Shown here piece after piece: positions 1 through 64,000 of a DNA stretch of 64,000 nt. The stretch's first letter is position 1. Each line of letters starts with the position of its first letter. A program made the position numbers and the translations under genes. The notes beneath the pieces were generated by a model. That model searched no databases and was not told the DNA's origin. It was given only the letters and a program-made list of their open reading frames with translations. This stretch comes from Pseudoalteromonas sp. Scap06 (GTDB lineage: Bacteria; Pseudomonadota; Gammaproteobacteria; Enterobacterales; Alteromonadaceae), in NCBI RefSeq assembly GCF_013394165.1, contig NZ_CP041330.1:620001-684000 (forward strand). The letters run 5' to 3'.

Positions 1-1
1 G

Positions 2-73
2 TTGGATTTGAATAAAATTTCCGCAAGTGAGTTTGTCTCAAAAATTCGTAACCTTAGGTATTGGAGCCGATAA
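2..73 (+). CDS. possible 3' end of an upstream gene (partial)
   Basis: The second forward frame is open from the window edge to a TAA at 71-73 and encodes 23 residues ending in RNLRYWSR. A terminator-like hairpin follows 13 bases later, which fits the end of a gene. The fragment is too short to assign to a family, and an open frame of this length could be chance. Confidence 0.3.
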   Translation: MDLNKISASEFVSKIRNLRYWSR

Positions 74-86
74 ATCGCATAAATTG

Positions 87-106
87 GGGCTAGTGAGAAC
101 TAGCCC
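87..106 (+). terminator. hairpin terminator before the topoisomerase gene
   Basis: Perfect arms GGGCTAGT and ACTAGCCC enclose a GAGA loop and are followed by a short T-rich stretch. The position after the partial open frame fits termination of the upstream gene. Confidence 0.55.
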
Positions 107-160
107 TTGTTATTGATGGCACCGTTTGATTTGAGGATTACAAAAATTTAAAGGAATAAA

Positions 161-1144
161 ATGAAACTAATTTATGTCGATGATAACTTGCCAGGCATAA
201 CTCGAAAGAGGCATGAAAACCAATGGGTTTATTATGATCCTGCAGGAAAGAAAATACATGATAAAGATGAAATAGAGCGGTTAGACAGTCTCGCTTTTCC
301 CCCCGCATACAAAGATGTATGGTTATGTCCAGAAGAAAATGGGCATATTTTAGCTACTGGCTACGACAACAAAGGCCGCAAGCAATACTTTTATCATCCC
401 GAGTTTAGAGAGCAGCAAGAGCTTAAAAAGTTTGAAGCATGTGTTTTATTTGGAAATAAACTGCCTTTGTTAAGAGCAAAACTATCGGAATATTTGCGAG
501 GTAACGAGCTTAATTACCAGCGCACAATCGCAGCCGTTGTACGTTTAATGGACCTTGGAGCTCTGCGCGTTGGTTCTAAAAAAAATGCCAAACATAACAA
601 TAGTTTTGGTGCTACGACATTACGTAGCCGGCATGCAAAACTTACGGGTAAAAATATTCGCTTAAAGTATAAAGCAAAATCCGGTAAGCAAAGAGAAGTG
701 AACATAACAGATAAAGTGCTTAGCTCTATCATACAGCAGTTACAAGATTTGCCTGGGCAGAGCTTATTCCAATATATCGATGAAGGCGAGTGTTGTGATG
801 TTTCCTCCAAAGAAGTGAATGAGTTTATTCAAAGTGTTATGGGCGAGCAGTTTAGTGCAAAACATTTTAGAACATGGCGGGCCAGTGTTTTGGCATTTGA
901 AGTCTTACATAAATCAAACGGCCAGCTTTCGCTTAAAGATATGTTAGGTAGCGTTTCAAGTAATTTAGGGAATACCCCAGCAATAGCTCGTAATTCATAT
1001 ATTCATCCAAAGTTGATTGAGCTGTGTAAAGGAGGTAAAGAAGCTCTAAAGGACTTTAATAACTTAGACAAACTACCCCGTAAGACTAAGTATCTAAGTC
1101 GCTATGAGCGTGGGTTGTTGATATTTTTAGAAGAACAATGCTAA
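161..1144 (+). CDS. DNA topoisomerase IB (eukaryote-like, poxvirus-type)
   Basis: The 327-residue protein matches the bacterial type IB topoisomerase family, which relaxes supercoils by nicking one strand through a 3'-phosphotyrosine. The probable nucleophile is Tyr280 in the motif NSYIHP. Arg128 in VVRLMD, a basic segment KYKAKSGKQ and the block KHFRTWRA around residues 234-241 supply the other expected catalytic positions. Length is normal for the bacterial family. The start is preceded by AAAGGA. The gene stands alone, with about 210 bases of unremarkable sequence downstream. Confidence 0.9.
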   Translation: MKLIYVDDNLPGITRKRHENQWVYYDPAGKKIHDKDEIERLDSLAFPPAYKDVWLCPEENGHILATGYDNKGRKQYFYHPEFREQQELKKFEACVLFGNKLPLLRAKLSEYLRGNELNYQRTIAAVVRLMDLGALRVGSKKNAKHNNSFGATTLRSRHAKLTGKNIRLKYKAKSGKQREVNITDKVLSSIIQQLQDLPGQSLFQYIDEGECCDVSSKEVNEFIQSVMGEQFSAKHFRTWRASVLAFEVLHKSNGQLSLKDMLGSVSSNLGNTPAIARNSYIHPKLIELCKGGKEALKDFNNLDKLPRKTKYLSRYERGLLIFLEEQC

Positions 1145-1357
1145 TAACGTTAGTCTCTTTGTAATTATACTCATATTTCAATCGCTTGAGTGATACCTAT
1201 GTGTGTGAACTTTTTACAACTTCTAGCAACTTTTACTTTAAAACGTAGAGTCCTACTTTGCTTTGTTATTTATCTTTCTGATTTTAAAGGATTAAAATTT
1301 TGGTTTGAATGTTGCTAATTATTTAGCGTACTTTCTTAAACAAATAAAGGAGTTATT

Positions 1358-1852
1358 ATGAGTACTGTTATTACTGGGTTATTCGATAATGCATCACAAG
1401 CAACATTAGCCATTTATAGATTAGAAGCTTTAGGTGTAAGTGAGGCGGATATAAGCATTGTCGCTAACGACTCGTATACAAAGGAAGACTTTGCTGTAGA
1501 TGAAGGTACCAAAGCTGCAGAGGGCGGTTTGCTGGGCGCTGCATCTGGAGGCGTGTTAGCAGCAATTATTGGTGGTTTTACCGCTGTTGGTGCAGTCGCT
1601 TCGGGTGGTGCCGGCTTATTAGTTGCAGGTCCTTTAGTTTCAGCACTTGCAGCTGGTGGCGCAGGTGCTGCCGTTGGTGGGACTTTAGGTGCAGCAATCG
1701 GCGCATTTATTCCAGAACATGAAATTAAGTATTATGAAAACGCAATTGAGAAGGGTTCAATACTCGTCGGTGTTAAATATAACAGCGATAACAAAAATAG
1801 TATTGAAGAGATTCTTGATAATGCAGGTGCAAGCAAGGTTTCAAAAGCGTAA
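1358..1852 (+). CDS. glycine-rich general stress protein (YflT/GS17M-like)
   Basis: The protein has 164 residues. The N-terminal 40 residues (VITGLFDNASQATLAI) resemble the general stress protein 17M fold, with an alpha/beta unit meant to sense or bind. A long glycine/alanine-rich hydrophobic core at about residues 50-125 looks like a glycine-zipper membrane segment. The C-terminal part returns to a soluble alpha/beta unit. A strong AAGGAG site precedes the ATG. Function is unproven; such proteins are often stress induced. It is monocistronic, with a terminator right after it. Confidence 0.7.
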   Translation: MSTVITGLFDNASQATLAIYRLEALGVSEADISIVANDSYTKEDFAVDEGTKAAEGGLLGAASGGVLAAIIGGFTAVGAVASGGAGLLVAGPLVSALAAGGAGAAVGGTLGAAIGAFIPEHEIKYYENAIEKGSILVGVKYNSDNKNSIEEILDNAGASKVSKA

Positions 1853-1885
1853 TATTTTAGAATGCACTATAAGTATCTAAAAAGT

Positions 1886-1914
1886 AAAAAGGTGGAACTG
1901 CGTTCCATCTTTTT
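1886..1914 (+). terminator. rho-independent terminator of the stress protein gene
   Basis: An inverted repeat with arms AAAAAGGTGGAAC and GTTCCATCTTTTT (one bulged position) and a TGC loop lies 33 bases after the stop codon and ends in a T run. Confidence 0.7.
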
Positions 1915-1970
1915 ACGCGTTTGATTTTAAAACTATCTGAGTTTGGTATATTAATCTATATTGGTAACCA

Positions 1971-2564
1971 ATGAATTATTTAGCCCACCTTTATTTAGCA
2001 CAGCCTACGGCTGATTCCCATTTTGGCAATTTGCTGGGAGACTTTGGGGGGCAACGGCAGCTAACGCACATACCTACGAGCGTTAAAAACGCGCTTGATA
2101 ATCATTATTTAGTGGATAAATTTACTGACGCACACCCTTTTGTTAAAGAAGCTAAACAGCTTTTTTCACCCAAGCGCAGGCGCTTTGCTGGCGTGGCTAT
2201 AGATGTGGTGTTTGATCATTTTCTGATTGCGCATTGGCAGCAGTTTAATAACCAATCATTAATTGATTTTAAGCACACCAGTTATGGGCTTTTGGAAAAG
2301 CGTATACCTGTAATGCCTACTCGAATGCAACATGTAGTAACCAGTATGACGCAAAACGATTGGTTTAAAGAGTATGAAAGCGTTGATGGGGTTGGGCGGG
2401 CGCTTGATAATATTGCTAAACGGATTCGCTTTACTAATAATTTTGCAGGCACCGCTGAAGATATAACCCGACATTATAGTGAGCTAGATGGACTGTTTTT
2501 AGCGTTTTTTCCTGAGCTAATTGAACACGTTAATGAGTTTAATTTGGAAAGCGCACCAAAGTAG
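1971..2564 (+). CDS. acpH: acyl carrier protein phosphodiesterase
   Basis: The protein has 197 residues, close to the 193 of the E. coli enzyme. It begins MNYLAHLYLAQP and keeps the family block GNLLGDF, which carries metal-binding Asp. AcpH removes the 4'-phosphopantetheine arm from holo-ACP, giving apo-ACP, and belongs to an HD-like hydrolase fold. A second conserved block, AIDVVFDHFLIAHW around residue 78, fits the family. The coding sequence is single and compact, with no operon partner on the same strand. Confidence 0.88.
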   Translation: MNYLAHLYLAQPTADSHFGNLLGDFGGQRQLTHIPTSVKNALDNHYLVDKFTDAHPFVKEAKQLFSPKRRRFAGVAIDVVFDHFLIAHWQQFNNQSLIDFKHTSYGLLEKRIPVMPTRMQHVVTSMTQNDWFKEYESVDGVGRALDNIAKRIRFTNNFAGTAEDITRHYSELDGLFLAFFPELIEHVNEFNLESAPK

Positions 2565-2587
2565 AGTGCGCTTACAAAATAAGTGGT

Positions 2588-2896
2588 TTAGTCGTCTGGT
2601 CCTTTTAAGGTAAATACTAAATGTTTACGCATATCTTTTAAAATTACGCCTTTTTTTAGCATGGCACCGCTTAAGCGCTTTTGCCATTTTAATAACTCAG
2701 GCTTTGCCGAAGTTAGTGCCTGTTGGTTTTCAAACTGAAAACACATTAGTAAAGAGCCCGGAAATAAATGATATTCCACATCAAACCAGCACTGCAGCAT
2801 ACCTGGAATTTCAGCACGGCCTTGCTCTTCTATTTTGTCAGCAACATTGAGGACGAGTGCTTGTTGTTTAACTTGCACAGCAGATAGTTTTTTCAT
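2588..2896 (-). CDS. conserved hypothetical protein, 102 aa
   Basis: The gene runs convergently to the ACP phosphodiesterase gene, with 23 bases between the stops. The product is small, soluble and basic with no signal peptide or membrane helix. It shows a central alpha/beta pattern (WFDVEYHLFPGSLLMCFQFEN). I do not recognise the family. Codon use looks like that of the neighbours, and the ORF fills the space between flanking genes, so it is probably real. Confidence 0.6.
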   Translation of the reverse strand: MKKLSAVQVKQQALVLNVADKIEEQGRAEIPGMLQCWFDVEYHLFPGSLLMCFQFENQQALTSAKPELLKWQKRLSGAMLKKGVILKDMRKHLVFTLKGPDD

Positions 2897-3071
2897 GGGA
2901 GAAGATCCAATTTAGAGGCTAAGAATACAGCCGGAATAATACATTATACCCAAGCTTTCAGGGTGATAACAATCTTAGCCATACTTTAAATTAGATGGCT
3001 CATAGTGAAGACTGGTTGTGGTTAGTTTAGTAGTTCAATCGGTTTGAATACACTATTTATCAAGGGAAATT

Positions 3072-4184
3072 ATGAATCATATAGTTGTTTTTTTAGTTAT
3101 TATTTTTATGTTGTCAGGGTGCTCTGAAGAGCAAGTTTCTGAGCAAAAATTAAAACCTGTTTCTGCCATTGAGTTAAATAAAACTAAATCGTTTGATAGT
3201 CGTATTTTATCAGGTGTTATCCAACCTGCTAACACAGCCACTTTAACATTTGAGGTTAGCGGAAAGGTCGAAGACGTTTTTTTTGAAATTGGTGAGTCTT
3301 TTAAAGAAGGTGAGCCGTTAGCTAGGCTGGAACAAACAAAATATTTATTGGCAGTGCAAGAGGCCAAAGGACAGGCCTCTAATGCAAAGGCTACGATGCT
3401 AAATGTTAAGCAGGATTTTGAACGTAAAGCGTCACTGGTTGATGATGGTGCGGTGTCTGGCGCGCAATACGATTTAGCAAAGTCGCAATATGAGAGCGCC
3501 AAGGATAAAGTCGATATTGCTCAAGTGCGACTAGCGATGGCAAGAGAAGAGTTAAAAGATACCACGCTAATTGCGCCCTATGCTGGGACTATCTCAAAAC
3601 GTAATATTGAACCTTCGCAACAAGTCAGCCCTAATATCTCGGCACTTTTAATCCAAGGTAAAGAAAGTTTTGAAGTCTCAGCGCTTGCGCCTGAAGGGCT
3701 TCTCTCCTCGTTAACTATTGATAAACCGGCAAAGGTAACTATTTCAGCTTTAGATAAATCGTTGAATGCCAAAATTAAAGAAATTGGCTCAGCTGCTCAA
3801 GGAGCGAATGCTTTTCCTATTATTTTAAAAATCTCAGCTAATGATATCGCAGGTATCAGAACGGGTATGAGTGCAGAAGTGCAATTTAAACAACAGCAGG
3901 GAGAAAGCGATGGTTTTATGGTGCCTGTAAGTGCAATCATGGCAAAAGAAAATAACCAACACTTTGTTTTTAAACTGATAACAACAGCGCAAGCTGACTC
4001 ACAACCAGCTGGCTACGTTTTACAAAAAACAACAGTGGATGTAATGAAATTTTTTGCGCAAAAAGCGCAAATTAAAGGAGATTTAAAAGAGGGGGAACAA
4101 ATTGTTAACGCGGGAATGGCTTTTTTACACGATGGGCAAAAAGTAACGCTTATCGAAGGCGAAATTAAGCGCCTTAATCCATAA
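3072..4184 (+). CDS. RND efflux periplasmic adaptor (membrane fusion protein), lipoprotein
   Basis: The 370-residue protein starts with a lipoprotein signal (lipobox LSGC, Cys about residue 17). It carries the usual adaptor layout: a barrel-sandwich/lipoyl half near residue 60, an alpha-hairpin at about 95-160, the second lipoyl half (TLIAPYAGTISKR) and a beta-barrel. Such adaptors join an inner-membrane RND permease to an outer-membrane channel. The permease gene follows after 21 bases, so the two form an operon. No TolC-type gene lies beside them. AAGGGA precedes the ATG. Confidence 0.88.
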   Translation: MNHIVVFLVIIFMLSGCSEEQVSEQKLKPVSAIELNKTKSFDSRILSGVIQPANTATLTFEVSGKVEDVFFEIGESFKEGEPLARLEQTKYLLAVQEAKGQASNAKATMLNVKQDFERKASLVDDGAVSGAQYDLAKSQYESAKDKVDIAQVRLAMAREELKDTTLIAPYAGTISKRNIEPSQQVSPNISALLIQGKESFEVSALAPEGLLSSLTIDKPAKVTISALDKSLNAKIKEIGSAAQGANAFPIILKISANDIAGIRTGMSAEVQFKQQQGESDGFMVPVSAIMAKENNQHFVFKLITTAQADSQPAGYVLQKTTVDVMKFFAQKAQIKGDLKEGEQIVNAGMAFLHDGQKVTLIEGEIKRLNP

Positions 4185-4205
4185 CCCGCTACGGAGATTT
4201 AAACG

Positions 4206-7200
4206 ATGAAGATCCCTACTATTTCAGAGCTTGCTCTTGATCATAATCGCCTTATGTTAGCTATTGTTTTTGGCCTTATGTTATTTGGCGCCTTTAGTTA
4301 TTATCAACTACCAAAGCAAGAAGATCCTAAAATAAAAATTCGTGAAGCTGTTGTCACAACCGCTTATCCGGGGGTGAGCGCAAAAAAAGTAGAGTTGTTG
4401 ATCACTAAAACACTCGAAGAAGCTATTCGTGAAATGCCCAGTATTGCCGAAATTCGCTCAGTATCTATCCCTGGTCGTTCTATTATTCACGCTGAGCTTA
4501 AGCAAAGTGTTGAGCAAAGTGAGTTTGATCAACAATGGGATAAACTGCGCGATCAAATAAACGCAGTGCGTGATGACTTACCCAATGGGACATTGCCTTA
4601 TGTAGTAAACGATGATTTTGGTGATGTTGCCGTATTAACAGTGGCACTTATTGCTGATCCTGCCTACAGTATGGGCGATCGCCAAGATGTGGCGCAACAC
4701 ATTGCTGATATGCTGCATCAAGTTGAGGGCACTAAAAAAATTGATATTTTGGGCATTCAACAAGAGCGTATTTTTATAGAAATTGAAAATGCTAAGCTCG
4801 CTCAACTGGGTATTGCACCTGACCAATTAATTGGTGCTTTAAAAAACCAAAATATTATACGCCCTAGTGGGGTTATTGACGCCAATGGCAAAAACTTTAT
4901 TATTCAACCTTCAGGAAATTACCAAAACCTTGCCGATATTAGAAATACACTTATCAGTGTGCCTAACCAGCCTGAAACAATATTGCTGCGCGATATTGCT
5001 AAAATAAGCCGTAAAGTGGTCGATCCCCCATCAAGAACAAGTTATTACAATAATCGCCAAGCCATTATTTTTGCCATATCTAAGGATGAACAAGCGGATG
5101 TGCTTAAGTTCACTCCTAAAATAGAAGCGATGATAGCGCAAATTAATCAAACTATTCCTGCAGGCTATCAATTAAAAAATATTACGCGCCAAGCCGGTGT
5201 GGTTGAAGATGCAGTATTTGGTGTGACTTTTAGTGTTTTGCAAACCATCGTTATAGTATCAGTTGTGGTAGTGATGTTTTTAGGCTTACGCACTGGTCTG
5301 ATTGTGGGCTCGATTGTGCCAGCAGCGATTTTAATCACGCTTTCAGTTATGAACTTTATGGGTATTCCATTAGAGCGTATGTCGCTAGCTACTTTAATTA
5401 TTGCGCTTGGTCTTTTGGTTGATGATGGCATAATAATGGCTGAAGATTTTAAAAAGCGTATCGAAGATGGCGAAACGCGTGATGATGCTATTCGTAACAC
5501 TTCAGGCACTCTTGCGATACCGTCTTTAACTTCATCATTAACAACTATTCTTGTGTTTTTACCCCTTATGTTGGCACAAAGTAGTGCCGGTGAATATACG
5601 CGCTCGATCTCCTTGGTGGTGCTAATTGCATTACTTACTTCTTGGGCGCTAAGCCTGACATTTACTACTTATTTATGTCATCGCTTCGTTAAAAAAGAAA
5701 CGAGGGAAAAGCAAAATATTATTCGCCGTAAAATTAATCGTTTTTTTGATAGCCTCACCCCGCTTTACGAAAAAGCATTACGACAAATTATGCGTGCGCG
5801 TATTGCGTTTGTTGTTGTTATTTTGGGGCTATTTTTGGCAGGGGGCTGGGCTATGAGTCTAGTACCTGCAAAGTTTTTTCCAGATTCTGACCGAGCACAA
5901 ATTTTAGTGTACCTTGATATGCCAGCGGGTACTTCAATGCGTAAAACTGACGCAACGGTGCAGGCTATTTCAAAAAACTTGGATGATAAAGAACACTTTC
6001 CACATATTGAAAAATATGCGGCCTATGCTGGATTTGGTGGTCCTCGGTTTGTTTTATCACTTACACCTATCGACCCCGAACCTTCAAAAGCATTTTTTAT
6101 GATTGATGTAGGTGAACGAAAGTTCGCCGATCCTACATTAAAGAGAGTGCGAGAGATGTTTGCTCAAGATTTCCCTGGTGTGATGGGGCGTGTTACGAAA
6201 ATGTTCTTAGGGCCATCTGATTCTTCACTAATAGAGATTCAAGTTAAAGGTCCTGATAGTGATTATATTTATTCTGTTAGCGATGAAATTAAAACTTTGT
6301 TGCGAAATGTAGATGGCACGTTTGATATTAAAAGCGATTGGGAAAACCGCATTACGACACTTAAACTTGAGGTTAATCAGCAAAATGCTCGTCGTGCCGG
6401 AATTAGCTCAAATGATGTTGCCCAAGCGTTAGAAACCTATTTTTCTGGACGCATAATATCCGAGTTTCGTGAAGGTGATGATATATTCCCTATTGTATTA
6501 AGGGCGCAAGACAGTGAGCGATACGATTTAGATCGAATCAACAGTGTTAGTATTTATTCTTCTGCTAAAGGCGTCAGTGTTCCTTTAATGCAAGTGGCTG
6601 ATATTCGCTATGAGACTCAGTTTGCCCGCATTGCTCGTGAAAATTTATTTCGTACTGTAACAGTACAAGCTAAAAATCAAATTATGTCGGCGCAAAGTAT
6701 GGTGCCCTTACTTGAAGAGAAGCTTGATAAAATACGAGAGAAATTACCACCTGGTTATGAAATAGAATATGACGGTGTAGTCGGAGACTCCGCGGAATCG
6801 CAAGCTGCAATTTTAGCTAATTTACCGCTGTGTATTGCCATTATGGTGTTTATTATCATTGCGCAATTTCGCTCTTATCGTGCCACTAGTATTGTATTTT
6901 TAACCGTACCCCTAATTATCATTGGTGCTGCTTTTGGTTTGTTGGTTATGCAAGCAAACTTTGGGTTTATGGTTATTTTAGGTTTATATGCGCTTGCCGG
7001 TATTATCATTAATAATGCGGTGATTCTGATAGATCGAATAAATATTGAACGTAAACAGATAGAGTGCTTAGAGCAACAAACCACAGAGCAGTCTAATCAA
7101 CAAAACTTTGAGGCGGTAATCAATGCCTCTTTAAGGCGTTTACGACCTATTTTGATGTCTACTTGCACAACGATAATAGGCTTAATGCCACTTATTTTAT

Positions 7201-7340
7201 CTAAAGATGTTTTATTTTATGGTCAAGCAAGCACGATTGCGTTTGGTCTTGCTATGGGAACAATTTTAACATTAGGGTTTGTTCCGGTTGTGTATACTTT
7301 TTTCTTTAAAATAAAGCCGGTTAAAGCAGATAAAAAATAA
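4206..7340 (+). CDS. RND-family multidrug efflux permease
   Basis: The 1044-residue product has the two-fold repeated architecture of HAE1-type RND transporters: an N-terminal helix, a large periplasmic loop, a helix bundle, then a repeat of both. The TM4 proton-relay motif GLLVDDGIIMAEDF lies near residue 410, and the partner helix near the C terminus has GIIINNAVILIDR. These pumps trade protons for drugs or other amphiphiles across the inner membrane. The divergence of the periplasmic domains resembles the smaller MexF/AcrB-distant subgroup, so the substrate cannot be named. Confidence 0.9.
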   Translation: MKIPTISELALDHNRLMLAIVFGLMLFGAFSYYQLPKQEDPKIKIREAVVTTAYPGVSAKKVELLITKTLEEAIREMPSIAEIRSVSIPGRSIIHAELKQSVEQSEFDQQWDKLRDQINAVRDDLPNGTLPYVVNDDFGDVAVLTVALIADPAYSMGDRQDVAQHIADMLHQVEGTKKIDILGIQQERIFIEIENAKLAQLGIAPDQLIGALKNQNIIRPSGVIDANGKNFIIQPSGNYQNLADIRNTLISVPNQPETILLRDIAKISRKVVDPPSRTSYYNNRQAIIFAISKDEQADVLKFTPKIEAMIAQINQTIPAGYQLKNITRQAGVVEDAVFGVTFSVLQTIVIVSVVVVMFLGLRTGLIVGSIVPAAILITLSVMNFMGIPLERMSLATLIIALGLLVDDGIIMAEDFKKRIEDGETRDDAIRNTSGTLAIPSLTSSLTTILVFLPLMLAQSSAGEYTRSISLVVLIALLTSWALSLTFTTYLCHRFVKKETREKQNIIRRKINRFFDSLTPLYEKALRQIMRARIAFVVVILGLFLAGGWAMSLVPAKFFPDSDRAQILVYLDMPAGTSMRKTDATVQAISKNLDDKEHFPHIEKYAAYAGFGGPRFVLSLTPIDPEPSKAFFMIDVGERKFADPTLKRVREMFAQDFPGVMGRVTKMFLGPSDSSLIEIQVKGPDSDYIYSVSDEIKTLLRNVDGTFDIKSDWENRITTLKLEVNQQNARRAGISSNDVAQALETYFSGRIISEFREGDDIFPIVLRAQDSERYDLDRINSVSIYSSAKGVSVPLMQVADIRYETQFARIARENLFRTVTVQAKNQIMSAQSMVPLLEEKLDKIREKLPPGYEIEYDGVVGDSAESQAAILANLPLCIAIMVFIIIAQFRSYRATSIVFLTVPLIIIGAAFGLLVMQANFGFMVILGLYALAGIIINNAVILIDRINIERKQIECLEQQTTEQSNQQNFEAVINASLRRLRPILMSTCTTIIGLMPLILSKDVLFYGQASTIAFGLAMGTILTLGFVPVVYTFFFKIKPVKADKK

Positions 7341-7390
7341 ACTCAGCGTGAGTTAGAGCAGACCCAAGATTGAGATTTTATAATAATTTT

Positions 7391-7429
7391 AAGCCTATTA
7401 GGTGGCAATTTTAGCCACTAAGTAGGCCT
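7391..7429. terminator. bidirectional terminator between convergent genes
   Basis: An imperfect inverted repeat (AGCCTATTAGGTGGC paired with GCCACTAAGTAGGCCT) with an AATTTTA loop lies between the permease stop and the stop of the opposite-strand kinase gene. It could serve both transcripts. Confidence 0.5.
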
Positions 7430-7432
7430 GTT

Positions 7433-9613
7433 TTACTCATGCTTTATTTGTTTAGATAAAAACAAGTTCGTGACATCAGCAACTTTTACTAATGACTCTT
7501 TATCAGCATGACTCCAAGTTACCTTTGAGTCTACACTTTCACAACAAATGACACCTAACGGCTTGTTATCAAGTTTATAAGTGTAATCAAGTAAAGAATA
7601 AATATTGAGTGGCTCAAAGTAAGAGTGAGTAAACGACTCGGTTACTTCGTTATTTCTGGCGTCTGAGGCGTCGAGTACTTGGTTGGTTAAAATATAGTTG
7701 AAATAAGCAGGGGAGTTTTCTGTATTTAAAACAGCACCACTTGACACGTCATCATTTTCATCAAGACAAATTAAGCAACTTAATGCGCTGTATTCTTTAT
7801 TAAATAACCACAGACTGACTCGATTGGCATTAGGAATAAGCGCTTTTAACTCTTTGCATATTTGGTTTAGCTTCCTGTTACTAGAAACATTAGGATCGCT
7901 AATTTTTACTGCTAAGTTTTTGAGGTTGAGGTTTTTAGGATTATAAACATTGAGTAAGCTGTTGAGCTTAGCTTTATCGAACGGTTTTGTTAAGTAGCCA
8001 TCCATGCCAATATCTAAATAATGCTCAATGTCTTGTTTTAGGGTATTTGCTGTCATAGCGATAATTGGAACGATTTTACCTGTAGGAAGCGATCTAATAG
8101 CCTGTGTGGCTTTTATTCCATCTATTTCAGGCATTTGTATATCCATGAAAATTAAGTCTACAGGGTGTTCTTTGAAGTACTTAACGCATTCTTTACCGTT
8201 CTCTGCGATTATTAAATCAGCATTATGTACCTTGAGCATTTTAACAATAATGAGCTGATTTATTTTATTATCTTCGGCAATTAAGACAGTACAACCTTGT
8301 AAGTTTGTTAGCTCAACGCTTTGCTTTGCTATTATTGGTGACAAAACAATCTCAAAGCGTTGCTCATAGGTGAACGTAGAGCCTTTACCTATTTGGCTGG
8401 TGAAGCTAAGGTGCCCCTGCATTAGCTCACTTAAACGAACACAAATTGATAAGCCTAAACCTGTACCCCCATATTCTCTTGAGGTCGATGAGTCTGCCTG
8501 ATGAAATTCTTTAAATAAATGTTCTTGAACAGTCTCATTAATGCCAAGGCCTGTATCAATAACTTCAAACTTGAGTACTTGTGTTTGCAATGTACTGCTT
8601 TTAATACTTACTTTCAGTTCGACTTGACCAGTTTTGGTGAATTTAATCGCATTTGAGCACAAGTTATTTAAAATTTGCGAAACCCGAAGAGGATCCCCTT
8701 TAAAATTATCTGCTATTTTAGAGTCTACCGATGTAATAAGCTTTATACCTTTAGTAGACGCTTGCTGTAACTGGGGCTTTATCACATCGCTAATAACGTC
8801 ATTAAGATCGAAGTCGATATGTTCAATTTCTAATTTACCAGCCTCAATTTTAGAAAAGTCTAAAATGTCATTTACAATATTTGATAAGTAATGAGCTGAC
8901 TTTAATATACTTTTTAAAGTGCTGTCTTTTTCCTCTGTTGTGGTTTCGGTCATACCAAATTCAGCTAAATTTAAAATCCCATGCAATGGGGTTCTCAGCT
9001 CGTGAGTCATATTTGCTAAAAATTTACTCTTAGTGTTATTGGCCGTATCTGCTTCTTCTTTTAACTTTTCTAGTTCTTTATTGTGTGCTTTTTGTTTTTC
9101 TAATGCCATAGACAGCTTTTTATTATTAAGCCTAAGCTCTAGTTGCGCAATAACCTCTTTGCCCAAAACCGTGAGCGCATTTATTTGTTTGCTCGAAAGC
9201 TTTTTTGGTTTATCACTAATAACACATAACGTACCTATAGCATTACCTCTAGGAGTGATAAGTGGTGTACCTGCGTAAAAGCGAATGTTTGGGTCGTTTG
9301 TAACCAAGGGGTTATCGTGAAAGCGAGTGTCTGTCAGTGCATTTTGAACTTCGAACACTTGGTTTTCTAAAATTGCGTGAGAACAAAATGATATATCTCG
9401 TGCTGTTTCGGCTACATCAATTCCATACTTAGACTTAAACCATTGCCTGTTGGGATCAACAAGGCTTATCAGTGAAATTGGCGTTTCGCAAATATCAGAT
9501 GCAAGTTGGGTTAAGTCGTCAAAGGATTTTTCAGCTTCAGTGTCTAAAACGTCATACTCATATAGGTCTTTTAGCCGTGATAGTTCATCTTCAGGTGTTG
9601 ACGCTTTTATCAT
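7433..9613 (-). CDS. hybrid sensor histidine kinase, GAF-HisKA-HATPase-REC-GAF
   Basis: The protein has 726 residues and no membrane helix, so it is cytoplasmic. An N-terminal GAF domain (about 20-165) is followed by a short coiled coil. The HisKA motif MTHELRTP has phospho-acceptor His204. The ATPase has NLCSNAIKFT, DTGLGI and GGTGLGLSI. A receiver has phospho-acceptor Asp491 in FMDIQMPEIDG and the conserved Lys of TKPFD. The C-terminal 150 residues look like a second GAF fold (SLWLFNKEYSALSC, GVICCES). There is no HPt domain, so the phosphate must pass to a separate protein. The signal is unknown. Confidence 0.88.
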   Translation of the reverse strand: MIKASTPEDELSRLKDLYEYDVLDTEAEKSFDDLTQLASDICETPISLISLVDPNRQWFKSKYGIDVAETARDISFCSHAILENQVFEVQNALTDTRFHDNPLVTNDPNIRFYAGTPLITPRGNAIGTLCVISDKPKKLSSKQINALTVLGKEVIAQLELRLNNKKLSMALEKQKAHNKELEKLKEEADTANNTKSKFLANMTHELRTPLHGILNLAEFGMTETTTEEKDSTLKSILKSAHYLSNIVNDILDFSKIEAGKLEIEHIDFDLNDVISDVIKPQLQQASTKGIKLITSVDSKIADNFKGDPLRVSQILNNLCSNAIKFTKTGQVELKVSIKSSTLQTQVLKFEVIDTGLGINETVQEHLFKEFHQADSSTSREYGGTGLGLSICVRLSELMQGHLSFTSQIGKGSTFTYEQRFEIVLSPIIAKQSVELTNLQGCTVLIAEDNKINQLIIVKMLKVHNADLIIAENGKECVKYFKEHPVDLIFMDIQMPEIDGIKATQAIRSLPTGKIVPIIAMTANTLKQDIEHYLDIGMDGYLTKPFDKAKLNSLLNVYNPKNLNLKNLAVKISDPNVSSNRKLNQICKELKALIPNANRVSLWLFNKEYSALSCLICLDENDDVSSGAVLNTENSPAYFNYILTNQVLDASDARNNEVTESFTHSYFEPLNIYSLLDYTYKLDNKPLGVICCESVDSKVTWSHADKESLVKVADVTNLFLSKQIKHE

Positions 9614-9827
9614 TATGCAACCTTGTTTTTGATGTGATTAACACTAGATAATCGAATAAAAATAATAGCGGACTAGCTGACGTAAAATAAAAAAGTACGC
9701 GTTTAATATTTTTGCCTAAAGTGTATTTATTTACGAACTCAAATTTAGCTAAATACATTTAAATTATTATGCTCAAGTAGTTAGCTTATATGACTAGTTA
9801 AGTTTTTACCAATTGATTTTAAATTGC

Positions 9828-11522
9828 TCAATCAACAATCCTATTACGGCCTTTCGTTTTTGCTTCGTATAAATAGTCATCAACGTATTTTAAGCTGTTT
9901 TGTAGGCTGATAGAGCCATCATGGGTAAGCAGCCCAATACTTACCGTAAAGCTAATATTTTTATTGCGATAGAAAACTTTATGTTGATTAATCGTGTTTT
10001 TAATTCGCTCAGCGGCTTGCTTAGCTTCTGCTTTGTTTGTATTGGGCATAATAATTAAAAACTCTTCACCGCCCAGGCGAAATACAAAATCGTGCTTTCT
10101 GGTTAAAGCGCGTAATGTGTTGGTAAGCTCTTTTAAGCTTAAATCGCCAGCTTCGTGGCCATAATTATCATTTATTGCTTTAAAATGGTCTATGTCGAGC
10201 ATTAATAATGAAATATAGGTGTTTTTATTTTGCGTTTTTAATAGTTCATCGCTGAGTGTTCTGTATAAAGTTCGTCTATTTAAACAGCCTGTAAGTGGGT
10301 CTATATTGGCTTGCTTTTCTAGCTCTTTATTAAGTGAAGAGAGTTCTTGAGTACGCGCCTGAATACGTTGCTCTAAACTGGTATTGAGGGCTATCAGTTT
10401 ATGCTCTATGTTTATTTCTTTGGTTACGTCGTTTTGTACAGCAAAGTAATAAGCCACTTTGCCGTCTCTAAAAATGGGTGATATGGCCAGTTCATTCCAA
10501 TAAGGGTCACCATTTTGCGTATAGTTTAAAATTCGGGTGGTTATAGGGATGCCTTTTTTAAGATGAATTTTAAGTTGCTCTATTGTGTTGGCGTCAGTTT
10601 TTTCACCTTGTAAAATGGAGCCAAGCTTTTTACCTTCTACTTTATTCAGTGGGTAGCCCGTAATTCTTTCAAATGAGCCATTTACCCAAATAACACGCTT
10701 GTCTTTATCGGCAATCACCATTCCTACAGTGGTTTCTTTGAGTGCAGTAACTAAAAAATCCCGCTCCAGAGCTATTTTTTCATTCCCTGATATGTCTTGG
10801 AAAATGCCATATAACTTAGTGATTTCACCGTTTAAATCTCTCGATACATTGCCGCTTGATATAACAGTGCGCTCTTGTAGATCGTCATCTACAACACGAA
10901 GCTTTATACAGCTCCATTCTTGTCCGCATGCAAGAGCTTGCTCGATCGCATCTGTTATTTTGGATTTGTCATCTTCATGATAAAAATTTATTGCAGTATC
11001 TAGTTGAGGGGAATAGTTACTCGGTGAAACACCATGAATGGTGTAAATTTCATCGGTCCAAAATAATTGGTTAGTTATACAGTCGAACTGCCAATAGCCT
11101 ACCTTTAATACTTCGCCGGCATTTTCTATGATGGTTTGTAATTCGTTATTGCTAATAACAGACGACACTTGGGCAAAATGCTGATTAAAAACTAAAACTA
11201 TATATTGGTGTTGGTTTTGCTGCACACTGTGTAAGCAACAATTTAGTTTAATGGAGTAATCGGTTGCTAATGTTAGTTCAATATCAAATTGGTCTAACTC
11301 ATTATGTTGCGATTTTAGTGCGAGAATTTGTTGTTGTAATAGATCTTTGCTTTCAGTAGTACAACAGCCATAAAGGCTTTCAATGGTGGGTACTTTTTTA
11401 GCTGCAACATTAAGCTCTGACCACCTTTGAGAAAGATAACTAAGCTGATTATTATTATCAAATACCATTAAAAGAAAATTACACTTTTCTAGCAGCGCAA
11501 TATTTATGTCTTTAATATCCAT
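9828..11522 (-). CDS. PAS-PAS-GGDEF diguanylate cyclase
   Basis: I start the gene at the ATG at 11522 (MDIKDIN), which has AGGGAG six bases upstream; a longer frame adds 17 hydrophobic residues without such a site. The 564-residue product has sensory PAS-like regions (about 115-245 and 255-370), a coiled-coil linker and a GGDEF domain. The active-site loop is GGEEF near residue 484. An RKHD motif sits five residues before it, which is the inhibitory c-di-GMP site, so product feedback is expected. It makes c-di-GMP and probably controls attachment or motility. Confidence 0.9.
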   Translation of the reverse strand: MDIKDINIALLEKCNFLLMVFDNNNQLSYLSQRWSELNVAAKKVPTIESLYGCCTTESKDLLQQQILALKSQHNELDQFDIELTLATDYSIKLNCCLHSVQQNQHQYIVLVFNQHFAQVSSVISNNELQTIIENAGEVLKVGYWQFDCITNQLFWTDEIYTIHGVSPSNYSPQLDTAINFYHEDDKSKITDAIEQALACGQEWSCIKLRVVDDDLQERTVISSGNVSRDLNGEITKLYGIFQDISGNEKIALERDFLVTALKETTVGMVIADKDKRVIWVNGSFERITGYPLNKVEGKKLGSILQGEKTDANTIEQLKIHLKKGIPITTRILNYTQNGDPYWNELAISPIFRDGKVAYYFAVQNDVTKEINIEHKLIALNTSLEQRIQARTQELSSLNKELEKQANIDPLTGCLNRRTLYRTLSDELLKTQNKNTYISLLMLDIDHFKAINDNYGHEAGDLSLKELTNTLRALTRKHDFVFRLGGEEFLIIMPNTNKAEAKQAAERIKNTINQHKVFYRNKNISFTVSIGLLTHDGSISLQNSLKYVDDYLYEAKTKGRNRIVD

Positions 11523-11741
11523 AAGCTCCCTACATATGAAAAGTATTACAACAATAAGGTTGAGTATAGACACCTTCTTTTATTTTTTCAGTCTAAGACA
11601 GTGTTAATAGTTAGCAGAATTCTTACTAAAAATGTATTTCAGGTTTGTTTTTATCACTTTCCTGATAAGGTATTGGTTGTATAACAATATTTTAACGTTA
11701 TTTCGTTGTTGTTAACGCAGAACGAATTACTGGAGAGTTTA

Positions 11742-13043
11742 ATGAGCATATTTCGATTGAGTGTTGTTACCTCGTTTTTTTTCGCAGTTAACATCGTTGC
11801 TACTAATGCACATGCGAGTACTAAAATAATTCATGCAGGAGAGTTATTGGCTATTCCCGGAGAAAAACCACAACAAAAACAAACTATAGTAATAGAAAAT
11901 GGCAAAATAGTTTCGGTATCAGCGGGTTTTTTACCTATCAACCGTTTTGGTGAAAATGCTCAGTTAATCGATTTATCGACCCGCTTTGTTATGCCTGGGC
12001 TCATGGATATGCATGTGCATTTACAAGGTGAGCTTGGGCCAGATAACAAAAAAGAGCTGGTGGAAATGTCTGATGCAGATATAGCAATGCGCAGTGTGCA
12101 TTTTGCTAACAAAACCCTTATGGCGGGTTTTACTACAGTGCGTGATGTGGGCAGTCAAAGTGAGCAAATGTACGCATTAAGAAATGGGGTGGCCAAAGGG
12201 TGGATAAGTGGCCCTCGAATTATTGCTGGTGCTGGCGTTACTATTACCGGCGGGCACTTAGATGTTGATGGTATGAGCCCAGACTTACTCACTATGAAAA
12301 CACCGCCCACAGTGTGTGATGGCGCTATTGAATGCCGCAAAAAAACTCGCTATGCAATTAAATACGGGGCTGATTTAATTAAAGTTGCTTCTACCGGTGG
12401 CGTGCTTTCGGATACTACTACGGGCACAGGGCAGCAAATGCAAGACGATGAACTTAAAGCTGTAGTTGATACAGCGCATGGTTTAGGGCGAAAAGTAGCT
12501 AGTCATGCGCATGCCGCTCAAGGTATTAATGCAGCATTACGTGCGGGCGTTGATAGCATTGAGCACGGTAGTTACACAGATGATGAAGGCATTAAATTAT
12601 TTAAAGAAACAGGGGCTTATTTAGTCCCTACTTTGCTTGCTGGGCACACCGTAGTTAGGTTAGCAAAAAACAGTGACTTTATGTCTGCGCCAATTAAAAG
12701 CAAAGCAATTAGGGTGGGGGGCGATATGCTCAACAATTTTACTAAGGCATATAAGTCCGGGGTAAACATTGCATTTGGTACCGACAGTGGCGTATCTAAG
12801 CACGGCATTAACGCACAAGAAGCGGTATTGATGTACCAAGCAGGTATGACTCCTGCTGATATCTTAAAGTCGGCAACGGTTAACGCGGCTGATTTGATTG
12901 ATATGAATCATAGCTTAGGCACCATAGAGCCTGGTAAGTTTGCTGATATTATTGCCTTAGACACCAGCCCACTTAGCGATATTAGCGCTTTATTGGATGT
13001 TGATTTTGTTATGAAAGAAGGCACGGTTTTTAAACAACAATAA
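11742..13043 (+). CDS. secreted metal-dependent amidohydrolase (imidazolonepropionase/Xaa-Pro dipeptidase-like)
   Basis: The ATG at 11742 is preceded by GGAG and opens a clear signal peptide ending NAHA, so it is preferred to an upstream in-frame start. The 433-residue TIM-barrel amidohydrolase has the metal motif MHVHL (His91, His93), a candidate bridging Lys in ADLIKVASTGG, His in SHAHAAQ, His in SIEHGSY and the catalytic Asp in FGTDSG. The family cleaves cyclic amides or peptides; the substrate is not evident. It is likely periplasmic and lies upstream of the formamidase-like and kynureninase genes on the same strand, but 125 bases away. Confidence 0.85.
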   Translation: MSIFRLSVVTSFFFAVNIVATNAHASTKIIHAGELLAIPGEKPQQKQTIVIENGKIVSVSAGFLPINRFGENAQLIDLSTRFVMPGLMDMHVHLQGELGPDNKKELVEMSDADIAMRSVHFANKTLMAGFTTVRDVGSQSEQMYALRNGVAKGWISGPRIIAGAGVTITGGHLDVDGMSPDLLTMKTPPTVCDGAIECRKKTRYAIKYGADLIKVASTGGVLSDTTTGTGQQMQDDELKAVVDTAHGLGRKVASHAHAAQGINAALRAGVDSIEHGSYTDDEGIKLFKETGAYLVPTLLAGHTVVRLAKNSDFMSAPIKSKAIRVGGDMLNNFTKAYKSGVNIAFGTDSGVSKHGINAQEAVLMYQAGMTPADILKSATVNAADLIDMNHSLGTIEPGKFADIIALDTSPLSDISALLDVDFVMKEGTVFKQQ

Positions 13044-13168
13044 ATCATTCTATTTATTTTATTAATAATGACGTAATAGCCCTGGTAAGTCGTATAAAAA
13101 AATTTGTAAACGACTGCCAGCGTTTTTAGTTATATCGCTTTTAAGGTTAAAAAAGGAAGTATTTTATT

Positions 13169-13999
13169 TTGAAATGCTTAGTAGTTTTATTTTTAGTTGT
13201 ATGGCCTTTTTTGGTTAATGCCACCGCGCTGCAAGTTAACTTTCCTGATGTAGATAATAATGTTGCATACGCAAGTGTTGCTTCGCTTGGATTTAACTCA
13301 GCTGATGAAAAAGTAGCCTACGGCAGTGATGAGTCACAGTACGCATTACTCTGGCGCGCAAAAAAAATACAGCCGCAAAACCCGTTAGTTATTTTACTTC
13401 ATGGTGGTTGTTGGCTAAGTGCATACGATATTAAACATACCTACGCGTTAAGTACTGGGCTTGCACAAGCTGGTTTTAACGTATGGTCTTTAGAGTATAG
13501 AAGAAGCGGCGCAAGCGGTGGTGGCTGGCCTGCAACGTTTAATGATGTAAAAGCCGGAATTTTAGCGGTAAGTAAATATAACAATGGCGAGTTTAATTTA
13601 GCTGACTCGGTTGTGGTAGGACACTCAGCTGGTGGGCATTTAGCTCTGCTTGCTGGTGGTGAAATTGATCAGCTTAAAGGGGTTATTGCCTTAGCCCCTA
13701 TTACTGATATAAAAGCGTATGCACGCGGTGATAATAGTTGTCAAAAAGTGACAAAGGATTTTATGCAAGGCATGCCAACTGATAAACCTAAGGCATACAC
13801 GCAAGCTAACCCGAGTGATCAGCCACTTCATCCGCAAAGCATTATATTACAAGGTGACCAAGATGCCATCGTGCCTGCTTTTAATTTAGAACAGCTTAAA
13901 CGTCCAGTTGTCATGTTAGAAGGCGTGGGGCATTTTGATTGGATCCATCCGGGATCAGCTGCATTTAATACACTAATACAAAATTTGAATGAGATGTAA
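13169..13999 (+). CDS. exported alpha/beta hydrolase, kynurenine-formamidase-like
   Basis: Translation appears to begin at TTG 13169, nine bases after AGGAAG. The first 20 residues (ending VNATA) form a signal peptide. The 276-residue hydrolase has the oxyanion motif HGGCW at residue 78, nucleophile Ser153 in GHSAGGH, Asp232 and His255. The HGGxW motif is typical of animal and fungal arylformamidases and related lipases. Two bases separate its stop from the kynureninase start, which supports N-formylkynurenine as substrate. An export signal before a cytosolic pathway enzyme is odd. A general esterase is the alternative. Confidence 0.75.
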   Translation: MKCLVVLFLVVWPFLVNATALQVNFPDVDNNVAYASVASLGFNSADEKVAYGSDESQYALLWRAKKIQPQNPLVILLHGGCWLSAYDIKHTYALSTGLAQAGFNVWSLEYRRSGASGGGWPATFNDVKAGILAVSKYNNGEFNLADSVVVGHSAGGHLALLAGGEIDQLKGVIALAPITDIKAYARGDNSCQKVTKDFMQGMPTDKPKAYTQANPSDQPLHPQSIILQGDQDAIVPAFNLEQLKRPVVMLEGVGHFDWIHPGSAAFNTLIQNLNEM

Positions 14000-14001
14000 C
14001 A

Positions 14002-15237
14002 ATGAATTTTAATGAGATTATAGCGCTTGATAAAGCGGATACGCTGGCTCACAAACGTAACGAATTTGATTTACCCGCAGACACTATTTATCTCGATGGT
14101 AATTCGTTAGGTGCTCTGCCTAAAGCAGTAAAACCGCGCGTAGCAGAGGTGGTAAGCCAGCAATGGGGTAGTCACCTAATTAGAAGTTGGAATGATCACC
14201 AATGGATTGATTTACCTACTCAGGTAGGGGAGAAAATAGCGCCTATTATTGGCGCCGACAAAGGCCAAGTTATTTGTTGTGATTCTATTTCGGTTAATTT
14301 ATTTAAACTATTAAGTAGTGCGCTATCGTTAAACTCTGAGCGTAACGTGGTGTTATCTACCGAGGATAACTTTCCTACTGACTTATACATGGTACAAGGG
14401 TTAAGTGAATTATTAGGCCCCGACTTATGTCAGCTAAAACTCGTCGCAGAGCAAGATATTGAACAAAGCCTAAATGATACAGTGGCAGTATTACTGTTAA
14501 CACAGGTGAATTTTAGAACCGGTAAATTGTTAGATATGCAAAAAATCACCCAGCTAGCTCATGAAAAAGGCATTTTGGTGATATGGGATTTAGCTCATAG
14601 TGCAGGTGCTATACCGGTTGAACTTGATGACTGTAATGCTGATTTTGCTGTTGGTTGTGGCTATAAATACTTAAATGGCGGTCCTGGTTCGCCTGCGTTT
14701 TTATATGTAGCAAAACGCCACCAAGCTGCTGTAAAACACCCCTTATCAGGCTGGATGGGTCATGCAAAACCATTTGCTTTTGATGCAAAATATCAACGTG
14801 CTAACAATATAAATCAGTATTTATGTGGTACACCCAGTGTAATTGCTATGAGTGCTTTAGATGCTGCGCTTGATGTATGGCAAGATGTAGATATTTCACA
14901 AATAAGAGAAAAGTCGATTGCACTTGCTGACGTATTTATTAAATTAGTAAAAACACATTCATGCTTAAGTGATTTGCGCTTATGTTCCACTGAAAATTCG
15001 AGCCAAAGAGGTAGCCAACTAGCATTTTCACATACCGACGCATTTGCTATATGCCAAGCGTTAATTGAAAAAGGGGTTATTGCTGATTTTCGTGCACCTA
15101 ATATTCTACGCTTTGGTTTTACGCCACTTTATACTTCGTTTGAAGAGATTTGGCAGGCAGTGGCTATTTTAGCTGAGGTGGTTAAAACCCAGCTATATAC
15201 CCAGCCACGTTTTAATTTAGCGGGTAAAGTGACGTAA
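14002..15237 (+). CDS. kynU: kynureninase
   Basis: This 411-residue PLP enzyme cleaves kynurenine to anthranilate and alanine in tryptophan breakdown. The family blocks are all present: YLDGNSLGALP near the N terminus, the aromatic block SWNDHQWIDLP, DLAHSAGAIP with the cofactor Asp, and Lys222 in GYKYLNGGPGSPAF as the Schiff-base lysine. Length matches known kynureninases. It is translationally coupled to the hydrolase gene upstream. No tryptophan dioxygenase gene lies in the window. Confidence 0.93.
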   Translation: MNFNEIIALDKADTLAHKRNEFDLPADTIYLDGNSLGALPKAVKPRVAEVVSQQWGSHLIRSWNDHQWIDLPTQVGEKIAPIIGADKGQVICCDSISVNLFKLLSSALSLNSERNVVLSTEDNFPTDLYMVQGLSELLGPDLCQLKLVAEQDIEQSLNDTVAVLLLTQVNFRTGKLLDMQKITQLAHEKGILVIWDLAHSAGAIPVELDDCNADFAVGCGYKYLNGGPGSPAFLYVAKRHQAAVKHPLSGWMGHAKPFAFDAKYQRANNINQYLCGTPSVIAMSALDAALDVWQDVDISQIREKSIALADVFIKLVKTHSCLSDLRLCSTENSSQRGSQLAFSHTDAFAICQALIEKGVIADFRAPNILRFGFTPLYTSFEEIWQAVAILAEVVKTQLYTQPRFNLAGKVT

Positions 15238-15329
15238 TTTTATAATTGTATATAACTAACAATGGCTCATTGAGTTTCTCAAGTTAAAAAGTGCGTTGCG
15301 CTAGCAGGATAACTGGCAGCGCATTTATT

Positions 15330-18300
15330 CTATTGTTGCTCTTTTTTTAGATTAAAGTAATTGAGTTGCACTCTCATCTCGGTTGCTTGTTCTGCCATTT
15401 GTCGTGCTGCTGCCATTGTTTCTTCTGTAATAGCTGAGTTTGCCTGAGTTAGCCCCGTTAAACGTTGTACAACAAGATTGACCTCTTTAATTGCTTGCTC
15501 CTGTGCGGAGGTAGAATGCGCTATATGTATTATATTTTTACTAACATCGCTAACAGCTTGCATTATGTGTTTTAGTTTTTTTCCTGAGGTGTCTGCTAAT
15601 TCAGTCCCAAGCGCTACTTTTTGATTACTATTTACAATAATACTTTTTATCTGCTTCGCAGATTTAGCACTACGTCCAGCTAAATCACCCACTTCATTAG
15701 CGACTACAGCAAAGCCCCTTCCGTGGTCGCCAGCCCTAGCAGCTTCTACGGCGGCATTAAGTGATAGTAAGTTTGTTTGAAAAGCCAGGTTGTCAATAAC
15801 CGTAAGTATTTCGTTTATGTCTTTACTGGCTTCATTCACTTCATCAATCGCGCTAACAGTCTGTATTGATAATTGATTTCCTTCTTCTGCAATTTCCTCA
15901 GCATTGCTTGCTAATGCCACGGCACTTTTTGATTGTTCAGATACTTTAGTTAGCTCATCTAGCATTTGCTCAGTACTTGAGCTTGCCTCTTCAAGGTTGG
16001 CAGCTTGCTCTTCTGTGCGTTTACTTATTTCAGTATTGCTTGAAGCTATTTCGCCTGCATTTTGCATAACCTGGCTCGCTGACACTTGAATCTCTTGAAT
16101 GACATTGGTTAATTTATCGATAGTCGCGTTTGTGTCGCTTTTCAGGGTATTGAATACGCCTTGATATTGCCCTTCTATATTTTTGGTAAGGTCACCTTTA
16201 GCTAAGTTTGATAAAACGCTACTTACTTCATTTATAGCCAGTGAAACTAATGAGGTAGACTCATTAACATTATTTTTTAAATCTTCTAATTGGCCCTGTA
16301 GTGGCTGTTTTAATTGATGAGAAAAATCGCCGTTTGCCATTGCAGCCATTACTTGATTGAGATCATTTATGACGTGTTCTAGATTAGTAACTGATTGGTT
16401 TATATCTATTTTTAAACTGTTTAGTTGGCCAGTCATGGTTGATGAAATAGTATGATCAAAACGCCCCTGACTAATTGCTAGCATGACTGATGAAATTTCA
16501 GTTAAAGCATTATCAATAGCCGTGATTGATGTATTAATATTACTTTTCAACTGCTCCAATTGACCGCTGGCTTCACCTTTTATCATTTTTTTAAAGTCAC
16601 CCTTACTAACAAAGGTCATGACTTCACCTATTTCATTCATTACATTATTTAAATTAGCCATGCTGGAATTAATATCTTGTTTTAAGGTATTAAGTTGTCC
16701 AGCTAATGGGGCGTCTAATTGCGCTGAAAACTGGCCTTGTCGTAATGCACTCATAACGTCACTAATACCATCTATGGCAATGCTTAAGCTATTTACTGAG
16801 TTATTCACGCTGTCTTTTAGCTGGGCAAGCTTTCCTTTAGCAGGGTAAGTAATTTGCTCTTTAAAGTTACCTTGCTCTACGTTAGCCATAATATCTACGA
16901 TACTATTCATTGTGTTATTTATTGAGGAAAGCGATTGGTTAATATTACTTTTTAAGGTGCCTAACTCGCCTGACATTGAGGCATTAATTTGAATATCAAA
17001 TTGACCATCAGCCATAGCAATCGCAATGTTATTTAACTCGTTTATTGCACCGTTTAGTGAACTCGCACAATCGTTGGTTGCTTGTTTTAACGTATCTAAC
17101 TCTCCTCGACATGGTGCTTCAATACGTTGATCAAATTTACCCGCAGCCATATGATTCATAACACGATTTGTTTCACTAATAGATAACTGCAGAGCATCAA
17201 GAAGAGTGTTAAATGCTTGAGTACTTACGCCTATCTCATCGCTTGAATAGACAGTTGCTCGTAATGAAAAGTCACCTTGTTGTTCAACTTTTTTCATCGT
17301 ATCAGCCAGGGCATGTATTGGTTTTGTTAATGTTCTCGCAAACCAATATGCGGCAATAGTAACAATGAAAATAGTGATTAAAAGTATAATAATGAGTTGT
17401 TGAGAAAGTGTGGTTATCGACTCAAAAGCTTCTTGTTCGTCCATTTCTGCTATGAGGGCCCAGCGAATATTAAATACATTTACTGGTGCAAATGCAGACA
17501 GCACCATCTCATTGTTATAATCACTTATCACATGCTGCCCTTTCTCATTTTTTAATGCTTTGATTACAGATAAGGTATTCACTGTGCCTTTATTTGGATT
17601 TCTAAATGAGCTTTCTACAGAGTGATTTATCGGATCAATGTAAGAGTCAGAGCGCATTAACCCTTCAGGACCAACAAGGTAGGTTTCTCCGCTTTCACCC
17701 AATCCGTCACGCTCTTTCATGATTGAATTGATATCTTCAATCGATAATTGGGCGGCTAAAATAGCAATCGTTTTACCATCAACAACAATAGGCTTACCTA
17801 TAAAGCTCGCAGGGGCATTATATGAAGGGGAGTACTGTTTATAATCTGCAAATGCAATTGTTTGTGGGTTGCTGCTATCTTTTAATTGTTGAAATAAACT
17901 CGCTAAATTACTTTTAGCATAGGGCCCTGTTTGTAGCGATGTGGCAAAGTCGACTTCTTTATAAACGGAGTAAACAATATTGCCATTTGTTGGGTCGATA
18001 ATGAAAATATCGTAGAACTCATTTATATTGGTCATATCTCGTAAATAAGGGTGATATTGGCGGTGCACTTGCTCGTAAGAGTCTGATTGCTCGGTTGCAG
18101 TTAGTTTTTGTTTTTCACCAATTGGATTTGGGTTATTAGCCAAATAACGAGACTGCAGCTCAATACTTTTTGGATTCATTTGCTCTAACGGGGATGATGA
18201 AACTGTATCTGTCGGGTTTAGCTGTTTAAATTTTGGAGTAAAAGACTCTTTATAAAAGCGATTTAAAGACTCTGATGAGTTTGAAGGGGAAATATCATTA

Positions 18301-18581
18301 AATCCTTCTATAAACTTTGTCGCCATATTGGCCATTTCTGGATTTGCTTGTAGCACATTAAGCTTTTTTTCAATATTGATAAAATAGCGTTTAACAGCGC
18401 TTTGTTTTACTTCACTCACAGCGTCTAATCGTGAATAAACCTGTTCTGTCATCGAGTTTGAGGCTGTATTAATTGCAACAACAATAATTATTGTTATTGG
18501 TACTAGGGAAACAACTAAAAAGGCGGAGATAAGTTTTTTTGTTAAATTTAATGAGTTAATAAATTGATTAATCGTGTTCAT
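15330..18581 (-). CDS. methyl-accepting chemotaxis protein with nine HAMP-type units
   Basis: The protein has 1083 residues, about twice the usual length. TM1 (about 17-38) and TM2 (about 396-415) flank a periplasmic double-Cache sensor. A canonical HAMP at about 416-474 is followed by eight 45-residue HAMP-like units at about 475-834. Each has the pattern GxF, then GxLxxLK, then a heptad helix. The signalling tip includes LAFQTNLLSLNAAVEAARAG and its methylation helices. It should sense a small organic ligand and signal to CheA. The repeats form an exceptionally long cytoplasmic stalk. Confidence 0.93.
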   Translation of the reverse strand: MNTINQFINSLNLTKKLISAFLVVSLVPITIIIVVAINTASNSMTEQVYSRLDAVSEVKQSAVKRYFINIEKKLNVLQANPEMANMATKFIEGFNDISPSNSSESLNRFYKESFTPKFKQLNPTDTVSSSPLEQMNPKSIELQSRYLANNPNPIGEKQKLTATEQSDSYEQVHRQYHPYLRDMTNINEFYDIFIIDPTNGNIVYSVYKEVDFATSLQTGPYAKSNLASLFQQLKDSSNPQTIAFADYKQYSPSYNAPASFIGKPIVVDGKTIAILAAQLSIEDINSIMKERDGLGESGETYLVGPEGLMRSDSYIDPINHSVESSFRNPNKGTVNTLSVIKALKNEKGQHVISDYNNEMVLSAFAPVNVFNIRWALIAEMDEQEAFESITTLSQQLIIILLITIFIVTIAAYWFARTLTKPIHALADTMKKVEQQGDFSLRATVYSSDEIGVSTQAFNTLLDALQLSISETNRVMNHMAAGKFDQRIEAPCRGELDTLKQATNDCASSLNGAINELNNIAIAMADGQFDIQINASMSGELGTLKSNINQSLSSINNTMNSIVDIMANVEQGNFKEQITYPAKGKLAQLKDSVNNSVNSLSIAIDGISDVMSALRQGQFSAQLDAPLAGQLNTLKQDINSSMANLNNVMNEIGEVMTFVSKGDFKKMIKGEASGQLEQLKSNINTSITAIDNALTEISSVMLAISQGRFDHTISSTMTGQLNSLKIDINQSVTNLEHVINDLNQVMAAMANGDFSHQLKQPLQGQLEDLKNNVNESTSLVSLAINEVSSVLSNLAKGDLTKNIEGQYQGVFNTLKSDTNATIDKLTNVIQEIQVSASQVMQNAGEIASSNTEISKRTEEQAANLEEASSSTEQMLDELTKVSEQSKSAVALASNAEEIAEEGNQLSIQTVSAIDEVNEASKDINEILTVIDNLAFQTNLLSLNAAVEAARAGDHGRGFAVVANEVGDLAGRSAKSAKQIKSIIVNSNQKVALGTELADTSGKKLKHIMQAVSDVSKNIIHIAHSTSAQEQAIKEVNLVVQRLTGLTQANSAITEETMAAARQMAEQATEMRVQLNYFNLKKEQQ
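16080..17159 (-). repeat. eight tandem 135-bp units coding HAMP-like repeats
   Basis: Eight consecutive units of exactly 45 codons lie inside the chemoreceptor gene. Residues at Gly7, Phe9, Gly19, Leu21 and Leu24-Lys25 of each unit are mostly kept, while other positions diverge. This points to old duplications under structural selection rather than a recent slippage event. The last unit is the most divergent and runs into the signalling domain. Confidence 0.85.
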
Positions 18582-18757
18582 TACTATGTCCCTGTAATAA
18601 GGATTTACCTCAAATGAGCATAGAACACAATTTGTGAAGATCTAGTTAATAATTAAAGTAATGAGTTTTTATTATAAAATAGCCAAAGCGGATTCAGAGC
18701 ACTTTTAATTTTAATGCAACTACAGCATGCTCTTTTAGCGGTTTAGTTTAATAAAAC

Positions 18758-18781
18758 GTAGGAGCATTTAAGCGCTCCTAC
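18758..18781 (-). terminator. terminator of the C15-like peptidase gene
   Basis: Perfect arms GTAGGAGC and GCTCCTAC with an 8-base spacer lie 45 bases past the stop codon. On the minus strand a T-rich run follows. Confidence 0.6.
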
Positions 18782-18826
18782 ATTTGTTATTTAATCGATA
18801 TGTTAACGTTGAAAAAGCAAGCTATG

Positions 18827-19984
18827 TTAGAGCGCTAGTAAACTGTGCTCTAACATAGTTTGAATTTGTTTTACTATTTTAGCTTCGGTTTCGGGTTCAA
18901 ACTGAGCAATTCGCGGGGTGTGAATATGCCCTGTCGGGATATCTGAGTTTAGCTGGTTACGAAGGCGAATACTTCGATACGAAATTTCGTTAGATAAATA
19001 ACCACCGCCACCGCCGCGCACTGCAGTTGACTCTTTTAATTCGTCAAAACTGTTAGGCTCAAAGTCTTTTTTGAGGGTAATAACATGGCGGTTATCATTA
19101 ATCGCAAAAGAGCCTTTTGCCTTTAGCATAGCGCTAACAGGTAAGCTAAACTCTACAAACTCAGTTCCGGGTAATGGGCGGTCGTGTAAGCTTGGAATGA
19201 GCGGCGCTGTTTTGGTACCGCCATATACTATATTGGCGTTGTCGGGGGCTGTTACACTGCGGCGCTTACCTGGAAAGCGCTCAAGATCAAAATCCTTACT
19301 ACCCATACTAACGGTAACCACCATATCCACATTATTAAGTGCGTAATAAGGGGCAAGTAAGGACTCTATGATGCCCTGATCAAAGTCTTCATATCGCACA
19401 GGCACCATTACAGTGTTTATTTCAGCACTAATCCCTTTATAGTTTATTACTTGGCCATCAAGAAGCAACGCAGCTACGCCCGATGGGTTACTTTGGTTTA
19501 TATTTCTATCAAGTAAAAATGGGTCAAACCCAGTTAGTAGTATCTTTTTAGTGGTGTTTTGTGAGTAGCTTAGGTCTGTGCGACCTCGGCTTCCGTTTTC
19601 TAGTAACGTTAATAACACTGTTTGCTGCGCGGTGCTCAGCGAAAATGCAGGTTTTGTGGTACGAATTATTTTACTTGATTGTAAGCGAGCCCAATAAAGT
19701 GCGCGATCATCTAAGTTTTGCGTTGTAGTGATGCGTTTTTTTGCACTAAACCATAATCGTTTTGAGTAGTCATTAACGGCATCTACGGCTTGTGCATAGC
19801 TTGAGAGTGACTTGAACTGCTGCTCAAATTGATTAACTTCGCTGGCAAAAGCGCTTAGTACGGCTGGCATCGCTTGGCTGGCTTTTTCAATTCGCAATTC
19901 TTCTGGGGTTAGCGGTGTGTTTAAATTGGCTAAAGTACTAAAAGAAGAAAATATTAAACTTGTGGCAATCAGTGTTTTTATCAT
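18827..19984 (-). CDS. exported pyroglutamyl-peptidase I-like protein (peptidase C15 fold) with Ser in place of Cys
   Basis: The protein has 385 residues against about 215 in classical enzymes. It starts with a signal peptide (ending TLANL) and has an extra N-terminal region of about 140 residues. The C15 core begins at KILLTGFDPF with NPSG. The family's catalytic Glu aligns with Glu235 in DLERF, and His with His355 in GHIHTP. The position of the catalytic Cys in the family motif (YxCN) reads YLSN, with Ser331. It may be a serine variant, a binding protein or inactive. A hairpin terminator follows. Confidence 0.75.
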   Translation of the reverse strand: MIKTLIATSLIFSSFSTLANLNTPLTPEELRIEKASQAMPAVLSAFASEVNQFEQQFKSLSSYAQAVDAVNDYSKRLWFSAKKRITTTQNLDDRALYWARLQSSKIIRTTKPAFSLSTAQQTVLLTLLENGSRGRTDLSYSQNTTKKILLTGFDPFLLDRNINQSNPSGVAALLLDGQVINYKGISAEINTVMVPVRYEDFDQGIIESLLAPYYALNNVDMVVTVSMGSKDFDLERFPGKRRSVTAPDNANIVYGGTKTAPLIPSLHDRPLPGTEFVEFSLPVSAMLKAKGSFAINDNRHVITLKKDFEPNSFDELKESTAVRGGGGGYLSNEISYRSIRLRNQLNSDIPTGHIHTPRIAQFEPETEAKIVKQIQTMLEHSLLAL

Positions 19985-20198
19985 GATGTTCCTATACTAA
20001 GTCGTATTTGTTGCCTACTATCCTATGCCTAATAAGTGGGTGCAAATAAAATCGTTGGTTGGTTTTATGTTGAAAGCAGTATAAAACAGGCGCTAAATCA
20101 AAAACTACGGGTATTTTATTAAAAAAGAGTCTTAACTCTGTGATGGGTTTAGCTACAATGGGGCTGTGTATTTTTTAGTTTTTTACTTTTAGGCAGCT

Positions 20199-20705
20199 AT
20201 GCAACTTATTCAAATAGATAAAGCACGTTATCGTAAACATTTAAATCGCGTTATTGTCGGCTGTGCAGCAGGTTTAGCTGTGGGCAGTTTAGCAATTTCA
20301 CAAACCTTAATTGCATTATTTCCCGATGAAAGTGGTAGTCATTTTCATTGGAACTTATTAGGCGTAATTGTTACGAGTATTGGCATTGGCTGGTTGTTAA
20401 ATAAATACCGAACACATCCTTTTATGACCGAGGTGGTGTATGTGTGGGAGCTTAAAAAAGCGCTTAATAAAATCACTCGTAAAATGGCTAAGCTAAAAGC
20501 GGCGGGACGAGAAGGTAACCCCGATGCATTATTGGCGATTCAATATAGTTATGCGGGCTCACGATTATTATGGCAGCTTGACGATAACACCATCACTATG
20601 GATGATTTAGCGATTAAACAAGCCGAGTTAGATAGCGTTGCGGCCAAGTTCAACTTAACCTTAAATGCTGATGACTACAATGATGCAATTTTAAAGCAGT
20701 TTTAA
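20199..20705 (+). CDS. DUF3087 family membrane protein
   Basis: The 168-residue protein has two membrane helices (about 18-43 and 54-70). A soluble helical C-terminal region with the pattern YVWELKKALNKI and SRLLWQLDDNTI follows. This matches the gammaproteobacterial DUF3087 family, whose function is unknown. The gene is monocistronic. Confidence 0.75.
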   Translation: MQLIQIDKARYRKHLNRVIVGCAAGLAVGSLAISQTLIALFPDESGSHFHWNLLGVIVTSIGIGWLLNKYRTHPFMTEVVYVWELKKALNKITRKMAKLKAAGREGNPDALLAIQYSYAGSRLLWQLDDNTITMDDLAIKQAELDSVAAKFNLTLNADDYNDAILKQF

Positions 20706-20872
20706 GTTATAGGGATTGCAAAAATCATAACCCTCTAAGGCCTTCTGCTTTTTTCTTACGTATGAAAAACACGTATGTTTAGTGCTTAAGCAACTGGAAG
20801 GCTAGCAAAAACTATTAGCCTCATTAAAATAACGTTTATTACTGATTTTTTGCAAAAGCTTGGGAGTCATAA

Positions 20873-21322
20873 GTGAAAAGAGTACTAATAGTGTGTTTGG
20901 GAAATATATGCCGTTCACCTACCGCAGAGGCGGTATTAAAAGCTCGCGCTAAAAAGTTAGGTATTGATCTGCTAGTGGACTCGGCAGGGACTATTGGTCA
21001 TCACGAAGGTAATCAACCAGATAGGCGCTCAATGCAGGCTGGTGAAAAACGCGGTTATAGTTTTAAAGGTATTTTTTCGCGCAAGGTGCGTAGTAGTGAT
21101 TTTAGCGAGTTTGACCTTATTTTAGCAGCCGATAAACAAAACCTGTCGGATTTAACCGCACGTTGCCCTGAACATTTGCAGTACAAGCTTGCGTTGTTTT
21201 TAGAGTATGGCGAGCAAGCACAAAGCGCAATTCCCGATCCTTACTATGGCGGTGATGATGGCTTTGAAAAGGTACTTGATTTAATAGAGGCCGCCAGCGA
21301 TAACATACTGGCTAAGATTTAA
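20873..21322 (+). CDS. low molecular weight protein-tyrosine phosphatase
   Basis: The start is GTG 20873, directly before the family core. The 149-residue product has the phosphate loop CLGNICRS (nucleophile Cys8, Arg14). The general-acid Asp lies in the motif IPDPYYGG near residue 119. Such enzymes dephosphorylate tyrosine kinases of capsule export, or arsenate in related forms; no kinase or capsule genes lie nearby, so the substrate is open. Confidence 0.9.
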   Translation: MKRVLIVCLGNICRSPTAEAVLKARAKKLGIDLLVDSAGTIGHHEGNQPDRRSMQAGEKRGYSFKGIFSRKVRSSDFSEFDLILAADKQNLSDLTARCPEHLQYKLALFLEYGEQAQSAIPDPYYGGDDGFEKVLDLIEAASDNILAKI

Positions 21323-21422
21323 TCCCTATTTTTATTATTAAAGTTAAATTTAACAAGCTTTTTTTCGTATTGCACTGCGTCCCTAAAGTAAGTACATTTT
21401 ATGCTCACTCAGAGGGGAACTT

Positions 21423-21935
21423 ATGAAAACAAAAATATTACTACTCGTTTTATCCATTGCTTCTTACTCTAGTGCTGCCAACGAGATTAGTTTTTCGGTT
21501 GGGGGAGGCTATCCTTATTTAGTTATTCCTGAAGTGTCTTTATCATCTAACGACAACACACAGCGCTGGTATGCAAACTATAAACTAGGCCTAGATGATG
21601 GATTTTCAGCAGGTTTTGAACAAGCAGTAAGTGATAATAAAAAGCATGCTTTTGGTGCACTTGTGGGCGCTATTGGCGCAAGAGATACTGATAAAAAGTG
21701 TGAAAGTTCAACAAATGACGATATAGCAAGTGAATTTGGTAATATTATAGGTTGTGCAATTAGCGGTATTTTTGATGAAGAAACCACTAACGGTGTAGGG
21801 CTTACTTACAGCTATAACTTTAATGGGTTAAACAACTCCGGTTTTAGACTGGAATTAGATATAGGCTACGGAAAAGCAAGTGATAGTAACGAAAAAAGAG
21901 CGGATGGCGGTATTAGTTTAAGCTATGAATTTTAA
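21423..21935 (+). CDS. exported beta-rich protein, probable outer-membrane protein
   Basis: The 170-residue protein has a signal peptide (about 1-19, ending SSAA) and a strong GAGGGG site before the ATG. Alternating hydrophobic and polar strands, frequent glycine and a C-terminal aromatic (SLSYEF) are typical of small outer-membrane barrels. Two cysteines (KCESS, GCAIS) could form a disulfide. I do not recognise the family. Confidence 0.65.
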   Translation: MKTKILLLVLSIASYSSAANEISFSVGGGYPYLVIPEVSLSSNDNTQRWYANYKLGLDDGFSAGFEQAVSDNKKHAFGALVGAIGARDTDKKCESSTNDDIASEFGNIIGCAISGIFDEETTNGVGLTYSYNFNGLNNSGFRLELDIGYGKASDSNEKRADGGISLSYEF

Positions 21936-21960
21936 CTGCTCTGAGAATAGCAATTGAAGC

Positions 21961-21990
21961 AAAAGGCGCTCATCGCGCCTTGTTATAGTT
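21961..21990. terminator. bidirectional terminator
   Basis: Arms AAGGCGC and GCGCCTT around TCATC sit between the convergent stops of the barrel-like protein gene and the TonB/TPR gene. Confidence 0.6.
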
Positions 21991-21992
21991 AG

Positions 21993-23090
21993 TTAACGTT
22001 TTACTTTAAAATCGAGCTGTACTTTAGAAGTTGCTGCAACCGCTTTTCCATTTTCAAATTTAGGGGCATAGCGCCATTGCTCTAATGCTTCTACTGCCGA
22101 CTTTTCAAAGGCCAAGCCACCCTCAGAGCTAAGTACTTGCAGATTTTTTACAAAGCCAGATTCATTGACTTCAAACTCCATAACTACGCTGCCATCTTTG
22201 CTAAATCGCGCTTTGTTTTTAGGGTATTTAGGTTCAACGCGGTATAGTGGTGTTTGCTCTTGGCTTTCTTTCCACGGCACCATTTTAGCTATCGCGATAC
22301 AGTGTTTAGTGGCTTCATCACTTTTGCCTTGTTTTTCATACAAGCCAATTAATCTTGAATGTGCGGTAAGCTCGGCGGTGTGATCGTAATTTAAGTTTTC
22401 ATCAAATACCTTTACTACGCGATTAAGTCGTTCAATTGCTTGAGTGTATCTTTTTCTACCCTCAGCAAACGACGCCATTAAAAAGTCAGCTTTTATTCGT
22501 TCAACCGAGTTTTCAGGTAAGTTAGCTTGATAGTACTCATCGGCTTCTTCTAAGTAGTTTTTAGCTTCATGGTATTTTTCGTAGCCGAATTTATTGGCTA
22601 ATATGGTTGCCGCTTCTAATTTCATGTCAGCCAAAAATTTAGGTTTGTTTTGCGTATTTGCTATTGCAATCACTTGATCTAAATAATAATCCGCTTTTTG
22701 AGCTGAGGGCGCAAAATTAGCCATACCAACTAAAGAATCAACGGTTTCTAACGATTTTTTACCATGGTTATTAACAGAAATAGTATAGGCTTGCTGGTAA
22801 AGTGAAAAACGCTTTTCAATCCATTTTTTGCCATAGCCATTAATTGATTTTGCATAGTTAATAGCTAAGTTTGCGGTGTTATCTGAATTATCACCGTAAA
22901 CAGATTTACCTAATGTATAAGCACGCTCGGCAGTTTGTTGTACATTGTCTGCAGCTTTAACCGCATCCAGGTAACTTTGATAAGCATTGTTAAATTCTAC
23001 TTGAGAGGTAGTTACTTGCTCTGCCTGTGAGGTGGAACACAGTACTGATAAACTTAAGCCCATCAGTAATACACGTTTATTTAGTTTCAT
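21993..23090 (-). CDS. TonB family protein with TPR-like helices
   Basis: I start at the ATG at 23090 (MKLNKRVLLMG), which has AGGGA five bases upstream and opens a signal peptide ending TSQA. The longer frame has no such site. The 365-residue protein has a helical, TPR-like middle (about 60-255). The TonB C-terminal fold begins at PLYRVEPKYP and includes FEVNESGFVKNLQV and ALEQWRYAP. There is no N-terminal membrane anchor, so it is probably periplasmic and not a classic ExbBD partner. Many marine bacteria carry such proteins; the client is unknown. Confidence 0.8.
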   Translation of the reverse strand: MKLNKRVLLMGLSLSVLCSTSQAEQVTTSQVEFNNAYQSYLDAVKAADNVQQTAERAYTLGKSVYGDNSDNTANLAINYAKSINGYGKKWIEKRFSLYQQAYTISVNNHGKKSLETVDSLVGMANFAPSAQKADYYLDQVIAIANTQNKPKFLADMKLEAATILANKFGYEKYHEAKNYLEEADEYYQANLPENSVERIKADFLMASFAEGRKRYTQAIERLNRVVKVFDENLNYDHTAELTAHSRLIGLYEKQGKSDEATKHCIAIAKMVPWKESQEQTPLYRVEPKYPKNKARFSKDGSVVMEFEVNESGFVKNLQVLSSEGGLAFEKSAVEALEQWRYAPKFENGKAVAATSKVQLDFKVKR

Positions 23091-23229
23091 AATGATCCCT
23101 ATTATTTGTCGGTGGTAAATTAGCAAATCCTTATGTGTATGTCATCATTTTAGGTAAACCAAGGTAAATATGCGTTGCTAATATATTTATGCTTACATAT
23201 TGAAAATAGCCGCTGTCGTCGCAATATAT

Positions 23230-23256
23230 TTGACATTACTTAGGGTGTACTACGAT
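23230..23256 (+). promoter_or_regulatory. possible sigma-70 promoter of ribA
   Basis: TTGACA at 23230-23235 and TACGAT at 23251-23256 are 15 bases apart, shorter than the ideal 17. The fit of the -35 box is perfect. No FMN riboswitch is evident between here and the start. Confidence 0.3.
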
Positions 23257-23322
23257 CCAATTTTGAACTTTTGTGATATTATCACTTTATCGTGTCGTAG
23301 TTTTTTAATATTTGGATTGGTC

Positions 23323-23946
23323 GTGGCGCAAGTAAGAGCAAGAGTCCAGCTTAATGTTGGCAAAAATAGTGATATTCCTGCAGAAATTATCTCGTTTAGT
23401 GGCTTAAAAGATGGCCAAGAGCATGTTGCTTTAGTATTTAATAACGCCGATACCCAGCAAGGTGTCCCACTTATTCGTATGCATTCTGAATGTTTAACCG
23501 GTGATGTATTTCATTCGTCACGCTGTGATTGTGGTGAGCAGTTAAACGAGTGTATTGAAATGATGCATGAGCAGGGCGGTATTTTACTTTATTTACGCCA
23601 AGAAGGGCGTGGTATTGGTTTATATAATAAAATTGATGCGTATGTACTGCAATCACAAGGTATGAATACTTACGAAGCTAATAACCATTTAGGTTTTGCT
23701 GATGACTTACGTGACTTTTCAGATGCAGTGTTAATGCTCAATGCGCTTAATTTAAAGCACGTTAAATTAATGACTAATAACCCTAAAAAGCTCAATGCAT
23801 TAAAAGATGCAGGTATAGAAGTTGATTCTGTTGTGGGTACTCATGCTCACATTAAAGCTGGGCTTTCAGGTAATAAAGCGTATTTAGAGACAAAGATTAA
23901 GCATGGCTCTCACATGCTAGATATTAAGAAAATTAAAAAACCTTAG
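23323..23946 (+). CDS. ribA: GTP cyclohydrolase II
   Basis: The product has 207 residues from GTG 23323 ([10 protein letters not shown]), which matches the family start; an in-frame ATG 123 bases upstream would add a non-conserved hydrophobic tail. It opens GTP to begin riboflavin synthesis. The zinc cysteines lie in [32 protein letters not shown] and NNPKKL carry the active-site Arg and nucleotide-binding residues. It is a stand-alone enzyme without a DHBP synthase part. Its stop codon is embedded in the inverted repeat of the element that follows. Confidence 0.88.
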
Positions 23947-24259
23947 GGTCTGTTGACCTTTCAAGGTTAAATTTTCAGCAGTCTGTTTGGTATTTAGGCA
24001 AGGCAGAGCCTATGTGGTGTGGTTATTCCCCATAAATATGCGATAACGCAGCATCAATGCCAAACAGGCGCTGCCCGAAGGGTTCTGCCTAGGGGCGATT
24101 TACTCTTTGTTGCCTACATGGATGTAGGTAAGGGGCGTGAGCAGGACGCGGAAGCTTTGCTCGGTTTTGACTTAGCCCACTAGGTTACAAACCTCGCGCC
24201 GCGATTAAATCGCCCCTAGTTTGAACAAATTTTAATCCGTAAAGGGCAGCAGACCCTAA
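23943..24259. repeat. MITE-like inverted-repeat element after ribA
   Basis: The 317-bp non-coding block is bounded by near-perfect inverted repeats: TTAGGGTCTGTTGACCTTT on the left matches the complement of the right end at 24241-24259 with two differences. A TA dinucleotide lies outside each GGGTCTG/CAGACCC terminus. Inside is a second perfect 13-bp pair (24090-24102 and 24206-24218, TAGGGGCGATTTA) and a CCTACAT/ATGTAGG hairpin. It has no open frame of note and higher GC than its surroundings. It resembles a non-autonomous transposon or a large intergenic repeat. Confidence 0.7.
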
Positions 24260-24302
24260 TATTAACGGCATTTATCGCCGCCACCTATGTAATACCAACC
24301 AG

Positions 24303-24331
24303 CGCCGAGTTATACTCGGCGTGTTTTGTTT
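24303..24331 (+). terminator. terminator after the ribA element
   Basis: Perfect arms CGCCGAGT and ACTCGGCG with a TAT loop run into TGTTTTGTTTT, just 15 bases before the next start codon. Confidence 0.6.
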
Positions 24332-24346
24332 TAATTAAGAGCAAGT

Positions 24347-25135
24347 ATGTCTACACAATTACGAATTTTTAAAGCGGATGCGGCATTAAAATGGTTTAAA
24401 GCGGGTTGGCTAATTTTTAAAACTCAGCCATTAACTTTTATTTTTATGCATTTGTTTATTGGCATTGTTGGCTTGTTGTCGTTATTTTTGCCGGTATTAC
24501 AAATAGCTGCAGCATTGGCTACACCATTTTTAACCGCTGGTTTTTATCAAGCCGTGCTTACCAAGCAGCAGGGCGGAAAAATTATGTTAGCCGACATTTT
24601 GAAGCCCTTTTCAGCCAAAGGAAATCGGTTAGGCTTATTTCGCTTAGCGCTTTATCAAATGGGGGCCGGTATTTTAATTGCCCTGCTTGCCAATGGGTTA
24701 TTTGCTGATGCAATGGCGGTTATGACACAGCCAGACCTAGATCCAAACACCGCCGTTAGCCAAATGCTTGAGAGTATTTCGCTTGCAAACGTGGCATTGT
24801 TTTTAATTGCGCTCTCAATTTACTTTACTTCGTTTGCCTACGCAGTACCGCTGGTTTATTTTAATAAAGAGCAACGTATTTTAAATGCCTTAAAAAGTTC
24901 GTTTATGGTGTTTTATTATAATATTTTACCATTAAGTGTTTATGGTATTATTTGCGCATTATTAATGGTGGTGTCGATGTTCTTATCGCTACTACCGCTG
25001 TTGATTTTAATGCCAATTTGCTACATTAGTTTCTTTGTATCTTATCAGGCTATTTTTATGCCCGTTGTGCCACCAAGTGATGACAGTAACATTAAGCCTT
25101 TAAGTAGCGAGCAAAGCGGGCGCTTTGACGCTTAA
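24347..25135 (+). CDS. BPSS1780-type integral membrane protein
   Basis: The 262-residue protein starts with a conserved soluble stretch (RIFKADAALKWFKAGWLIFK). It then has five to six hydrophobic helices, the general form of the BPSS1780/DUF2189-like membrane protein family. Function is unknown. Its TAA overlaps the next gene's ATG by one base (TAATG), so it is co-translated with recX. Confidence 0.7.
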   Translation: MSTQLRIFKADAALKWFKAGWLIFKTQPLTFIFMHLFIGIVGLLSLFLPVLQIAAALATPFLTAGFYQAVLTKQQGGKIMLADILKPFSAKGNRLGLFRLALYQMGAGILIALLANGLFADAMAVMTQPDLDPNTAVSQMLESISLANVALFLIALSIYFTSFAYAVPLVYFNKEQRILNALKSSFMVFYYNILPLSVYGIICALLMVVSMFLSLLPLLILMPICYISFFVSYQAIFMPVVPPSDDSNIKPLSSEQSGRFDA

Positions 25136-25587
25136 TGGATGATACATTAAAACAAAAGTTAAAAAACTATGTGCTTTGGTTACTAGGAAGGCAAGAGTAT
25201 TCGCGCCGAGAGTTAACTCAAAAGTTACAGCAAAGAGAAGCAACCGATGAATTCATAGAAAACCTGCTTGATTGGTGTGAAAAGCACAACTTTATTAACG
25301 AGCAGCGTTACTGTGAAGGGTTTGTAAGAAAACACATATTTAAATGCCATGGCTTAAAGCGAATTCAAAGTGAAGCCATGAGTAAAGGGATTGATAGAGC
25401 ACTGCTTGAAACAGTGGTTGATGAGCTGGAAATAGATTGGTTTGAGCTCGCGCAGGAAGCGTACAACAAAAAATATTCAACGACACCGGCAAACCTCGAG
25501 TACAAAGAAAAAGCTAAGCGCGTGCGCTACTTAATGTATCGAGGTTTTAGCTATGATCAAATAAATTTTGCAATGCAAGCACAGTAA
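25135..25587 (+). CDS. recX: RecX regulatory protein
   Basis: The 150-residue protein is built of three-helix RecX repeats. It has the N-terminal LLGRQEYSRRELTQKL motif, the middle RYCEGFVRKHI and the C-terminal AKRVRYLMYRGFSYDQI. RecX caps RecA filaments and lowers recombinase activity. recA is not adjacent here; the gene is followed 20 bases later by alaS, an order also seen in other gammaproteobacteria. Confidence 0.85.
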   Translation: MDDTLKQKLKNYVLWLLGRQEYSRRELTQKLQQREATDEFIENLLDWCEKHNFINEQRYCEGFVRKHIFKCHGLKRIQSEAMSKGIDRALLETVVDELEIDWFELAQEAYNKKYSTTPANLEYKEKAKRVRYLMYRGFSYDQINFAMQAQ

Positions 25588-25606
25588 ATACAGGTGAGAC
25601 TTTCAC

Positions 25607-28207
25607 ATGCAGCACATGACTACCGCACAAATTAGGCAACAGTTTTTAGACTTCTTTGCCAGCAAACAACACCAAGTTGTTCCTTCTAGTTCGCTTATAC
25701 CGGGTAACGATGCCACGTTGTTATTTAATAATGCCGGTATGGTGCAATTTAAAGATGTATTTTTAGGCGCCGAAAGCCGCCCTTATACACGCGCAACTAG
25801 CTCTCAGCGTTGTGTGCGTGCTGGTGGTAAACACAACGATTTAGAAAATGTTGGTTACACAGCACGTCACCATACCTTTTTCGAAATGCTAGGTAATTTC
25901 AGCTTTGGTGATTACTTTAAGCAAGATGCAATTAAATTTGCGTGGGAGTTTTTAACTGAGGTTGTAAAACTACCAAAAGAAAAGCTGTTAGTGACCATTT
26001 ACCATGATGACGAAGAAGCCTTTGGCTACTGGGCTAACGATATAGGTTTACCTGAAGATCGTATTATTCGTATTGCAACGAGCGATAATTTTTGGTCTAT
26101 GGGTGATACCGGCCCTTGTGGTCCATGTTCTGAAATATTTTATGATCACGGTGAGCACATTTGGGGTGGTCCTCCGGGCACTCCTGAAGAAGATGGCGAC
26201 CGTTTCATTGAAATTTGGAACTTAGTATTTATGCAATACAACCGTCAAAGTGACGGGACTATGGAGCCACTTCCTAAGCAATCTGTTGATACTGGTATGG
26301 GCCTTGAGCGTATTTCAGCTATTTTACAAGGTGTGCATTCAAACTACGAAATCGATTTATTCCAAGGCTTAATTGCCGCCGCTGCAAGCGTTACTAATGC
26401 ACAAGATATGGATGATAAATCGCTTCGCGTGGTGGCGGATCATATTCGTTCGTGTGCGTTTTTAATTTCAGATGGGGTTATGCCATCAAATGAAGGCCGT
26501 GGTTATGTATTGCGTCGTATTATTCGTCGTGCAGTACGTCACGGTAATAAGTTAGGTGCTAAAGGCGCGTTTTTCTATAAATTGGTTTCTGCACTTATTG
26601 AGCAAATGGGTCAAGCGTACCCAGAGCTTGCTAAGCAACAAGAAATTATTGAAAAAGTACTGCGTATTGAAGAAGAGCAGTTTGGTAAAACGCTTGAGCG
26701 TGGTTTAGCTATTTTAGAAGAAAGCTTGAGTGATTTAACCGGGGATGTGATCCCAGGTGACTTAGTATTTAAACTTTACGATACCTATGGTTTCCCTGCC
26801 GATTTAACAGCCGATGTAGCGCGTGAGCGCCAAATGACCATTGACCATCAAGGTTTTGAAGCATGTATGGCAGTGCAACGTAAAACAGCACAGCAAGCGG
26901 GCAAATTTGGTGCAGATTATAACGAGCAATTAAAATCAGACAAGCATACTGATTTTAAAGGCTACGATAGTAATCATTACCGTGGCACTGTGGTAGAAAT
27001 TTTTGCCGGTGGCGAATCGGTATCGTTATTAGAAGATGGTCAGCAAGGTATTATTGTTTTAGACCGTACTCCGTTTTACGCTGAATCAGGCGGCCAAATT
27101 GGTGATAGCGGTACAATTACTGTTGCCGGTGGTGAGTTTAATGTAACAAATACCACTAAATTGGGTAATGCTTTTGCTCATCATGGAACAGTTCAAGGGC
27201 GTATTGGCGTTAACGATAAAGTGGATGCGACTATTGACGATGCGCGTCGTGAAAGCATTAAGAAAAATCACACAGCTACGCACATTTTACATGAAGCATT
27301 GCGTCAGCTTTTAGGTGAGCACGTATCGCAAAAAGGCTCACTTGTGCAGCCAGAACGCCTGCGTTTTGACTTCTCACATTTTGAAGCAGTGACCAAACAA
27401 GAACTGCGCGAAATTGAACGTGTAGTAAATGACGAAATTCGTCGTAACTTTGCACTTAACACTGAGCTAATGGCAATTGATGATGCTAAAGCAAAAGGTG
27501 CTATGGCATTGTTTGGCGAAAAGTACGATGACGAAGTACGTGTAGTAACCATAGGTGATTACTCAATTGAGCTTTGTGGTGGTACACACGTAGAGCGTGC
27601 AGGTGACATTGGTTTATTCAAAATTGTATCTGAAAGCGGTATTGCTGCCGGTGTTCGTCGTATTGAAGCGGTAACCGGTGCAGAAGCAATCGCGTATGTT
27701 AATGAACAAGAACAGCAATTAGCAGATGTTGCCGCGCTTGTAAAAGGTGACAGTGCGTCAGTACTTGAAAAAGTAACTGCCTTACTTGAAAAGTCGAAAG
27801 GACTTGAAAAGCAAGTTGCCCAACTTAACGATAAACTAGCCAGTGCGGCAGGTGCATCATTACTTGATTCAGTGGTTGAAATTAATGGGGTTAAATTGTT
27901 AGTTGCCAACGTTGAAGGAACTGAATCAAAAGCGCTTCGTGGCATGGTTGATGACCTTAAAAATAAGATTGGCTCAGGCGTTATTGCTTTAGGTGTTGCC
28001 AGCGGTGATAAAGTAAGCCTAATTGCGGGTGTAACTAAAGACTTAACCGGTAAAGTAAAAGCGGGTGAGTTAGTTAACCACATGGCAGGCCAAGTAGGTG
28101 GTAAAGGCGGCGGTCGTCCAGATATGGCGCAAGCAGGTGGTTCTGAGCCACAAAACTTAACTGCAGCACTTGATAGTGTAACAGCTTGGTTAACTGAGCG
28201 TACTTAA
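25607..28207 (+). CDS. alaS: alanyl-tRNA synthetase
   Basis: The 866-residue enzyme charges tRNA-Ala and edits Ser/Gly errors. The N-terminal class II core includes [18 protein letters not shown], and the motif 2 and 3 blocks are intact. The editing domain has [12 protein letters not shown] (zinc His) and [13 protein letters not shown]. The C-terminal DHHA1-type region ends with [22 protein letters not shown] stands eight bases before ATG 25607. It is part of a recX-alaS-lysC-csrA run on one strand. Confidence 0.97.
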
Positions 28208-28213
28208 GCTTAA

Positions 28214-29431
28214 GTGGCACTTATAGTTCAAAAATTTGGCGGCACTTCGGTAGGCTCAATAGAGCGTATTGAAGCGGTCGCCGACCTTGTTGTTAAAACT
28301 AAGCAACAAGGCCACCAAGTGGTGGTGGTGCTTTCGGCAATGTCGGGAGAAACCAATCGCTTAATTAATCTTGCCAAACAAATCGACTCTCGCCCGAGTG
28401 GTCGTGAACTCGATGTATTACTCAGTACCGGTGAACAAGTCTCTATAGCTTTATTAGCGATGGCGATTATTAAACGCGGCCATTCTGCGGTAAGCTTGTT
28501 AGCCGATCAGGTGAATATATTAACCGATAACATGTTCGGTAAAGCCCGTGTAGAAGACGTGGCTGCAACGCGTTTAAAACATGAACTTGAACATAACCGT
28601 ATTGCTATTATTGCCGGCTTTCAGGGGCGCGATATTGAGGGCAACGTGACTACGCTTGGGCGTGGTGGCACCGATACCTCTGCAGTTGAAATAGCGGGTG
28701 CAATAAAAGCGGATGAATGTCAGATCTATACTGATGTTGATGGCGTATATACAACAGATCCTCGTATTGAACCTAATGCACGACGTTTAAGCCATGTAAC
28801 CTTTGCCGAAATGCTTGAGCTGGCTAGTTTAGGTGCTAAAGTGCTACATATTCGCTCTGTAGAGTCGGCTGGTAAGCACAATGTACCATTAAGAGTGTTA
28901 TCTAGCTTTAAACCTGATGAAGGTACATTAATTAGTTTTGAGGAGAGCGATGTGGCGAGTAACGTTGTGTCGGGTATTGCATTTAATCGAGACGAGTGTT
29001 TGATTAAGGTACATGGAGTACCGCAAGGCACAAAAGCGCTTGCAAAAATTTTGAAACTTTTTGCAGATAATGGCATCGAAATAGATATGATTAATCAAAT
29101 TAATCATAAAGTTGAAAAAGTCGACTATGCTTTTACTGTGCATTTAAATGATTATTTAAACGCACTTGATTTGTTAGCGGCTGAGCAACAGCAATTTGAC
29201 GCACAGGCAATTGACGGATTAACTAATGTGGCGAAAGTGTCAGCTGTGGGTATGGGGATGAAATCTCATTCTGGAGTGGCGAGTTTATTTTTTGATTCGT
29301 TAGCACAAGAGAACATTGATGTGATGTTTGTTTCAACCTCAGAGATAAAAATTTCAGTTTTAATAGATGAGAAATACCTTGAACTGGCTGTTCGTGCATT
29401 ACATAAGACATTTTTAACAGAAAATGAATAG
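28214..29431 (+). CDS. lysC: aspartate kinase
   Basis: The 405-residue monofunctional aspartokinase starts at GTG 28214 with VQKFGGTSVG. Further kinase blocks are GFQGRDIEGNVTTLGRGGTD and YTDVDGVYTTDPR. Two C-terminal ACT domains (about 265-405) would bind the inhibitory amino acid, lysine or threonine. It phosphorylates aspartate at the head of Lys/Thr/Met synthesis. Only 6 bases separate it from alaS. No lysine riboswitch is possible in that gap. Confidence 0.93.
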   Translation: MALIVQKFGGTSVGSIERIEAVADLVVKTKQQGHQVVVVLSAMSGETNRLINLAKQIDSRPSGRELDVLLSTGEQVSIALLAMAIIKRGHSAVSLLADQVNILTDNMFGKARVEDVAATRLKHELEHNRIAIIAGFQGRDIEGNVTTLGRGGTDTSAVEIAGAIKADECQIYTDVDGVYTTDPRIEPNARRLSHVTFAEMLELASLGAKVLHIRSVESAGKHNVPLRVLSSFKPDEGTLISFEESDVASNVVSGIAFNRDECLIKVHGVPQGTKALAKILKLFADNGIEIDMINQINHKVEKVDYAFTVHLNDYLNALDLLAAEQQQFDAQAIDGLTNVAKVSAVGMGMKSHSGVASLFFDSLAQENIDVMFVSTSEIKISVLIDEKYLELAVRALHKTFLTENE

Positions 29432-29489
29432 ATTGAGAGTTTTTACTTACTTTTTAGTCTAATTTTAATTAAAATGTGTTGCGGAATCT

Positions 29490-29495
29490 TATAAT
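29490..29495 (+). promoter_or_regulatory. -10 box of a csrA promoter
   Basis: A perfect TATAAT lies 31 bases before the csrA start in a short AT-rich gap. A good -35 box is not clear, so the promoter may be weak or activator dependent. Confidence 0.4.
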
Positions 29496-29520
29496 TTTAT
29501 TGGAACATGGGAGCAAGAGA

Positions 29521-29712
29521 ATGCTAATACTAACTCGTAGAGTAGGCGAGACCCTTATGATTGGTGACGAAGTAACCGTTACTGTTCTGGGTGTTAAAGG
29601 AAATCAAGTTCGTATCGGTGTTAACGCACCTAAAGACGTATCAGTTCATCGTGAAGAAATTTACATGCGCATACAAGCTGAAAAGTCTAACCCTAATCCG
29701 GGCAATGCTTAA
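29521..29712 (+). CDS. csrA: carbon storage regulator, RNA-binding
   Basis: The 63-residue CsrA begins [18 protein letters not shown] at ATG 29521, with GGAGCAAG upstream; an in-frame longer start is not conserved. RNA-binding Arg44 in VHREEI is present. CsrA binds GGA motifs in leaders and represses or stabilises mRNAs. A GGA occurs in its own leader near 29509, consistent with autoregulation, though this is inference. Confidence 0.97.
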
Positions 29713-29756
29713 TCAAGATAATATAAAATGTGTTAGTTAAAAACTATGACATTTAT

Positions 29757-29783
29757 AAAAGCCACTCACTGAGTGGCTTTTTT
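29757..29783. terminator. terminator shared by csrA and the convergent YcxB-like gene
   Basis: Arms GCCACTC and GAGTGGC with an ACT loop are flanked by AAAA and TTTTTT, so either strand can terminate. It overlaps the final codons of the opposite gene. Confidence 0.8.
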
Positions 29784-30233
29784 GTTAATAAAATCAATGG
29801 TTTCTTCGTTGAGTATTGCCTTGGAAATGTACTGCATACCGCTTTTACTTTTTAACAATAGGCCGCAATCTGTAGTAATCACTTCATTAATGTCGTGCCA
29901 AGCTAACTGGTAATTCTTGTAATGATTGGTTGATTTTATTCCGTCCTCGTCGAAGGTGAGAGTGACTTCAGAACCAGATGCTCTGCTAAGCATTTGCCTT
30001 GTTACCCACCAAGGACGACGATAATAAAAAGCAATGCACTCAAGTAAAGCTAACATAAGCAAAAATGTACCAAGGTAATGATCGCCTAAACCATAAATGC
30101 CAAATAGCCCTAATATCACAAGTAGCGCCAATAAAAAGTATTTAGGTTGTGCACGCTTACTATAAGGCAGCGATTGGTCGAAGCATTCATAAAAATAAGG
30201 TTTATCGAGTTTATAAGTTGTTGTAAAGACCAT
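29766..30233 (-). CDS. YcxB-like membrane protein
   Basis: The 155-residue protein has a short N-terminal strand region and two membrane helices (about 32-65). A C-terminal PH-like beta domain (VTLTFDEDGIKSTN, LAWHDINEVITTDCGLLL) follows. This layout fits the YcxB-like family, of unknown function. Its 3' end carries the terminator described above. Confidence 0.65.
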   Translation of the reverse strand: MVFTTTYKLDKPYFYECFDQSLPYSKRAQPKYFLLALLVILGLFGIYGLGDHYLGTFLLMLALLECIAFYYRRPWWVTRQMLSRASGSEVTLTFDEDGIKSTNHYKNYQLAWHDINEVITTDCGLLLKSKSGMQYISKAILNEETIDFINKKATQ

Positions 30234-30328
30234 GTGTTTGCACTTAAAAGCTATTTTTTATTATTTTAGCCTAATGCGCAGCTTAAAAGGGGAAATGACT
30301 AGAAACTATTTATATTTTAGGCATAAAA

Positions 30329-30348
30329 AAACGACCCGTAGGTCGTTT
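30329..30348 (-). terminator. terminator of the small lipoprotein gene
   Basis: Perfect arms AAACGACC and GGTCGTTT with a CGTA loop lie 20 bases after the stop; on the minus strand a T run follows. Confidence 0.7.
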
Positions 30349-30367
30349 CTTAGCTAAATAAATAATA

Positions 30368-30559
30368 TTAGCAATTTGTCTCTTCGGCATTAACGCCTTC
30401 TTTTACTTCTTCACAGGTATCTTCTACCTTGTTTTGAACATCTGTCACGGCTTCGTCAATACGCTCACCGGCTTCTTCTGCATGATTGTCTTCACAACCC
30501 ATAATAAATGCACTTGCGAATAGACCAATAGCTGCTGCTTTAAGTGTTGATGATTTCAT
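30368..30559 (-). CDS. small acidic lipoprotein
   Basis: The 63-residue protein has a lipoprotein signal with lipobox FIMGC (Cys22). The short acidic mature part has a helix pattern (AGERIDEAVTDVQNKVEDT). It recalls entericidin/YtjA-linked stress lipoproteins but is not a clear match. It lies 49 bases downstream of the DUF1328 gene on the same strand, probably as one stress-responsive unit. Confidence 0.7.
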   Translation of the reverse strand: MKSSTLKAAAIGLFASAFIMGCEDNHAEEAGERIDEAVTDVQNKVEDTCEEVKEGVNAEETNC

Positions 30560-30608
30560 AATGTAATTCCTTGTATATAAATTTAAAAAGAGGTTCGTTG
30601 TTTCTTAT

Positions 30609-30782
30609 CTACCTGGGGCTTTTACCACGTAAAGCGCCAGAGACAAGTGAAATAACCAGTAAAACTAAAAAGATAAAAAATATGATCTTAGCAATTCCTG
30701 CTGCGGCTCCTGCAATACCACCAAATCCTAAAACGGCTGCGATTAGTGCGATCACCAAAAATGTAATTGTCCAGCGTAACAT
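30609..30782 (-). CDS. DUF1328 family small membrane protein
   Basis: Reading the minus strand from ATG 30782 gives 57 residues beginning [19 protein letters not shown] and ending ALRGKSPR. The two glycine-containing hydrophobic helices match the DUF1328 (YtjA-type) family, of unknown function and often stress linked. GGAG stands six bases before the ATG. Only an opposite-strand shadow frame of this gene is long enough to be called by simple ORF length. Confidence 0.88.
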
Positions 30783-31306
30783 TGTCATCTCCTTGATTTA
30801 TCTAAGTGTTAAAGTGTTGTTTTTATATAAGCGAGTAATGTGCCAGTATTTCATTTTGTTTTAAATCAATGGTTTATTTCGGTTTTTCGCGATTGGCTTT
30901 ATACTGAGTTGGTAATTTTTACGATCTTATCGGTAACTTATTCACAGTTGTCTCTGATGAGATAATAAATAGTTGTTGCTGCTCTTTGTTTTGGTAAGAC
31001 CAATTAACATTTGTTTTGAAGGTTATTAGTGGGTTAGTACAATAGGTTTGTTTTATATGTGTTTTTACAAAGTATTAGTGTTTTTATATATTCTTTGTTT
31101 ATAACGAACATTTTTATCATCTATATATCTGGGTTAAATAAGCTATTTTAGGTGGTGTTAACCTTATTGGTGATATGTTACTTTTAGATTAATTGGTTTT
31201 ACCAATTTACAATGTGTAGACAAAAGAATAGTTTTTGTTACTATTGGTGAATAGTTATTTAAATAAACCGATTTTTTATGTGTTTGGTTTTAAACAGGGG
31301 AGAATT
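30783..31306 (+). other. 524-bp intergenic region upstream of oadG
   Basis: The region is AT-rich and has no credible gene. It separates the divergent DUF1328 gene and the oad operon and should hold both promoters. A 17-bp palindrome AATTGG-TTTTA-CCAATT lies at 31191-31207, and TATTGGTGA occurs twice (near 31165 and 31243). These are possible regulator sites. Confidence 0.5.
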
Positions 31307-31552
31307 ATGGATATAGGGGCTTTACTCACAACTGCAGGCAATTTAATGCTAACAGGCATGGTGGGTGTGTTTGTATTTCTTTCTTTATTGATTGGTGCAG
31401 TGACACTCATGTCTAAGCTGGCTAGCAAGTTTTCTCAGCCAGAACTAGCAGCATCACAGAGAACACCATCTTTTAAATCTCAAGGTGTGCCAAATGAGCA
31501 CATCGCTGCAATTAGTGCTGCCATTGCTCAGTACAAAACAAATAATAATTAG
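31307..31552 (+). CDS. oadG: oxaloacetate decarboxylase gamma subunit
   Basis: The 81-residue protein starts at ATG 31307 after AGGGGAG; an upstream in-frame start adds 24 unsupported residues. It has one membrane helix (about 12-36) and a soluble tail with PNEHIAAISAAIAQYK, the conserved OadG C-terminal helix. OadG anchors OadA to the membrane subunit OadB. The gene lies 12 bases upstream of oadA. Confidence 0.85.
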   Translation: MDIGALLTTAGNLMLTGMVGVFVFLSLLIGAVTLMSKLASKFSQPELAASQRTPSFKSQGVPNEHIAAISAAIAQYKTNNN

Positions 31553-31564
31553 AGGAGCATACCA

Positions 31565-33346
31565 ATGGCTAAATTAAAAATAACAGAACTCGTACTTCGT
31601 GACGCACATCAGTCGCTCTTAGCTACCCGCATGCGATTAGACGACATGTTACCTATTGCAAAAAAAATTGATGACGCAGGATATTGGTCTATAGAATCTT
31701 GGGGTGGAGCTACCTTTGATTCATGTATTCGTTATTTAGGTGAAGATCCATGGGAGCGTATTCGCGCGCTTAAAAAAGCGATGCCAAATACACCACAGCA
31801 AATGCTACTTCGTGGTCAGAACTTATTGGGATATCGCCATTATGCTGATGATGTGGTTGAGAAGTTTGTTGAGCGCGCCCACAAAAATGGCGTAGACGTA
31901 TTTCGTATTTTTGATGCCATGAATGATGTACGTAACTTAGAAACTGCCATAAAAGCGGCGGTTAAAGTAGGGGCACATGCGCAAGGTACAATTTCTTACA
32001 CAGTAAGCCCTGTACATACATTAGATATGTGGTTAACACTTGCTAAGCAGCTTGAAGAATTAGGTTGTCATTCAATTTGTATTAAAGATATGGCGGGATT
32101 GCTTAAGCCTTACGATGCAGAAGAACTCATTAAAGCGTTAAAAGAAACGGTTTCCATACCTATTGCAATGCAATGCCATGCAACAACGGGTTTAAGCACC
32201 GCTACTTATCAAAAAGCGATTGATGCCGGCATTGATATGCTCGACACAGCTGTATCGTCTATGAGTATGACTTATGGTCATTCAGCAACTGAAACAATTG
32301 CTGCAATCGTTGAAGGGACCGAGCGTGATACCGGGCTTGATTTAAACCACCTAGAAGAAATTGCCGCTTACTTTAGAGACGTACGTAAAAAGTACGCTGC
32401 GTTTGAAGGCAGCTTAAAAGGTGTCGATGGCCGAATTTTATTAGCCCAAGTGCCAGGTGGTATGTTAACTAACATGGAAAACCAGCTTAAAGAGCAAGGT
32501 GCTGCTGATAAACTAAACGAAGTGCTACTTGAAATTCCACGAGTACGTGAAGATTTAGGCTTTATTCCACTCGTTACACCTACCTCACAAATTGTTGGTA
32601 CTCAAGCGGTATTAAATGTACTCACTGGTGAGCGTTATAAAACCATTACCAAAGAAACTGCTGGCGTATTAAAAGGTGAGTATGGTTCAACACCTGCACC
32701 AATGAATAAAGAGCTTCAAGAGCGCGTACTTGATGGCAGTGAAGCAATTACCTGTCGCCCTGCAGATATTATTAAACCTGAACTTGAAACTTTAGAAGCT
32801 GAGTTAAGCAAGCTTGCGCAGGAGCAAGGGCTAACTTTAGCCGATGAGCAAATTGATGATGTGCTTACCTATGCATTATTTCCACAGATTGGTTTGAAAT
32901 TTATTAAAAACCGTAACAATCCTGATGCATTTGAGCCTGTTCCTAGCGCTGATGATAACGCCAATAAAGCACCTGAAAAATCAGCGGCAAACAATAAAAG
33001 CGTTAAGGCAGAGCAATACAGCGTTAAAGTAGACGGTAAAGTATACGATGTCGTGGTTGCTCAAGGTGGTGAGCTAAAAGAGGTGACGTTAAAAGACTCA
33101 GAGCATATTCCACAGTCAGCATCGGTTGCCTCGGGTGAAACTCTAAATGCACCACTGGCCGGTAATATTTTTAAAATTAAAGTAAAACCCGGTCAGGTAG
33201 TCAATGAAGGTGATGTGGTAATTATTATGGAAGCCATGAAAATGGAAACCGAAGTACGCGCCATGCATACCGGTACGATTGCTGAGGTGCTTGTTTCTGA
33301 GGGCGATTCAGTGTCAACCGGCGATGCAATGATTGCACTAGCTTAA
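31565..33346 (+). CDS. oadA: oxaloacetate decarboxylase alpha subunit, biotin carrier
   Basis: The 593-residue subunit has an N-terminal carboxyltransferase TIM barrel ([16 protein letters not shown]; metal-binding DAHQ). A conserved middle PYC/OadA domain follows. After a Pro/Ala/Asn linker near 460-480 comes a C-terminal biotinyl domain with Lys559 in EAMKMETE. It moves the carboxylate of oxaloacetate to biotin and hands it to OadB. The complex is typical of Na+-based marine energetics. Confidence 0.95.
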
Positions 33347-33360
33347 GGAGTAAATAGAGG

Positions 33361-34491
33361 ATGGATGGTATTTTAAACCTCTGGCATGCCACAGGCATTG
33401 CTAACTTTACATTTCCTGGGCTGATCATGATTGCCGTTGGTTGTTTGCTATTATTTTTAGCAATTGCCAAAAACTTTGAGCCGTTATTACTACTGCCCAT
33501 TGGTTTCGGAGCTATTTTAACTAATATTCCAGTAGCTGGTTTATCAGATCCAGGTGGCTTACTTTACTATGTGTATTATGTTGGTATTGATACCGGTATT
33601 TTTCCGCTATTAATATTTATGGGAGTGGGGGCCTTAACTGATTTTAGTGCCCTGATTGCCAACCCGCGTATGTTGCTATTAGGTGCGGCAGCGCAGTTTG
33701 GTATTTTTGCGACGTTATTTGGCGCTATTTTACTTAACTTTATTCCGGGATTTGAATTTAGCTTACAAGATGCTTCTGCAATTGCGATTATTGGTGGTGC
33801 AGATGGGCCAACCGCTATCTTTTTAGCGTCAAAGCTGGCCCCAGATTTACTGGGCGCTATAGCGGTGGCTGCGTACTCGTACATGGCGTTGGTTCCTATT
33901 ATTCAGCCACCTATTATGCGTGCGTTTACAACGCCTGAAGAACGTAAAATTCAAATGCCAGAACTGCGTAAAGTATCTAAAAAGGAAAAAATTATTTTCC
34001 CACTGATGGTGCTTACCTTAACTGCTATATTCTTACCTGCGGCAATTCCGCTGGTTGGTATGTTCTGTTTAGGTAACTTAATGCGTGAGTCGGGTGTAGT
34101 TGATAGGCTCAGCAACAGTGCGCAAAACGAAATCATTAATATCACCACCATATTTCTAGGACTTGCAGTGGGCTCTAAGCTTGCTGCCGAGCAGTTCTTA
34201 ACAGTAGAAACTATTGGTATTTTGGTACTGGGTGCACTGGCGTTTGCTATTGGTACAGCCTCAGGTGTATTTATGGCTAAAGGCTTAAATAAGATATCAA
34301 AAACCCCCATAAACCCATTAATTGGTGCTGCGGGTGTATCCGCTGTGCCTATGGCAGCACGTGTTGTTAATAAGGTTGGGCTTGAAAATAACCCGCATAA
34401 CTTCTTATTAATGCATGCCATGGGGCCTAATGTTGCAGGGGTGCTTGGTAGTGCTGTTGCGGCAGGTATTTTACTCGCTCTTGTGGGTTAA
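33361..34491 (+). CDS. oadB: oxaloacetate decarboxylase beta subunit, sodium pump
   Basis: The 376-residue integral membrane protein has about nine helices. The family blocks [16 protein letters not shown] and [11 protein letters not shown] include the Asp that binds Na+. It decarboxylates carboxybiotin on OadA and expels Na+. The gene follows oadA after 14 bases and closes the G-A-B operon, followed by a strong terminator. Confidence 0.95.
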
Positions 34492-34514
34492 ATATAATTT
34501 AGACTCAACCTATT

Positions 34515-34540
34515 AGCGCAGTTTACTGCGCTTTTTTTTT
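34515..34540 (+). terminator. oad operon terminator
   Basis: Perfect arms AGCGCAGT and ACTGCGCT with a TT loop run into nine T's, 23 bases after the oadB stop. Confidence 0.85.
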
Positions 34541-34631
34541 GCATAAAATTCACTGTTTTGACTTAAGCGGTTTCTTGTATAGGGTTTTTTGTTTAAAGTA
34601 ATCACTCTTCATTTTTTAAAGGGCTGTCAAA

Positions 34632-35603
34632 ATGTTACACACTCCGCTGGCAAAATATCTCCCGAATGTAAGCAAACTTGTTTTTGGCTGTATGGGTTTG
34701 GGAGGCGCATGGAATAAAGATGCGATTACCAGTGCGCATTTACAACAAACTCATTCATGCATAGATGCCGCCATTGAAGGCGGAATTAATTTTTTCGATC
34801 ATGCTGATATTTATACCTTAGGCAAAGCCGAACATGTTTTTGGTCAAGCTTTGGCTGAGCGACCAGAACTTAGAGAGCAAATGTATATTCAGTCTAAGTG
34901 TGGTATTCGCTTTGCTGATGATCAAAACCCACAACGTTATGACTTTTCAGCTGATTGGATTGAGCGCTCGGTAGAAGGCTCATTAAAACGATTAAATACT
35001 GAATATTTAGATATACTTATGTTGCATCGTCCTGATCCTTTAATGGAAGTAGAGGAAGTTGCACAAGTATTTAGTTGTTTAAAAGAAAGTGGCAAAGTGC
35101 GTCATTTTGCGGTGTCTAATATGTCGCAATATCAAATACGGTTTTTGCAACGCGCTTTAGATATGCCGATTGTGGCCAATCAAATCGAAGCGAGTTTACA
35201 AAAACATCAATGGGTTGATGAAGGCGTTTATGTGGGTAATGCCGATGGCAAGGATATTAACTTTACCCCAGGCAATATTGAATATTGCCGTGAGCATGAA
35301 ATTCAGATTCAAAGTTGGGGCAGTTTATGCCAAGGCTTATACTCTGGTGGTGATTTATCAAAGGCCTCGCCTGCAGATATTAATACCAGTATTTTAGTCA
35401 GTAAGCTTGCCATACTTTATGGTACAACAGCAGAAGCTATCGTATTAGCATGGCTGCTGCGCCACCCAGCATCAATTCAACCAATTATTGGCACTACTAA
35501 CATAGAGCGAATAAAAGCATCCTGTGATGCGGTTAATGTTAACTTAAGTCGTGAGCATTGGTATGAGCTATATATCAGCGCGAAAGGCTGCGCTTTACCA
35601 TAA
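34632..35603 (+). CDS. aldo/keto reductase (YdhF-like)
   Basis: The 323-residue NADPH-dependent oxidoreductase has the catalytic tetrad: Asp and Tyr in FDHADIYTLG, Lys in QSKCGI and His in LMLHRPD. A C-terminal nucleotide-binding block, HPASIQPIIGTTNIER, is present. The family reduces aldehydes and ketones; the substrate is not evident. A two-helix protein gene follows. Confidence 0.88.
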   Translation: MLHTPLAKYLPNVSKLVFGCMGLGGAWNKDAITSAHLQQTHSCIDAAIEGGINFFDHADIYTLGKAEHVFGQALAERPELREQMYIQSKCGIRFADDQNPQRYDFSADWIERSVEGSLKRLNTEYLDILMLHRPDPLMEVEEVAQVFSCLKESGKVRHFAVSNMSQYQIRFLQRALDMPIVANQIEASLQKHQWVDEGVYVGNADGKDINFTPGNIEYCREHEIQIQSWGSLCQGLYSGGDLSKASPADINTSILVSKLAILYGTTAEAIVLAWLLRHPASIQPIIGTTNIERIKASCDAVNVNLSREHWYELYISAKGCALP

Positions 35604-35622
35604 CCTAGTGTAGGGTGATGAT

Positions 35623-35799
35623 ATGAACATATTTGTTATTTTAATTAGCTTAGTCATTGCTTTGGTGATCATTATTCCGTTACTGGAAAAATACCAAAGT
35701 AAAATGGGGCTTGAGAGCGCTACTAAATATAGTAAGTATATCTGGCCACTGGTGATGATCTCTTTGGTTGTGCAGCTTATTTATGTACTCGTAAATTAA
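35623..35799 (+). CDS. small two-helix membrane protein
   Basis: ATG 35623 follows AGGGTGA at good spacing and opens a 58-residue frame. Residues 2-21 and 41-57 are hydrophobic helices separated by a polar loop (EKYQSKMGLESATKYSK). Start signal, codon use and length support a real gene. The family is not recognised. It sits 19 bases after the aldo/keto reductase gene and is probably cotranscribed with it. Confidence 0.7.
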   Translation: MNIFVILISLVIALVIIIPLLEKYQSKMGLESATKYSKYIWPLVMISLVVQLIYVLVN

Positions 35800-35891
35800 C
35801 TCTGAAATCTAGCACCAAGCAGCTTAGATACAATGGGTAATTCGTGAAACTATTCAAATATCTATGCTGGTTGGTATACTCATGACATACA

Positions 35892-35927
35892 AAAAAGCCT
35901 TTGCGGGTTATCCCTGCAAAGGCTTTT
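35892..35927. terminator. strong bidirectional terminator
   Basis: Arms of 15 or more bases (AAAGCCTTTGC-GGG and CCC-TGCAAAGGCTTT) with a TTAT loop are flanked by A and T runs. It lies between the two-helix gene and the convergent endopeptidase gene. Confidence 0.85.
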
Positions 35928-35947
35928 TTATTTAATCATTAAGCTTT

Positions 35948-37261
35948 TTATTTAAGTGCCAACTGAAGTTCTCGGTTACGCTCAAGTTGCGCAATAAAGT
36001 TATCAGCAATAGGCTTAAACTTAGCAAGCTCTGAGCGTGGTAATGGCTCAGATTTAGGTAGTTTCACAGTTTTGGGGTTACGATGAACACCGTTAACTAA
36101 AAACTCATAATGTAAATGTGCCCCAGTTACTCGACCTGTTGAGCCTACAGTACCAATTTTCTCACCTTGTTTGATTTTTTGCCCTGTTCTAACTAGACGT
36201 TTGTTAAGGTGTAAGTACTTAGTAACGTATTGTGTACCGTGGCTTATAAATACGTAATTACCGTTATATTTACTGTAGCCCGCTTTAATAACTTTACCAT
36301 TACCTGATGATACAACAGGCGTGCCTGTACGCGCAGCATAGTCAATACCTCGGTGTGCTTTTACTTGTCCTGTAACAGGGTGTAAGCGGCGAGGATTAAA
36401 GCTTGAGCTAATATATTTAAAGTTTACCGGTGCACGTAAGAAGGCTTTTTTCATACTACGCCCTTCAGGGGTATAAAAATTACCGTCGGTGTGTCGAATT
36501 GCTGTGTAACGTTCGCCTTGATTTATAAATTCTGCGGCAATAATCTTACCGGTGCCAATAAATTCACCATCAACAAAATGAGATTCATATATTAAGCCAA
36601 ATTCATCACCTTTACGGATGTCATTTGCAAAATCCACGTCCCAACCAAATATATCGGCAAAGTTCATGATTTGGCGCTCACTTAAACCAGCAGCAATTGC
36701 TGACGTCCAAAAACTGCTAGAAATTTCCCCACCGGCGGTTTTGCTCAGTGTTTCTATTTCTTTGCTGTCAATTGAAGTATCGTATTGGCCTTCGTCATTA
36801 AGGGTGACATATAAGGTATCTGTTTTAGATATAACGTAACGCAACTGAGCCAACGAACCATCTTTTGCAGTAGCAAAGCTTAGTGTTTCACCTGGATGAA
36901 TTTTGGTAAGCTTGCGTGTTTCAGCATTTGTGTTAACCAGTTTATAAAGCGTTTGCGCAGAAAAACCAGCGCGCTTAAAAATGTTCGCTAAATTGTCACC
37001 ATTTTTAACAAGGTGATCAACAAAATCATATTCTGGAAGCTTTTGTGCTGCTTGCTCTGAATTTAAGTCAGTGAGTTTTTCGTTTTCACCTACTTTTATT
37101 TGTAATTCGTAACGCTTACCAATCTCTAGCGTGTTCTCGCTATTGTCTTTGGATGCAGTGGCTTTTTCAGAAGGTAAAAAGGCTAAGGCAACAATAGCAG
37201 AAACCAAACCTAGAATAAGCATTTTGTGTTTTTTGGGGAGCGTGTTAACCACGTGGACCAT
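35948..37261 (-). CDS. mepM: murein DD-endopeptidase MepM-like (LysM + M23)
   Basis: The 437-residue protein begins with one membrane anchor or signal (about 15-30). A LysM-like/OapA-type region (YDFVDHLVKNGDNLANIFKRAG, about 75-125) precedes the M23 zinc peptidase (about 275-400). The M23 motifs are HRGIDYAARTGTPV and GAHLHYEF. It cleaves peptidoglycan cross-links during wall growth. It is divergent from tyrS, which is the usual placement of this gene type in related bacteria. Confidence 0.9.
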   Translation of the reverse strand: MVHVVNTLPKKHKMLILGLVSAIVALAFLPSEKATASKDNSENTLEIGKRYELQIKVGENEKLTDLNSEQAAQKLPEYDFVDHLVKNGDNLANIFKRAGFSAQTLYKLVNTNAETRKLTKIHPGETLSFATAKDGSLAQLRYVISKTDTLYVTLNDEGQYDTSIDSKEIETLSKTAGGEISSSFWTSAIAAGLSERQIMNFADIFGWDVDFANDIRKGDEFGLIYESHFVDGEFIGTGKIIAAEFINQGERYTAIRHTDGNFYTPEGRSMKKAFLRAPVNFKYISSSFNPRRLHPVTGQVKAHRGIDYAARTGTPVVSSGNGKVIKAGYSKYNGNYVFISHGTQYVTKYLHLNKRLVRTGQKIKQGEKIGTVGSTGRVTGAHLHYEFLVNGVHRNPKTVKLPKSEPLPRSELAKFKPIADNFIAQLERNRELQLALK

Positions 37262-37752
37262 AACGTGCCTTTTTCTGCTGTCAAGATAATAAATAGATTA
37301 TATTGCAGGATATAACGAATAATCTATGAATACTAGTATTTTGTAGATTTAAACTCGCGTTAAATTAAGCTAAAATCATAGGGTATTCAGGCTGTTTGTG
37401 TGTAAAGTTGAATAACAGCACTATTTTATATTCTTGGATACTTTGCTTTTTCATCGTAATGTTAAATTAGCTTTTAAAACGATTTAATTGCGAGAAGTGA
37501 TTAATTTACAAACTGTTTTTTGGTTTGTTATAAACACTTCTAGTGTATTATTAATCGCTCGTTTATATCCCTTTTTAGAACGTACGCCCTGCATTATAGT
37601 TGATGCTGCGATTAGTTAAAAAAGTTGTTCTAATTAAGTGGAAATTTGTTATGTTAGCTAAATAGTTTTATTTGCTTTGTTATAACGCGCTAACAATAAA
37701 TCGTGAGCATATTACACCCCTTCGTTGTCAGAATTTTTTGGAGTAACACACA
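37262..37752. other. 491-bp region between divergent mepM and tyrS
   Basis: No credible open frame or RNA gene is seen. The segment is AT-rich and must hold the two promoters. I found no clear T-box or other riboswitch structure. Confidence 0.5.
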
Positions 37753-38952
37753 GTGGATTTACAAACCGCTCTAGCAGAGATAAAACGCGGTGCAGAAGAG
37801 ATATTAATTGAAGATGAGTTAGTTGAAAAATTAAAGTCGGGGAAAAAGCTAAAAATTAAAGCTGGTTTCGATCCTACGGCTCCAGATTTGCACCTAGGTC
37901 ACACTGTACTAATTAATAAAATGAAAACCTTTCAAGATTTAGGTCATGAGGTTATTTTCTTAATTGGTGACTTCACCGGTATGATAGGCGACCCAACGGG
38001 CAAAAATGTTACCCGTAAGCCACTGACTCGTGATGATGTGCTTGCTAATGCTGAAACCTATAAAGAACAGGTTTTCAAAATTTTAGACCCAGCTAAAACA
38101 ACCGTCGCTTTTAACTCTACCTGGATGGAGACATTGGGCGCGGCTGGAATGATAAAATTAGCAGCTCGCCAAACTGTGGCACGCATGCTTGAGCGTGATG
38201 ACTTTAAAAAGCGCTATGCTGGCGGTCAATCTATCGCAATCCATGAGTTTTTATACCCACTAGTGCAGGGCTGGGATTCAGTCGCACTTGAGTCTGATGT
38301 TGAGCTAGGTGGAACTGATCAGCGCTTTAACCTATTAATGGGTCGTGAGCTGCAAAAAGATGAAGGTCAAAAACCACAAACCGTACTAATGATGCCTTTA
38401 CTTGAAGGGACTGATGGCGTTCAGAAAATGTCAAAGTCACTAGGAAACTACATAGGTATTACTGATACGCCTAGCGACATGTTTGGTAAAATCATGTCAA
38501 TTAGTGATGTACTAATGTGGCGTTACTATGACTTGCTAAGTAGCCTTTCTATTGAGCAAATTGCAGCGCAAAAACAGCGTGTAGAGCAAGGCACTAACCC
38601 GCGCGATATTAAGATTGAATTAGCGAAAGAGTTAATTGCACGTTTTCACAGTGAAGCCGATGCGCAAGCTGCTCATGATGACTTTATTCAGCGCTTTCAG
38701 AAAAAAGCACTACCTGATGAAATTCCAGAGCTGACAGTTAATATTGATGAAGACACTATTTTAATTGCTAACTTACTAAAAGAAGCTGGCTTAGTGGCGA
38801 GTACTTCAGAGGCCATGCGTATGATCAAACAAGGCGCAGTAAAGCTTAATGGCGAAGAAAAAATTACCGATACCAAATTGGAAGTAGCAAAAGGAACAAC
38901 CGCTATTTACCAAGTAGGTAAACGTAAGTTTGCAAATATTACTGTAGCCTAA
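37753..38952 (+). CDS. tyrS: tyrosyl-tRNA synthetase
   Basis: The 399-residue class I enzyme starts at GTG 37753 with GGAG nine bases upstream. The HIGH-type motif is HLGH in [11 protein letters not shown]. The KMSKS motif is exact in [11 protein letters not shown]-terminal S4 RNA-binding domain ([16 protein letters not shown]) completes it. It attaches Tyr to tRNA-Tyr. Upstream sequence shows no T-box. Confidence 0.95.
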
Positions 38953-38968
38953 AGTTTCAGAGATTATA

Positions 38969-38992
38969 AAAACCAGCTTCGGCTGGTTTTTT
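38969..38992. terminator. tyrS terminator, bidirectional
   Basis: Arms AAACCAGC and GCTGGTTT with a TTCG loop run into seven T's. The convergent CbiB-like gene ends 10 bases beyond. Confidence 0.85.
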
Positions 38993-39001
38993 TATAACTG
39001 A

Positions 39002-39955
39002 TCAAAAAGTTAGAACAGCCCTAATAATTTCAACGCTAATAATAATTAGTAGCCAAAAAAAACGGGCTTGATTTAGGGTATTGAGTAGCTTTGGCATATC
39101 ATCGGCAATTGGCAAGCGTTCTACACCGACCCGCATTTTATTGAAACGCTGCTCAATATAAATAGCAGGCCCACCAAGTTGCACACCTAAAGATGCAGAG
39201 CACACACTTAATAACCAACCTGTATTTTTTTGATAAAAATGTCGGCCATAATGCTTAATATAATGCATGCTTTTTTTACTGGCTTTAAGTGAAGCTATTG
39301 TCAGCGCGAGTAACCGAATGGGAATGTATTCAATAATAAAAAGAATCAGTTTAAGCGGCGTCAAAAAAGAACTGTCGGGAGCTATATCAGTGCGCCACGC
39401 TTGTTGGATTAAGGTAAGCAAGCGGTAGGCGAGAGTAGCAATGGGGCCCAATAGTAAAAAAATGAAAATAACTACAAAATAATGACGGGCCGTTCTTAGT
39501 ATGACACTTTCCATAACCGCTTTAATAATCCCTGGGTTTGAAAGTGCCTTAACTTCTCGGGCTACTAGTGGTTTTAATAATTCTCGAGCAGTTGATTTTT
39601 GATTTTTTTTGGTCAATTTCGCAATACGTATCGCTTTTTTATTTATGCTACTGCTTTCTAGGCACAAGTATAAAATAAGACCGGATAGTAGTTCAGGGTA
39701 AAAGGCAAACTCCAGCAGTAAAACCACAATAATCATAATCACAGTTAGAACAAGTGTGCTTGCTAGTAAAGCGGCTAAATAATGATATTGTTTGCTGTCT
39801 GCTTTTTTATAAACACGCTGGCCAATTGCGTTAAAAATGGCAGAAAGTATATGATTAGGGTGATACCAGCTAACTAAAGGTAAAAAGCGCTCAGCTAGGA
39901 GCGCACAAATAAATACAATAAAGTCCAAATGATTTTGAACAATATTATTGAGCAT
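39002..39955 (-). CDS. CobD/CbiB-family membrane protein
   Basis: The 317-residue protein has several membrane helices and the CbiB pattern (LLAERFLPLVSWYHPNH, LGVQLGGPAIYIE near the C terminus). CbiB/CobD couples cobyrate to aminopropanol in cobalamin synthesis. No other cobalamin genes lie nearby, so it may act in salvage or something else. Its ATG abuts the mtnN stop with no gap, so the two are co-translated. Confidence 0.72.
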   Translation of the reverse strand: MLNNIVQNHLDFIVFICALLAERFLPLVSWYHPNHILSAIFNAIGQRVYKKADSKQYHYLAALLASTLVLTVIMIIVVLLLEFAFYPELLSGLILYLCLESSSINKKAIRIAKLTKKNQKSTARELLKPLVAREVKALSNPGIIKAVMESVILRTARHYFVVIFIFLLLGPIATLAYRLLTLIQQAWRTDIAPDSSFLTPLKLILFIIEYIPIRLLALTIASLKASKKSMHYIKHYGRHFYQKNTGWLLSVCSASLGVQLGGPAIYIEQRFNKMRVGVERLPIADDMPKLLNTLNQARFFWLLIIISVEIIRAVLTF

Positions 39956-40663
39956 TTACAGCGTAACCGCTGTTAACTTTTCTAGTAATGCCACAACCAT
40001 TTTTGATGAATTAATAGAGGCTGTTTCTAAGTACTCTTCAAATGATTGCGGTGACTCTTTGCCAGCAATATCAGACATTGAGCGAATAACAACAAATGGT
40101 GTGTTAAGTGCAAAACACGTTTGTGCAATTGACGCACCTTCCATTTCTACTGCTAGCATTGTAGGGAAGTCATTGCGTGTTTTTTCAATACGAACAGGGT
40201 CACACATAAATGAGTCACCAGTACAAATTAAACCAACAAGCGTTTTTACTTCGCTGATTTGTGCAATTGTTTGTTCGGCGGCTTCTACTAGCTTAGGGTG
40301 TGCTGTAAAGCCTGCAGGCATTTGTGGTACTTGGCCAATTTCGTAACCAAACGCTGTTACATCTACATCGTGATGACGAACTTCTGATGAAATCACTACA
40401 TCGCCAACGTTAAGCGAAGGGTCGAAACCACCGGCAGAGCCTGTGTTAATAACACAATCAGGCTTAAAGTTATCGATAAGTAAAGTGGTTGCAATAGTTG
40501 AAGCAACTTTACCAATGCCTGATTGCACTAAAGTAACAGTATTACCAGCAAGCTCACCAGTATAAAATGTAAAGCCTGCTTTGGTTAAAACCTGTGGATT
40601 TTGCATCGCTTCGCGCAAAATTTTAACTTCTGGCTCCATGGCGCCAATAATACCAACATTCAT
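39956..40663 (-). CDS. mtnN: 5'-methylthioadenosine/S-adenosylhomocysteine nucleosidase
   Basis: The 235-residue protein starts [16 protein letters not shown]. It has the purine-binding block [16 protein letters not shown], catalytic Glu in [11 protein letters not shown] and Asp in RSMSDIAG. It hydrolyses MTA and SAH from SAM use, and feeds quorum-signal and methionine salvage pathways. It heads a two-gene unit with the CbiB-like gene. Confidence 0.95.
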
Positions 40664-40724
40664 AGTGTTAAATTCCTAAGTTTGAATAGCCTGATTATAC
40701 GTGAAGTCTGCTATAAAAAACAAA

Positions 40725-40752
40725 AAAGCGAGTCATTTAAAATGCTCGCTTT
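40725..40752 (-). terminator. terminator of the DUF2726 gene
   Basis: Arms AAAGCGAG and CTCGCTTT with an ATG/CAT extension form a stem; a long T-rich run follows on the minus strand. Confidence 0.65.
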
Positions 40753-40775
40753 AATAGATTGCTTTAACTCAGTAG

Positions 40776-41372
40776 TTATATTTCAGCAAGGGCGGTTGAA
40801 TGTGCTTTTGCTTGAGAAGGTGATAATACCGCAGGCTTATGGACTCTAGTACGAGTCGGGCGTGCAGGTTGTGATTTAGCAGGCTTGCCTAATTTAAACA
40901 TAATGGCATCGCGAACTTCACTTGGGCGGTAGCCTGACTTTACTTTCATACGAATATGTGGAATGCCAGCGGCTTCTAATGCACCGTTAACAAACCAATC
41001 ACGCTGTGCTTTGTGACCATCTTTGTTGGCATTATTAACTAAGTCAACCGCAGCCACTATGGTCATTTTTTCTTTGTCGACTAACACAAAGTCGAGCTGC
41101 TTATTTTTTGCTTTAGCCAATGCCGCACGTTTAGATTTGACAGATAGACCTTGTTTACAGTCAATCACATCGATTAGTTTAACGCGACTAACAATTTTAT
41201 ATTGGTCGCCAACAGCGCGTTCTAATAAATTCAGAAACGCCCCTTCTACTTGGGTAAATACACTTTGCTTACGAGTAAAAGGATAAGGGTTTCCGCCGTC
41301 ATCACTAAATTTTGACGCAACTACAGATGCCCCAACAACTAGCACTAATATTAATAATAAAGCGAATTCCAT
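40776..41372 (-). CDS. membrane-anchored DUF2726 protein
   Basis: Start ATG 41372 (MEFALLLILVLVV) has GGAG seven bases upstream. The 198-residue protein has an N-terminal membrane anchor and then a DUF2726 domain: QLDFVLVDKEKMTIVAAVDL, KAQRDWFVNGALEAAGIPHIRMK. The usual acidic pair of the active-site strand reads AVDL, so catalysis is doubtful. The fold is that of PD-(D/E)xK nucleases. A basic tail (RPTRTRVHK) may bind nucleic acid. Confidence 0.75.
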   Translation of the reverse strand: MEFALLLILVLVVGASVVASKFSDDGGNPYPFTRKQSVFTQVEGAFLNLLERAVGDQYKIVSRVKLIDVIDCKQGLSVKSKRAALAKAKNKQLDFVLVDKEKMTIVAAVDLVNNANKDGHKAQRDWFVNGALEAAGIPHIRMKVKSGYRPSEVRDAIMFKLGKPAKSQPARPTRTRVHKPAVLSPSQAKAHSTALAEI

Positions 41373-41465
41373 ACGGTAACTCCATAACAACAAATTGACA
41401 CTGCTTTTCTAAAGCAATTTATGTGCCCAAATAGTTGTTATGGTTATTTTAGATACCGTTGGTGT

Positions 41466-42389
41466 TTATAGTGCTGTGTATCCGCCCTCTATACCTTTTA
41501 CTGCAATCGCAACGGCATCATGCGCATGCAGAGATTCATAGTGGTTAATTTGTAAAAAATAGTCGCTAAACTGTTTTGCTTCTAAGGTAGTTTTAATTTT
41601 TCGTGCTGCGTCTTCACAAAACATCAAGTTTTGACCATTTAAACGAGCAAACTCTTGTTCGTCTTCACGTTTTACCGCGGCTTGTACTGGTGTTTTAAGC
41701 TCATCTTCTAGTAAGTTTATTAAGTTAACTACATCAAACGCTTGAATGTTTTGATCTAGCTTTACTTTAACATTAGCAATAGAACGCTGTGAATGCGGGG
41801 TTGCTACAATGCCTTGAGTTGTTCCAAGCCACTCTAAAACCTCTGATTGAGTTAGTGTTTCTTGAGCAAACTTTTCGCTAAACGCATTTTGGATAAGTTG
41901 ACGAGCAAGGGCTGCAGAGCAGGGGCAGGTTGATGAGTAAGTAACATCAACACTTAGCTCAAAACTAATAACACCTTGGTTTATAGTACTGGTAAGTATA
42001 ACTGGGTAGCTTTTCCAGCCGGCTTTGCCACTAAGTAATGATTTACGGCGCAGCGGTAATTCAAATTTAAATTCGATTTGTGCTTTATCGCTTAAGCCTT
42101 TATGGCTGGTGATAAAGGTATCTAATGCTTGTGCTAAAGTGTGCGGGTTGACCTGTTGCTCCGTTGAGAGGTGATCAAGTGCTAAAAACAGACGCGACAT
42201 GTGGATGCCTTTGGCATCTTCTTGGTGTAAATTAACAAAAGCGCGAGCTTTTGCATTAACAGTAACTGGAGCTAAATCAAGAGATTCAAAAATAAAAGGC
42301 AGCTCTATATCGGCCATTCCTACCCAGTCTAATTTACCTGTTTGTAATGCTGCAGCTGTGTTAGCAATATCTGGCATAGTCGTTTGCAT
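41466..42389 (-). CDS. folE2: GTP cyclohydrolase FolE2 (type IB)
   Basis: The 307-residue protein has the FolE2 block [15 protein letters not shown] with the active-site Cys, and [14 protein letters not shown]. It makes dihydroneopterin triphosphate from GTP for folate, queuosine or pterins, using metals other than zinc. Two close starts exist (residues 1 and 5); I keep the upstream one. Confidence 0.93.
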
Positions 42390-42595
42390 GATACGTTACT
42401 CGTTATTTGCAATATTTAAAAAATCACATTTTACACTAAATAAAGAATTGCTGAAATGCAGCAAATAACAGCAAACATGAAATTTTACTGTTTTTATCGC
42501 ACAACATGAAAATAGCTGATAGAAAATGCTAAAATTAGCTTTTAATCATACTTACTTATAAAAACTAAGCATTTAGCCAAGAGAAACACTGATAT

Positions 42596-44914
42596 ATGAC
42601 AGATTCTTCTTTGAACCCGTGGGTTCGAGTACTTTCCAGTTCAATAACTCGTTTTGGTGAGTTTAAAACTGCAGCTATTTGCTATGCATTATTACTGACG
42701 GTATCGATGGTTTTATCGAGTATGTTTTACTATGTTGCTATTGGAGAAGTGAACTTAGTTGATATATTAGCTATAGTATTTTTTACTTCAGTTGTTTCTC
42801 CTCTGGTGATTAGCGTACTGCTAAACTCTATTCGGCAACTTGATGCCTCTTATGCCTATTTAGATAGTGCCACAAAACAAGAAAAGCTTTTAAATCAAAC
42901 TCTCAAAGACAATATTAATCGTTTAAACATTGAAATTGACGAACGTAAAATGGCCTTCCATGCCAAGCATAGGGCAATAGAAGAGCTCAGACGTGAAATT
43001 GCAGAGCGTAAAAAAACGCAACAAGAGCTCGCACAACAAGGTATGTTACTGCGCTCTATTGTAGACTCCTCACCAGATTTATTTTATTACCGTGATAACA
43101 ATGGGGTGTTTGCCGGTTGTAATAAAATGTTTGAAGAGGTGATGGGCAAAACCAGTGGAGAATTAATTGGCAAAGCCGCAGAAGAGATATTTCCAAGCCA
43201 CTTTTTATCTGAAGTATTAAGAACCGATGAGCAGGTTGAACGCACTCATCAAGGTTTAACTATCGATGTAGAATATTCTGTAAATGGTGAAATAAGATGG
43301 TTTGAACTGAGAAAGCTTCCCTTCATAAATGAGCAGGGCGATTACATTGGTTTGCTAGCCTTTGGCCGTGACATTACCAGCCGTAAAGAAGCCGCGCAGG
43401 CACTGGAGACTGCTTATAAAGATAAAGGGAAATTTATTGCCACCTTGAGCCATGAATTACGCACTCCGCTCAACGGTATCGTTGGCTTAACTCGGATGCT
43501 ATTGGATACTGAACTTAATAAACAGCAGCGTAGTTGGTGTAATACGGTGTTTTCAAGTGCAGAGACATTGGGTAATATATTTAACGATATTATAGATTTA
43601 GATAAAATAGATCGTGAGCAATTAGATATTGCTGCCAACGAAATTAATGTTTCTGACTTTATTAATGACGTGGTTAACTTTGCAGGCCTCATTGCGGAGC
43701 AAAAAGAGCTTTCTTTTGAAGTAAAACGCTCTGGAACACTCGATATATATGCTCTACTTGACCCCACTCGTTTACGCCAAGTGGTATGGAACTTAATTAA
43801 TAATGCGGTTAAATTTACCCAGCACGGTAGTGTCACCTTAGATTGCGGTAGAGAAAACCGTGAAGATGGCCCATGGCTTATTATAAAAATACTCGATACC
43901 GGAGAAGGGATTCCACAAGAACAACTTACACGCATTTTTGATATGTACTACAAAGCACCTGACCTTAAAGGGACCAATGCGATTGGTTCAGGTATTGGCT
44001 TAGCCGTAACAAAAGCGCTAGTAAGTGCTATGAAAGGCATTATAACTGTTAATAGTACCCCAGGAGAGGGCAGTTGCTTTACCGTTCAAATTCCGCTGAA
44101 TTTATGTAGTGCTCCTACCGAACATAGTTATGTAGGGCGTAGCTTATATATTTTATTAGTGGAAGATGTGCCACTTAATGCTGAAATTGCTACTAATTTA
44201 TTAGAACAACGTGGTCATGAAGTGTTGTGGGCTGAAACAGGTGAAGATGCTTTATCGTTTGTAGAAACCGAAGATGACCTAGATTTAGTGTTGCTTGATA
44301 TGCAGTTGCCTGATATTAATGGCGATGAAGTAGCAAGACAAATACGCGCACAAAGCCATTTTAACCAGCTACCTATTGTGGCACTTACCGCCAATGTTCG
44401 CAGTGCTGAAGAAGAGCTTGAGGGTATTTCTATTCAAGGAGCGTTGGCTAAACCAATAAATACTAGCAAATTAGATAATATGCTCGCTGAACTCTTTGGT
44501 ATTAAACAGTCGCAAATTGAGGCTCCTCAACGAGTAGTCAATCAAGAGTTGTTAAATCAAATAAATACTGACTTGTTAGATATTGAAACCATTGAAGACT
44601 TTGTAAACTCGATGGGGGTTGAAGTATTTAAACGCAGTAGTCAGTTGTTTAAAAAGCTAAATCCGCAATATCAACATGAGCTATTAGAATCATTAAAAAC
44701 AGCAGACAGAGAAGAATATAAATCCGTTGCGCATAAGTTAAAAGGTGCCGCTGGTTCGGTAGGTCTGAATGATGTGCAGTTGCATGCAAAGCAAATGGAG
44801 CATGGTGCGCTGGAACAAAGTGATGAAGTATTAACAGTTTGGCTTGATGAATTAGCAGACAAAATAAATGAAGGACAACAGGCCCTTCATTTATTTTTAC
44901 AACAATTAGAATAA
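42596..44914 (+). CDS. arcB: tripartite sensor kinase ArcB
   Basis: The 772-residue protein has nearly the E. coli ArcB length (778) and domain order. Two membrane helices at about 25-45 and 55-78 come first, then a coiled coil and a PAS domain (about 150-270). HisKA has His286 in LSHELRTPLNG. The ATPase and a receiver with Asp568 follow, then a C-terminal HPt with His713 in AHKLKGAAGS. It reports quinone redox state and phosphorylates ArcA. The gene faces arcA, with 8 bases between the stops. Confidence 0.93.
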   Translation: MTDSSLNPWVRVLSSSITRFGEFKTAAICYALLLTVSMVLSSMFYYVAIGEVNLVDILAIVFFTSVVSPLVISVLLNSIRQLDASYAYLDSATKQEKLLNQTLKDNINRLNIEIDERKMAFHAKHRAIEELRREIAERKKTQQELAQQGMLLRSIVDSSPDLFYYRDNNGVFAGCNKMFEEVMGKTSGELIGKAAEEIFPSHFLSEVLRTDEQVERTHQGLTIDVEYSVNGEIRWFELRKLPFINEQGDYIGLLAFGRDITSRKEAAQALETAYKDKGKFIATLSHELRTPLNGIVGLTRMLLDTELNKQQRSWCNTVFSSAETLGNIFNDIIDLDKIDREQLDIAANEINVSDFINDVVNFAGLIAEQKELSFEVKRSGTLDIYALLDPTRLRQVVWNLINNAVKFTQHGSVTLDCGRENREDGPWLIIKILDTGEGIPQEQLTRIFDMYYKAPDLKGTNAIGSGIGLAVTKALVSAMKGIITVNSTPGEGSCFTVQIPLNLCSAPTEHSYVGRSLYILLVEDVPLNAEIATNLLEQRGHEVLWAETGEDALSFVETEDDLDLVLLDMQLPDINGDEVARQIRAQSHFNQLPIVALTANVRSAEEELEGISIQGALAKPINTSKLDNMLAELFGIKQSQIEAPQRVVNQELLNQINTDLLDIETIEDFVNSMGVEVFKRSSQLFKKLNPQYQHELLESLKTADREEYKSVAHKLKGAAGSVGLNDVQLHAKQMEHGALEQSDEVLTVWLDELADKINEGQQALHLFLQQLE

Positions 44915-44922
44915 AAAACTAA

Positions 44923-45639
44923 TTAGCTGTCGATTTTACCAATGAAGCGGTAACCTTCACCATGAATGGTGCTGATCAACTCAGACGTTGAATTGTCGCT
45001 TTCAAAGTGCTTACGAATACGTCGAATAGTAACATCAACTGTACGGTCGTTAGCGCGAAGCTCACGGCCAGTCATGTGTTTAATTAGTTGCTCACGGCTA
45101 AATATACGACCTGGTGAGTCAAGCATTAAACGCAGTGCTCTGTATTCCCCTTTCGGTAGACGTTTTGCATCTCCATTTGGAGAAGTAAGGCAACGACTGT
45201 TTTCGTCAAGTTCCCAACCGTTAAAGGTGATCACGCCATTGGTTTCAATAGCTGATTCTTCACCACCTAGTGCGGTACGCGTAATTAAGTTACGTGCACG
45301 AATAGTTAATTCACGTGGGTTGAAAGGCTTAGTAATATAGTCATCAGCACCAATTTCAAGACCTAAAATACGGTCTACATCGTTGTCACGGCCTGTTAAG
45401 AAAATAAGACCAACTTTGCGTTTTTGGCGTAATTCGCGAGCTAAAATAAGCCCGTTTTTACCTGGCAGGTTGATGTCCATAACTACAAGATTGACGTCAT
45501 CGTTATTTGTAAGCTTATCATGCATATCATCGCCATCAATGGCTTCAATAACTTTGTAACCTTCAGCTTCAAATAAACTAACGAGGTTTAGTCTAGTTAC
45601 GTCTTCATCCTCTACGATCAGAATGACTGGCGTTTGCAT
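44923..45639 (-). CDS. arcA: response regulator ArcA
   Basis: The 238-residue OmpR-type regulator has the receiver residues Asp10, Asp11 and phospho-acceptor Asp54 ([12 protein letters not shown]), and Lys in [17 protein letters not shown] winged-helix DNA-binding domain fills the C-terminal half. Identity to E. coli ArcA is high along the whole length. It represses aerobic metabolism genes under low oxygen. Confidence 0.96.
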
Positions 45640-46095
45640 CTTTAATTAACCTTTTTGGAGTGTGTTTTATTTATAAAATCGGCATGATTATCAGAGCCGA
45701 CTACTAGAATTATAGGATTATATCTAAATGTTAACAAGTAAAAACAAATTAGATATAAACAGCTGCGTGCCCAAACCTACTATGACGTATTATTAAAAAC
45801 CGCGGCTTAATTGATACTTAACGTTGAATGTATAATTTGAATTGTAGAGTCGAAGCCATTTCCCTTTAATAATTGATACATCCATCAACCACCTAAAGAT
45901 ACTTAAAATAATCAGACTAATTCAAAACGGAATTATATCACTTTCCAACTTTTCATCAATGTATGTGATATGTAAAACACAATTAAGTTCCTCAATTGTG
46001 TGAAATACAGCGTTAATGATACAACTGTTTAGTTGGTTATGTCTTAGTATGGTCATAAAGTTGTAATTCAAGTGGGTAAAAGCGTTCTTTCGCTT
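45640..46095. other. 456-bp region upstream of arcA
   Basis: No coding frame is convincing. An 8-bp inverted repeat ACACAATT/AATTGTGT with a 9-base spacer lies at 45977-46001. The arcA promoter should lie near 45650-45750. At the far end is the terminator of the next gene. Confidence 0.45.
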
Positions 46096-46097
46096 TT
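46078..46097 (-). terminator. terminator overlapping the stop of the histidine kinase gene
   Basis: Arms AAAAGCG and CGCTTTT with a TTCTTT loop overlap the TAA at 46096-46098. Confidence 0.5.
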
Positions 46098-47697
46098 AGA
46101 GTGTAATAATAAATCGGGCGCCTTGCTGATACTCGGTATCTAACACAATTTCTCCGGCTAATGCTTGAGTCACTAAATTGTAAACCAAATGCATTCCTAA
46201 ACCACTCGCCCCTTGGCCGCGCTTTGACGTTACAAATGGGTCAAATATTTTTGCTCGTATACTATTTTCAACACCTAGCCCGTTGTCGGTGTAGGTAATT
46301 TGTGTTTTTGTTTTCGTTACCACAATATCAATCTGTACTTCATTGTCATCGCCAGCTTCAAAGCCGTGCAGCAGGGAATTTAAAATAAGCTGATGGAATA
46401 CTTGCTGTAGTGGTCCTTTTTTACTTTCAACGGTTAAATCTGCTGGACAATTTATAAGAACTTTTGGGTTTTTAAGTTTTAGCTCTTGCCCCATAGACAG
46501 TAGCGTGTCGTTAATTAAGTGTTGTAAATTAACAGTGCTGGTTATTTCATCATCTTTGAGCACCGCGACTTTTTTAAAGTTAGAAATAAGTTCTGCAACG
46601 CGGTTTAAGCTGCTATAGATTAGGTCTAAGTTTTCAATACCATCATTAGTAAATTGCTCAAATTGACTCGCGGTTAATGATTTATTATGAAAATTAACCT
46701 GTAGCTCTGCGAGTTTATCTCGCAGTAAAGTAGAGCCTGTAATACCAAGTCCAATTGGTGTATTTACCTCATGGGCAACCCCTGCCACCATTTGCCCTAA
46801 TGAAGCCATTTTTTTGTTTTCGACAATTTGAGTTTGGTATTGATGCATCTTTTCTAGAGTAGATAACAGCTCTTTATTGGCCTCTCTGAGCGCAATAGTG
46901 CGTTGACTCACTTTCTCTTCAAGGTTTGAGTTTAGCTGCTTAATTTCTTGTTTATCTTCTTCATGGCGCTCTATTTGCCTTTGTGTGCGTGCAAGCATTA
47001 CATTTAAGCTATTAGAAAGCCGAGTTATTTCAGTGAGGTTCGTTAAAGGCGCACGCGCATAGTAATTATGTTTTTTAGCTATGTTTTGCAACAACAAGCT
47101 TAAGTTTTCAATCGGGCTGGCAATCCTTTTTTGTAGCCTTAAAATAATCAAAGAAATAAAAATAAGTATTAAAGCCATAATAACGATATCAATTATAATC
47201 TTTTTAGTTATTAGCTGATTTAAGTTATCTAAGCTGCCTCTAATATAGACATAGCCAAGCAGCTGTTCATTATTGAGTATTGGGGTAATGTACTCAATGT
47301 ACTCATCGCTAACTTGTGGTTCAGCAAAGTCATCAATGTTGTCCGTTTTAATAGGGACAGGTGGTGATTTTCGGGCATTAAAGCTGGTAAAAAACACTGG
47401 TTTATTGGTTTGCTCATCTAAGGCATATATATGTAAATTTGTAACGGATGATACTTGTTGAAGCAGCTTCAAACGTCTTTCTTCTGCAGGCCTATTTTTA
47501 TTTAGTAATGAGGGCATCGCGTCAAATGCAATGATCTCAGATACCAACACAAGTTTACTAATGAGCTGTTTTTTTTGCTCTTGTGCGCTTAAGTAGGTAG
47601 AAATTGAAAGCGATAATAACAAACAGATAGCTGTTATAAGCATGATAGTTTTAAACAATATGCTACGAATGCTATTTTGCTTTACAGTTTTGGGCAT
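46096..47697 (-). CDS. membrane sensor histidine kinase with HAMP domain
   Basis: The 533-residue protein has TM1 (about 14-32) and TM2 (about 163-185) around a periplasmic sensor of about 130 residues, then HAMP and a coiled coil. The phosphorylation box VAHEVNTPIGLG has His309, and the ATPase has DNGLGV and GASGLGMHLV. The H-box type (HEVNTPIG) belongs to the HPK4/PAS-like kinases. No response regulator lies next to it, so the partner is unknown. Confidence 0.88.
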   Translation of the reverse strand: MPKTVKQNSIRSILFKTIMLITAICLLLSLSISTYLSAQEQKKQLISKLVLVSEIIAFDAMPSLLNKNRPAEERRLKLLQQVSSVTNLHIYALDEQTNKPVFFTSFNARKSPPVPIKTDNIDDFAEPQVSDEYIEYITPILNNEQLLGYVYIRGSLDNLNQLITKKIIIDIVIMALILIFISLIILRLQKRIASPIENLSLLLQNIAKKHNYYARAPLTNLTEITRLSNSLNVMLARTQRQIERHEEDKQEIKQLNSNLEEKVSQRTIALREANKELLSTLEKMHQYQTQIVENKKMASLGQMVAGVAHEVNTPIGLGITGSTLLRDKLAELQVNFHNKSLTASQFEQFTNDGIENLDLIYSSLNRVAELISNFKKVAVLKDDEITSTVNLQHLINDTLLSMGQELKLKNPKVLINCPADLTVESKKGPLQQVFHQLILNSLLHGFEAGDDNEVQIDIVVTKTKTQITYTDNGLGVENSIRAKIFDPFVTSKRGQGASGLGMHLVYNLVTQALAGEIVLDTEYQQGARFIITL

Positions 47698-47817
47698 TGC
47701 GAGAAGGTCATCCGTGTCAATTGTGAATCTAATAGGTAATAGTTTAGCAAAAACAGAAAAAAGTGAAGTAAAAAGATTAGCTTAATTACACTTTTTATTT
47801 TTAGCTAATCTACTTAT

Positions 47818-47859
47818 AAAACATAAATATTTGGCTAAAATAGCCCATATTTATGTTTT
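47818..47859. terminator. 42-bp two-part inverted repeat after rsmC
   Basis: Outer arms of 13 bases (AAAACATAAATAT and ATATTTATGTTTT) are perfect and enclose a second stem GGCTA/TAGCC. It lies 21 bases past the rsmC stop and probably ends that transcript. Confidence 0.55.
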
Positions 47860-47880
47860 GACAGGATATTAATAACTTTT

Positions 47881-48906
47881 TTAGCTACTGTATACGGCAA
47901 ATTTATTGTTTTTAAATACTGTGTGGTAGCTGTCAAATTGGGTTTCTAAAATAGGTGGGTATTTTAAAAAGCTATTAGCTACTATAGTCAGTTTGCCTGC
48001 CTTAGTTAAATGTTGCTTGGCATGGGTTAAAAAAGATTCCGCAACGCTGTAGTCAGTTGCAATCCCAGTATGGAAGGGTGGGTTGCTAATAATTAAATCA
48101 AACTTGCCAGTAATATTATTTAAACCATCACTGAGTATGGCTTCACCGTTTACATTATTTAACTTAAGCGTTTGTGTTGTTGCATAGGCTGCAAGTGCAC
48201 TTACGTCACTACAGGTAAATGTCAGAGCTGGAGTTTTTAGACCTAAAAAAGTAGCAATAAGGCCTGCGCCACAACCAAAATCAAGGACTTTTCCGTGTTT
48301 TAAGTTAGGAGCATTTTCTAGTAGCATTTTCGTTCCAGCATCTAGCGCACCATGATTAAACACGCCCGGAATACTGACCGCTGTAAACTCAATATCCCTT
48401 ACACTTACAGTAAACTCTTTATGGTAAGTACTAATATCAAACGTGCTATTGAGAGTTAGTTCTGAAAATGAAAATAAAACACAATGTTTTGCTGAGTCTA
48501 TTTTATTACTAAACTCGGCCTTACCGGCGAGTTGCTTTTCAATTGACTTAACACCGCTCTTGTTTTCGCCAACAACGAGTAGCTCTGCATCTTTGCTTAT
48601 CACAGCACGTATGTTGTCTAACGCCATTAATAGCTCAGGTTTAGATTTAGGGTAATAAAGTATTACCAAATCATAATCGCCCGAATTAATTGTGTGGCTG
48701 ATGGTTACGTCAATACCCGGTATGTTTTTTGCAAATTCACCATTAGCGTGATTATAACTAAAAGCGGTTATTTTACTTTGTGGATTGAGCGTTTTTAGCT
48801 CATTTAAAAAGCCATCTTGAACAAAGTTGACCACCAATATTGATTTACCTTTTAACTCTTCACTGTTACGAAGTAATAGTAGGCTCGGATTGGTTAATAC
48901 GCTCAT
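47881..48906 (-). CDS. rsmC: 16S rRNA m2G1207 methyltransferase
   Basis: The 341-residue protein has two tandem methyltransferase-like halves; the N-terminal one is degenerate. The active C-terminal half has the SAM motif VLDFGCGAGLIA and the catalytic NPPF in DLIISNPPFHTGI. It methylates G1207 in 30S subunits. It lies upstream of an unrelated kinase gene. Confidence 0.9.
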   Translation of the reverse strand: MSVLTNPSLLLLRNSEELKGKSILVVNFVQDGFLNELKTLNPQSKITAFSYNHANGEFAKNIPGIDVTISHTINSGDYDLVILYYPKSKPELLMALDNIRAVISKDAELLVVGENKSGVKSIEKQLAGKAEFSNKIDSAKHCVLFSFSELTLNSTFDISTYHKEFTVSVRDIEFTAVSIPGVFNHGALDAGTKMLLENAPNLKHGKVLDFGCGAGLIATFLGLKTPALTFTCSDVSALAAYATTQTLKLNNVNGEAILSDGLNNITGKFDLIISNPPFHTGIATDYSVAESFLTHAKQHLTKAGKLTIVANSFLKYPPILETQFDSYHTVFKNNKFAVYSS

Positions 48907-48942
48907 AAATGGCTTTACCTTACTTAATTATTTAATTAACGG

Positions 48943-49668
48943 TTACTTAGTACGTTCGAACATTAAATCCCATACGCCATGACCTAAACGCTGACCACGC
49001 TGTTCAAATTTAGTCAATGGACGTAAATCAGGGCGGGGGACATAGTCGTTAGTCTCAGATTGGTTTTTGTAACCTGGGGCTGCTTGCATCACTTCTAACA
49101 TATGCTCTGCGTAGTTTTCCCAATCGGTTGCCATGTGAAATACGCCACCGATTTTTAATTTAGAGCGAAGTTTTTCAGCAAACTCAGTTTGTACAATGCG
49201 ACGCTTGTGGTGACGCTTTTTGTGCCATGGATCAGGGAAAAATAATTGTAAGGTTGATAAGCTTTCATCGCTTATACAATCAGCAAGAACTTCTACTGCA
49301 TCGTGTTCAAACACACGCAGATTAGTAACGCCAGCTTCGTCAGCATCCATTAAACATGCGCCAACGCCTGGGCGATGAACTTCTATGCCAATAAAGTTAA
49401 GATGTGGTGCATTTTTTGCCATTTCAACCAATGACTTGCCCATACCAAAACCAATTTCTAGGACTACATCATTGTCATTGCCAAAAACTTCGCTTAAATC
49501 AAGTAGGCCGTTTTTATGCTCAAGCCCCATTGTTGGCCAGCATTTTTCGATTGCAGCAGCTTGGCCTTTGGTTAATCGACCTTCGCGTTTTACAAAACTG
49601 CGAATAGTGCGGATATACTTACCTTCTTGCTTAGCTTGCTCAAGGTTGTTGTTACTTGATTCACTCAT
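48943..49668 (-). CDS. trmB: tRNA (guanine-N7)-methyltransferase
   Basis: I start at ATG 49668 (MSESSNNN), because the upstream extension of 25 residues is not family-like. The 241-residue protein has the SAM site [18 protein letters not shown] and the tRNA/catalytic block [14 protein letters not shown]. It makes m7G46. The divergent mutY gene starts about 150 bases away. Confidence 0.93.
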
Positions 49669-49818
49669 ATTATTGGCCTGACAAAACAATGTGTTTAAAA
49701 ATGGTTGCGTATTATCCCTGACCAGCGCTAGGTTGACAAGCATTAGGGCGTTATAGCTTGATCTTTTCAGTCACTACAATAGACTGAGCCGCCATTGAGC
49801 ATTAGTAAAAAAGTAAAT

Positions 49819-50880
49819 ATGTTGGATTTAAAAAAACAGCAGTCAGATTGGTTTTCCAACCAAGTAGTTGACTGGTATCACCTTCATGGGCGCAAAACGT
49901 TACCATGGCAATTAGCTAAAACGCCTTATAAAGTGTGGGTATCTGAGGTGATGTTACAGCAAACTCAGGTTGTCACTGTTATTCCTTATTTTGAAAAGTT
50001 TATGCGAAGCTTTCCCGATATTATTGCTTTAGCAAATGCTGATGAAGATCAGGTTTTGCATCATTGGACAGGTTTAGGTTATTACGCTCGTGCACGTAAT
50101 TTACATAAAACCGCTAAAATAGTTCGAGATAAATACCAAGGTCAGTTTCCTAGCACGCTTGAAGAAGTAATGGATTTACCCGGAATAGGGCGCTCTACTG
50201 CGGGGGCTGTTTTATCATTATCTTTGGGGCAGCATCACCCTATTCTTGATGGCAATGTTAAAAGAGTGCTTGCTCGTTTTTTCATGGTTGAAGGTTGGTA
50301 TGGAGTTAAAAAAGTAGAAAATCAGCTTTGGCATTTAAGTGAACAACTCACTCCTAAAAATAATGTTACAGAGTTTAATCAAGCTATGATGGATTTAGGT
50401 GCAAGCTTATGTTCGCGCAGTCGCTTTGATTGTGAGGCATGCCCATTAAATAGCCGTTGTGGTGCGTTTAACGCTGGTAAAGTTAAGGAGTTTCCTCACT
50501 CTAAGCCTAAAAAAGTAGTGCCTAAAAAAAGCTGCCACCAGTTAATTATCAAGCATAACGACAAAGTGCTCATGGAAAAGCGCCCGAACAGTGGTATTTG
50601 GGGCGGATTATTTGGATTTTTTGAATTTAATGAGTACAGCGAGCTCGAAACTTTTTTAGCGCAACAAGGGCTTAAAAGTGACCTTAATGAAGTAACGCCT
50701 TTTACTCATGTATTTTCACATTTTGAGCTGACGATTAACCCGCATGTACTTAATATTGAGAAAGCCCCGGATGTTGTTAATGACAAGCAGCTGGTGTGGT
50801 ATCCACTCGATCAATCAATAGAAGTAGGGTTAGCGGCACCGACTAAAAAGTTGGTTAAACAAATTACGGCAATAGTATAG
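49819..50880 (+). CDS. mutY: A/G-specific adenine DNA glycosylase
   Basis: The start is not certain: ATG 49819 gives 353 residues, close to E. coli MutY (350), while a TTG 24 bases upstream is possible. [10 protein letters not shown] holds the catalytic Glu, [13 protein letters not shown] the helix-hairpin-helix, and LDGNVKRVL the catalytic Asp. CxxxxxxCxxCxxxxxC binds the Fe-S cluster. The C-terminal NUDIX-like domain reads 8-oxoG. It removes A mispaired with 8-oxoG. The gene is followed by yggX. Confidence 0.92.
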
Positions 50881-50914
50881 AATAGCGTTATATTTAGCAT
50901 TAAGGGGAAGAATC

Positions 50915-51187
50915 ATGGCACGTACAGTATTTTGTCAAAAGTTACAAAAAGAGGCCGAAGGCCTTGGTTTTCAGTTATACCCTGGTGAACTTGGTGAGAA
51001 AATTTTTAATAATATTTCTAAAGAAGCCTGGGGGCAATGGCAGCATAAACAAACTATGCTGATCAACGAAAAGCATTTAAACATGATGGATCCAGAGCAT
51101 CGTACTTTTTTAGAAGAGCAAATGGTTGGCTTTTTGTTTGAAGGTAAAGAAGTTGAGATTGAAGGTTATAAGCCAGTAGAAAAATAA
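50915..51187 (+). CDS. yggX: oxidative-damage protection/iron trafficking protein YggX
   Basis: The 90-residue protein starts [17 protein letters not shown], with the conserved Cys7. [20 protein letters not shown] completes the family pattern. It aids Fe-S maintenance, and the mutY-yggX pair is conserved in related bacteria. AAGGGGAAG precedes the ATG. The pair fits a shared role in oxidative-damage defence. Confidence 0.95.
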
Positions 51188-51212
51188 ATTAACTGTGCTT
51201 AGGATAATTAAT

Positions 51213-51237
51213 AAAAAAGGGCTATAAGCCCTTTTTT
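51213..51237. terminator. bidirectional terminator after yggX
   Basis: Arms AAAAAAGGGCT and AGCCCTTTTTT with an ATA loop lie between convergent genes. Confidence 0.85.
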
Positions 51238-51265
51238 ATATTGTGTATACCGATGAATATTTTAG

Positions 51266-54049
51266 TTAAATCAAGTCATCTTGCTGATCGTTGTTTCTAA
51301 TTTGTTCTTTTAAAAACTGTGCTGCTCTTGAATATTCAATTTCAAGCTCATCTCTCATCTTAATTAATTCATCAGCTTTTATTTCATCACTTTTACACTT
51401 ATCTTCAAATGACTGCGCTAAATCAGCAACAATGTTAGCTCCTACTGTCTTCGATATAGATTTTAATTGGTGGCAAGCGGATAAAATTTCAGCTTTATTG
51501 CTTTGCAGCACCGCGAAGTTAATCGCTTTAATTTGTTCTTGGCTCTGCTCTAAATACATTTTAAAAAAGCGGATTATTTTAGCGTCATCGCCATTTATAT
51601 ACTTATTCGCTGACTCCATATCAATAGGCATGATTGGTTTTTCGGTCGAATTCACCTGTTGTGGTTGTTTGCTATATAAGTCATTCCATTGCTTTAATGT
51701 GTCCTCAAGTGCATTTAACTCAATAGGTTTAGTAATAAAGTCGTTAATACCTACAGCTAAACATCGCTCTCTCTCTCCTTTTAGAGCATTGGCAGTAACA
51801 GCAATAATATAAGGTTGTGCGTCAATCGATTCGAGCAATGACGCTTCTTCTCTAATTTTTTCAACCATATCGTAGCCAGACATTTTTGGCATATGTAAAT
51901 CGGTTAAAATGAGCGAGTAGCTATTTTTACGCCACATATCTAGGCCTTCTTCACCGTTATTAGCCACCTCTACACTGTACCCTAGTATATGTAATTGTTC
52001 GGTGAGTACCTCTTGATTTAATAGGTTATCTTCTACCAATAATACTAGCCTATTTGCTGCCAGCGCTTCTTCTGAGTTTAGGTAGTGATTCATCGTTCTG
52101 GCTTTTTTAACTTGCTTAGGTTTATGCAAACCTGCAGCCACCAAAATTGAAAGCATGAAGTTAGATTTACATAATGGAGAAGCATTAATATAAAAAATAC
52201 TTTTATGATTAATTACTGCTTCATCTAATTTACTTAATACCACCATTTGCTGGTTATTATCTTCTAGTGAGTAAAGTAAACTTCTTAGTAAGGTACTAAT
52301 ACTATTCATGTCTTCAATGCCATCAACAACCCAAATAATATCCTTGGCATCTTGGTGAGCTTCTACATCTTGTTGTTCATGAGCATAGGTTATTTTAGCC
52401 CCCATAAATGACAAGTAACGATAAATTACTTTACCGCGCTCTGCGTCGCTGCTGACAATAATGACATGTTTACCATTAAGTGTATTTTTATGGGCAAATT
52501 CAGTTTTACCTGCAGTTGAAAAAGGCAGTTCAACGGTAAATTCACTTCCAATCCCTTCATGGCTTGTTACATGTATAGTACCAAGCATTAGCTCGGTTAA
52601 GCTTTTACAAATTGAAAGACCAAGCCCTGTTCCACCGAACTCTCGCGTAATTGAGCTTTCTGCTTGAGTGAACGGGTTGAAAATTTTTCTTAACTGAGAT
52701 TGGCTCATTCCTTTACCGTTATCACTTACACAAAAACGCAATGTAAAGTGATCGGCGGTGTTATTTGCTACCTCTACTGATATTCTTACTTTCCCCTTCG
52801 TTGTACCATTGGTGCTAGTAAATTTAATGGCATTACTACACAAGTTATATAGCACTTGGCGAACCCTGCCTGAGTCGCCCATAAGGTTATTAGGAATATC
52901 GGGTGCAATTGATAAATCGAGTTCTAAATGACGGTTTTTAGCAACCGACGATAATACCTTGGCTACTTCTTCTAGTGTATCTGCAATAGAAAACGGAACA
53001 GGATCTATGTTGAGCTTTCCAGCCTCAATTTTAGAAAAATCTAAAATATCATCTAAAATACTCAGTAGCGAAAATGCGGATTCACGAATAATAGTACTAA
53101 GGCGTTGCTGAGCACCATCAAGCTCTGTTTGGCGAAGTAAATCAATGGTGCCAATAACACCATTCATTGGTGTTCTTATTTCATGACTCATGGTGGCTAA
53201 AAAGGTGGTTTTAGTTTCACTCGCCTTTAACGCTTTTTGAGTTTGTTTTTCTAATTCAAATGTTCTGCTTTGTACTTCTGTTTCCAGACTGGTTTGTAGC
53301 CTTTTTAATTCTTTTTGTGCAGCTTGGTCGTCAGCTAGAACCATACTTACTTTTTTCAGCAATAAATTAATTTGTTGAGCAACGGTTTCTAACCCTCCAT
53401 CAAGTTGCTCATCAAGCGTGCTTTGATAATTATCATTTTGTGTAATAGCCTTGAGTTCTTGAGTGAGAGAATCGGTATTTTTATGTAGTCGTTTTTTAAT
53501 GTACTTATTAAACGCTATAGCGAATGCAAACAATGCGATCAGAGCAACAATAGCGGCAAGATATGCACTCATTGATAAATTTTGTGTCGATGATGAAATT
53601 AAAGGTTGTTTCTGCTCAATGATAAGTTCAGCAATTACTTGTCCCTCTGATGAGATTAAATGATGCAGAGTATTTTGCTCTTTAATGTATTTGCTAACAG
53701 CTAAAGGTGCAATCACTATACTATTGTTGCTATAAACTAACTCGGCTTTATTATTTGCATTAAAACGATGCAGAGTATATTTAAAGTCATTATTGAGTAA
53801 GCTTGCAATATCAAGAAGTAATTTGGCTTTGTTTTGCCCGTATGTTGTTAGTGCTTCAACAATGGGCTGCTCAAGGCGTTCAGCAAGTTTTGTGAGTGCA
53901 ATAGTAGAGGGTTGGGGAAGTTCATTGTTCTCAGCATTGCTTTGTGAGTAAAGCGAATAGGCGACTATAAATAATGTGGAAATTATAAGGTTACTAACTA
54001 AAAATATAGGTAGTAGGCCCTTTATTGCTGAAGAGAACTTACTCTGCAT
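51266..54049 (-). CDS. BarA-type tripartite hybrid sensor kinase
   Basis: The 927-residue protein has TM1 (about 12-34) and TM2 (about 158-180), then HAMP/coiled coil. HisKA has His289 in MSHEIRTPMNG, followed by the ATPase. A region near 545-660 looks like a degenerate receiver lacking the acidic pocket and the Lys. An intact receiver has Asp717 in LTDLHMPKMSG. An HPt has His860 in CHQLKSIS. The layout matches BarA/GacS, which controls the UvrY/GacA-Csr pathway. That identity is probable, not certain. csrA is also in the window. Confidence 0.82.
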   Translation of the reverse strand: MQSKFSSAIKGLLPIFLVSNLIISTLFIVAYSLYSQSNAENNELPQPSTIALTKLAERLEQPIVEALTTYGQNKAKLLLDIASLLNNDFKYTLHRFNANNKAELVYSNNSIVIAPLAVSKYIKEQNTLHHLISSEGQVIAELIIEQKQPLISSSTQNLSMSAYLAAIVALIALFAFAIAFNKYIKKRLHKNTDSLTQELKAITQNDNYQSTLDEQLDGGLETVAQQINLLLKKVSMVLADDQAAQKELKRLQTSLETEVQSRTFELEKQTQKALKASETKTTFLATMSHEIRTPMNGVIGTIDLLRQTELDGAQQRLSTIIRESAFSLLSILDDILDFSKIEAGKLNIDPVPFSIADTLEEVAKVLSSVAKNRHLELDLSIAPDIPNNLMGDSGRVRQVLYNLCSNAIKFTSTNGTTKGKVRISVEVANNTADHFTLRFCVSDNGKGMSQSQLRKIFNPFTQAESSITREFGGTGLGLSICKSLTELMLGTIHVTSHEGIGSEFTVELPFSTAGKTEFAHKNTLNGKHVIIVSSDAERGKVIYRYLSFMGAKITYAHEQQDVEAHQDAKDIIWVVDGIEDMNSISTLLRSLLYSLEDNNQQMVVLSKLDEAVINHKSIFYINASPLCKSNFMLSILVAAGLHKPKQVKKARTMNHYLNSEEALAANRLVLLVEDNLLNQEVLTEQLHILGYSVEVANNGEEGLDMWRKNSYSLILTDLHMPKMSGYDMVEKIREEASLLESIDAQPYIIAVTANALKGERERCLAVGINDFITKPIELNALEDTLKQWNDLYSKQPQQVNSTEKPIMPIDMESANKYINGDDAKIIRFFKMYLEQSQEQIKAINFAVLQSNKAEILSACHQLKSISKTVGANIVADLAQSFEDKCKSDEIKADELIKMRDELEIEYSRAAQFLKEQIRNNDQQDDLI

Positions 54050-54238
54050 GAGTTTTCCTATCGTGGTTTTATTAAAACGGTAAGCCTGTACCGAAAGCTA
54101 TTGACTAATCGTAACACCTAAAAAAAATAATTCACTACGTTTTTTAAACTCTTTTGTTGAATAAATGCACGGTATGAACGAGATTTGTTGTTAGTTGTTT
54201 GAAAACCGTTCAAACAGTTGCAAAGGATAAAAAAAAAG

Positions 54239-54267
54239 TTGACTTGTAAGGGTAAAACTCGTTTAAT
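54239..54267 (+). promoter_or_regulatory. tRNA operon promoter, stringent type
   Basis: TTGACT at 54239-54244 and TTTAAT at 54262-54267 are spaced by exactly 17 bases. An A-rich tract stands upstream and a GC-rich discriminator (CGCCGCAC) follows, the layout of growth-rate and ppGpp-controlled stable-RNA promoters. Confidence 0.65.
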
Positions 54268-54276
54268 ACGCCGCAC

Positions 54277-54335
54277 GCCCAGATAGCTCAGTCAGTAAAG
54301 CTATGTGGGAGTCGAATTATTAATCCGTTGTGATT
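54277..54335 (+). pseudogene. decayed tRNA remnant at the head of the tRNA array
   Basis: The start GCCCAGATAGCTCAGTCAGT resembles the 5' half of a tRNA (acceptor, D-arm), most like tRNA-Phe. The next stretch (ATTAATCCGTTG) resembles the anticodon-stem 3' side of tRNA-Asn. No acceptor 3' strand or CCA follows. It cannot fold as a complete tRNA. Confidence 0.6.
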
Positions 54336-54355
54336 ACTAATAAGCACTGTTAAGT

Positions 54356-54431
54356 GCCTCGATAGCTCAGTTGGTAGAGCAGAGGATTGAAAATCCTCGT
54401 GTCCCTGGTTCGATTCCGGGTCGAGGCACCA
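54356..54431 (+). tRNA. tRNA-Phe(GAA), copy 1
   Basis: This 76-nt gene includes an encoded CCA. Acceptor arms GCCTCGA/TCGAGGC pair fully, the anticodon loop TTGAAAA has GAA, and the T loop is TTCGATT. The three Phe copies are identical in sequence. Confidence 0.95.
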
Positions 54432-54502
54432 TTTATTAAAGTAATGGTGTTTAGATATTTATTTAAACATTTTTACGCGTGCCTTAGCACACAGTTTTGT
54501 GT

Positions 54503-54578
<76 letters not shown>

Positions 54579-54626
54579 TTTTATAAAAGTGAAATGCTTA
54601 GAGCAGTTCACTTGCACTGTTTAAGT

Positions 54627-54702
54627 GCCTCGATAGCTCAGTTGGTAGAGCAGAGGATTGAAAATCCTCGTGTCCCTGGTTCGATTCCGGGTCGAGGCAC
54701 CA
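54627..54702 (+). tRNA. tRNA-Phe(GAA), copy 2
   Basis: The sequence is identical to copy 1 over all 76 nt, and the leader (ACTGTTTAAGT) is the same as for copy 3. Confidence 0.95.
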
Positions 54703-54762
54703 TTTACAAAAAAGTTATCAATCTTTAAAATTGATAAAGTGCCTTAGCACACAGTTTTGTGT

Positions 54763-54838
<76 letters not shown>

Positions 54839-54887
54839 TTTATTTTAGTTAAGTGTTTTGATAGCATTTAATTAGCACTGTTTAAGT

Positions 54888-54963
54888 GCCTCGATAGCTC
54901 AGTTGGTAGAGCAGAGGATTGAAAATCCTCGTGTCCCTGGTTCGATTCCGGGTCGAGGCACCA
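54888..54963 (+). tRNA. tRNA-Phe(GAA), copy 3
   Basis: Identical in all 76 nt to copies 1 and 2. A terminator-like hairpin follows at 54971-54995. Confidence 0.95.
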
Positions 54964-54970
54964 TTTATAT

Positions 54971-54996
54971 AAAGCCTTGCTCATGCAAGGCTTTTT
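54971..54996 (+). terminator. terminator-like hairpin inside the tRNA array
   Basis: Perfect arms AAAGCCTTGC and GCAAGGCTTT with a TCAT loop run into TTG. It lies between Phe copy 3 and Thr copy 3, so the last Thr may be expressed weakly or be separately transcribed. Confidence 0.6.
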
Positions 54997-55006
54997 GTTT
55001 TAGTGT

Positions 55007-55082
<76 letters not shown>

Positions 55083-55092
55083 TTTATCAGAT

Positions 55093-55119
55093 AAGCCCAG
55101 CATTAGCTGGGCTTTTTTG
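55093..55119 (+). terminator. terminator after the tRNA array
   Basis: Arms AAGCCCAGC and GCTGGGCTT with an ATTA loop run into TTTTTTG, 10 bases after the last tRNA. Confidence 0.85.
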
Positions 55120-55282
55120 TATCTACCGCTTGGCTAAATTCTCAATCAATTTTCACTTGCACCAATATTTTATCTACCCTTTATTATTCATGGCTTTCAC
55201 ACCTGTTTGTTATTTATTGGACTTCCCATAGTTTGCTAGACACCCAATGAGTTACATTGTAACTTCTAAAAAGAAGTGTTTT

Positions 55283-55560
55283 ATGAGCAAAGGCGAACGG
55301 TATACCCAAGAGTTTAAAGAAGCGGCTGTTAAACAAATTACTGAGCGCGGATATTCAGTCGCAGAAGTCGCTGAACGATTAGATATTTCTACTAAACGTT
55401 ATATCACTGCGGAGCCAGTTATCAGATAAACCTAAAGCCGTTCAATCATCCGATTGAAAAATTGAAGATCGCTAAATTAGAAGCGCAATTGAAACGTGTA
55501 ACGGAGGAACGGGATATTTTAAAAAAGGCCGCAAGGTACTTTGCCAGCAACCCCGAGTAA
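55283..55560 (+). pseudogene. IS3 orfA, frameshifted
   Basis: The ATG at 55283 opens a helix-turn-helix start (YTQEFKEAAVKQITERGYSV). The frame then breaks near 55397-55409 and again near 55449, after which the ordinary orfA end (LEAQLKRVTEERDILKKA) is found in another frame, with stop at 55558-55560. Two shifts mean that no intact OrfA or OrfAB can be made here. The slippery heptamer AAAAAAG survives in phase at 55521-55527. Confidence 0.85.
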
Positions 55561-55607
55561 AGTACGGCTTCATTCGTTATCACCAAGATGAGTTTTCCAT
55601 TACGACG

Positions 55608-56429
55608 ATGTGCCGCCTTTTTAAACTGCATCGCAGTGGTTTTTATGCGTGGTTAGAAAAGCCTTTAAGCGATAGAGCGCTTGAAGATAATCGTTTGTTG
55701 AAACTGATTAAAGAATTTTATGTAGCCAGTGGCGGCACATATGGTAGCCCTTGGATACATGCAGACTTGCGTGAAGCCGGTGAGCAATGTAGCGTAAACC
55801 GTGCCGCTAAGATTATGCGACAACATAAGCTTAAAACGCAAATTGGGTATAAGCGTCGCCATATTAAAGGCGGAAAGACATCGCGGATTGCAGATAACTT
55901 ATTAGCGCGCCAATTTAACCTGCCAGCACCGAATCAATCCAGGGTTAGCGACATAACTTACATAAGAACTTATGAAGGTTTTTTATATGTGGCGACAGTA
56001 ATGGACTTATTCTCTAGGCGTATTGTGGGTTGGTCGATGGATAAAAATATGGACAAGCACCTTGTTATAAACGCACTGTTGATGGCTGTATATCAACGTC
56101 AACCGAAGGCTGAGGTAATGGTACATAGTGATCAAGGTAGTCAATACGGTAGCGCTGACTATCTCGTATTTATGAAGGAACATAACCTTGTGCCTTCAAT
56201 GAGCCGCGCTGGGAACTGTCATGATAATGCGGTTGCTGAAAGCTTTTTTGCGACAATTAAAAAGCGAATAGTTAAGCGTAAGATATACTCGATACGCGAA
56301 GATGCGAAAGCTGAGATTTTCAATTTTATAGAAATGTTTTACAATCCAAAAAAGCGCCACTCACATACAGGCGGTGTTTCACCTGCTAAATTTGAGGAAG
56401 CGTACTATTCTGAGTTAAAAACTGTCTAG
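55608..56429 (+). CDS. IS3-family transposase OrfB (DDE integrase core)
   Basis: The 273-residue frame has the DDE core: Asp in VSDITYI (about residue 119), Asp in VHSDQGSQYG and Glu in NAVAESFF. The open frame runs back in the -1 phase to the slippery site at 55521-55527, so the native product would be an OrfA-OrfB fusion. Because orfA is broken, transposition probably needs another copy. Confidence 0.9.
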   Translation: MCRLFKLHRSGFYAWLEKPLSDRALEDNRLLKLIKEFYVASGGTYGSPWIHADLREAGEQCSVNRAAKIMRQHKLKTQIGYKRRHIKGGKTSRIADNLLARQFNLPAPNQSRVSDITYIRTYEGFLYVATVMDLFSRRIVGWSMDKNMDKHLVINALLMAVYQRQPKAEVMVHSDQGSQYGSADYLVFMKEHNLVPSMSRAGNCHDNAVAESFFATIKKRIVKRKIYSIREDAKAEIFNFIEMFYNPKKRHSHTGGVSPAKFEEAYYSELKTV

Positions 56430-56488
56430 TGAAAGCTGGGAAGTCCATACTCAGCAATGATGATAATGTTGATTAAGAATCAAAAGCA

Positions 56489-56704
56489 TTGAAATCAGAA
56501 TTCACTAGTCAAATGAACCGATTAAAACATCAATACAGTGAGCAGTACGAAAAAATTCAAGACATGATAACCGACTTAGATAATAGGCATGATTATCAAA
56601 AGTCGTGTTTAAATTGGTTTTATGTCATGTGCTGCACCTTATTTATAATTGTAATAGCCCTTTTTCTTTGGCACTTACCATGGAAGTTAATTTTAGGAAT
56701 TTAG
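56489..56704 (+). CDS. small coiled-coil protein with C-terminal membrane helix
   Basis: Starts TTG 56489 or ATG 56513 are possible; neither has a strong ribosome site. The product is 63-71 residues: a charged helical part (about 10-40, HQYSEQYEKIQDMITDLDNRH) and one membrane helix (about 44-66, WFYVMCCTLFIIVIALFLW). It is AT-rich and lies 16 bases before the next gene. The family is unknown. It may be the first gene of the cassette, a membrane anchor or effector. Confidence 0.55.
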   Translation: MKSEFTSQMNRLKHQYSEQYEKIQDMITDLDNRHDYQKSCLNWFYVMCCTLFIIVIALFLWHLPWKLILGI

Positions 56705-56720
56705 TAGGAGCAGTTGTAAC

Positions 56721-57626
56721 GTGCCTAAAAGAACTAACGAATATCAAAAGCTTGTACTTGCTATCAATAAGCACTTAGCATCATCTAATGCAATTGTTAC
56801 AGAGTCAAAAATGTTGTACGACCCTGTTTCCGAGCAAGACCGAGAAATAGACATATTAATTGAAGATAACTCAGGCCCTTATAAACTTACAATAGGTATA
56901 GAGTGCACGGCTAAATCACGCCCAATTGGTGTGTCAGTAATTGAACAGTTAATTACTAAACATAAAAACGTCGGCATCCAAAAAATAGTAATTGTTTCAA
57001 AATCAGGATTTACTGTATCTGCACAAAAATTTGCAGAAAAAATGCAAATTGACGCTATATCTTTTGGTCAAGCATTAAGCCAGTCATGGCCATCATTCTT
57101 AAATAAAGCTAGAGATGTGAGGTTAATACTAAATTCAACAACAATTGACGACATAGACTTCAATGTAACCTTTATGGAAGATGCTGAAAAAGTTGAATAT
57201 TCGCTAGAAAGCACAGTTTTAACTGATACAAATGAGAGATTGTTAATTTCAGATTTTGTTTATCATTTGATTTCATCATCTTCAACTCACAATATTAAAG
57301 AAAGCAACGTAGTTGATGTTGAAGTGATATATGGTGGCTCTAAACATCATGGTGAATGGACATTTAAGCATGAAATAATAATTACCGATAAGAACGGAGT
57401 AAAAGCTAAATGCACTAAGATGTCAGCCAACTATACTATTGTGTGTTCTTCATCACCAGAGCAACTTAGCTATGAAGATTTTAAGAATAAACCTGTAATA
57501 TACGGCTCAAGTGATAACTTAGGAGCTAATAAAGATACTAATATAACAGTTACAGCAACAGGTAATAATGAAGGGGTTTCTATGGCTTTTAATATCAGTT
57601 CTCGTTCAGGATTAAACTTAAGGTAG
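56721..57626 (+). CDS. Mrr-like restriction endonuclease-fold protein
   Basis: The 301-residue protein begins at GTG 56721, with AGGAG 12 bases upstream. The N-terminal 140 residues fit the PD-(D/E)xK/Mrr fold: Asp44 in REIDILI, Glu61 in GIECTAK and the family block IVIVSKSGFT with FAEKM. In the ExK strand the Lys position reads Thr63, with Lys65 two residues later, so catalysis is uncertain. The C-terminal half (about 150-301) is beta-rich and unrecognised. It lies 14 bases before the helicase gene and is likely its partner. Confidence 0.65.
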   Translation: MPKRTNEYQKLVLAINKHLASSNAIVTESKMLYDPVSEQDREIDILIEDNSGPYKLTIGIECTAKSRPIGVSVIEQLITKHKNVGIQKIVIVSKSGFTVSAQKFAEKMQIDAISFGQALSQSWPSFLNKARDVRLILNSTTIDDIDFNVTFMEDAEKVEYSLESTVLTDTNERLLISDFVYHLISSSSTHNIKESNVVDVEVIYGGSKHHGEWTFKHEIIITDKNGVKAKCTKMSANYTIVCSSSPEQLSYEDFKNKPVIYGSSDNLGANKDTNITVTATGNNEGVSMAFNISSRSGLNLR

Positions 57627-57640
57627 TATTTTAACTAATC

Positions 57641-60397
57641 ATGGATGAAAGCAAATTTTTAATATTAGTATTCCAATCGAACAGCTGGCTGGATAAAACA
57701 AAAGAAATTTCCTCAATTGTTGAAAATAGAAATAAATACGAGGTTTACTTTGGCAAAAGCGATAAGGTGTACGCTTATAATAAAGATAAAGTGCAATATT
57801 TTGAGCAACCTAAAACAATAGAACTAAATAAAAACCTCGTCCGTATTAAGAGTCGAGGTACCCATAAGTGGAATTTTGCGCTGTCTTTTGGAATTTACGT
57901 ATGTTTATTTAATGACAAAGAGAAAAGAATAGAACTAACTAAAAACATCGAATTAGTCCCTAATATTGCAGAATATGAAGATACAAAAAAATTAATTGAT
58001 TACTACAACTTTTTAGCTAAATCACTTGAAAATAAAACATCACATTTAAATTTATATTACGATAAAAAACTAAGTGCCATCCAACCTGAATGTGTCATTA
58101 GTAACTTTGTTACGCTAGCGCCAGCAAAGCATGAAAAAATAACAACCTATCCTATATTTCCTTTCGGTATAAATCCTTCACAACAAAGAGCAGTTATTAA
58201 TGCCTTGGAAAGTCAAATTAGCCTGATACAGGGTCCTCCCGGCACAGGCAAAACGCAAACTATTCTCAACATAATTACCAACATAATCATACAAGGAAAA
58301 AACGTTGCTGTGGTAGCAGGTAACAATTCCGCAATTGATAATGTTTTTGAGAAATTAGAGAAAGAGCAAATAAGCTTTATCGCTGCAAGGCTAGGTAATA
58401 AGGATTCACAAAAGCAATTTTTTAGTGTTAAAGGAGATCTACCTGAATTTAAAGGTTGGTCAATGGACAGCAACACTGTTTATCACCTTAGAAATCAATT
58501 AAACCAAATAAGTAGTCAAACAACTCAGTTACTAGAAGCTAACAATGCATTGGCAGTTCTTAAAGAAACTCTAGTGCGACTAGATATAGAAAAGCAATAT
58601 TTCGATAAACATTTTGATATTAGGCCTTTAAACATCAAACGTTTTTCATTTATGACTAAATGGAATACCCCTAACCTTTTAAGTTTTTTAGCTGATTTTA
58701 AGTACCACTCTCAATTTGAAAAATTAAGCTGGTTAACAAAATTTAAATGGTTATATAGATATAAAATCTACAAATTTGCTGATTTAAGACTATTAAACGA
58801 AAATATATTTAAAAGCATCATTAGCGAATATTATCAACGTAAAACAATTGAATTAAATCAAGAAATAAATAGCTTAGAGCAGCTTCTTATTCAAGAGGAT
58901 TTTGAAAGCCTTGTACAAAGACAAACACAGCTATCTAACACCCTTTTTAAATCGTTCATAGCACAAAAATACCAGTCAATTAAAGATAGTGATTTAGACG
59001 AAAAGTCTTATAAAAGAAGCCAAGAAGCATTCGAAGAGTTTGTTAATCGATACCCTGTAGTGCTTAGCACTACTGATTCAATTATTAACAACAAAAGTGA
59101 AGCCGAGCTATTTGATTATTTAATTGTTGACGAAGCATCGCAGGTAGATTTATTAACGGGCTTTCTATCGATGTCATGTGCCAAAAACATTGTCGTCGTT
59201 GGTGATTTAAAACAGCTTCCACACATACCTGACGGTTCATTAAGCAGCTCTATAGACCAACAATATAATATAATGAATGGTTATAGTTACTTTCACGAAA
59301 GCCTATTATCTTCACTAGATAAACTGTTTCCTTTAGTACCTAAAACACTTTTAAAAGAACATTATCGTTGCCACCCTAGAATTATCGACTTTTGTAATCA
59401 AAAATATTACGACGGTCAGTTAATCACAATGACATCTTCTTCAACTGACCCTTTCAAAGTCATCAAAACGGAAAAAGGTAACCATGCGAGAAAGCCACCT
59501 TCCGGTAGTGGTTTTATTAATATTAGAGAGTTAGATGTTATCAATAATGAAATTTTAAGTGATGAATTAAAATTATCAGAGGTTGATGAAATAGGTTTTA
59601 TTTCTCCATATAGAGCGCAGGCTGATCAAGCTTCATTACGTTTTTCAGTAAAAGATATAGCAGCCGATACGGTTCATAAATTTCAAGGTAGAGAGAAAGA
59701 AAGCATAATATTTAGTGCAACAGCAAACAGATTAACCGCATATATGGATAAGCCAAATCTTCTAAATGTAGCTGTTTCTAGAGCTAAAAAGCGATTTACT
59801 TTAGTTACGTCTCAAAACGTACTAAAAAAGCAAGGTTCTAACATAGGTGACTTACTGCGACATATAGAGTATCAATCACTGTCACCTTGCATTTTTGAAA
59901 GTAAAACTATATCAATTTTCGACTGTTTATATAAAGAATATTCATATGCTTTAACTTCATTTATGAAAAAAGTAAAAAGATCCTCTGATTATTTATCTGA
60001 AGATCTAATGTCTACTCTGTTAGATGATATTTTAAAGCAAAAATTTTATAGCTCTTTTTCATATCGGAGAAATTACACTTTAAGCTTATTAATTAATGAT
60101 TCTTCAGTACTCAACACAGAAGAAAAAATTTTTGCTAGCCACCCAAATACTCATATTGATTTTTTATTGTTTAATAAGCTCGATATGCTACCAATTTTGG
60201 CGATAGAAGTAGACGGGTATGAATTTCATGAGCTTAATGAGAAACAGAAAATTAGAGATAACCACAAAAACAATATTTTAGCTAAGATATCACTCCCATT
60301 ATTACGGTTATCTACCACTGAAAGTGGTGAGGGGGATCGAATCGAATCGGCACTAAATAGTGTGATTGAATTACCTGTAGATGAAGCTGAATATTAA
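57641..60397 (+). CDS. SF1 helicase (UPF1-like) with C-terminal DUF2726-type nuclease domain
   Basis: The 918-residue protein has an N-terminal region of about 180 residues without match. The SF1 motor follows: Walker A GPPGTGKT at 198, VDEASQVD at 496, GDLKQLP at 521, YRCHPR at 575, TVHKFQGRE at 677 and NVAVSRAKKRF at 709. A PD-(D/E)xK-like end has IDFLL at 839 and EVDGYEFH at 856, with RDNHKNNIL and LLRLS after it. It should unwind or translocate on nucleic acid and cut it. The DNA is AT-rich. Known helicase-nuclease defence proteins (Hhe, Mokosh) are similar in concept. Confidence 0.85.
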   Translation: MDESKFLILVFQSNSWLDKTKEISSIVENRNKYEVYFGKSDKVYAYNKDKVQYFEQPKTIELNKNLVRIKSRGTHKWNFALSFGIYVCLFNDKEKRIELTKNIELVPNIAEYEDTKKLIDYYNFLAKSLENKTSHLNLYYDKKLSAIQPECVISNFVTLAPAKHEKITTYPIFPFGINPSQQRAVINALESQISLIQGPPGTGKTQTILNIITNIIIQGKNVAVVAGNNSAIDNVFEKLEKEQISFIAARLGNKDSQKQFFSVKGDLPEFKGWSMDSNTVYHLRNQLNQISSQTTQLLEANNALAVLKETLVRLDIEKQYFDKHFDIRPLNIKRFSFMTKWNTPNLLSFLADFKYHSQFEKLSWLTKFKWLYRYKIYKFADLRLLNENIFKSIISEYYQRKTIELNQEINSLEQLLIQEDFESLVQRQTQLSNTLFKSFIAQKYQSIKDSDLDEKSYKRSQEAFEEFVNRYPVVLSTTDSIINNKSEAELFDYLIVDEASQVDLLTGFLSMSCAKNIVVVGDLKQLPHIPDGSLSSSIDQQYNIMNGYSYFHESLLSSLDKLFPLVPKTLLKEHYRCHPRIIDFCNQKYYDGQLITMTSSSTDPFKVIKTEKGNHARKPPSGSGFINIRELDVINNEILSDELKLSEVDEIGFISPYRAQADQASLRFSVKDIAADTVHKFQGREKESIIFSATANRLTAYMDKPNLLNVAVSRAKKRFTLVTSQNVLKKQGSNIGDLLRHIEYQSLSPCIFESKTISIFDCLYKEYSYALTSFMKKVKRSSDYLSEDLMSTLLDDILKQKFYSSFSYRRNYTLSLLINDSSVLNTEEKIFASHPNTHIDFLLFNKLDMLPILAIEVDGYEFHELNEKQKIRDNHKNNILAKISLPLLRLSTTESGEGDRIESALNSVIELPVDEAEY

Positions 60398-60706
60398 TTT
60401 GAGATATACATTTTTATAAGAATAAATTCTAAATGTTCAACTAGGGTAAAAATTGAATAATAATCGATGCTTTGATCAACAGATTGATGATTCTAAAACA
60501 CTAAAAATGCACCGGCTTATTTTCATGTATGACTTTTTAATACTTCAAACCAGAATGCTGAAAAGAAAGTAGGAAAAATCACAATTAAATCAATGTATTA
60601 TTGCAATTCCCCAGTTAAAAATAGTTAGGGTTATTTCTGCCTCCCTCTTTATTTAACATGTAGTTATAGCGCTTAGGTAGTGACTGTCGCTATCTATCGT
60701 AGGTAT
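60398..60706. other. non-coding sequence after the helicase gene
   Basis: I see no credible gene, terminator or integrase remnant here. It is AT-rich and joins the accessory cassette to the tRNA-Thr fragment. Confidence 0.4.
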
Positions 60707-60745
60707 CTTGTAATCAGTAGGTCAACCGTTCCACTCGGTTAGTCG
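60707..60745 (+). pseudogene. tRNA-Thr 3'-half fragment, att-like
   Basis: This 39-nt run matches the tRNA-Thr gene from the anticodon loop to the acceptor end with one mismatch (T-loop TTCGA reads TTCCA). The acceptor end GCACCA is replaced. It cannot form a tRNA. It is a direct repeat of the same part of the tRNA-Thr at 55007-55082. Confidence 0.85.
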
Positions 60746-60758
60746 AAAGAATGTATAC

Positions 60759-60786
60759 AAAGCCTCGCATATGCGAGGCTTTTTTG
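60759..60786 (+). terminator. terminator after the tRNA fragment
   Basis: A perfect palindrome AGCCTCGCAT/ATGCGAGGCT is flanked by AA and T's. It is similar in form to the terminators of the intact tRNA array. Confidence 0.75.
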
Positions 60787-61103
60787 TTTCTGTCCTAAGT
60801 TCGGCGCAGCATTAAACCGCGTTCCATATGCAAAATATATTTATAATTTTATTCCGCTTTAGCTGGTGTAATGCCAATAGCAAACTCTGCCGTATTTTCT
60901 ATATCAACTTTTTAAGAGTTAAAATTAATTCTCTGATTAAAAGTTAGCTTGCTCATTTGTTTTTGATAGTTGTATTAACACTTAGCGCATTGAGTGAACT
61001 TACAATTTCACCGCAAGCTATGTAATGTTATGTAAAGTCAATTGAGCAAAGTTTGCTAAAGTGATTGAATAACATTCATAAATAGCATTGATCAGGTTTA
61101 AAC
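60787..61103. other. 317-bp region upstream of the efflux operon
   Basis: No convincing gene is seen. A minus-strand frame from about 60913 to 60853 reads KVDIENTAEFAIGI, like the tail of a lost gene, with a stop just before it. The promoter of the efflux operon should lie near 61000-61080. Confidence 0.4.
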
Positions 61104-62519
61104 ATGATGTGGCAATATAAGCCATCTTTATTAGCAATAAGCATTATAGTGTTGAGCGGTTGTGCGAGTAACTTAAACCAATCGCAGCGCGAACAAACTC
61201 CAAATAATTTACCACAGCAGTGGCAACAACAAGCATCAAGTTCTGTATTAAAAGTGGATGATGAATGGTTAACTCAACTACACACGCCATTACTTAACAA
61301 ATACGTAGAACAAGCGCTTAAAAACAACCAACAACTATTACAAACCAGCTATGATGTCGCTATTACTAAACAGCAACTAATAGTAACCGGATCAGCTCTT
61401 TGGCCTAGTTTAGATTTATCTTCGCGTACTAGCCGAAGCAAAAATAACCGGCCTGTTAGCTATAATAATGCCAGCTCGGTAAGCTTAAACTTAAATTACG
61501 AAGTTGACTTATGGGGTAAGCTGTCAGATTCAAAACGAGAAGCTAACCTTTCTTATTTAGCGCAAAAAGCGCGTTTTGAACAAGCTAAACAACAACTTGT
61601 TTCAGATGTTGTTCAAGGTTGGTTTGATGTTGTGTCTGCGCAGCAGCTGCTTGATTTATATAAGCGCCGTGAAGAAAATGCTAAGCAAAACCTCGATATA
61701 ATTGAGTCGGGTTATCGCCAAGGTATTAACGAAGCGCTTGATGTTTATTTAGCCCGCAATGAGCTTAATAACGAACGCTCACGCATTGCCACTCAAATAG
61801 CGAGTTTATCAAGTGCAGCGCGAGTGCTTGAGCGCTTACTAGGTGAGTACCCAAAAGGAGCTATTGCAGCAAGCACTGACTTACCGGTTGTTGATACCGA
61901 AATTCCAGTTGGTATTCCTTCAGAGCTCATTACCCGAAAGCCCGCATTACTTGCCAGTTGGTATGAGTTATTAGCTACCGATGCGTCATTGGCTTATGCG
62001 CATAAACAGCGCTTTCCTAGTTTAAATTTAACTGCAAGCTTAAGTGATAGTACAGATAGGCTGAGTGATTTGTTTTCTCCTTCAAGCCTCGCATGGTCTT
62101 TACTCGGAAGTATTTCGGCACCTATTTTTGAGGGAGGACGTTTACAAGCCAATGAAGAAATTGCACGCCTGAATGCGCAAAAGCAAGAACAGCAATATTT
62201 ACAAACCTTGTACGATGCATTTGCTGATGTAGAAAATGCGATATCGCAGCAGCAGTCTTTAAAAGCGCAGTACACCAGCACCCTCGAAGCACAAAAAAAT
62301 GCACTTGCGGCCGAGCAGTTATCGTTTGAGCAATATCAAAGTGGCTTAGTAACTTATACCACGGTACTTGATGCACAAGGTCGCTCATTCGATGCGCAAA
62401 GTTCATTAATACAAATTAAAAACCAATTAATCGCAAATAGAATTAACCTACATGTTGCCCTCGGTGGTGATTTTGAAAAACCGTCAAGCGACTTAAAGAG
62501 CAATAACGATGAACACTAA
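61104..62519 (+). CDS. outer-membrane efflux lipoprotein (TolC/NodT family)
   Basis: The 471-residue protein has a lipoprotein signal with lipobox LSGC (Cys about residue 20) and the duplicated helical-barrel repeats of the OprM/NodT type. The hallmark segments are LNYEVDLWGKLSDSKREA and GGRLQANEEIARLNAQKQ. It forms the outer-membrane channel of a tripartite pump. Its 3' end overlaps the next gene by 11 bases, so the two are coupled. Confidence 0.9.
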   Translation: MMWQYKPSLLAISIIVLSGCASNLNQSQREQTPNNLPQQWQQQASSSVLKVDDEWLTQLHTPLLNKYVEQALKNNQQLLQTSYDVAITKQQLIVTGSALWPSLDLSSRTSRSKNNRPVSYNNASSVSLNLNYEVDLWGKLSDSKREANLSYLAQKARFEQAKQQLVSDVVQGWFDVVSAQQLLDLYKRREENAKQNLDIIESGYRQGINEALDVYLARNELNNERSRIATQIASLSSAARVLERLLGEYPKGAIAASTDLPVVDTEIPVGIPSELITRKPALLASWYELLATDASLAYAHKQRFPSLNLTASLSDSTDRLSDLFSPSSLAWSLLGSISAPIFEGGRLQANEEIARLNAQKQEQQYLQTLYDAFADVENAISQQQSLKAQYTSTLEAQKNALAAEQLSFEQYQSGLVTYTTVLDAQGRSFDAQSSLIQIKNQLIANRINLHVALGGDFEKPSSDLKSNNDEH

Positions 62520-63804
62520 AACAGCTAAAATTATTATTCCAGCCGCGGTTGTTGTTACCGCTCTTTTAATTGTATTTTTTATTAAGAGTAATCCGCCAGA
62601 GGCGAGACGCTTTAGTTCAGCACCAAAAGCAGCAATTAGTGTATCTGTACTTGAGCTTGTGCCTCAAACTTATCAAGTAATGATAGACAGCTACGGTACA
62701 GTAAAACCTCGAACACAAAGCTTACTTGTTGCTCAAGCATCTGGGCAAATAATTGAAGTGAGCGATGAGTTTAGAGAAGGTGGCTTTTTTGAAAAAAGCG
62801 ACGTGTTATTAAAGCTAGATGATAGAGATCATCAGGCAGAGGTTAAATCTGCACAAGCTAACTTGCTCACAGCAGAGCAAAGCTTATTAGAAGAAAAGGC
62901 CCGCGGGCAACAAGCACTGACTGATTGGAAGCGCCTTGGTGGTTCAAGCCAAGCTAGCAGCTTGGTATTACGTGAGCCGCAATTAGCAGCTGCGCAAGCA
63001 CAAGTGCTATCGGCTCAAGCTGCTCTTGAAAAAGCAGAGCTTGATTTAGAGCGTACAAAGGTTACCGCACCTTATGCTGGGCGCATACTGAGTCGTAGTG
63101 TCGATTTAGGTCAAGTAGTGAGTAACAATACCCAACTTGCCACTATTTACGCTATTGATAGTGTTGAAATTCGCTTACCAATAAAAAATAAAGACCTTTC
63201 GTTTGTTAACCTGCCAGAGCAATACCGTGATGGTGCTAAAAACCAAGCGGGTTCGTTAGTTAAATTTAGTTCTGATTTAGTGGGGGAGCAAACATGGCAA
63301 GGCCAATTGGCACGCACCGAGGGCGCTATTGACCAAAACGCGCAGCAACTTTACGTGGTAGCAAAAATAGACGACCCATATAAATCAACCGCCAGTAATC
63401 AGTATCCAATTAAAATAGGGCAATACATTAAGGCGCAAATAGCGGGTAAAACGGTGCAAAATGCGTTGATCATTCCTAACAGCACAATTTATCAAGGTAC
63501 TTATGTTTATGTGGTTGAAGGTGATGTATTAAAGCGTAAAGACGTTACTTTTGCATGGCAAAACGCAAACCAAGCAATGATCAAGACAGGATTAAAAGCA
63601 AACGACAAGTTGGTTATCACGCCACTTGGTCAAGTGAGTTCGGGCACTAAAGTGAGTATTTTAGATGAAGAGCCAAAGGAAAAAAAATCTAAAGGTATGC
63701 GCCCGTCGCGAGAGCAACTTGAGCAAAAAGCAAAAGAGCTTGGTATTAGTGTTGAAGAGTTAATAAAAAAACGTCGCGCAGCCAAGCAAGGAGATAAAGT
63801 ATGA
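62509..63804 (+). CDS. RND efflux membrane fusion protein
   Basis: The 431-residue adaptor has an N-terminal membrane anchor (about 8-26), not a lipobox. It then has lipoyl, alpha-hairpin (about 110-190) and beta-barrel parts with KVTAPYAGRILSRSVDLGQVV. A charged Lys-rich tail (EEPKEKKSKGMRPS) ends it. It links the channel encoded upstream to the permease encoded downstream. Its TGA overlaps the next ATG (ATGA). Confidence 0.92.
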   Translation: MNTKTAKIIIPAAVVVTALLIVFFIKSNPPEARRFSSAPKAAISVSVLELVPQTYQVMIDSYGTVKPRTQSLLVAQASGQIIEVSDEFREGGFFEKSDVLLKLDDRDHQAEVKSAQANLLTAEQSLLEEKARGQQALTDWKRLGGSSQASSLVLREPQLAAAQAQVLSAQAALEKAELDLERTKVTAPYAGRILSRSVDLGQVVSNNTQLATIYAIDSVEIRLPIKNKDLSFVNLPEQYRDGAKNQAGSLVKFSSDLVGEQTWQGQLARTEGAIDQNAQQLYVVAKIDDPYKSTASNQYPIKIGQYIKAQIAGKTVQNALIIPNSTIYQGTYVYVVEGDVLKRKDVTFAWQNANQAMIKTGLKANDKLVITPLGQVSSGTKVSILDEEPKEKKSKGMRPSREQLEQKAKELGISVEELIKKRRAAKQGDKV

Positions 63805-64000
63805 TTGCTTGGTTTACTAAAAACCATGTTGCTGCCAATTTATTGTTAGTAACTTTGTTGTTGTCGGGACTATTTAGTTTATCGAGTAAAATACCACTTG
63901 AGGTGTTTCCGTCCTTTGAAACCGATATGATAAGCGTTGGTGTTAGCCTGCGTGGTGCAACCCCTGAAGATGTAGAGCAGGGCGTAACAATTCGTATAGA
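63801..64000 (+). CDS. RND efflux permease, N-terminal part (cut by window end)
   Basis: ATG 63801 opens MIAWFTKNHVAANLLLV, the first membrane helix of an AcrB-type permease, followed by IPLEVFPSFETDMISV and GATPEDVEQGV. Only about 66 residues are inside the window. It completes a tripartite operon. Confidence 0.9.
   Translation, partial: MIAWFTKNHVAANLLLVTLLLSGLFSLSSKIPLEVFPSFETDMISVGVSLRGATPEDVEQGVTIRI

Follow-up and report, generated by a model that had tools for sequence, protein, structure and literature searches.

The cassette beside the tRNA-Thr genes in the window (the whole stretch of DNA analysed, 64,000 nucleotides) is best read, with somewhat better than even confidence, as a decayed, moved islet, in which a DS1-like module (genes 1 and 2) has been broken and a separate Mrr-helicase module (genes 3 and 4) persists alone. 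A less damaged arrangement is found in two Colwellia loci, L001 and L002, where the same tRNA-Thr-flanked locus carries four genes on one strand, in the order NA37/YejK-type gene, gene for a protein of 391-393 amino acids, Mrr-like gene and helicase-DUF2726 gene. The features of the window are listed in Table 1.

Table 1 Features of the islet and its flanks in the window
Feature	Position	Strand	Remarks
tRNA-Phe/tRNA-Thr array (3 Phe, 3 Thr)	54356-55082	+	ARAGORN
Last tRNA-Thr, the island site	55007-55082	+	ARAGORN
Left direct repeat	55038-55124	+	tRNA-Thr 3' part from anticodon region, and terminator
IS3-type insertion sequence	55218-56447	+	1230 bp; type judged from sequence; inverted terminal sequences, flanks
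OrfB-like frame of IS3-type element	55608-56429	+	
Gene-2 remnant, C-terminal membrane/coiled-coil part	56448-56704	+	aligns with L002 from 8794 onward
ORF 1 (part of gene-2 remnant)	56489-56704	+	71 aa, TTG start
Mrr-like gene (gene 3)	56721-57626	+	301 aa, GTG start
Restriction-endonuclease-like fold, Mrr-like residues ~1-131	56721-57113	+	Pfam, predicted model, Foldseek
Helicase gene (gene 4)	57641-60397	+	918 aa, ATG start
Walker A GPPGTGK, helicase residues 198-204	58232-58252	+	in 29 of 29 aligned rows
DUF2726 domain, helicase residues 826-905	60116-60355	+	D840, E856 and D858 invariant in 29 rows
Right tRNA-Thr 3' repeat and terminator-like stem	60707-60791	+	att-like island end

The first-pass annotation had described a three-gene cassette on AT-rich DNA. 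The positions of the three ORFs, the gaps of 16 and 14 bases between them and the two flanks, an IS3-type element and a 3' copy of tRNA-Thr, were confirmed, as was the base composition (31-33 % GC in 57001-61000, which holds four of the five lowest-GC 1-kb bins of the window). The gene set itself had to be revised: the two Colwellia loci carry four genes, and the window lacks the first of them. The small membrane coiled-coil protein, taken earlier for a gene product of its own that anchors or kills, is really the frame-broken C-terminal tail of the 391-393 amino acid protein and thus a pseudogene tail, hence the architecture built on it was wrong. Alignment to the intact relatives identified the 71 amino acid ORF as the gene-2 remnant, with which its candidacy as toxin or anchor was rejected, and a 13-base gap relative to L002 breaks the reading frame. 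When the gene-2 protein, intact in both Colwellia loci, was searched against the window's own genome, the sole match was this remnant (residues 313-391, 94 % identity, with a TAA inside), so a second, undamaged copy of gene 2 in this genome was also rejected. What had passed for a membrane effector is thereby corrected to the tail of an IS-cut gene.

Alignment of the junctions shows the IS3-type element in the place of 3240 bp that the relative has, comprising gene 1 and about 77 % of gene 2; genes 3 and 4 are intact. The OrfA-like frame of the element is interrupted. The element has a single copy in the window's genome, which makes misassembly at a repeated IS unlikely, and this explanation was dropped.

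Genes 1 and 2 of the Colwellia loci matched the NCBIfam models of DS1, which NCBI names anti-phage, gene 1 with 59.4 (L001) and 60.0 (L002) bits to NF053868 (cut-off 330) and gene 2 with 82.9 and 80.8 bits, respectively, to NF053869 (cut-off 315). As judged from sequence, gene 2 is homologous to the NF053869 family and not an equivalog. Like DS1, the Colwellia loci have a NA37/YejK-type gene followed by a DS1_2-family gene, with relatives in mobile contexts (plasmids, phages), but their scores lie far under the equivalog cut-offs, Mrr and helicase-nuclease genes come next, and the window retains nothing of gene 1 and only a remnant of gene 2. The gene-2 protein is predicted to be soluble in its N-terminal part and to end in membrane/coiled-coil helices; 41 of the 76 gene-2 proteins listed were aligned with that of L001. 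A NA37 gene lies directly upstream of the gene-2 family member in all 24 order-level matches without an inner stop (L001 included), and in other loci read, on plasmids, phages and chromosomes, genes 1 and 2 were found without Mrr or helicase. With gene 2, a structure search gave no PDB match at E ≤ 0.001 and a sequence search of the PDB none at E ≤ 0.1. Since the names agree, NCBI's DS1 is presumably the DS-1 of the DefensePredictor paper; the name DS-1 may also go back to the Gamma-Mobile-Trio paper. DS1 would comprise two genes only, because no further DS1 model was among the matches. The DefensePredictor paper reports a YejK nucleoid-associated domain as newly validated in defence (PMC13092281).

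The earlier call of an Mrr-type protein was borne out by Pfam (Mrr_cat, E 1.4e-7, 32 bits against a cut-off of 21). A Foldseek search with the predicted model gave AF1548 (E 4.4e-5) as the sole match at E ≤ 0.001; the C-terminal region is beta-rich, with no family assigned. In an alignment of 20 rows, consisting of 19 of the 46 Mrr proteins listed and that of the window, E28, D44 and E61 are invariant, D44 and E61 being present in 20 of 20 rows. The active site motif of Mrr restriction endonucleases is D...(D/E/Q)xK. The site of the usual catalytic lysine is occupied by Thr in 18 rows and by Ile and Lys in one each, and the window protein, having Thr, does not contain the complete motif. The missing lysine is compatible with a DNA-binding role of the protein, without proving it. 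The N-terminal domain thus shares its fold with Mrr, AspBHI, MspJI and AF1548, from which gene 3 differs in the mostly Thr-occupied lysine site, in its C-terminal region and in being paired with a helicase-nuclease. In viral contigs, 15 stretches matched the search pattern for Mrr relatives, none of them a relative.

The gene 4 product is a SF1 (UPF1/DNA2/SMUBP2-like) helicase with a C-terminal DUF2726 nuclease of the PD-(D/E)xK type, as annotated at first pass (Pfam AAA_11/AAA_12; DUF2726 E 1.4e-13). Both the helicase motifs and the acidic residues of the nuclease are present, as seen in an alignment of 29 rows (28 of the 120 helicases listed and that of the window).

The left and right tRNA-Thr repeats are 82 % identical over 87 columns. 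Equivalents of the right repeat lie at 13068 in L001 and 13070 in L002, giving the same two-ended arrangement in both. The site is variable: in all seven genus relatives read, out of 11 having the downstream TolC-like gene, the order kinase-tRNA array-TolC is kept with differing contents or none. One relative, L082, has Septu-like genes (PtuA-like and HNH) and two integrase-family genes at the same tRNA site. No integrase was among the cassette proteins scanned; between the repeats lie further ORFs beyond that set, such as one of 198 amino acids in L002. The locus shows damage and re-use of defence-type operons at a tRNA site.

A search of genome contigs with a single-protein query yielded a pair of close relatives, plus one match that was weak and partial. 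Helicase homologues are patchy, occurring in eight of 394 genomes of the order and 10 of 395 of the family (E ≤ 1e-60), and the class-level search (E ≤ 1e-100) found them in one of 364 genomes, the window's own. The linkage of Mrr and helicase proposed earlier held in part: the two are adjacent in four of 14 helicase loci, all four at least 84 % identical, but the 10 more distant loci are without Mrr, NA37 or gene-2 neighbours. Part of what the first-pass annotation had named as refuting it therefore holds: these 10 lack the neighbours, and in one genus the helicase gene has a mutS-like ORF shortly downstream of it and cinA/recA-like ORFs upstream (two of two species read, names from ORF starts, further ORFs intervening in one of the two). 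A helicase with 53 % identity adjoins DRT10-type genes; a UG17 reverse transcriptase, a SLATT gene and a type II methylase lie beside it.

In a second genus (L101) the Mrr-helicase pair is kept with a gene-2 remnant of 58 nt beside it, so genes 1 and 2 were probably lost twice; that the losses were independent is read from junctions that differ between two loci. L101 showed no far tRNA repeat. Of 12 pairwise comparisons within genes 3 and 4, 11 gave dN/dS values of 0.093-0.137. The sole exception was the Mrr comparison between the window and L001, with 0.457 from few changes, which makes relaxed constraint possible in one of the two lineages. Lineage-specific single changes (nonsynonymous/synonymous) were 23/50 in the window and 28/47 in the intact L001 for the helicase, and 4/6 and 5/5, respectively, for Mrr.

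The genomic context, i.e. the DS1-related genes 1 and 2, the Septu-like genes at the site and the DRT10-type neighbours of the 53 % identical helicase, suggests a defence role for the cassette, so of the earlier proposal the role has support while its gene architecture was wrong; no activity of genes 3 and 4 was reported in the literature found. The islet would have been moved horizontally to the variable tRNA-Thr site and then have decayed. Genes 1 and 2 may form a defence module of their own, related to NCBI's DS1 and separable from the rest, and genes 3 and 4 another. In the latter, the protein with the Mrr fold, which probably has little or no catalytic activity, would bind foreign, modified or broken DNA and recruit the helicase-nuclease to unwind and cut it. 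That genes 3 and 4 can persist without genes 1 and 2 is indicated by the second genus, which keeps the pair alone after an apparent loss of its own. A bolder version is entertained only tentatively, at well below even confidence: the two genes may suffice by themselves for defence against phages or plasmids, with a catalytically dead Mrr-fold protein as sensor, a system undescribed in the papers searched. Its companion in the islet would be a separate DS1-like module, dropped again and again in the lineages that carry it. If so, the islet sheds a costly layer while the DNA-degrading layer stays. The Mrr-helicase loci are a natural test of what an Mrr fold without the catalytic lysine does, and the intact Colwellia versions together with the pair of the second genus, of whether stacked defence modules cooperate or are separate.

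It is rather unlikely that the four genes are one system, of which the window copy is dead, its Mrr and helicase being useless without genes 1 and 2 and decaying. Only two four-gene and two shortened records are known in this analysis, the window has lost the region upstream of gene 1, and the high Mrr ratio would agree with decay. However, Mrr and helicase are full length at both loci lacking genes 1 and 2 (the window and L101), all six helicase comparisons give a dN/dS of 0.095-0.130, lineage-specific changes in the window resemble those of L001, and genes 1 and 2 also occur without the other two. A helicase-nuclease that is a DNA or RNA repair or processing enzyme, merely co-resident with a defence module, is less probable still. 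The solved relatives found by PDB sequence search, DNA2, SMUBP-2, SEN1 and UPF1 among others, would suit such an enzyme, as would the 10 distant homologues without cassette neighbours and the genus with recA-like and mutS-like ORFs nearby, whereas the patchy occurrence, the close copies at a variable tRNA site, the defence genes around the 53 % relative and the best PADLOC matches, the MkoA and MkoC helicases, speak against it.

Membership in Mokosh or Hhe has next to no probability, even though the helicase scores 175.6 bits with MkoA, 170.3 with MkoC and 67.4 with Hhe. The match to MkoA is not full length (helicase residues 177-744 against model positions 616-1099 of 1112), and the matched stretches are confined to the helicase core. 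Mokosh requires a phospholipase-D-type nuclease, separate or fused, and Pfam detected no such domain in the three window products, so Mokosh was dropped. Gene 4 shares the SF1 UPF1-like core of the Mokosh (MkoA/MkoC) and PDC-S37 helicases but has a nuclease of the C-terminal DUF2726 type and an Mrr-like partner. In Hhe (DUF4011 helicase-Vsr) the helicase is fused to a C-terminal restriction-like nuclease. Gene 4 joins the two in the same way but has 918 amino acids against model lengths of 1797-1911 and scores of 67-87 bits, and with 86.6 bits to NCBIfam NF042953 (cut-off 2000) Hhe was dropped as well. Relatives of the helicase are also present in Xenorhabdus and Pectobacterium, outside the 14 loci counted.

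The three closely spaced open reading frames of the cassette, separated by 16 and 14 bases, were recovered by ORF calling exactly where the first-pass annotation had placed them, in AT-rich DNA (31–33 % GC). An IS3-type element precedes them, itself downstream of a tRNA-Phe/Thr array, and a second copy of the 3' part of tRNA-Thr follows. ORF 2 matched Mrr_cat (E 1.4e-7) and ORF 3 matched AAA_11, AAA_12 and DUF2726 (DUF2726 E 1.4e-13), in agreement with their assignment as an Mrr-type protein and a helicase-nuclease. ORF 1, which had been taken for a separate small membrane gene, is not one: its 71 amino acids match the C-terminus of the second gene of a fuller unit. None of the family models searched matched it above the cut-off of the model. 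The earlier observation is partly confirmed and its interpretation partly supported.

Coordinates of the window features and of related loci
Feature	Record	Coordinates
IS3-type element	window	55218-56447
ORF 1 (remnant of gene 2)	window	56489-56704
ORF 2 (gene 3, Mrr-like)	window	56721-57626
ORF 3 (gene 4, helicase-DUF2726)	window	57641-60397
UG17 reverse transcriptase, SLATT and helicase-DUF2726 genes with type II methylase/REase-like pair	L021 (genome G340)	6088-14799
660-aa HEC-06/SspE-like protein	L051	7182-9164
660-aa HEC-06/SspE-like protein	L140	3961-5943
Septu-like and integrase-family genes at the tRNA-Thr site	L082 (genome G399)	8920-15805
Partial tRNA-Thr copies	L079 (genome G401, reverse complement)	~14000-14650

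A search with the helicase as query gave two close relatives, in Colwellia sp. E2M01 (locus L001, 89 % identity) and a Colwellia MAG (L002, 86 %), and one weak partial match. Both Colwellia loci contain four consecutive genes of 339, 391–393, 301 and 918 amino acids, encoding an NA37/YejK-type protein (gene 1; PF04245, E 1.6e-59), the gene 2 protein, the Mrr-like protein and the helicase. The window cassette is incomplete compared with this form. The only match to gene 2 in the window's own genome covers residues 313–391 (94 % identity) and has a TAA inside.

The left flank of the IS, whose ends are inverted, aligns to L002 up to position 5553 and the right flank from position 8794, so that 3240 bases of L002 DNA are absent from the window. 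They include gene 1, roughly 304 of the 393 gene 2 codons counted from the start and, in L002, also a 198-aa ORF. A further 13-base gap relative to L002 breaks the reading frame of the gene 2 remnant. No short target duplication was seen at the IS in the flank alignment to L002; the element is present as a single copy in the genome, and its own OrfA-like frame is interrupted. Insertion of the IS with an adjacent deletion is the simplest reading of the damage, the order of events being something we infer. Genes 1 and 2 cannot work as such in the window, and the locus is a decayed islet.

Genome G418, from a second genus, carries Mrr and an 84 % identical helicase downstream of tRNA-Thr. The 170 bases between tRNA and Mrr are too short for an IS, and 58 nt from the 3' end of the L001 gene 2 region still align ahead of Mrr (86 % identity). 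Since these junctions differ from those of the window, genes 1 and 2 were likely lost twice. Mrr and the helicase are full length in both genomes. Pairwise dN/dS was 0.095–0.130 for the helicase (six comparisons) and 0.093–0.137 for Mrr in five of six, the sixth (window and L001) giving 0.457 with few changes. Between the window and L001, dS was 0.084 for Mrr compared with 0.405 for the helicase, which suggests recombination inside the cassette.

The helicase motifs (Walker A, DEASQ, GDxxQ, YRCHP, QGREK and VSRA) are conserved or nearly so in 29 aligned rows and the nuclease residues D840, E856 and D858 are invariant, so the protein is likely an active ATP-driven translocase with a nuclease. 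The first ~131 residues of the Mrr-like protein have a restriction-nuclease-like fold according to Foldseek with a structure model (mean pLDDT 74.5, most of residues 251–301 below 50). All 20 aligned rows keep E28, D44 and E61, but the lysine position is occupied by Thr in 18 of them, by Ile in one and by Lys in one; the protein would bind rather than cut. The model of the L001 gene 2 protein (mean pLDDT 80.3) combines an alpha/beta N-terminal region with long helices at the C-terminus and has hydrophobic stretches near 290–313 and 358–391 and a weaker one near 267. Sequence and structure searches of PDB gave no structural relative; the protein could plausibly be a membrane effector.

The helicase belongs to a large family (4464 of 7997 scored candidate proteins at E ≤ 0.001, the best 120 of the 4464 being listed). 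At E ≤ 1e-60 it was found in 8 of 394 genomes of the order and 10 of 395 of the family, together 14 different genomes, and at E ≤ 1e-100 in one of 364 genomes of the class, the window's own. All 14 loci were read. The proposed pairing of Mrr with the helicase held in four, where they adjoin (the window's genome, G357 carrying L001, G677 and G418; helicases 84–100 % identical), but not in the ten more distant loci (36–53 %). A search with the Mrr profile gave matches in 9 of 394 genomes; among the seven besides the window's and G357, four loci were read and none had the helicase next to Mrr. G278 has both on separate contigs. The Mrr-helicase linkage is thus real, though narrow. Helicase matches occurred in 433 of 72,556 plasmid records at E ≤ 1e-5, four across at least 80 % of the length; in the only region read (E. 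coli, 37 %), no Mrr is annotated. Among 50,697 phage records a single one passed E ≤ 1e-20, and viral contigs gave 26 helicase loci, of which the four read contained no Mrr, NA37 or gene 2. In G340, a 53 % identical helicase-DUF2726 gene adjoins a UG17 reverse transcriptase and a SLATT gene, with a type II cytosine methylase and an REase-like gene nearby; UG17 reverse transcriptase and SLATT protein are components of DRT10 (PMC12632851). In two species of one genus (L104, genome G431; L105, G460), a 1274-aa ORF, possibly another partner, follows a 37 % identical helicase.

Within the order, 25 of 394 genomes contain gene 2. With the window remnant left out, all 24 have NA37 immediately upstream (G357; 13 of 15 loci by phmmer, the other two and five more by Pfam, and three by phmmer). 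Some NA37 frames are partial because only ~1.5 kb of flank was covered for 8 of the 24. Apart from G357, the ORF lists of the order loci read contain neither Mrr nor helicase beside gene 2. Nine of 72,556 plasmid records matched gene 2; NA37 was upstream in six of seven regions read, the seventh having a short CDS without NA37. Six of 50,697 phage records matched, NA37 being present in both of those read, as in both gene 2 loci of viral contigs, one apparently the same locus as L051. In L051 (52 % identity), as in L140, an HEC-06/SspE-like protein comes next after the NA37 and gene 2 relatives. Upstream is an opposite-strand ORF, phage-integrase-like by appearance. Genes 1 and 2 match both models of the DS1 module (NF053868, DS1_1; NF053869, DS1_2), families labelled anti-phage by NCBIfam, but below cut-off (L001, 59.4 bits against 330 for DS1_1 and 82.9 against 315 for DS1_2); further proteins scanned were below cut-off or gave no score. 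The DefensePredictor paper (PMC13092281) reports new validation of a defence role for a YejK nucleoid-associated domain, and from the names we infer that this system is NCBI's DS1.

The 3' part of tRNA-Thr, from the anticodon region on, occurs a second time at the opposite border of the cassette in the window, L001 and L002; this far repeat was not seen in L101, the locus of G418. Scans of the cassette proteins (window, L001 and L002) revealed no integrase. The downstream TolC-like gene occurs in 12 of 21 genomes, the window's own included. In the seven closest of the other 11 genomes (69–87 % identical), the order sensor kinase, tRNA array, TolC-like gene was the same in all seven, the content between varying or absent. 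Genes that we take to be mutY-like and yggX-like lie upstream of the array, in L001 as well, so one site seems to be used in two genera. At the same site, L082 has genes for a PtuA-like ATPase and an HNH protein along with two integrase-family genes, and L079 has four more partial tRNA-Thr copies after the last tRNA-Thr, in a tandem row with ~130-base spacing and a terminator-like stretch with each.
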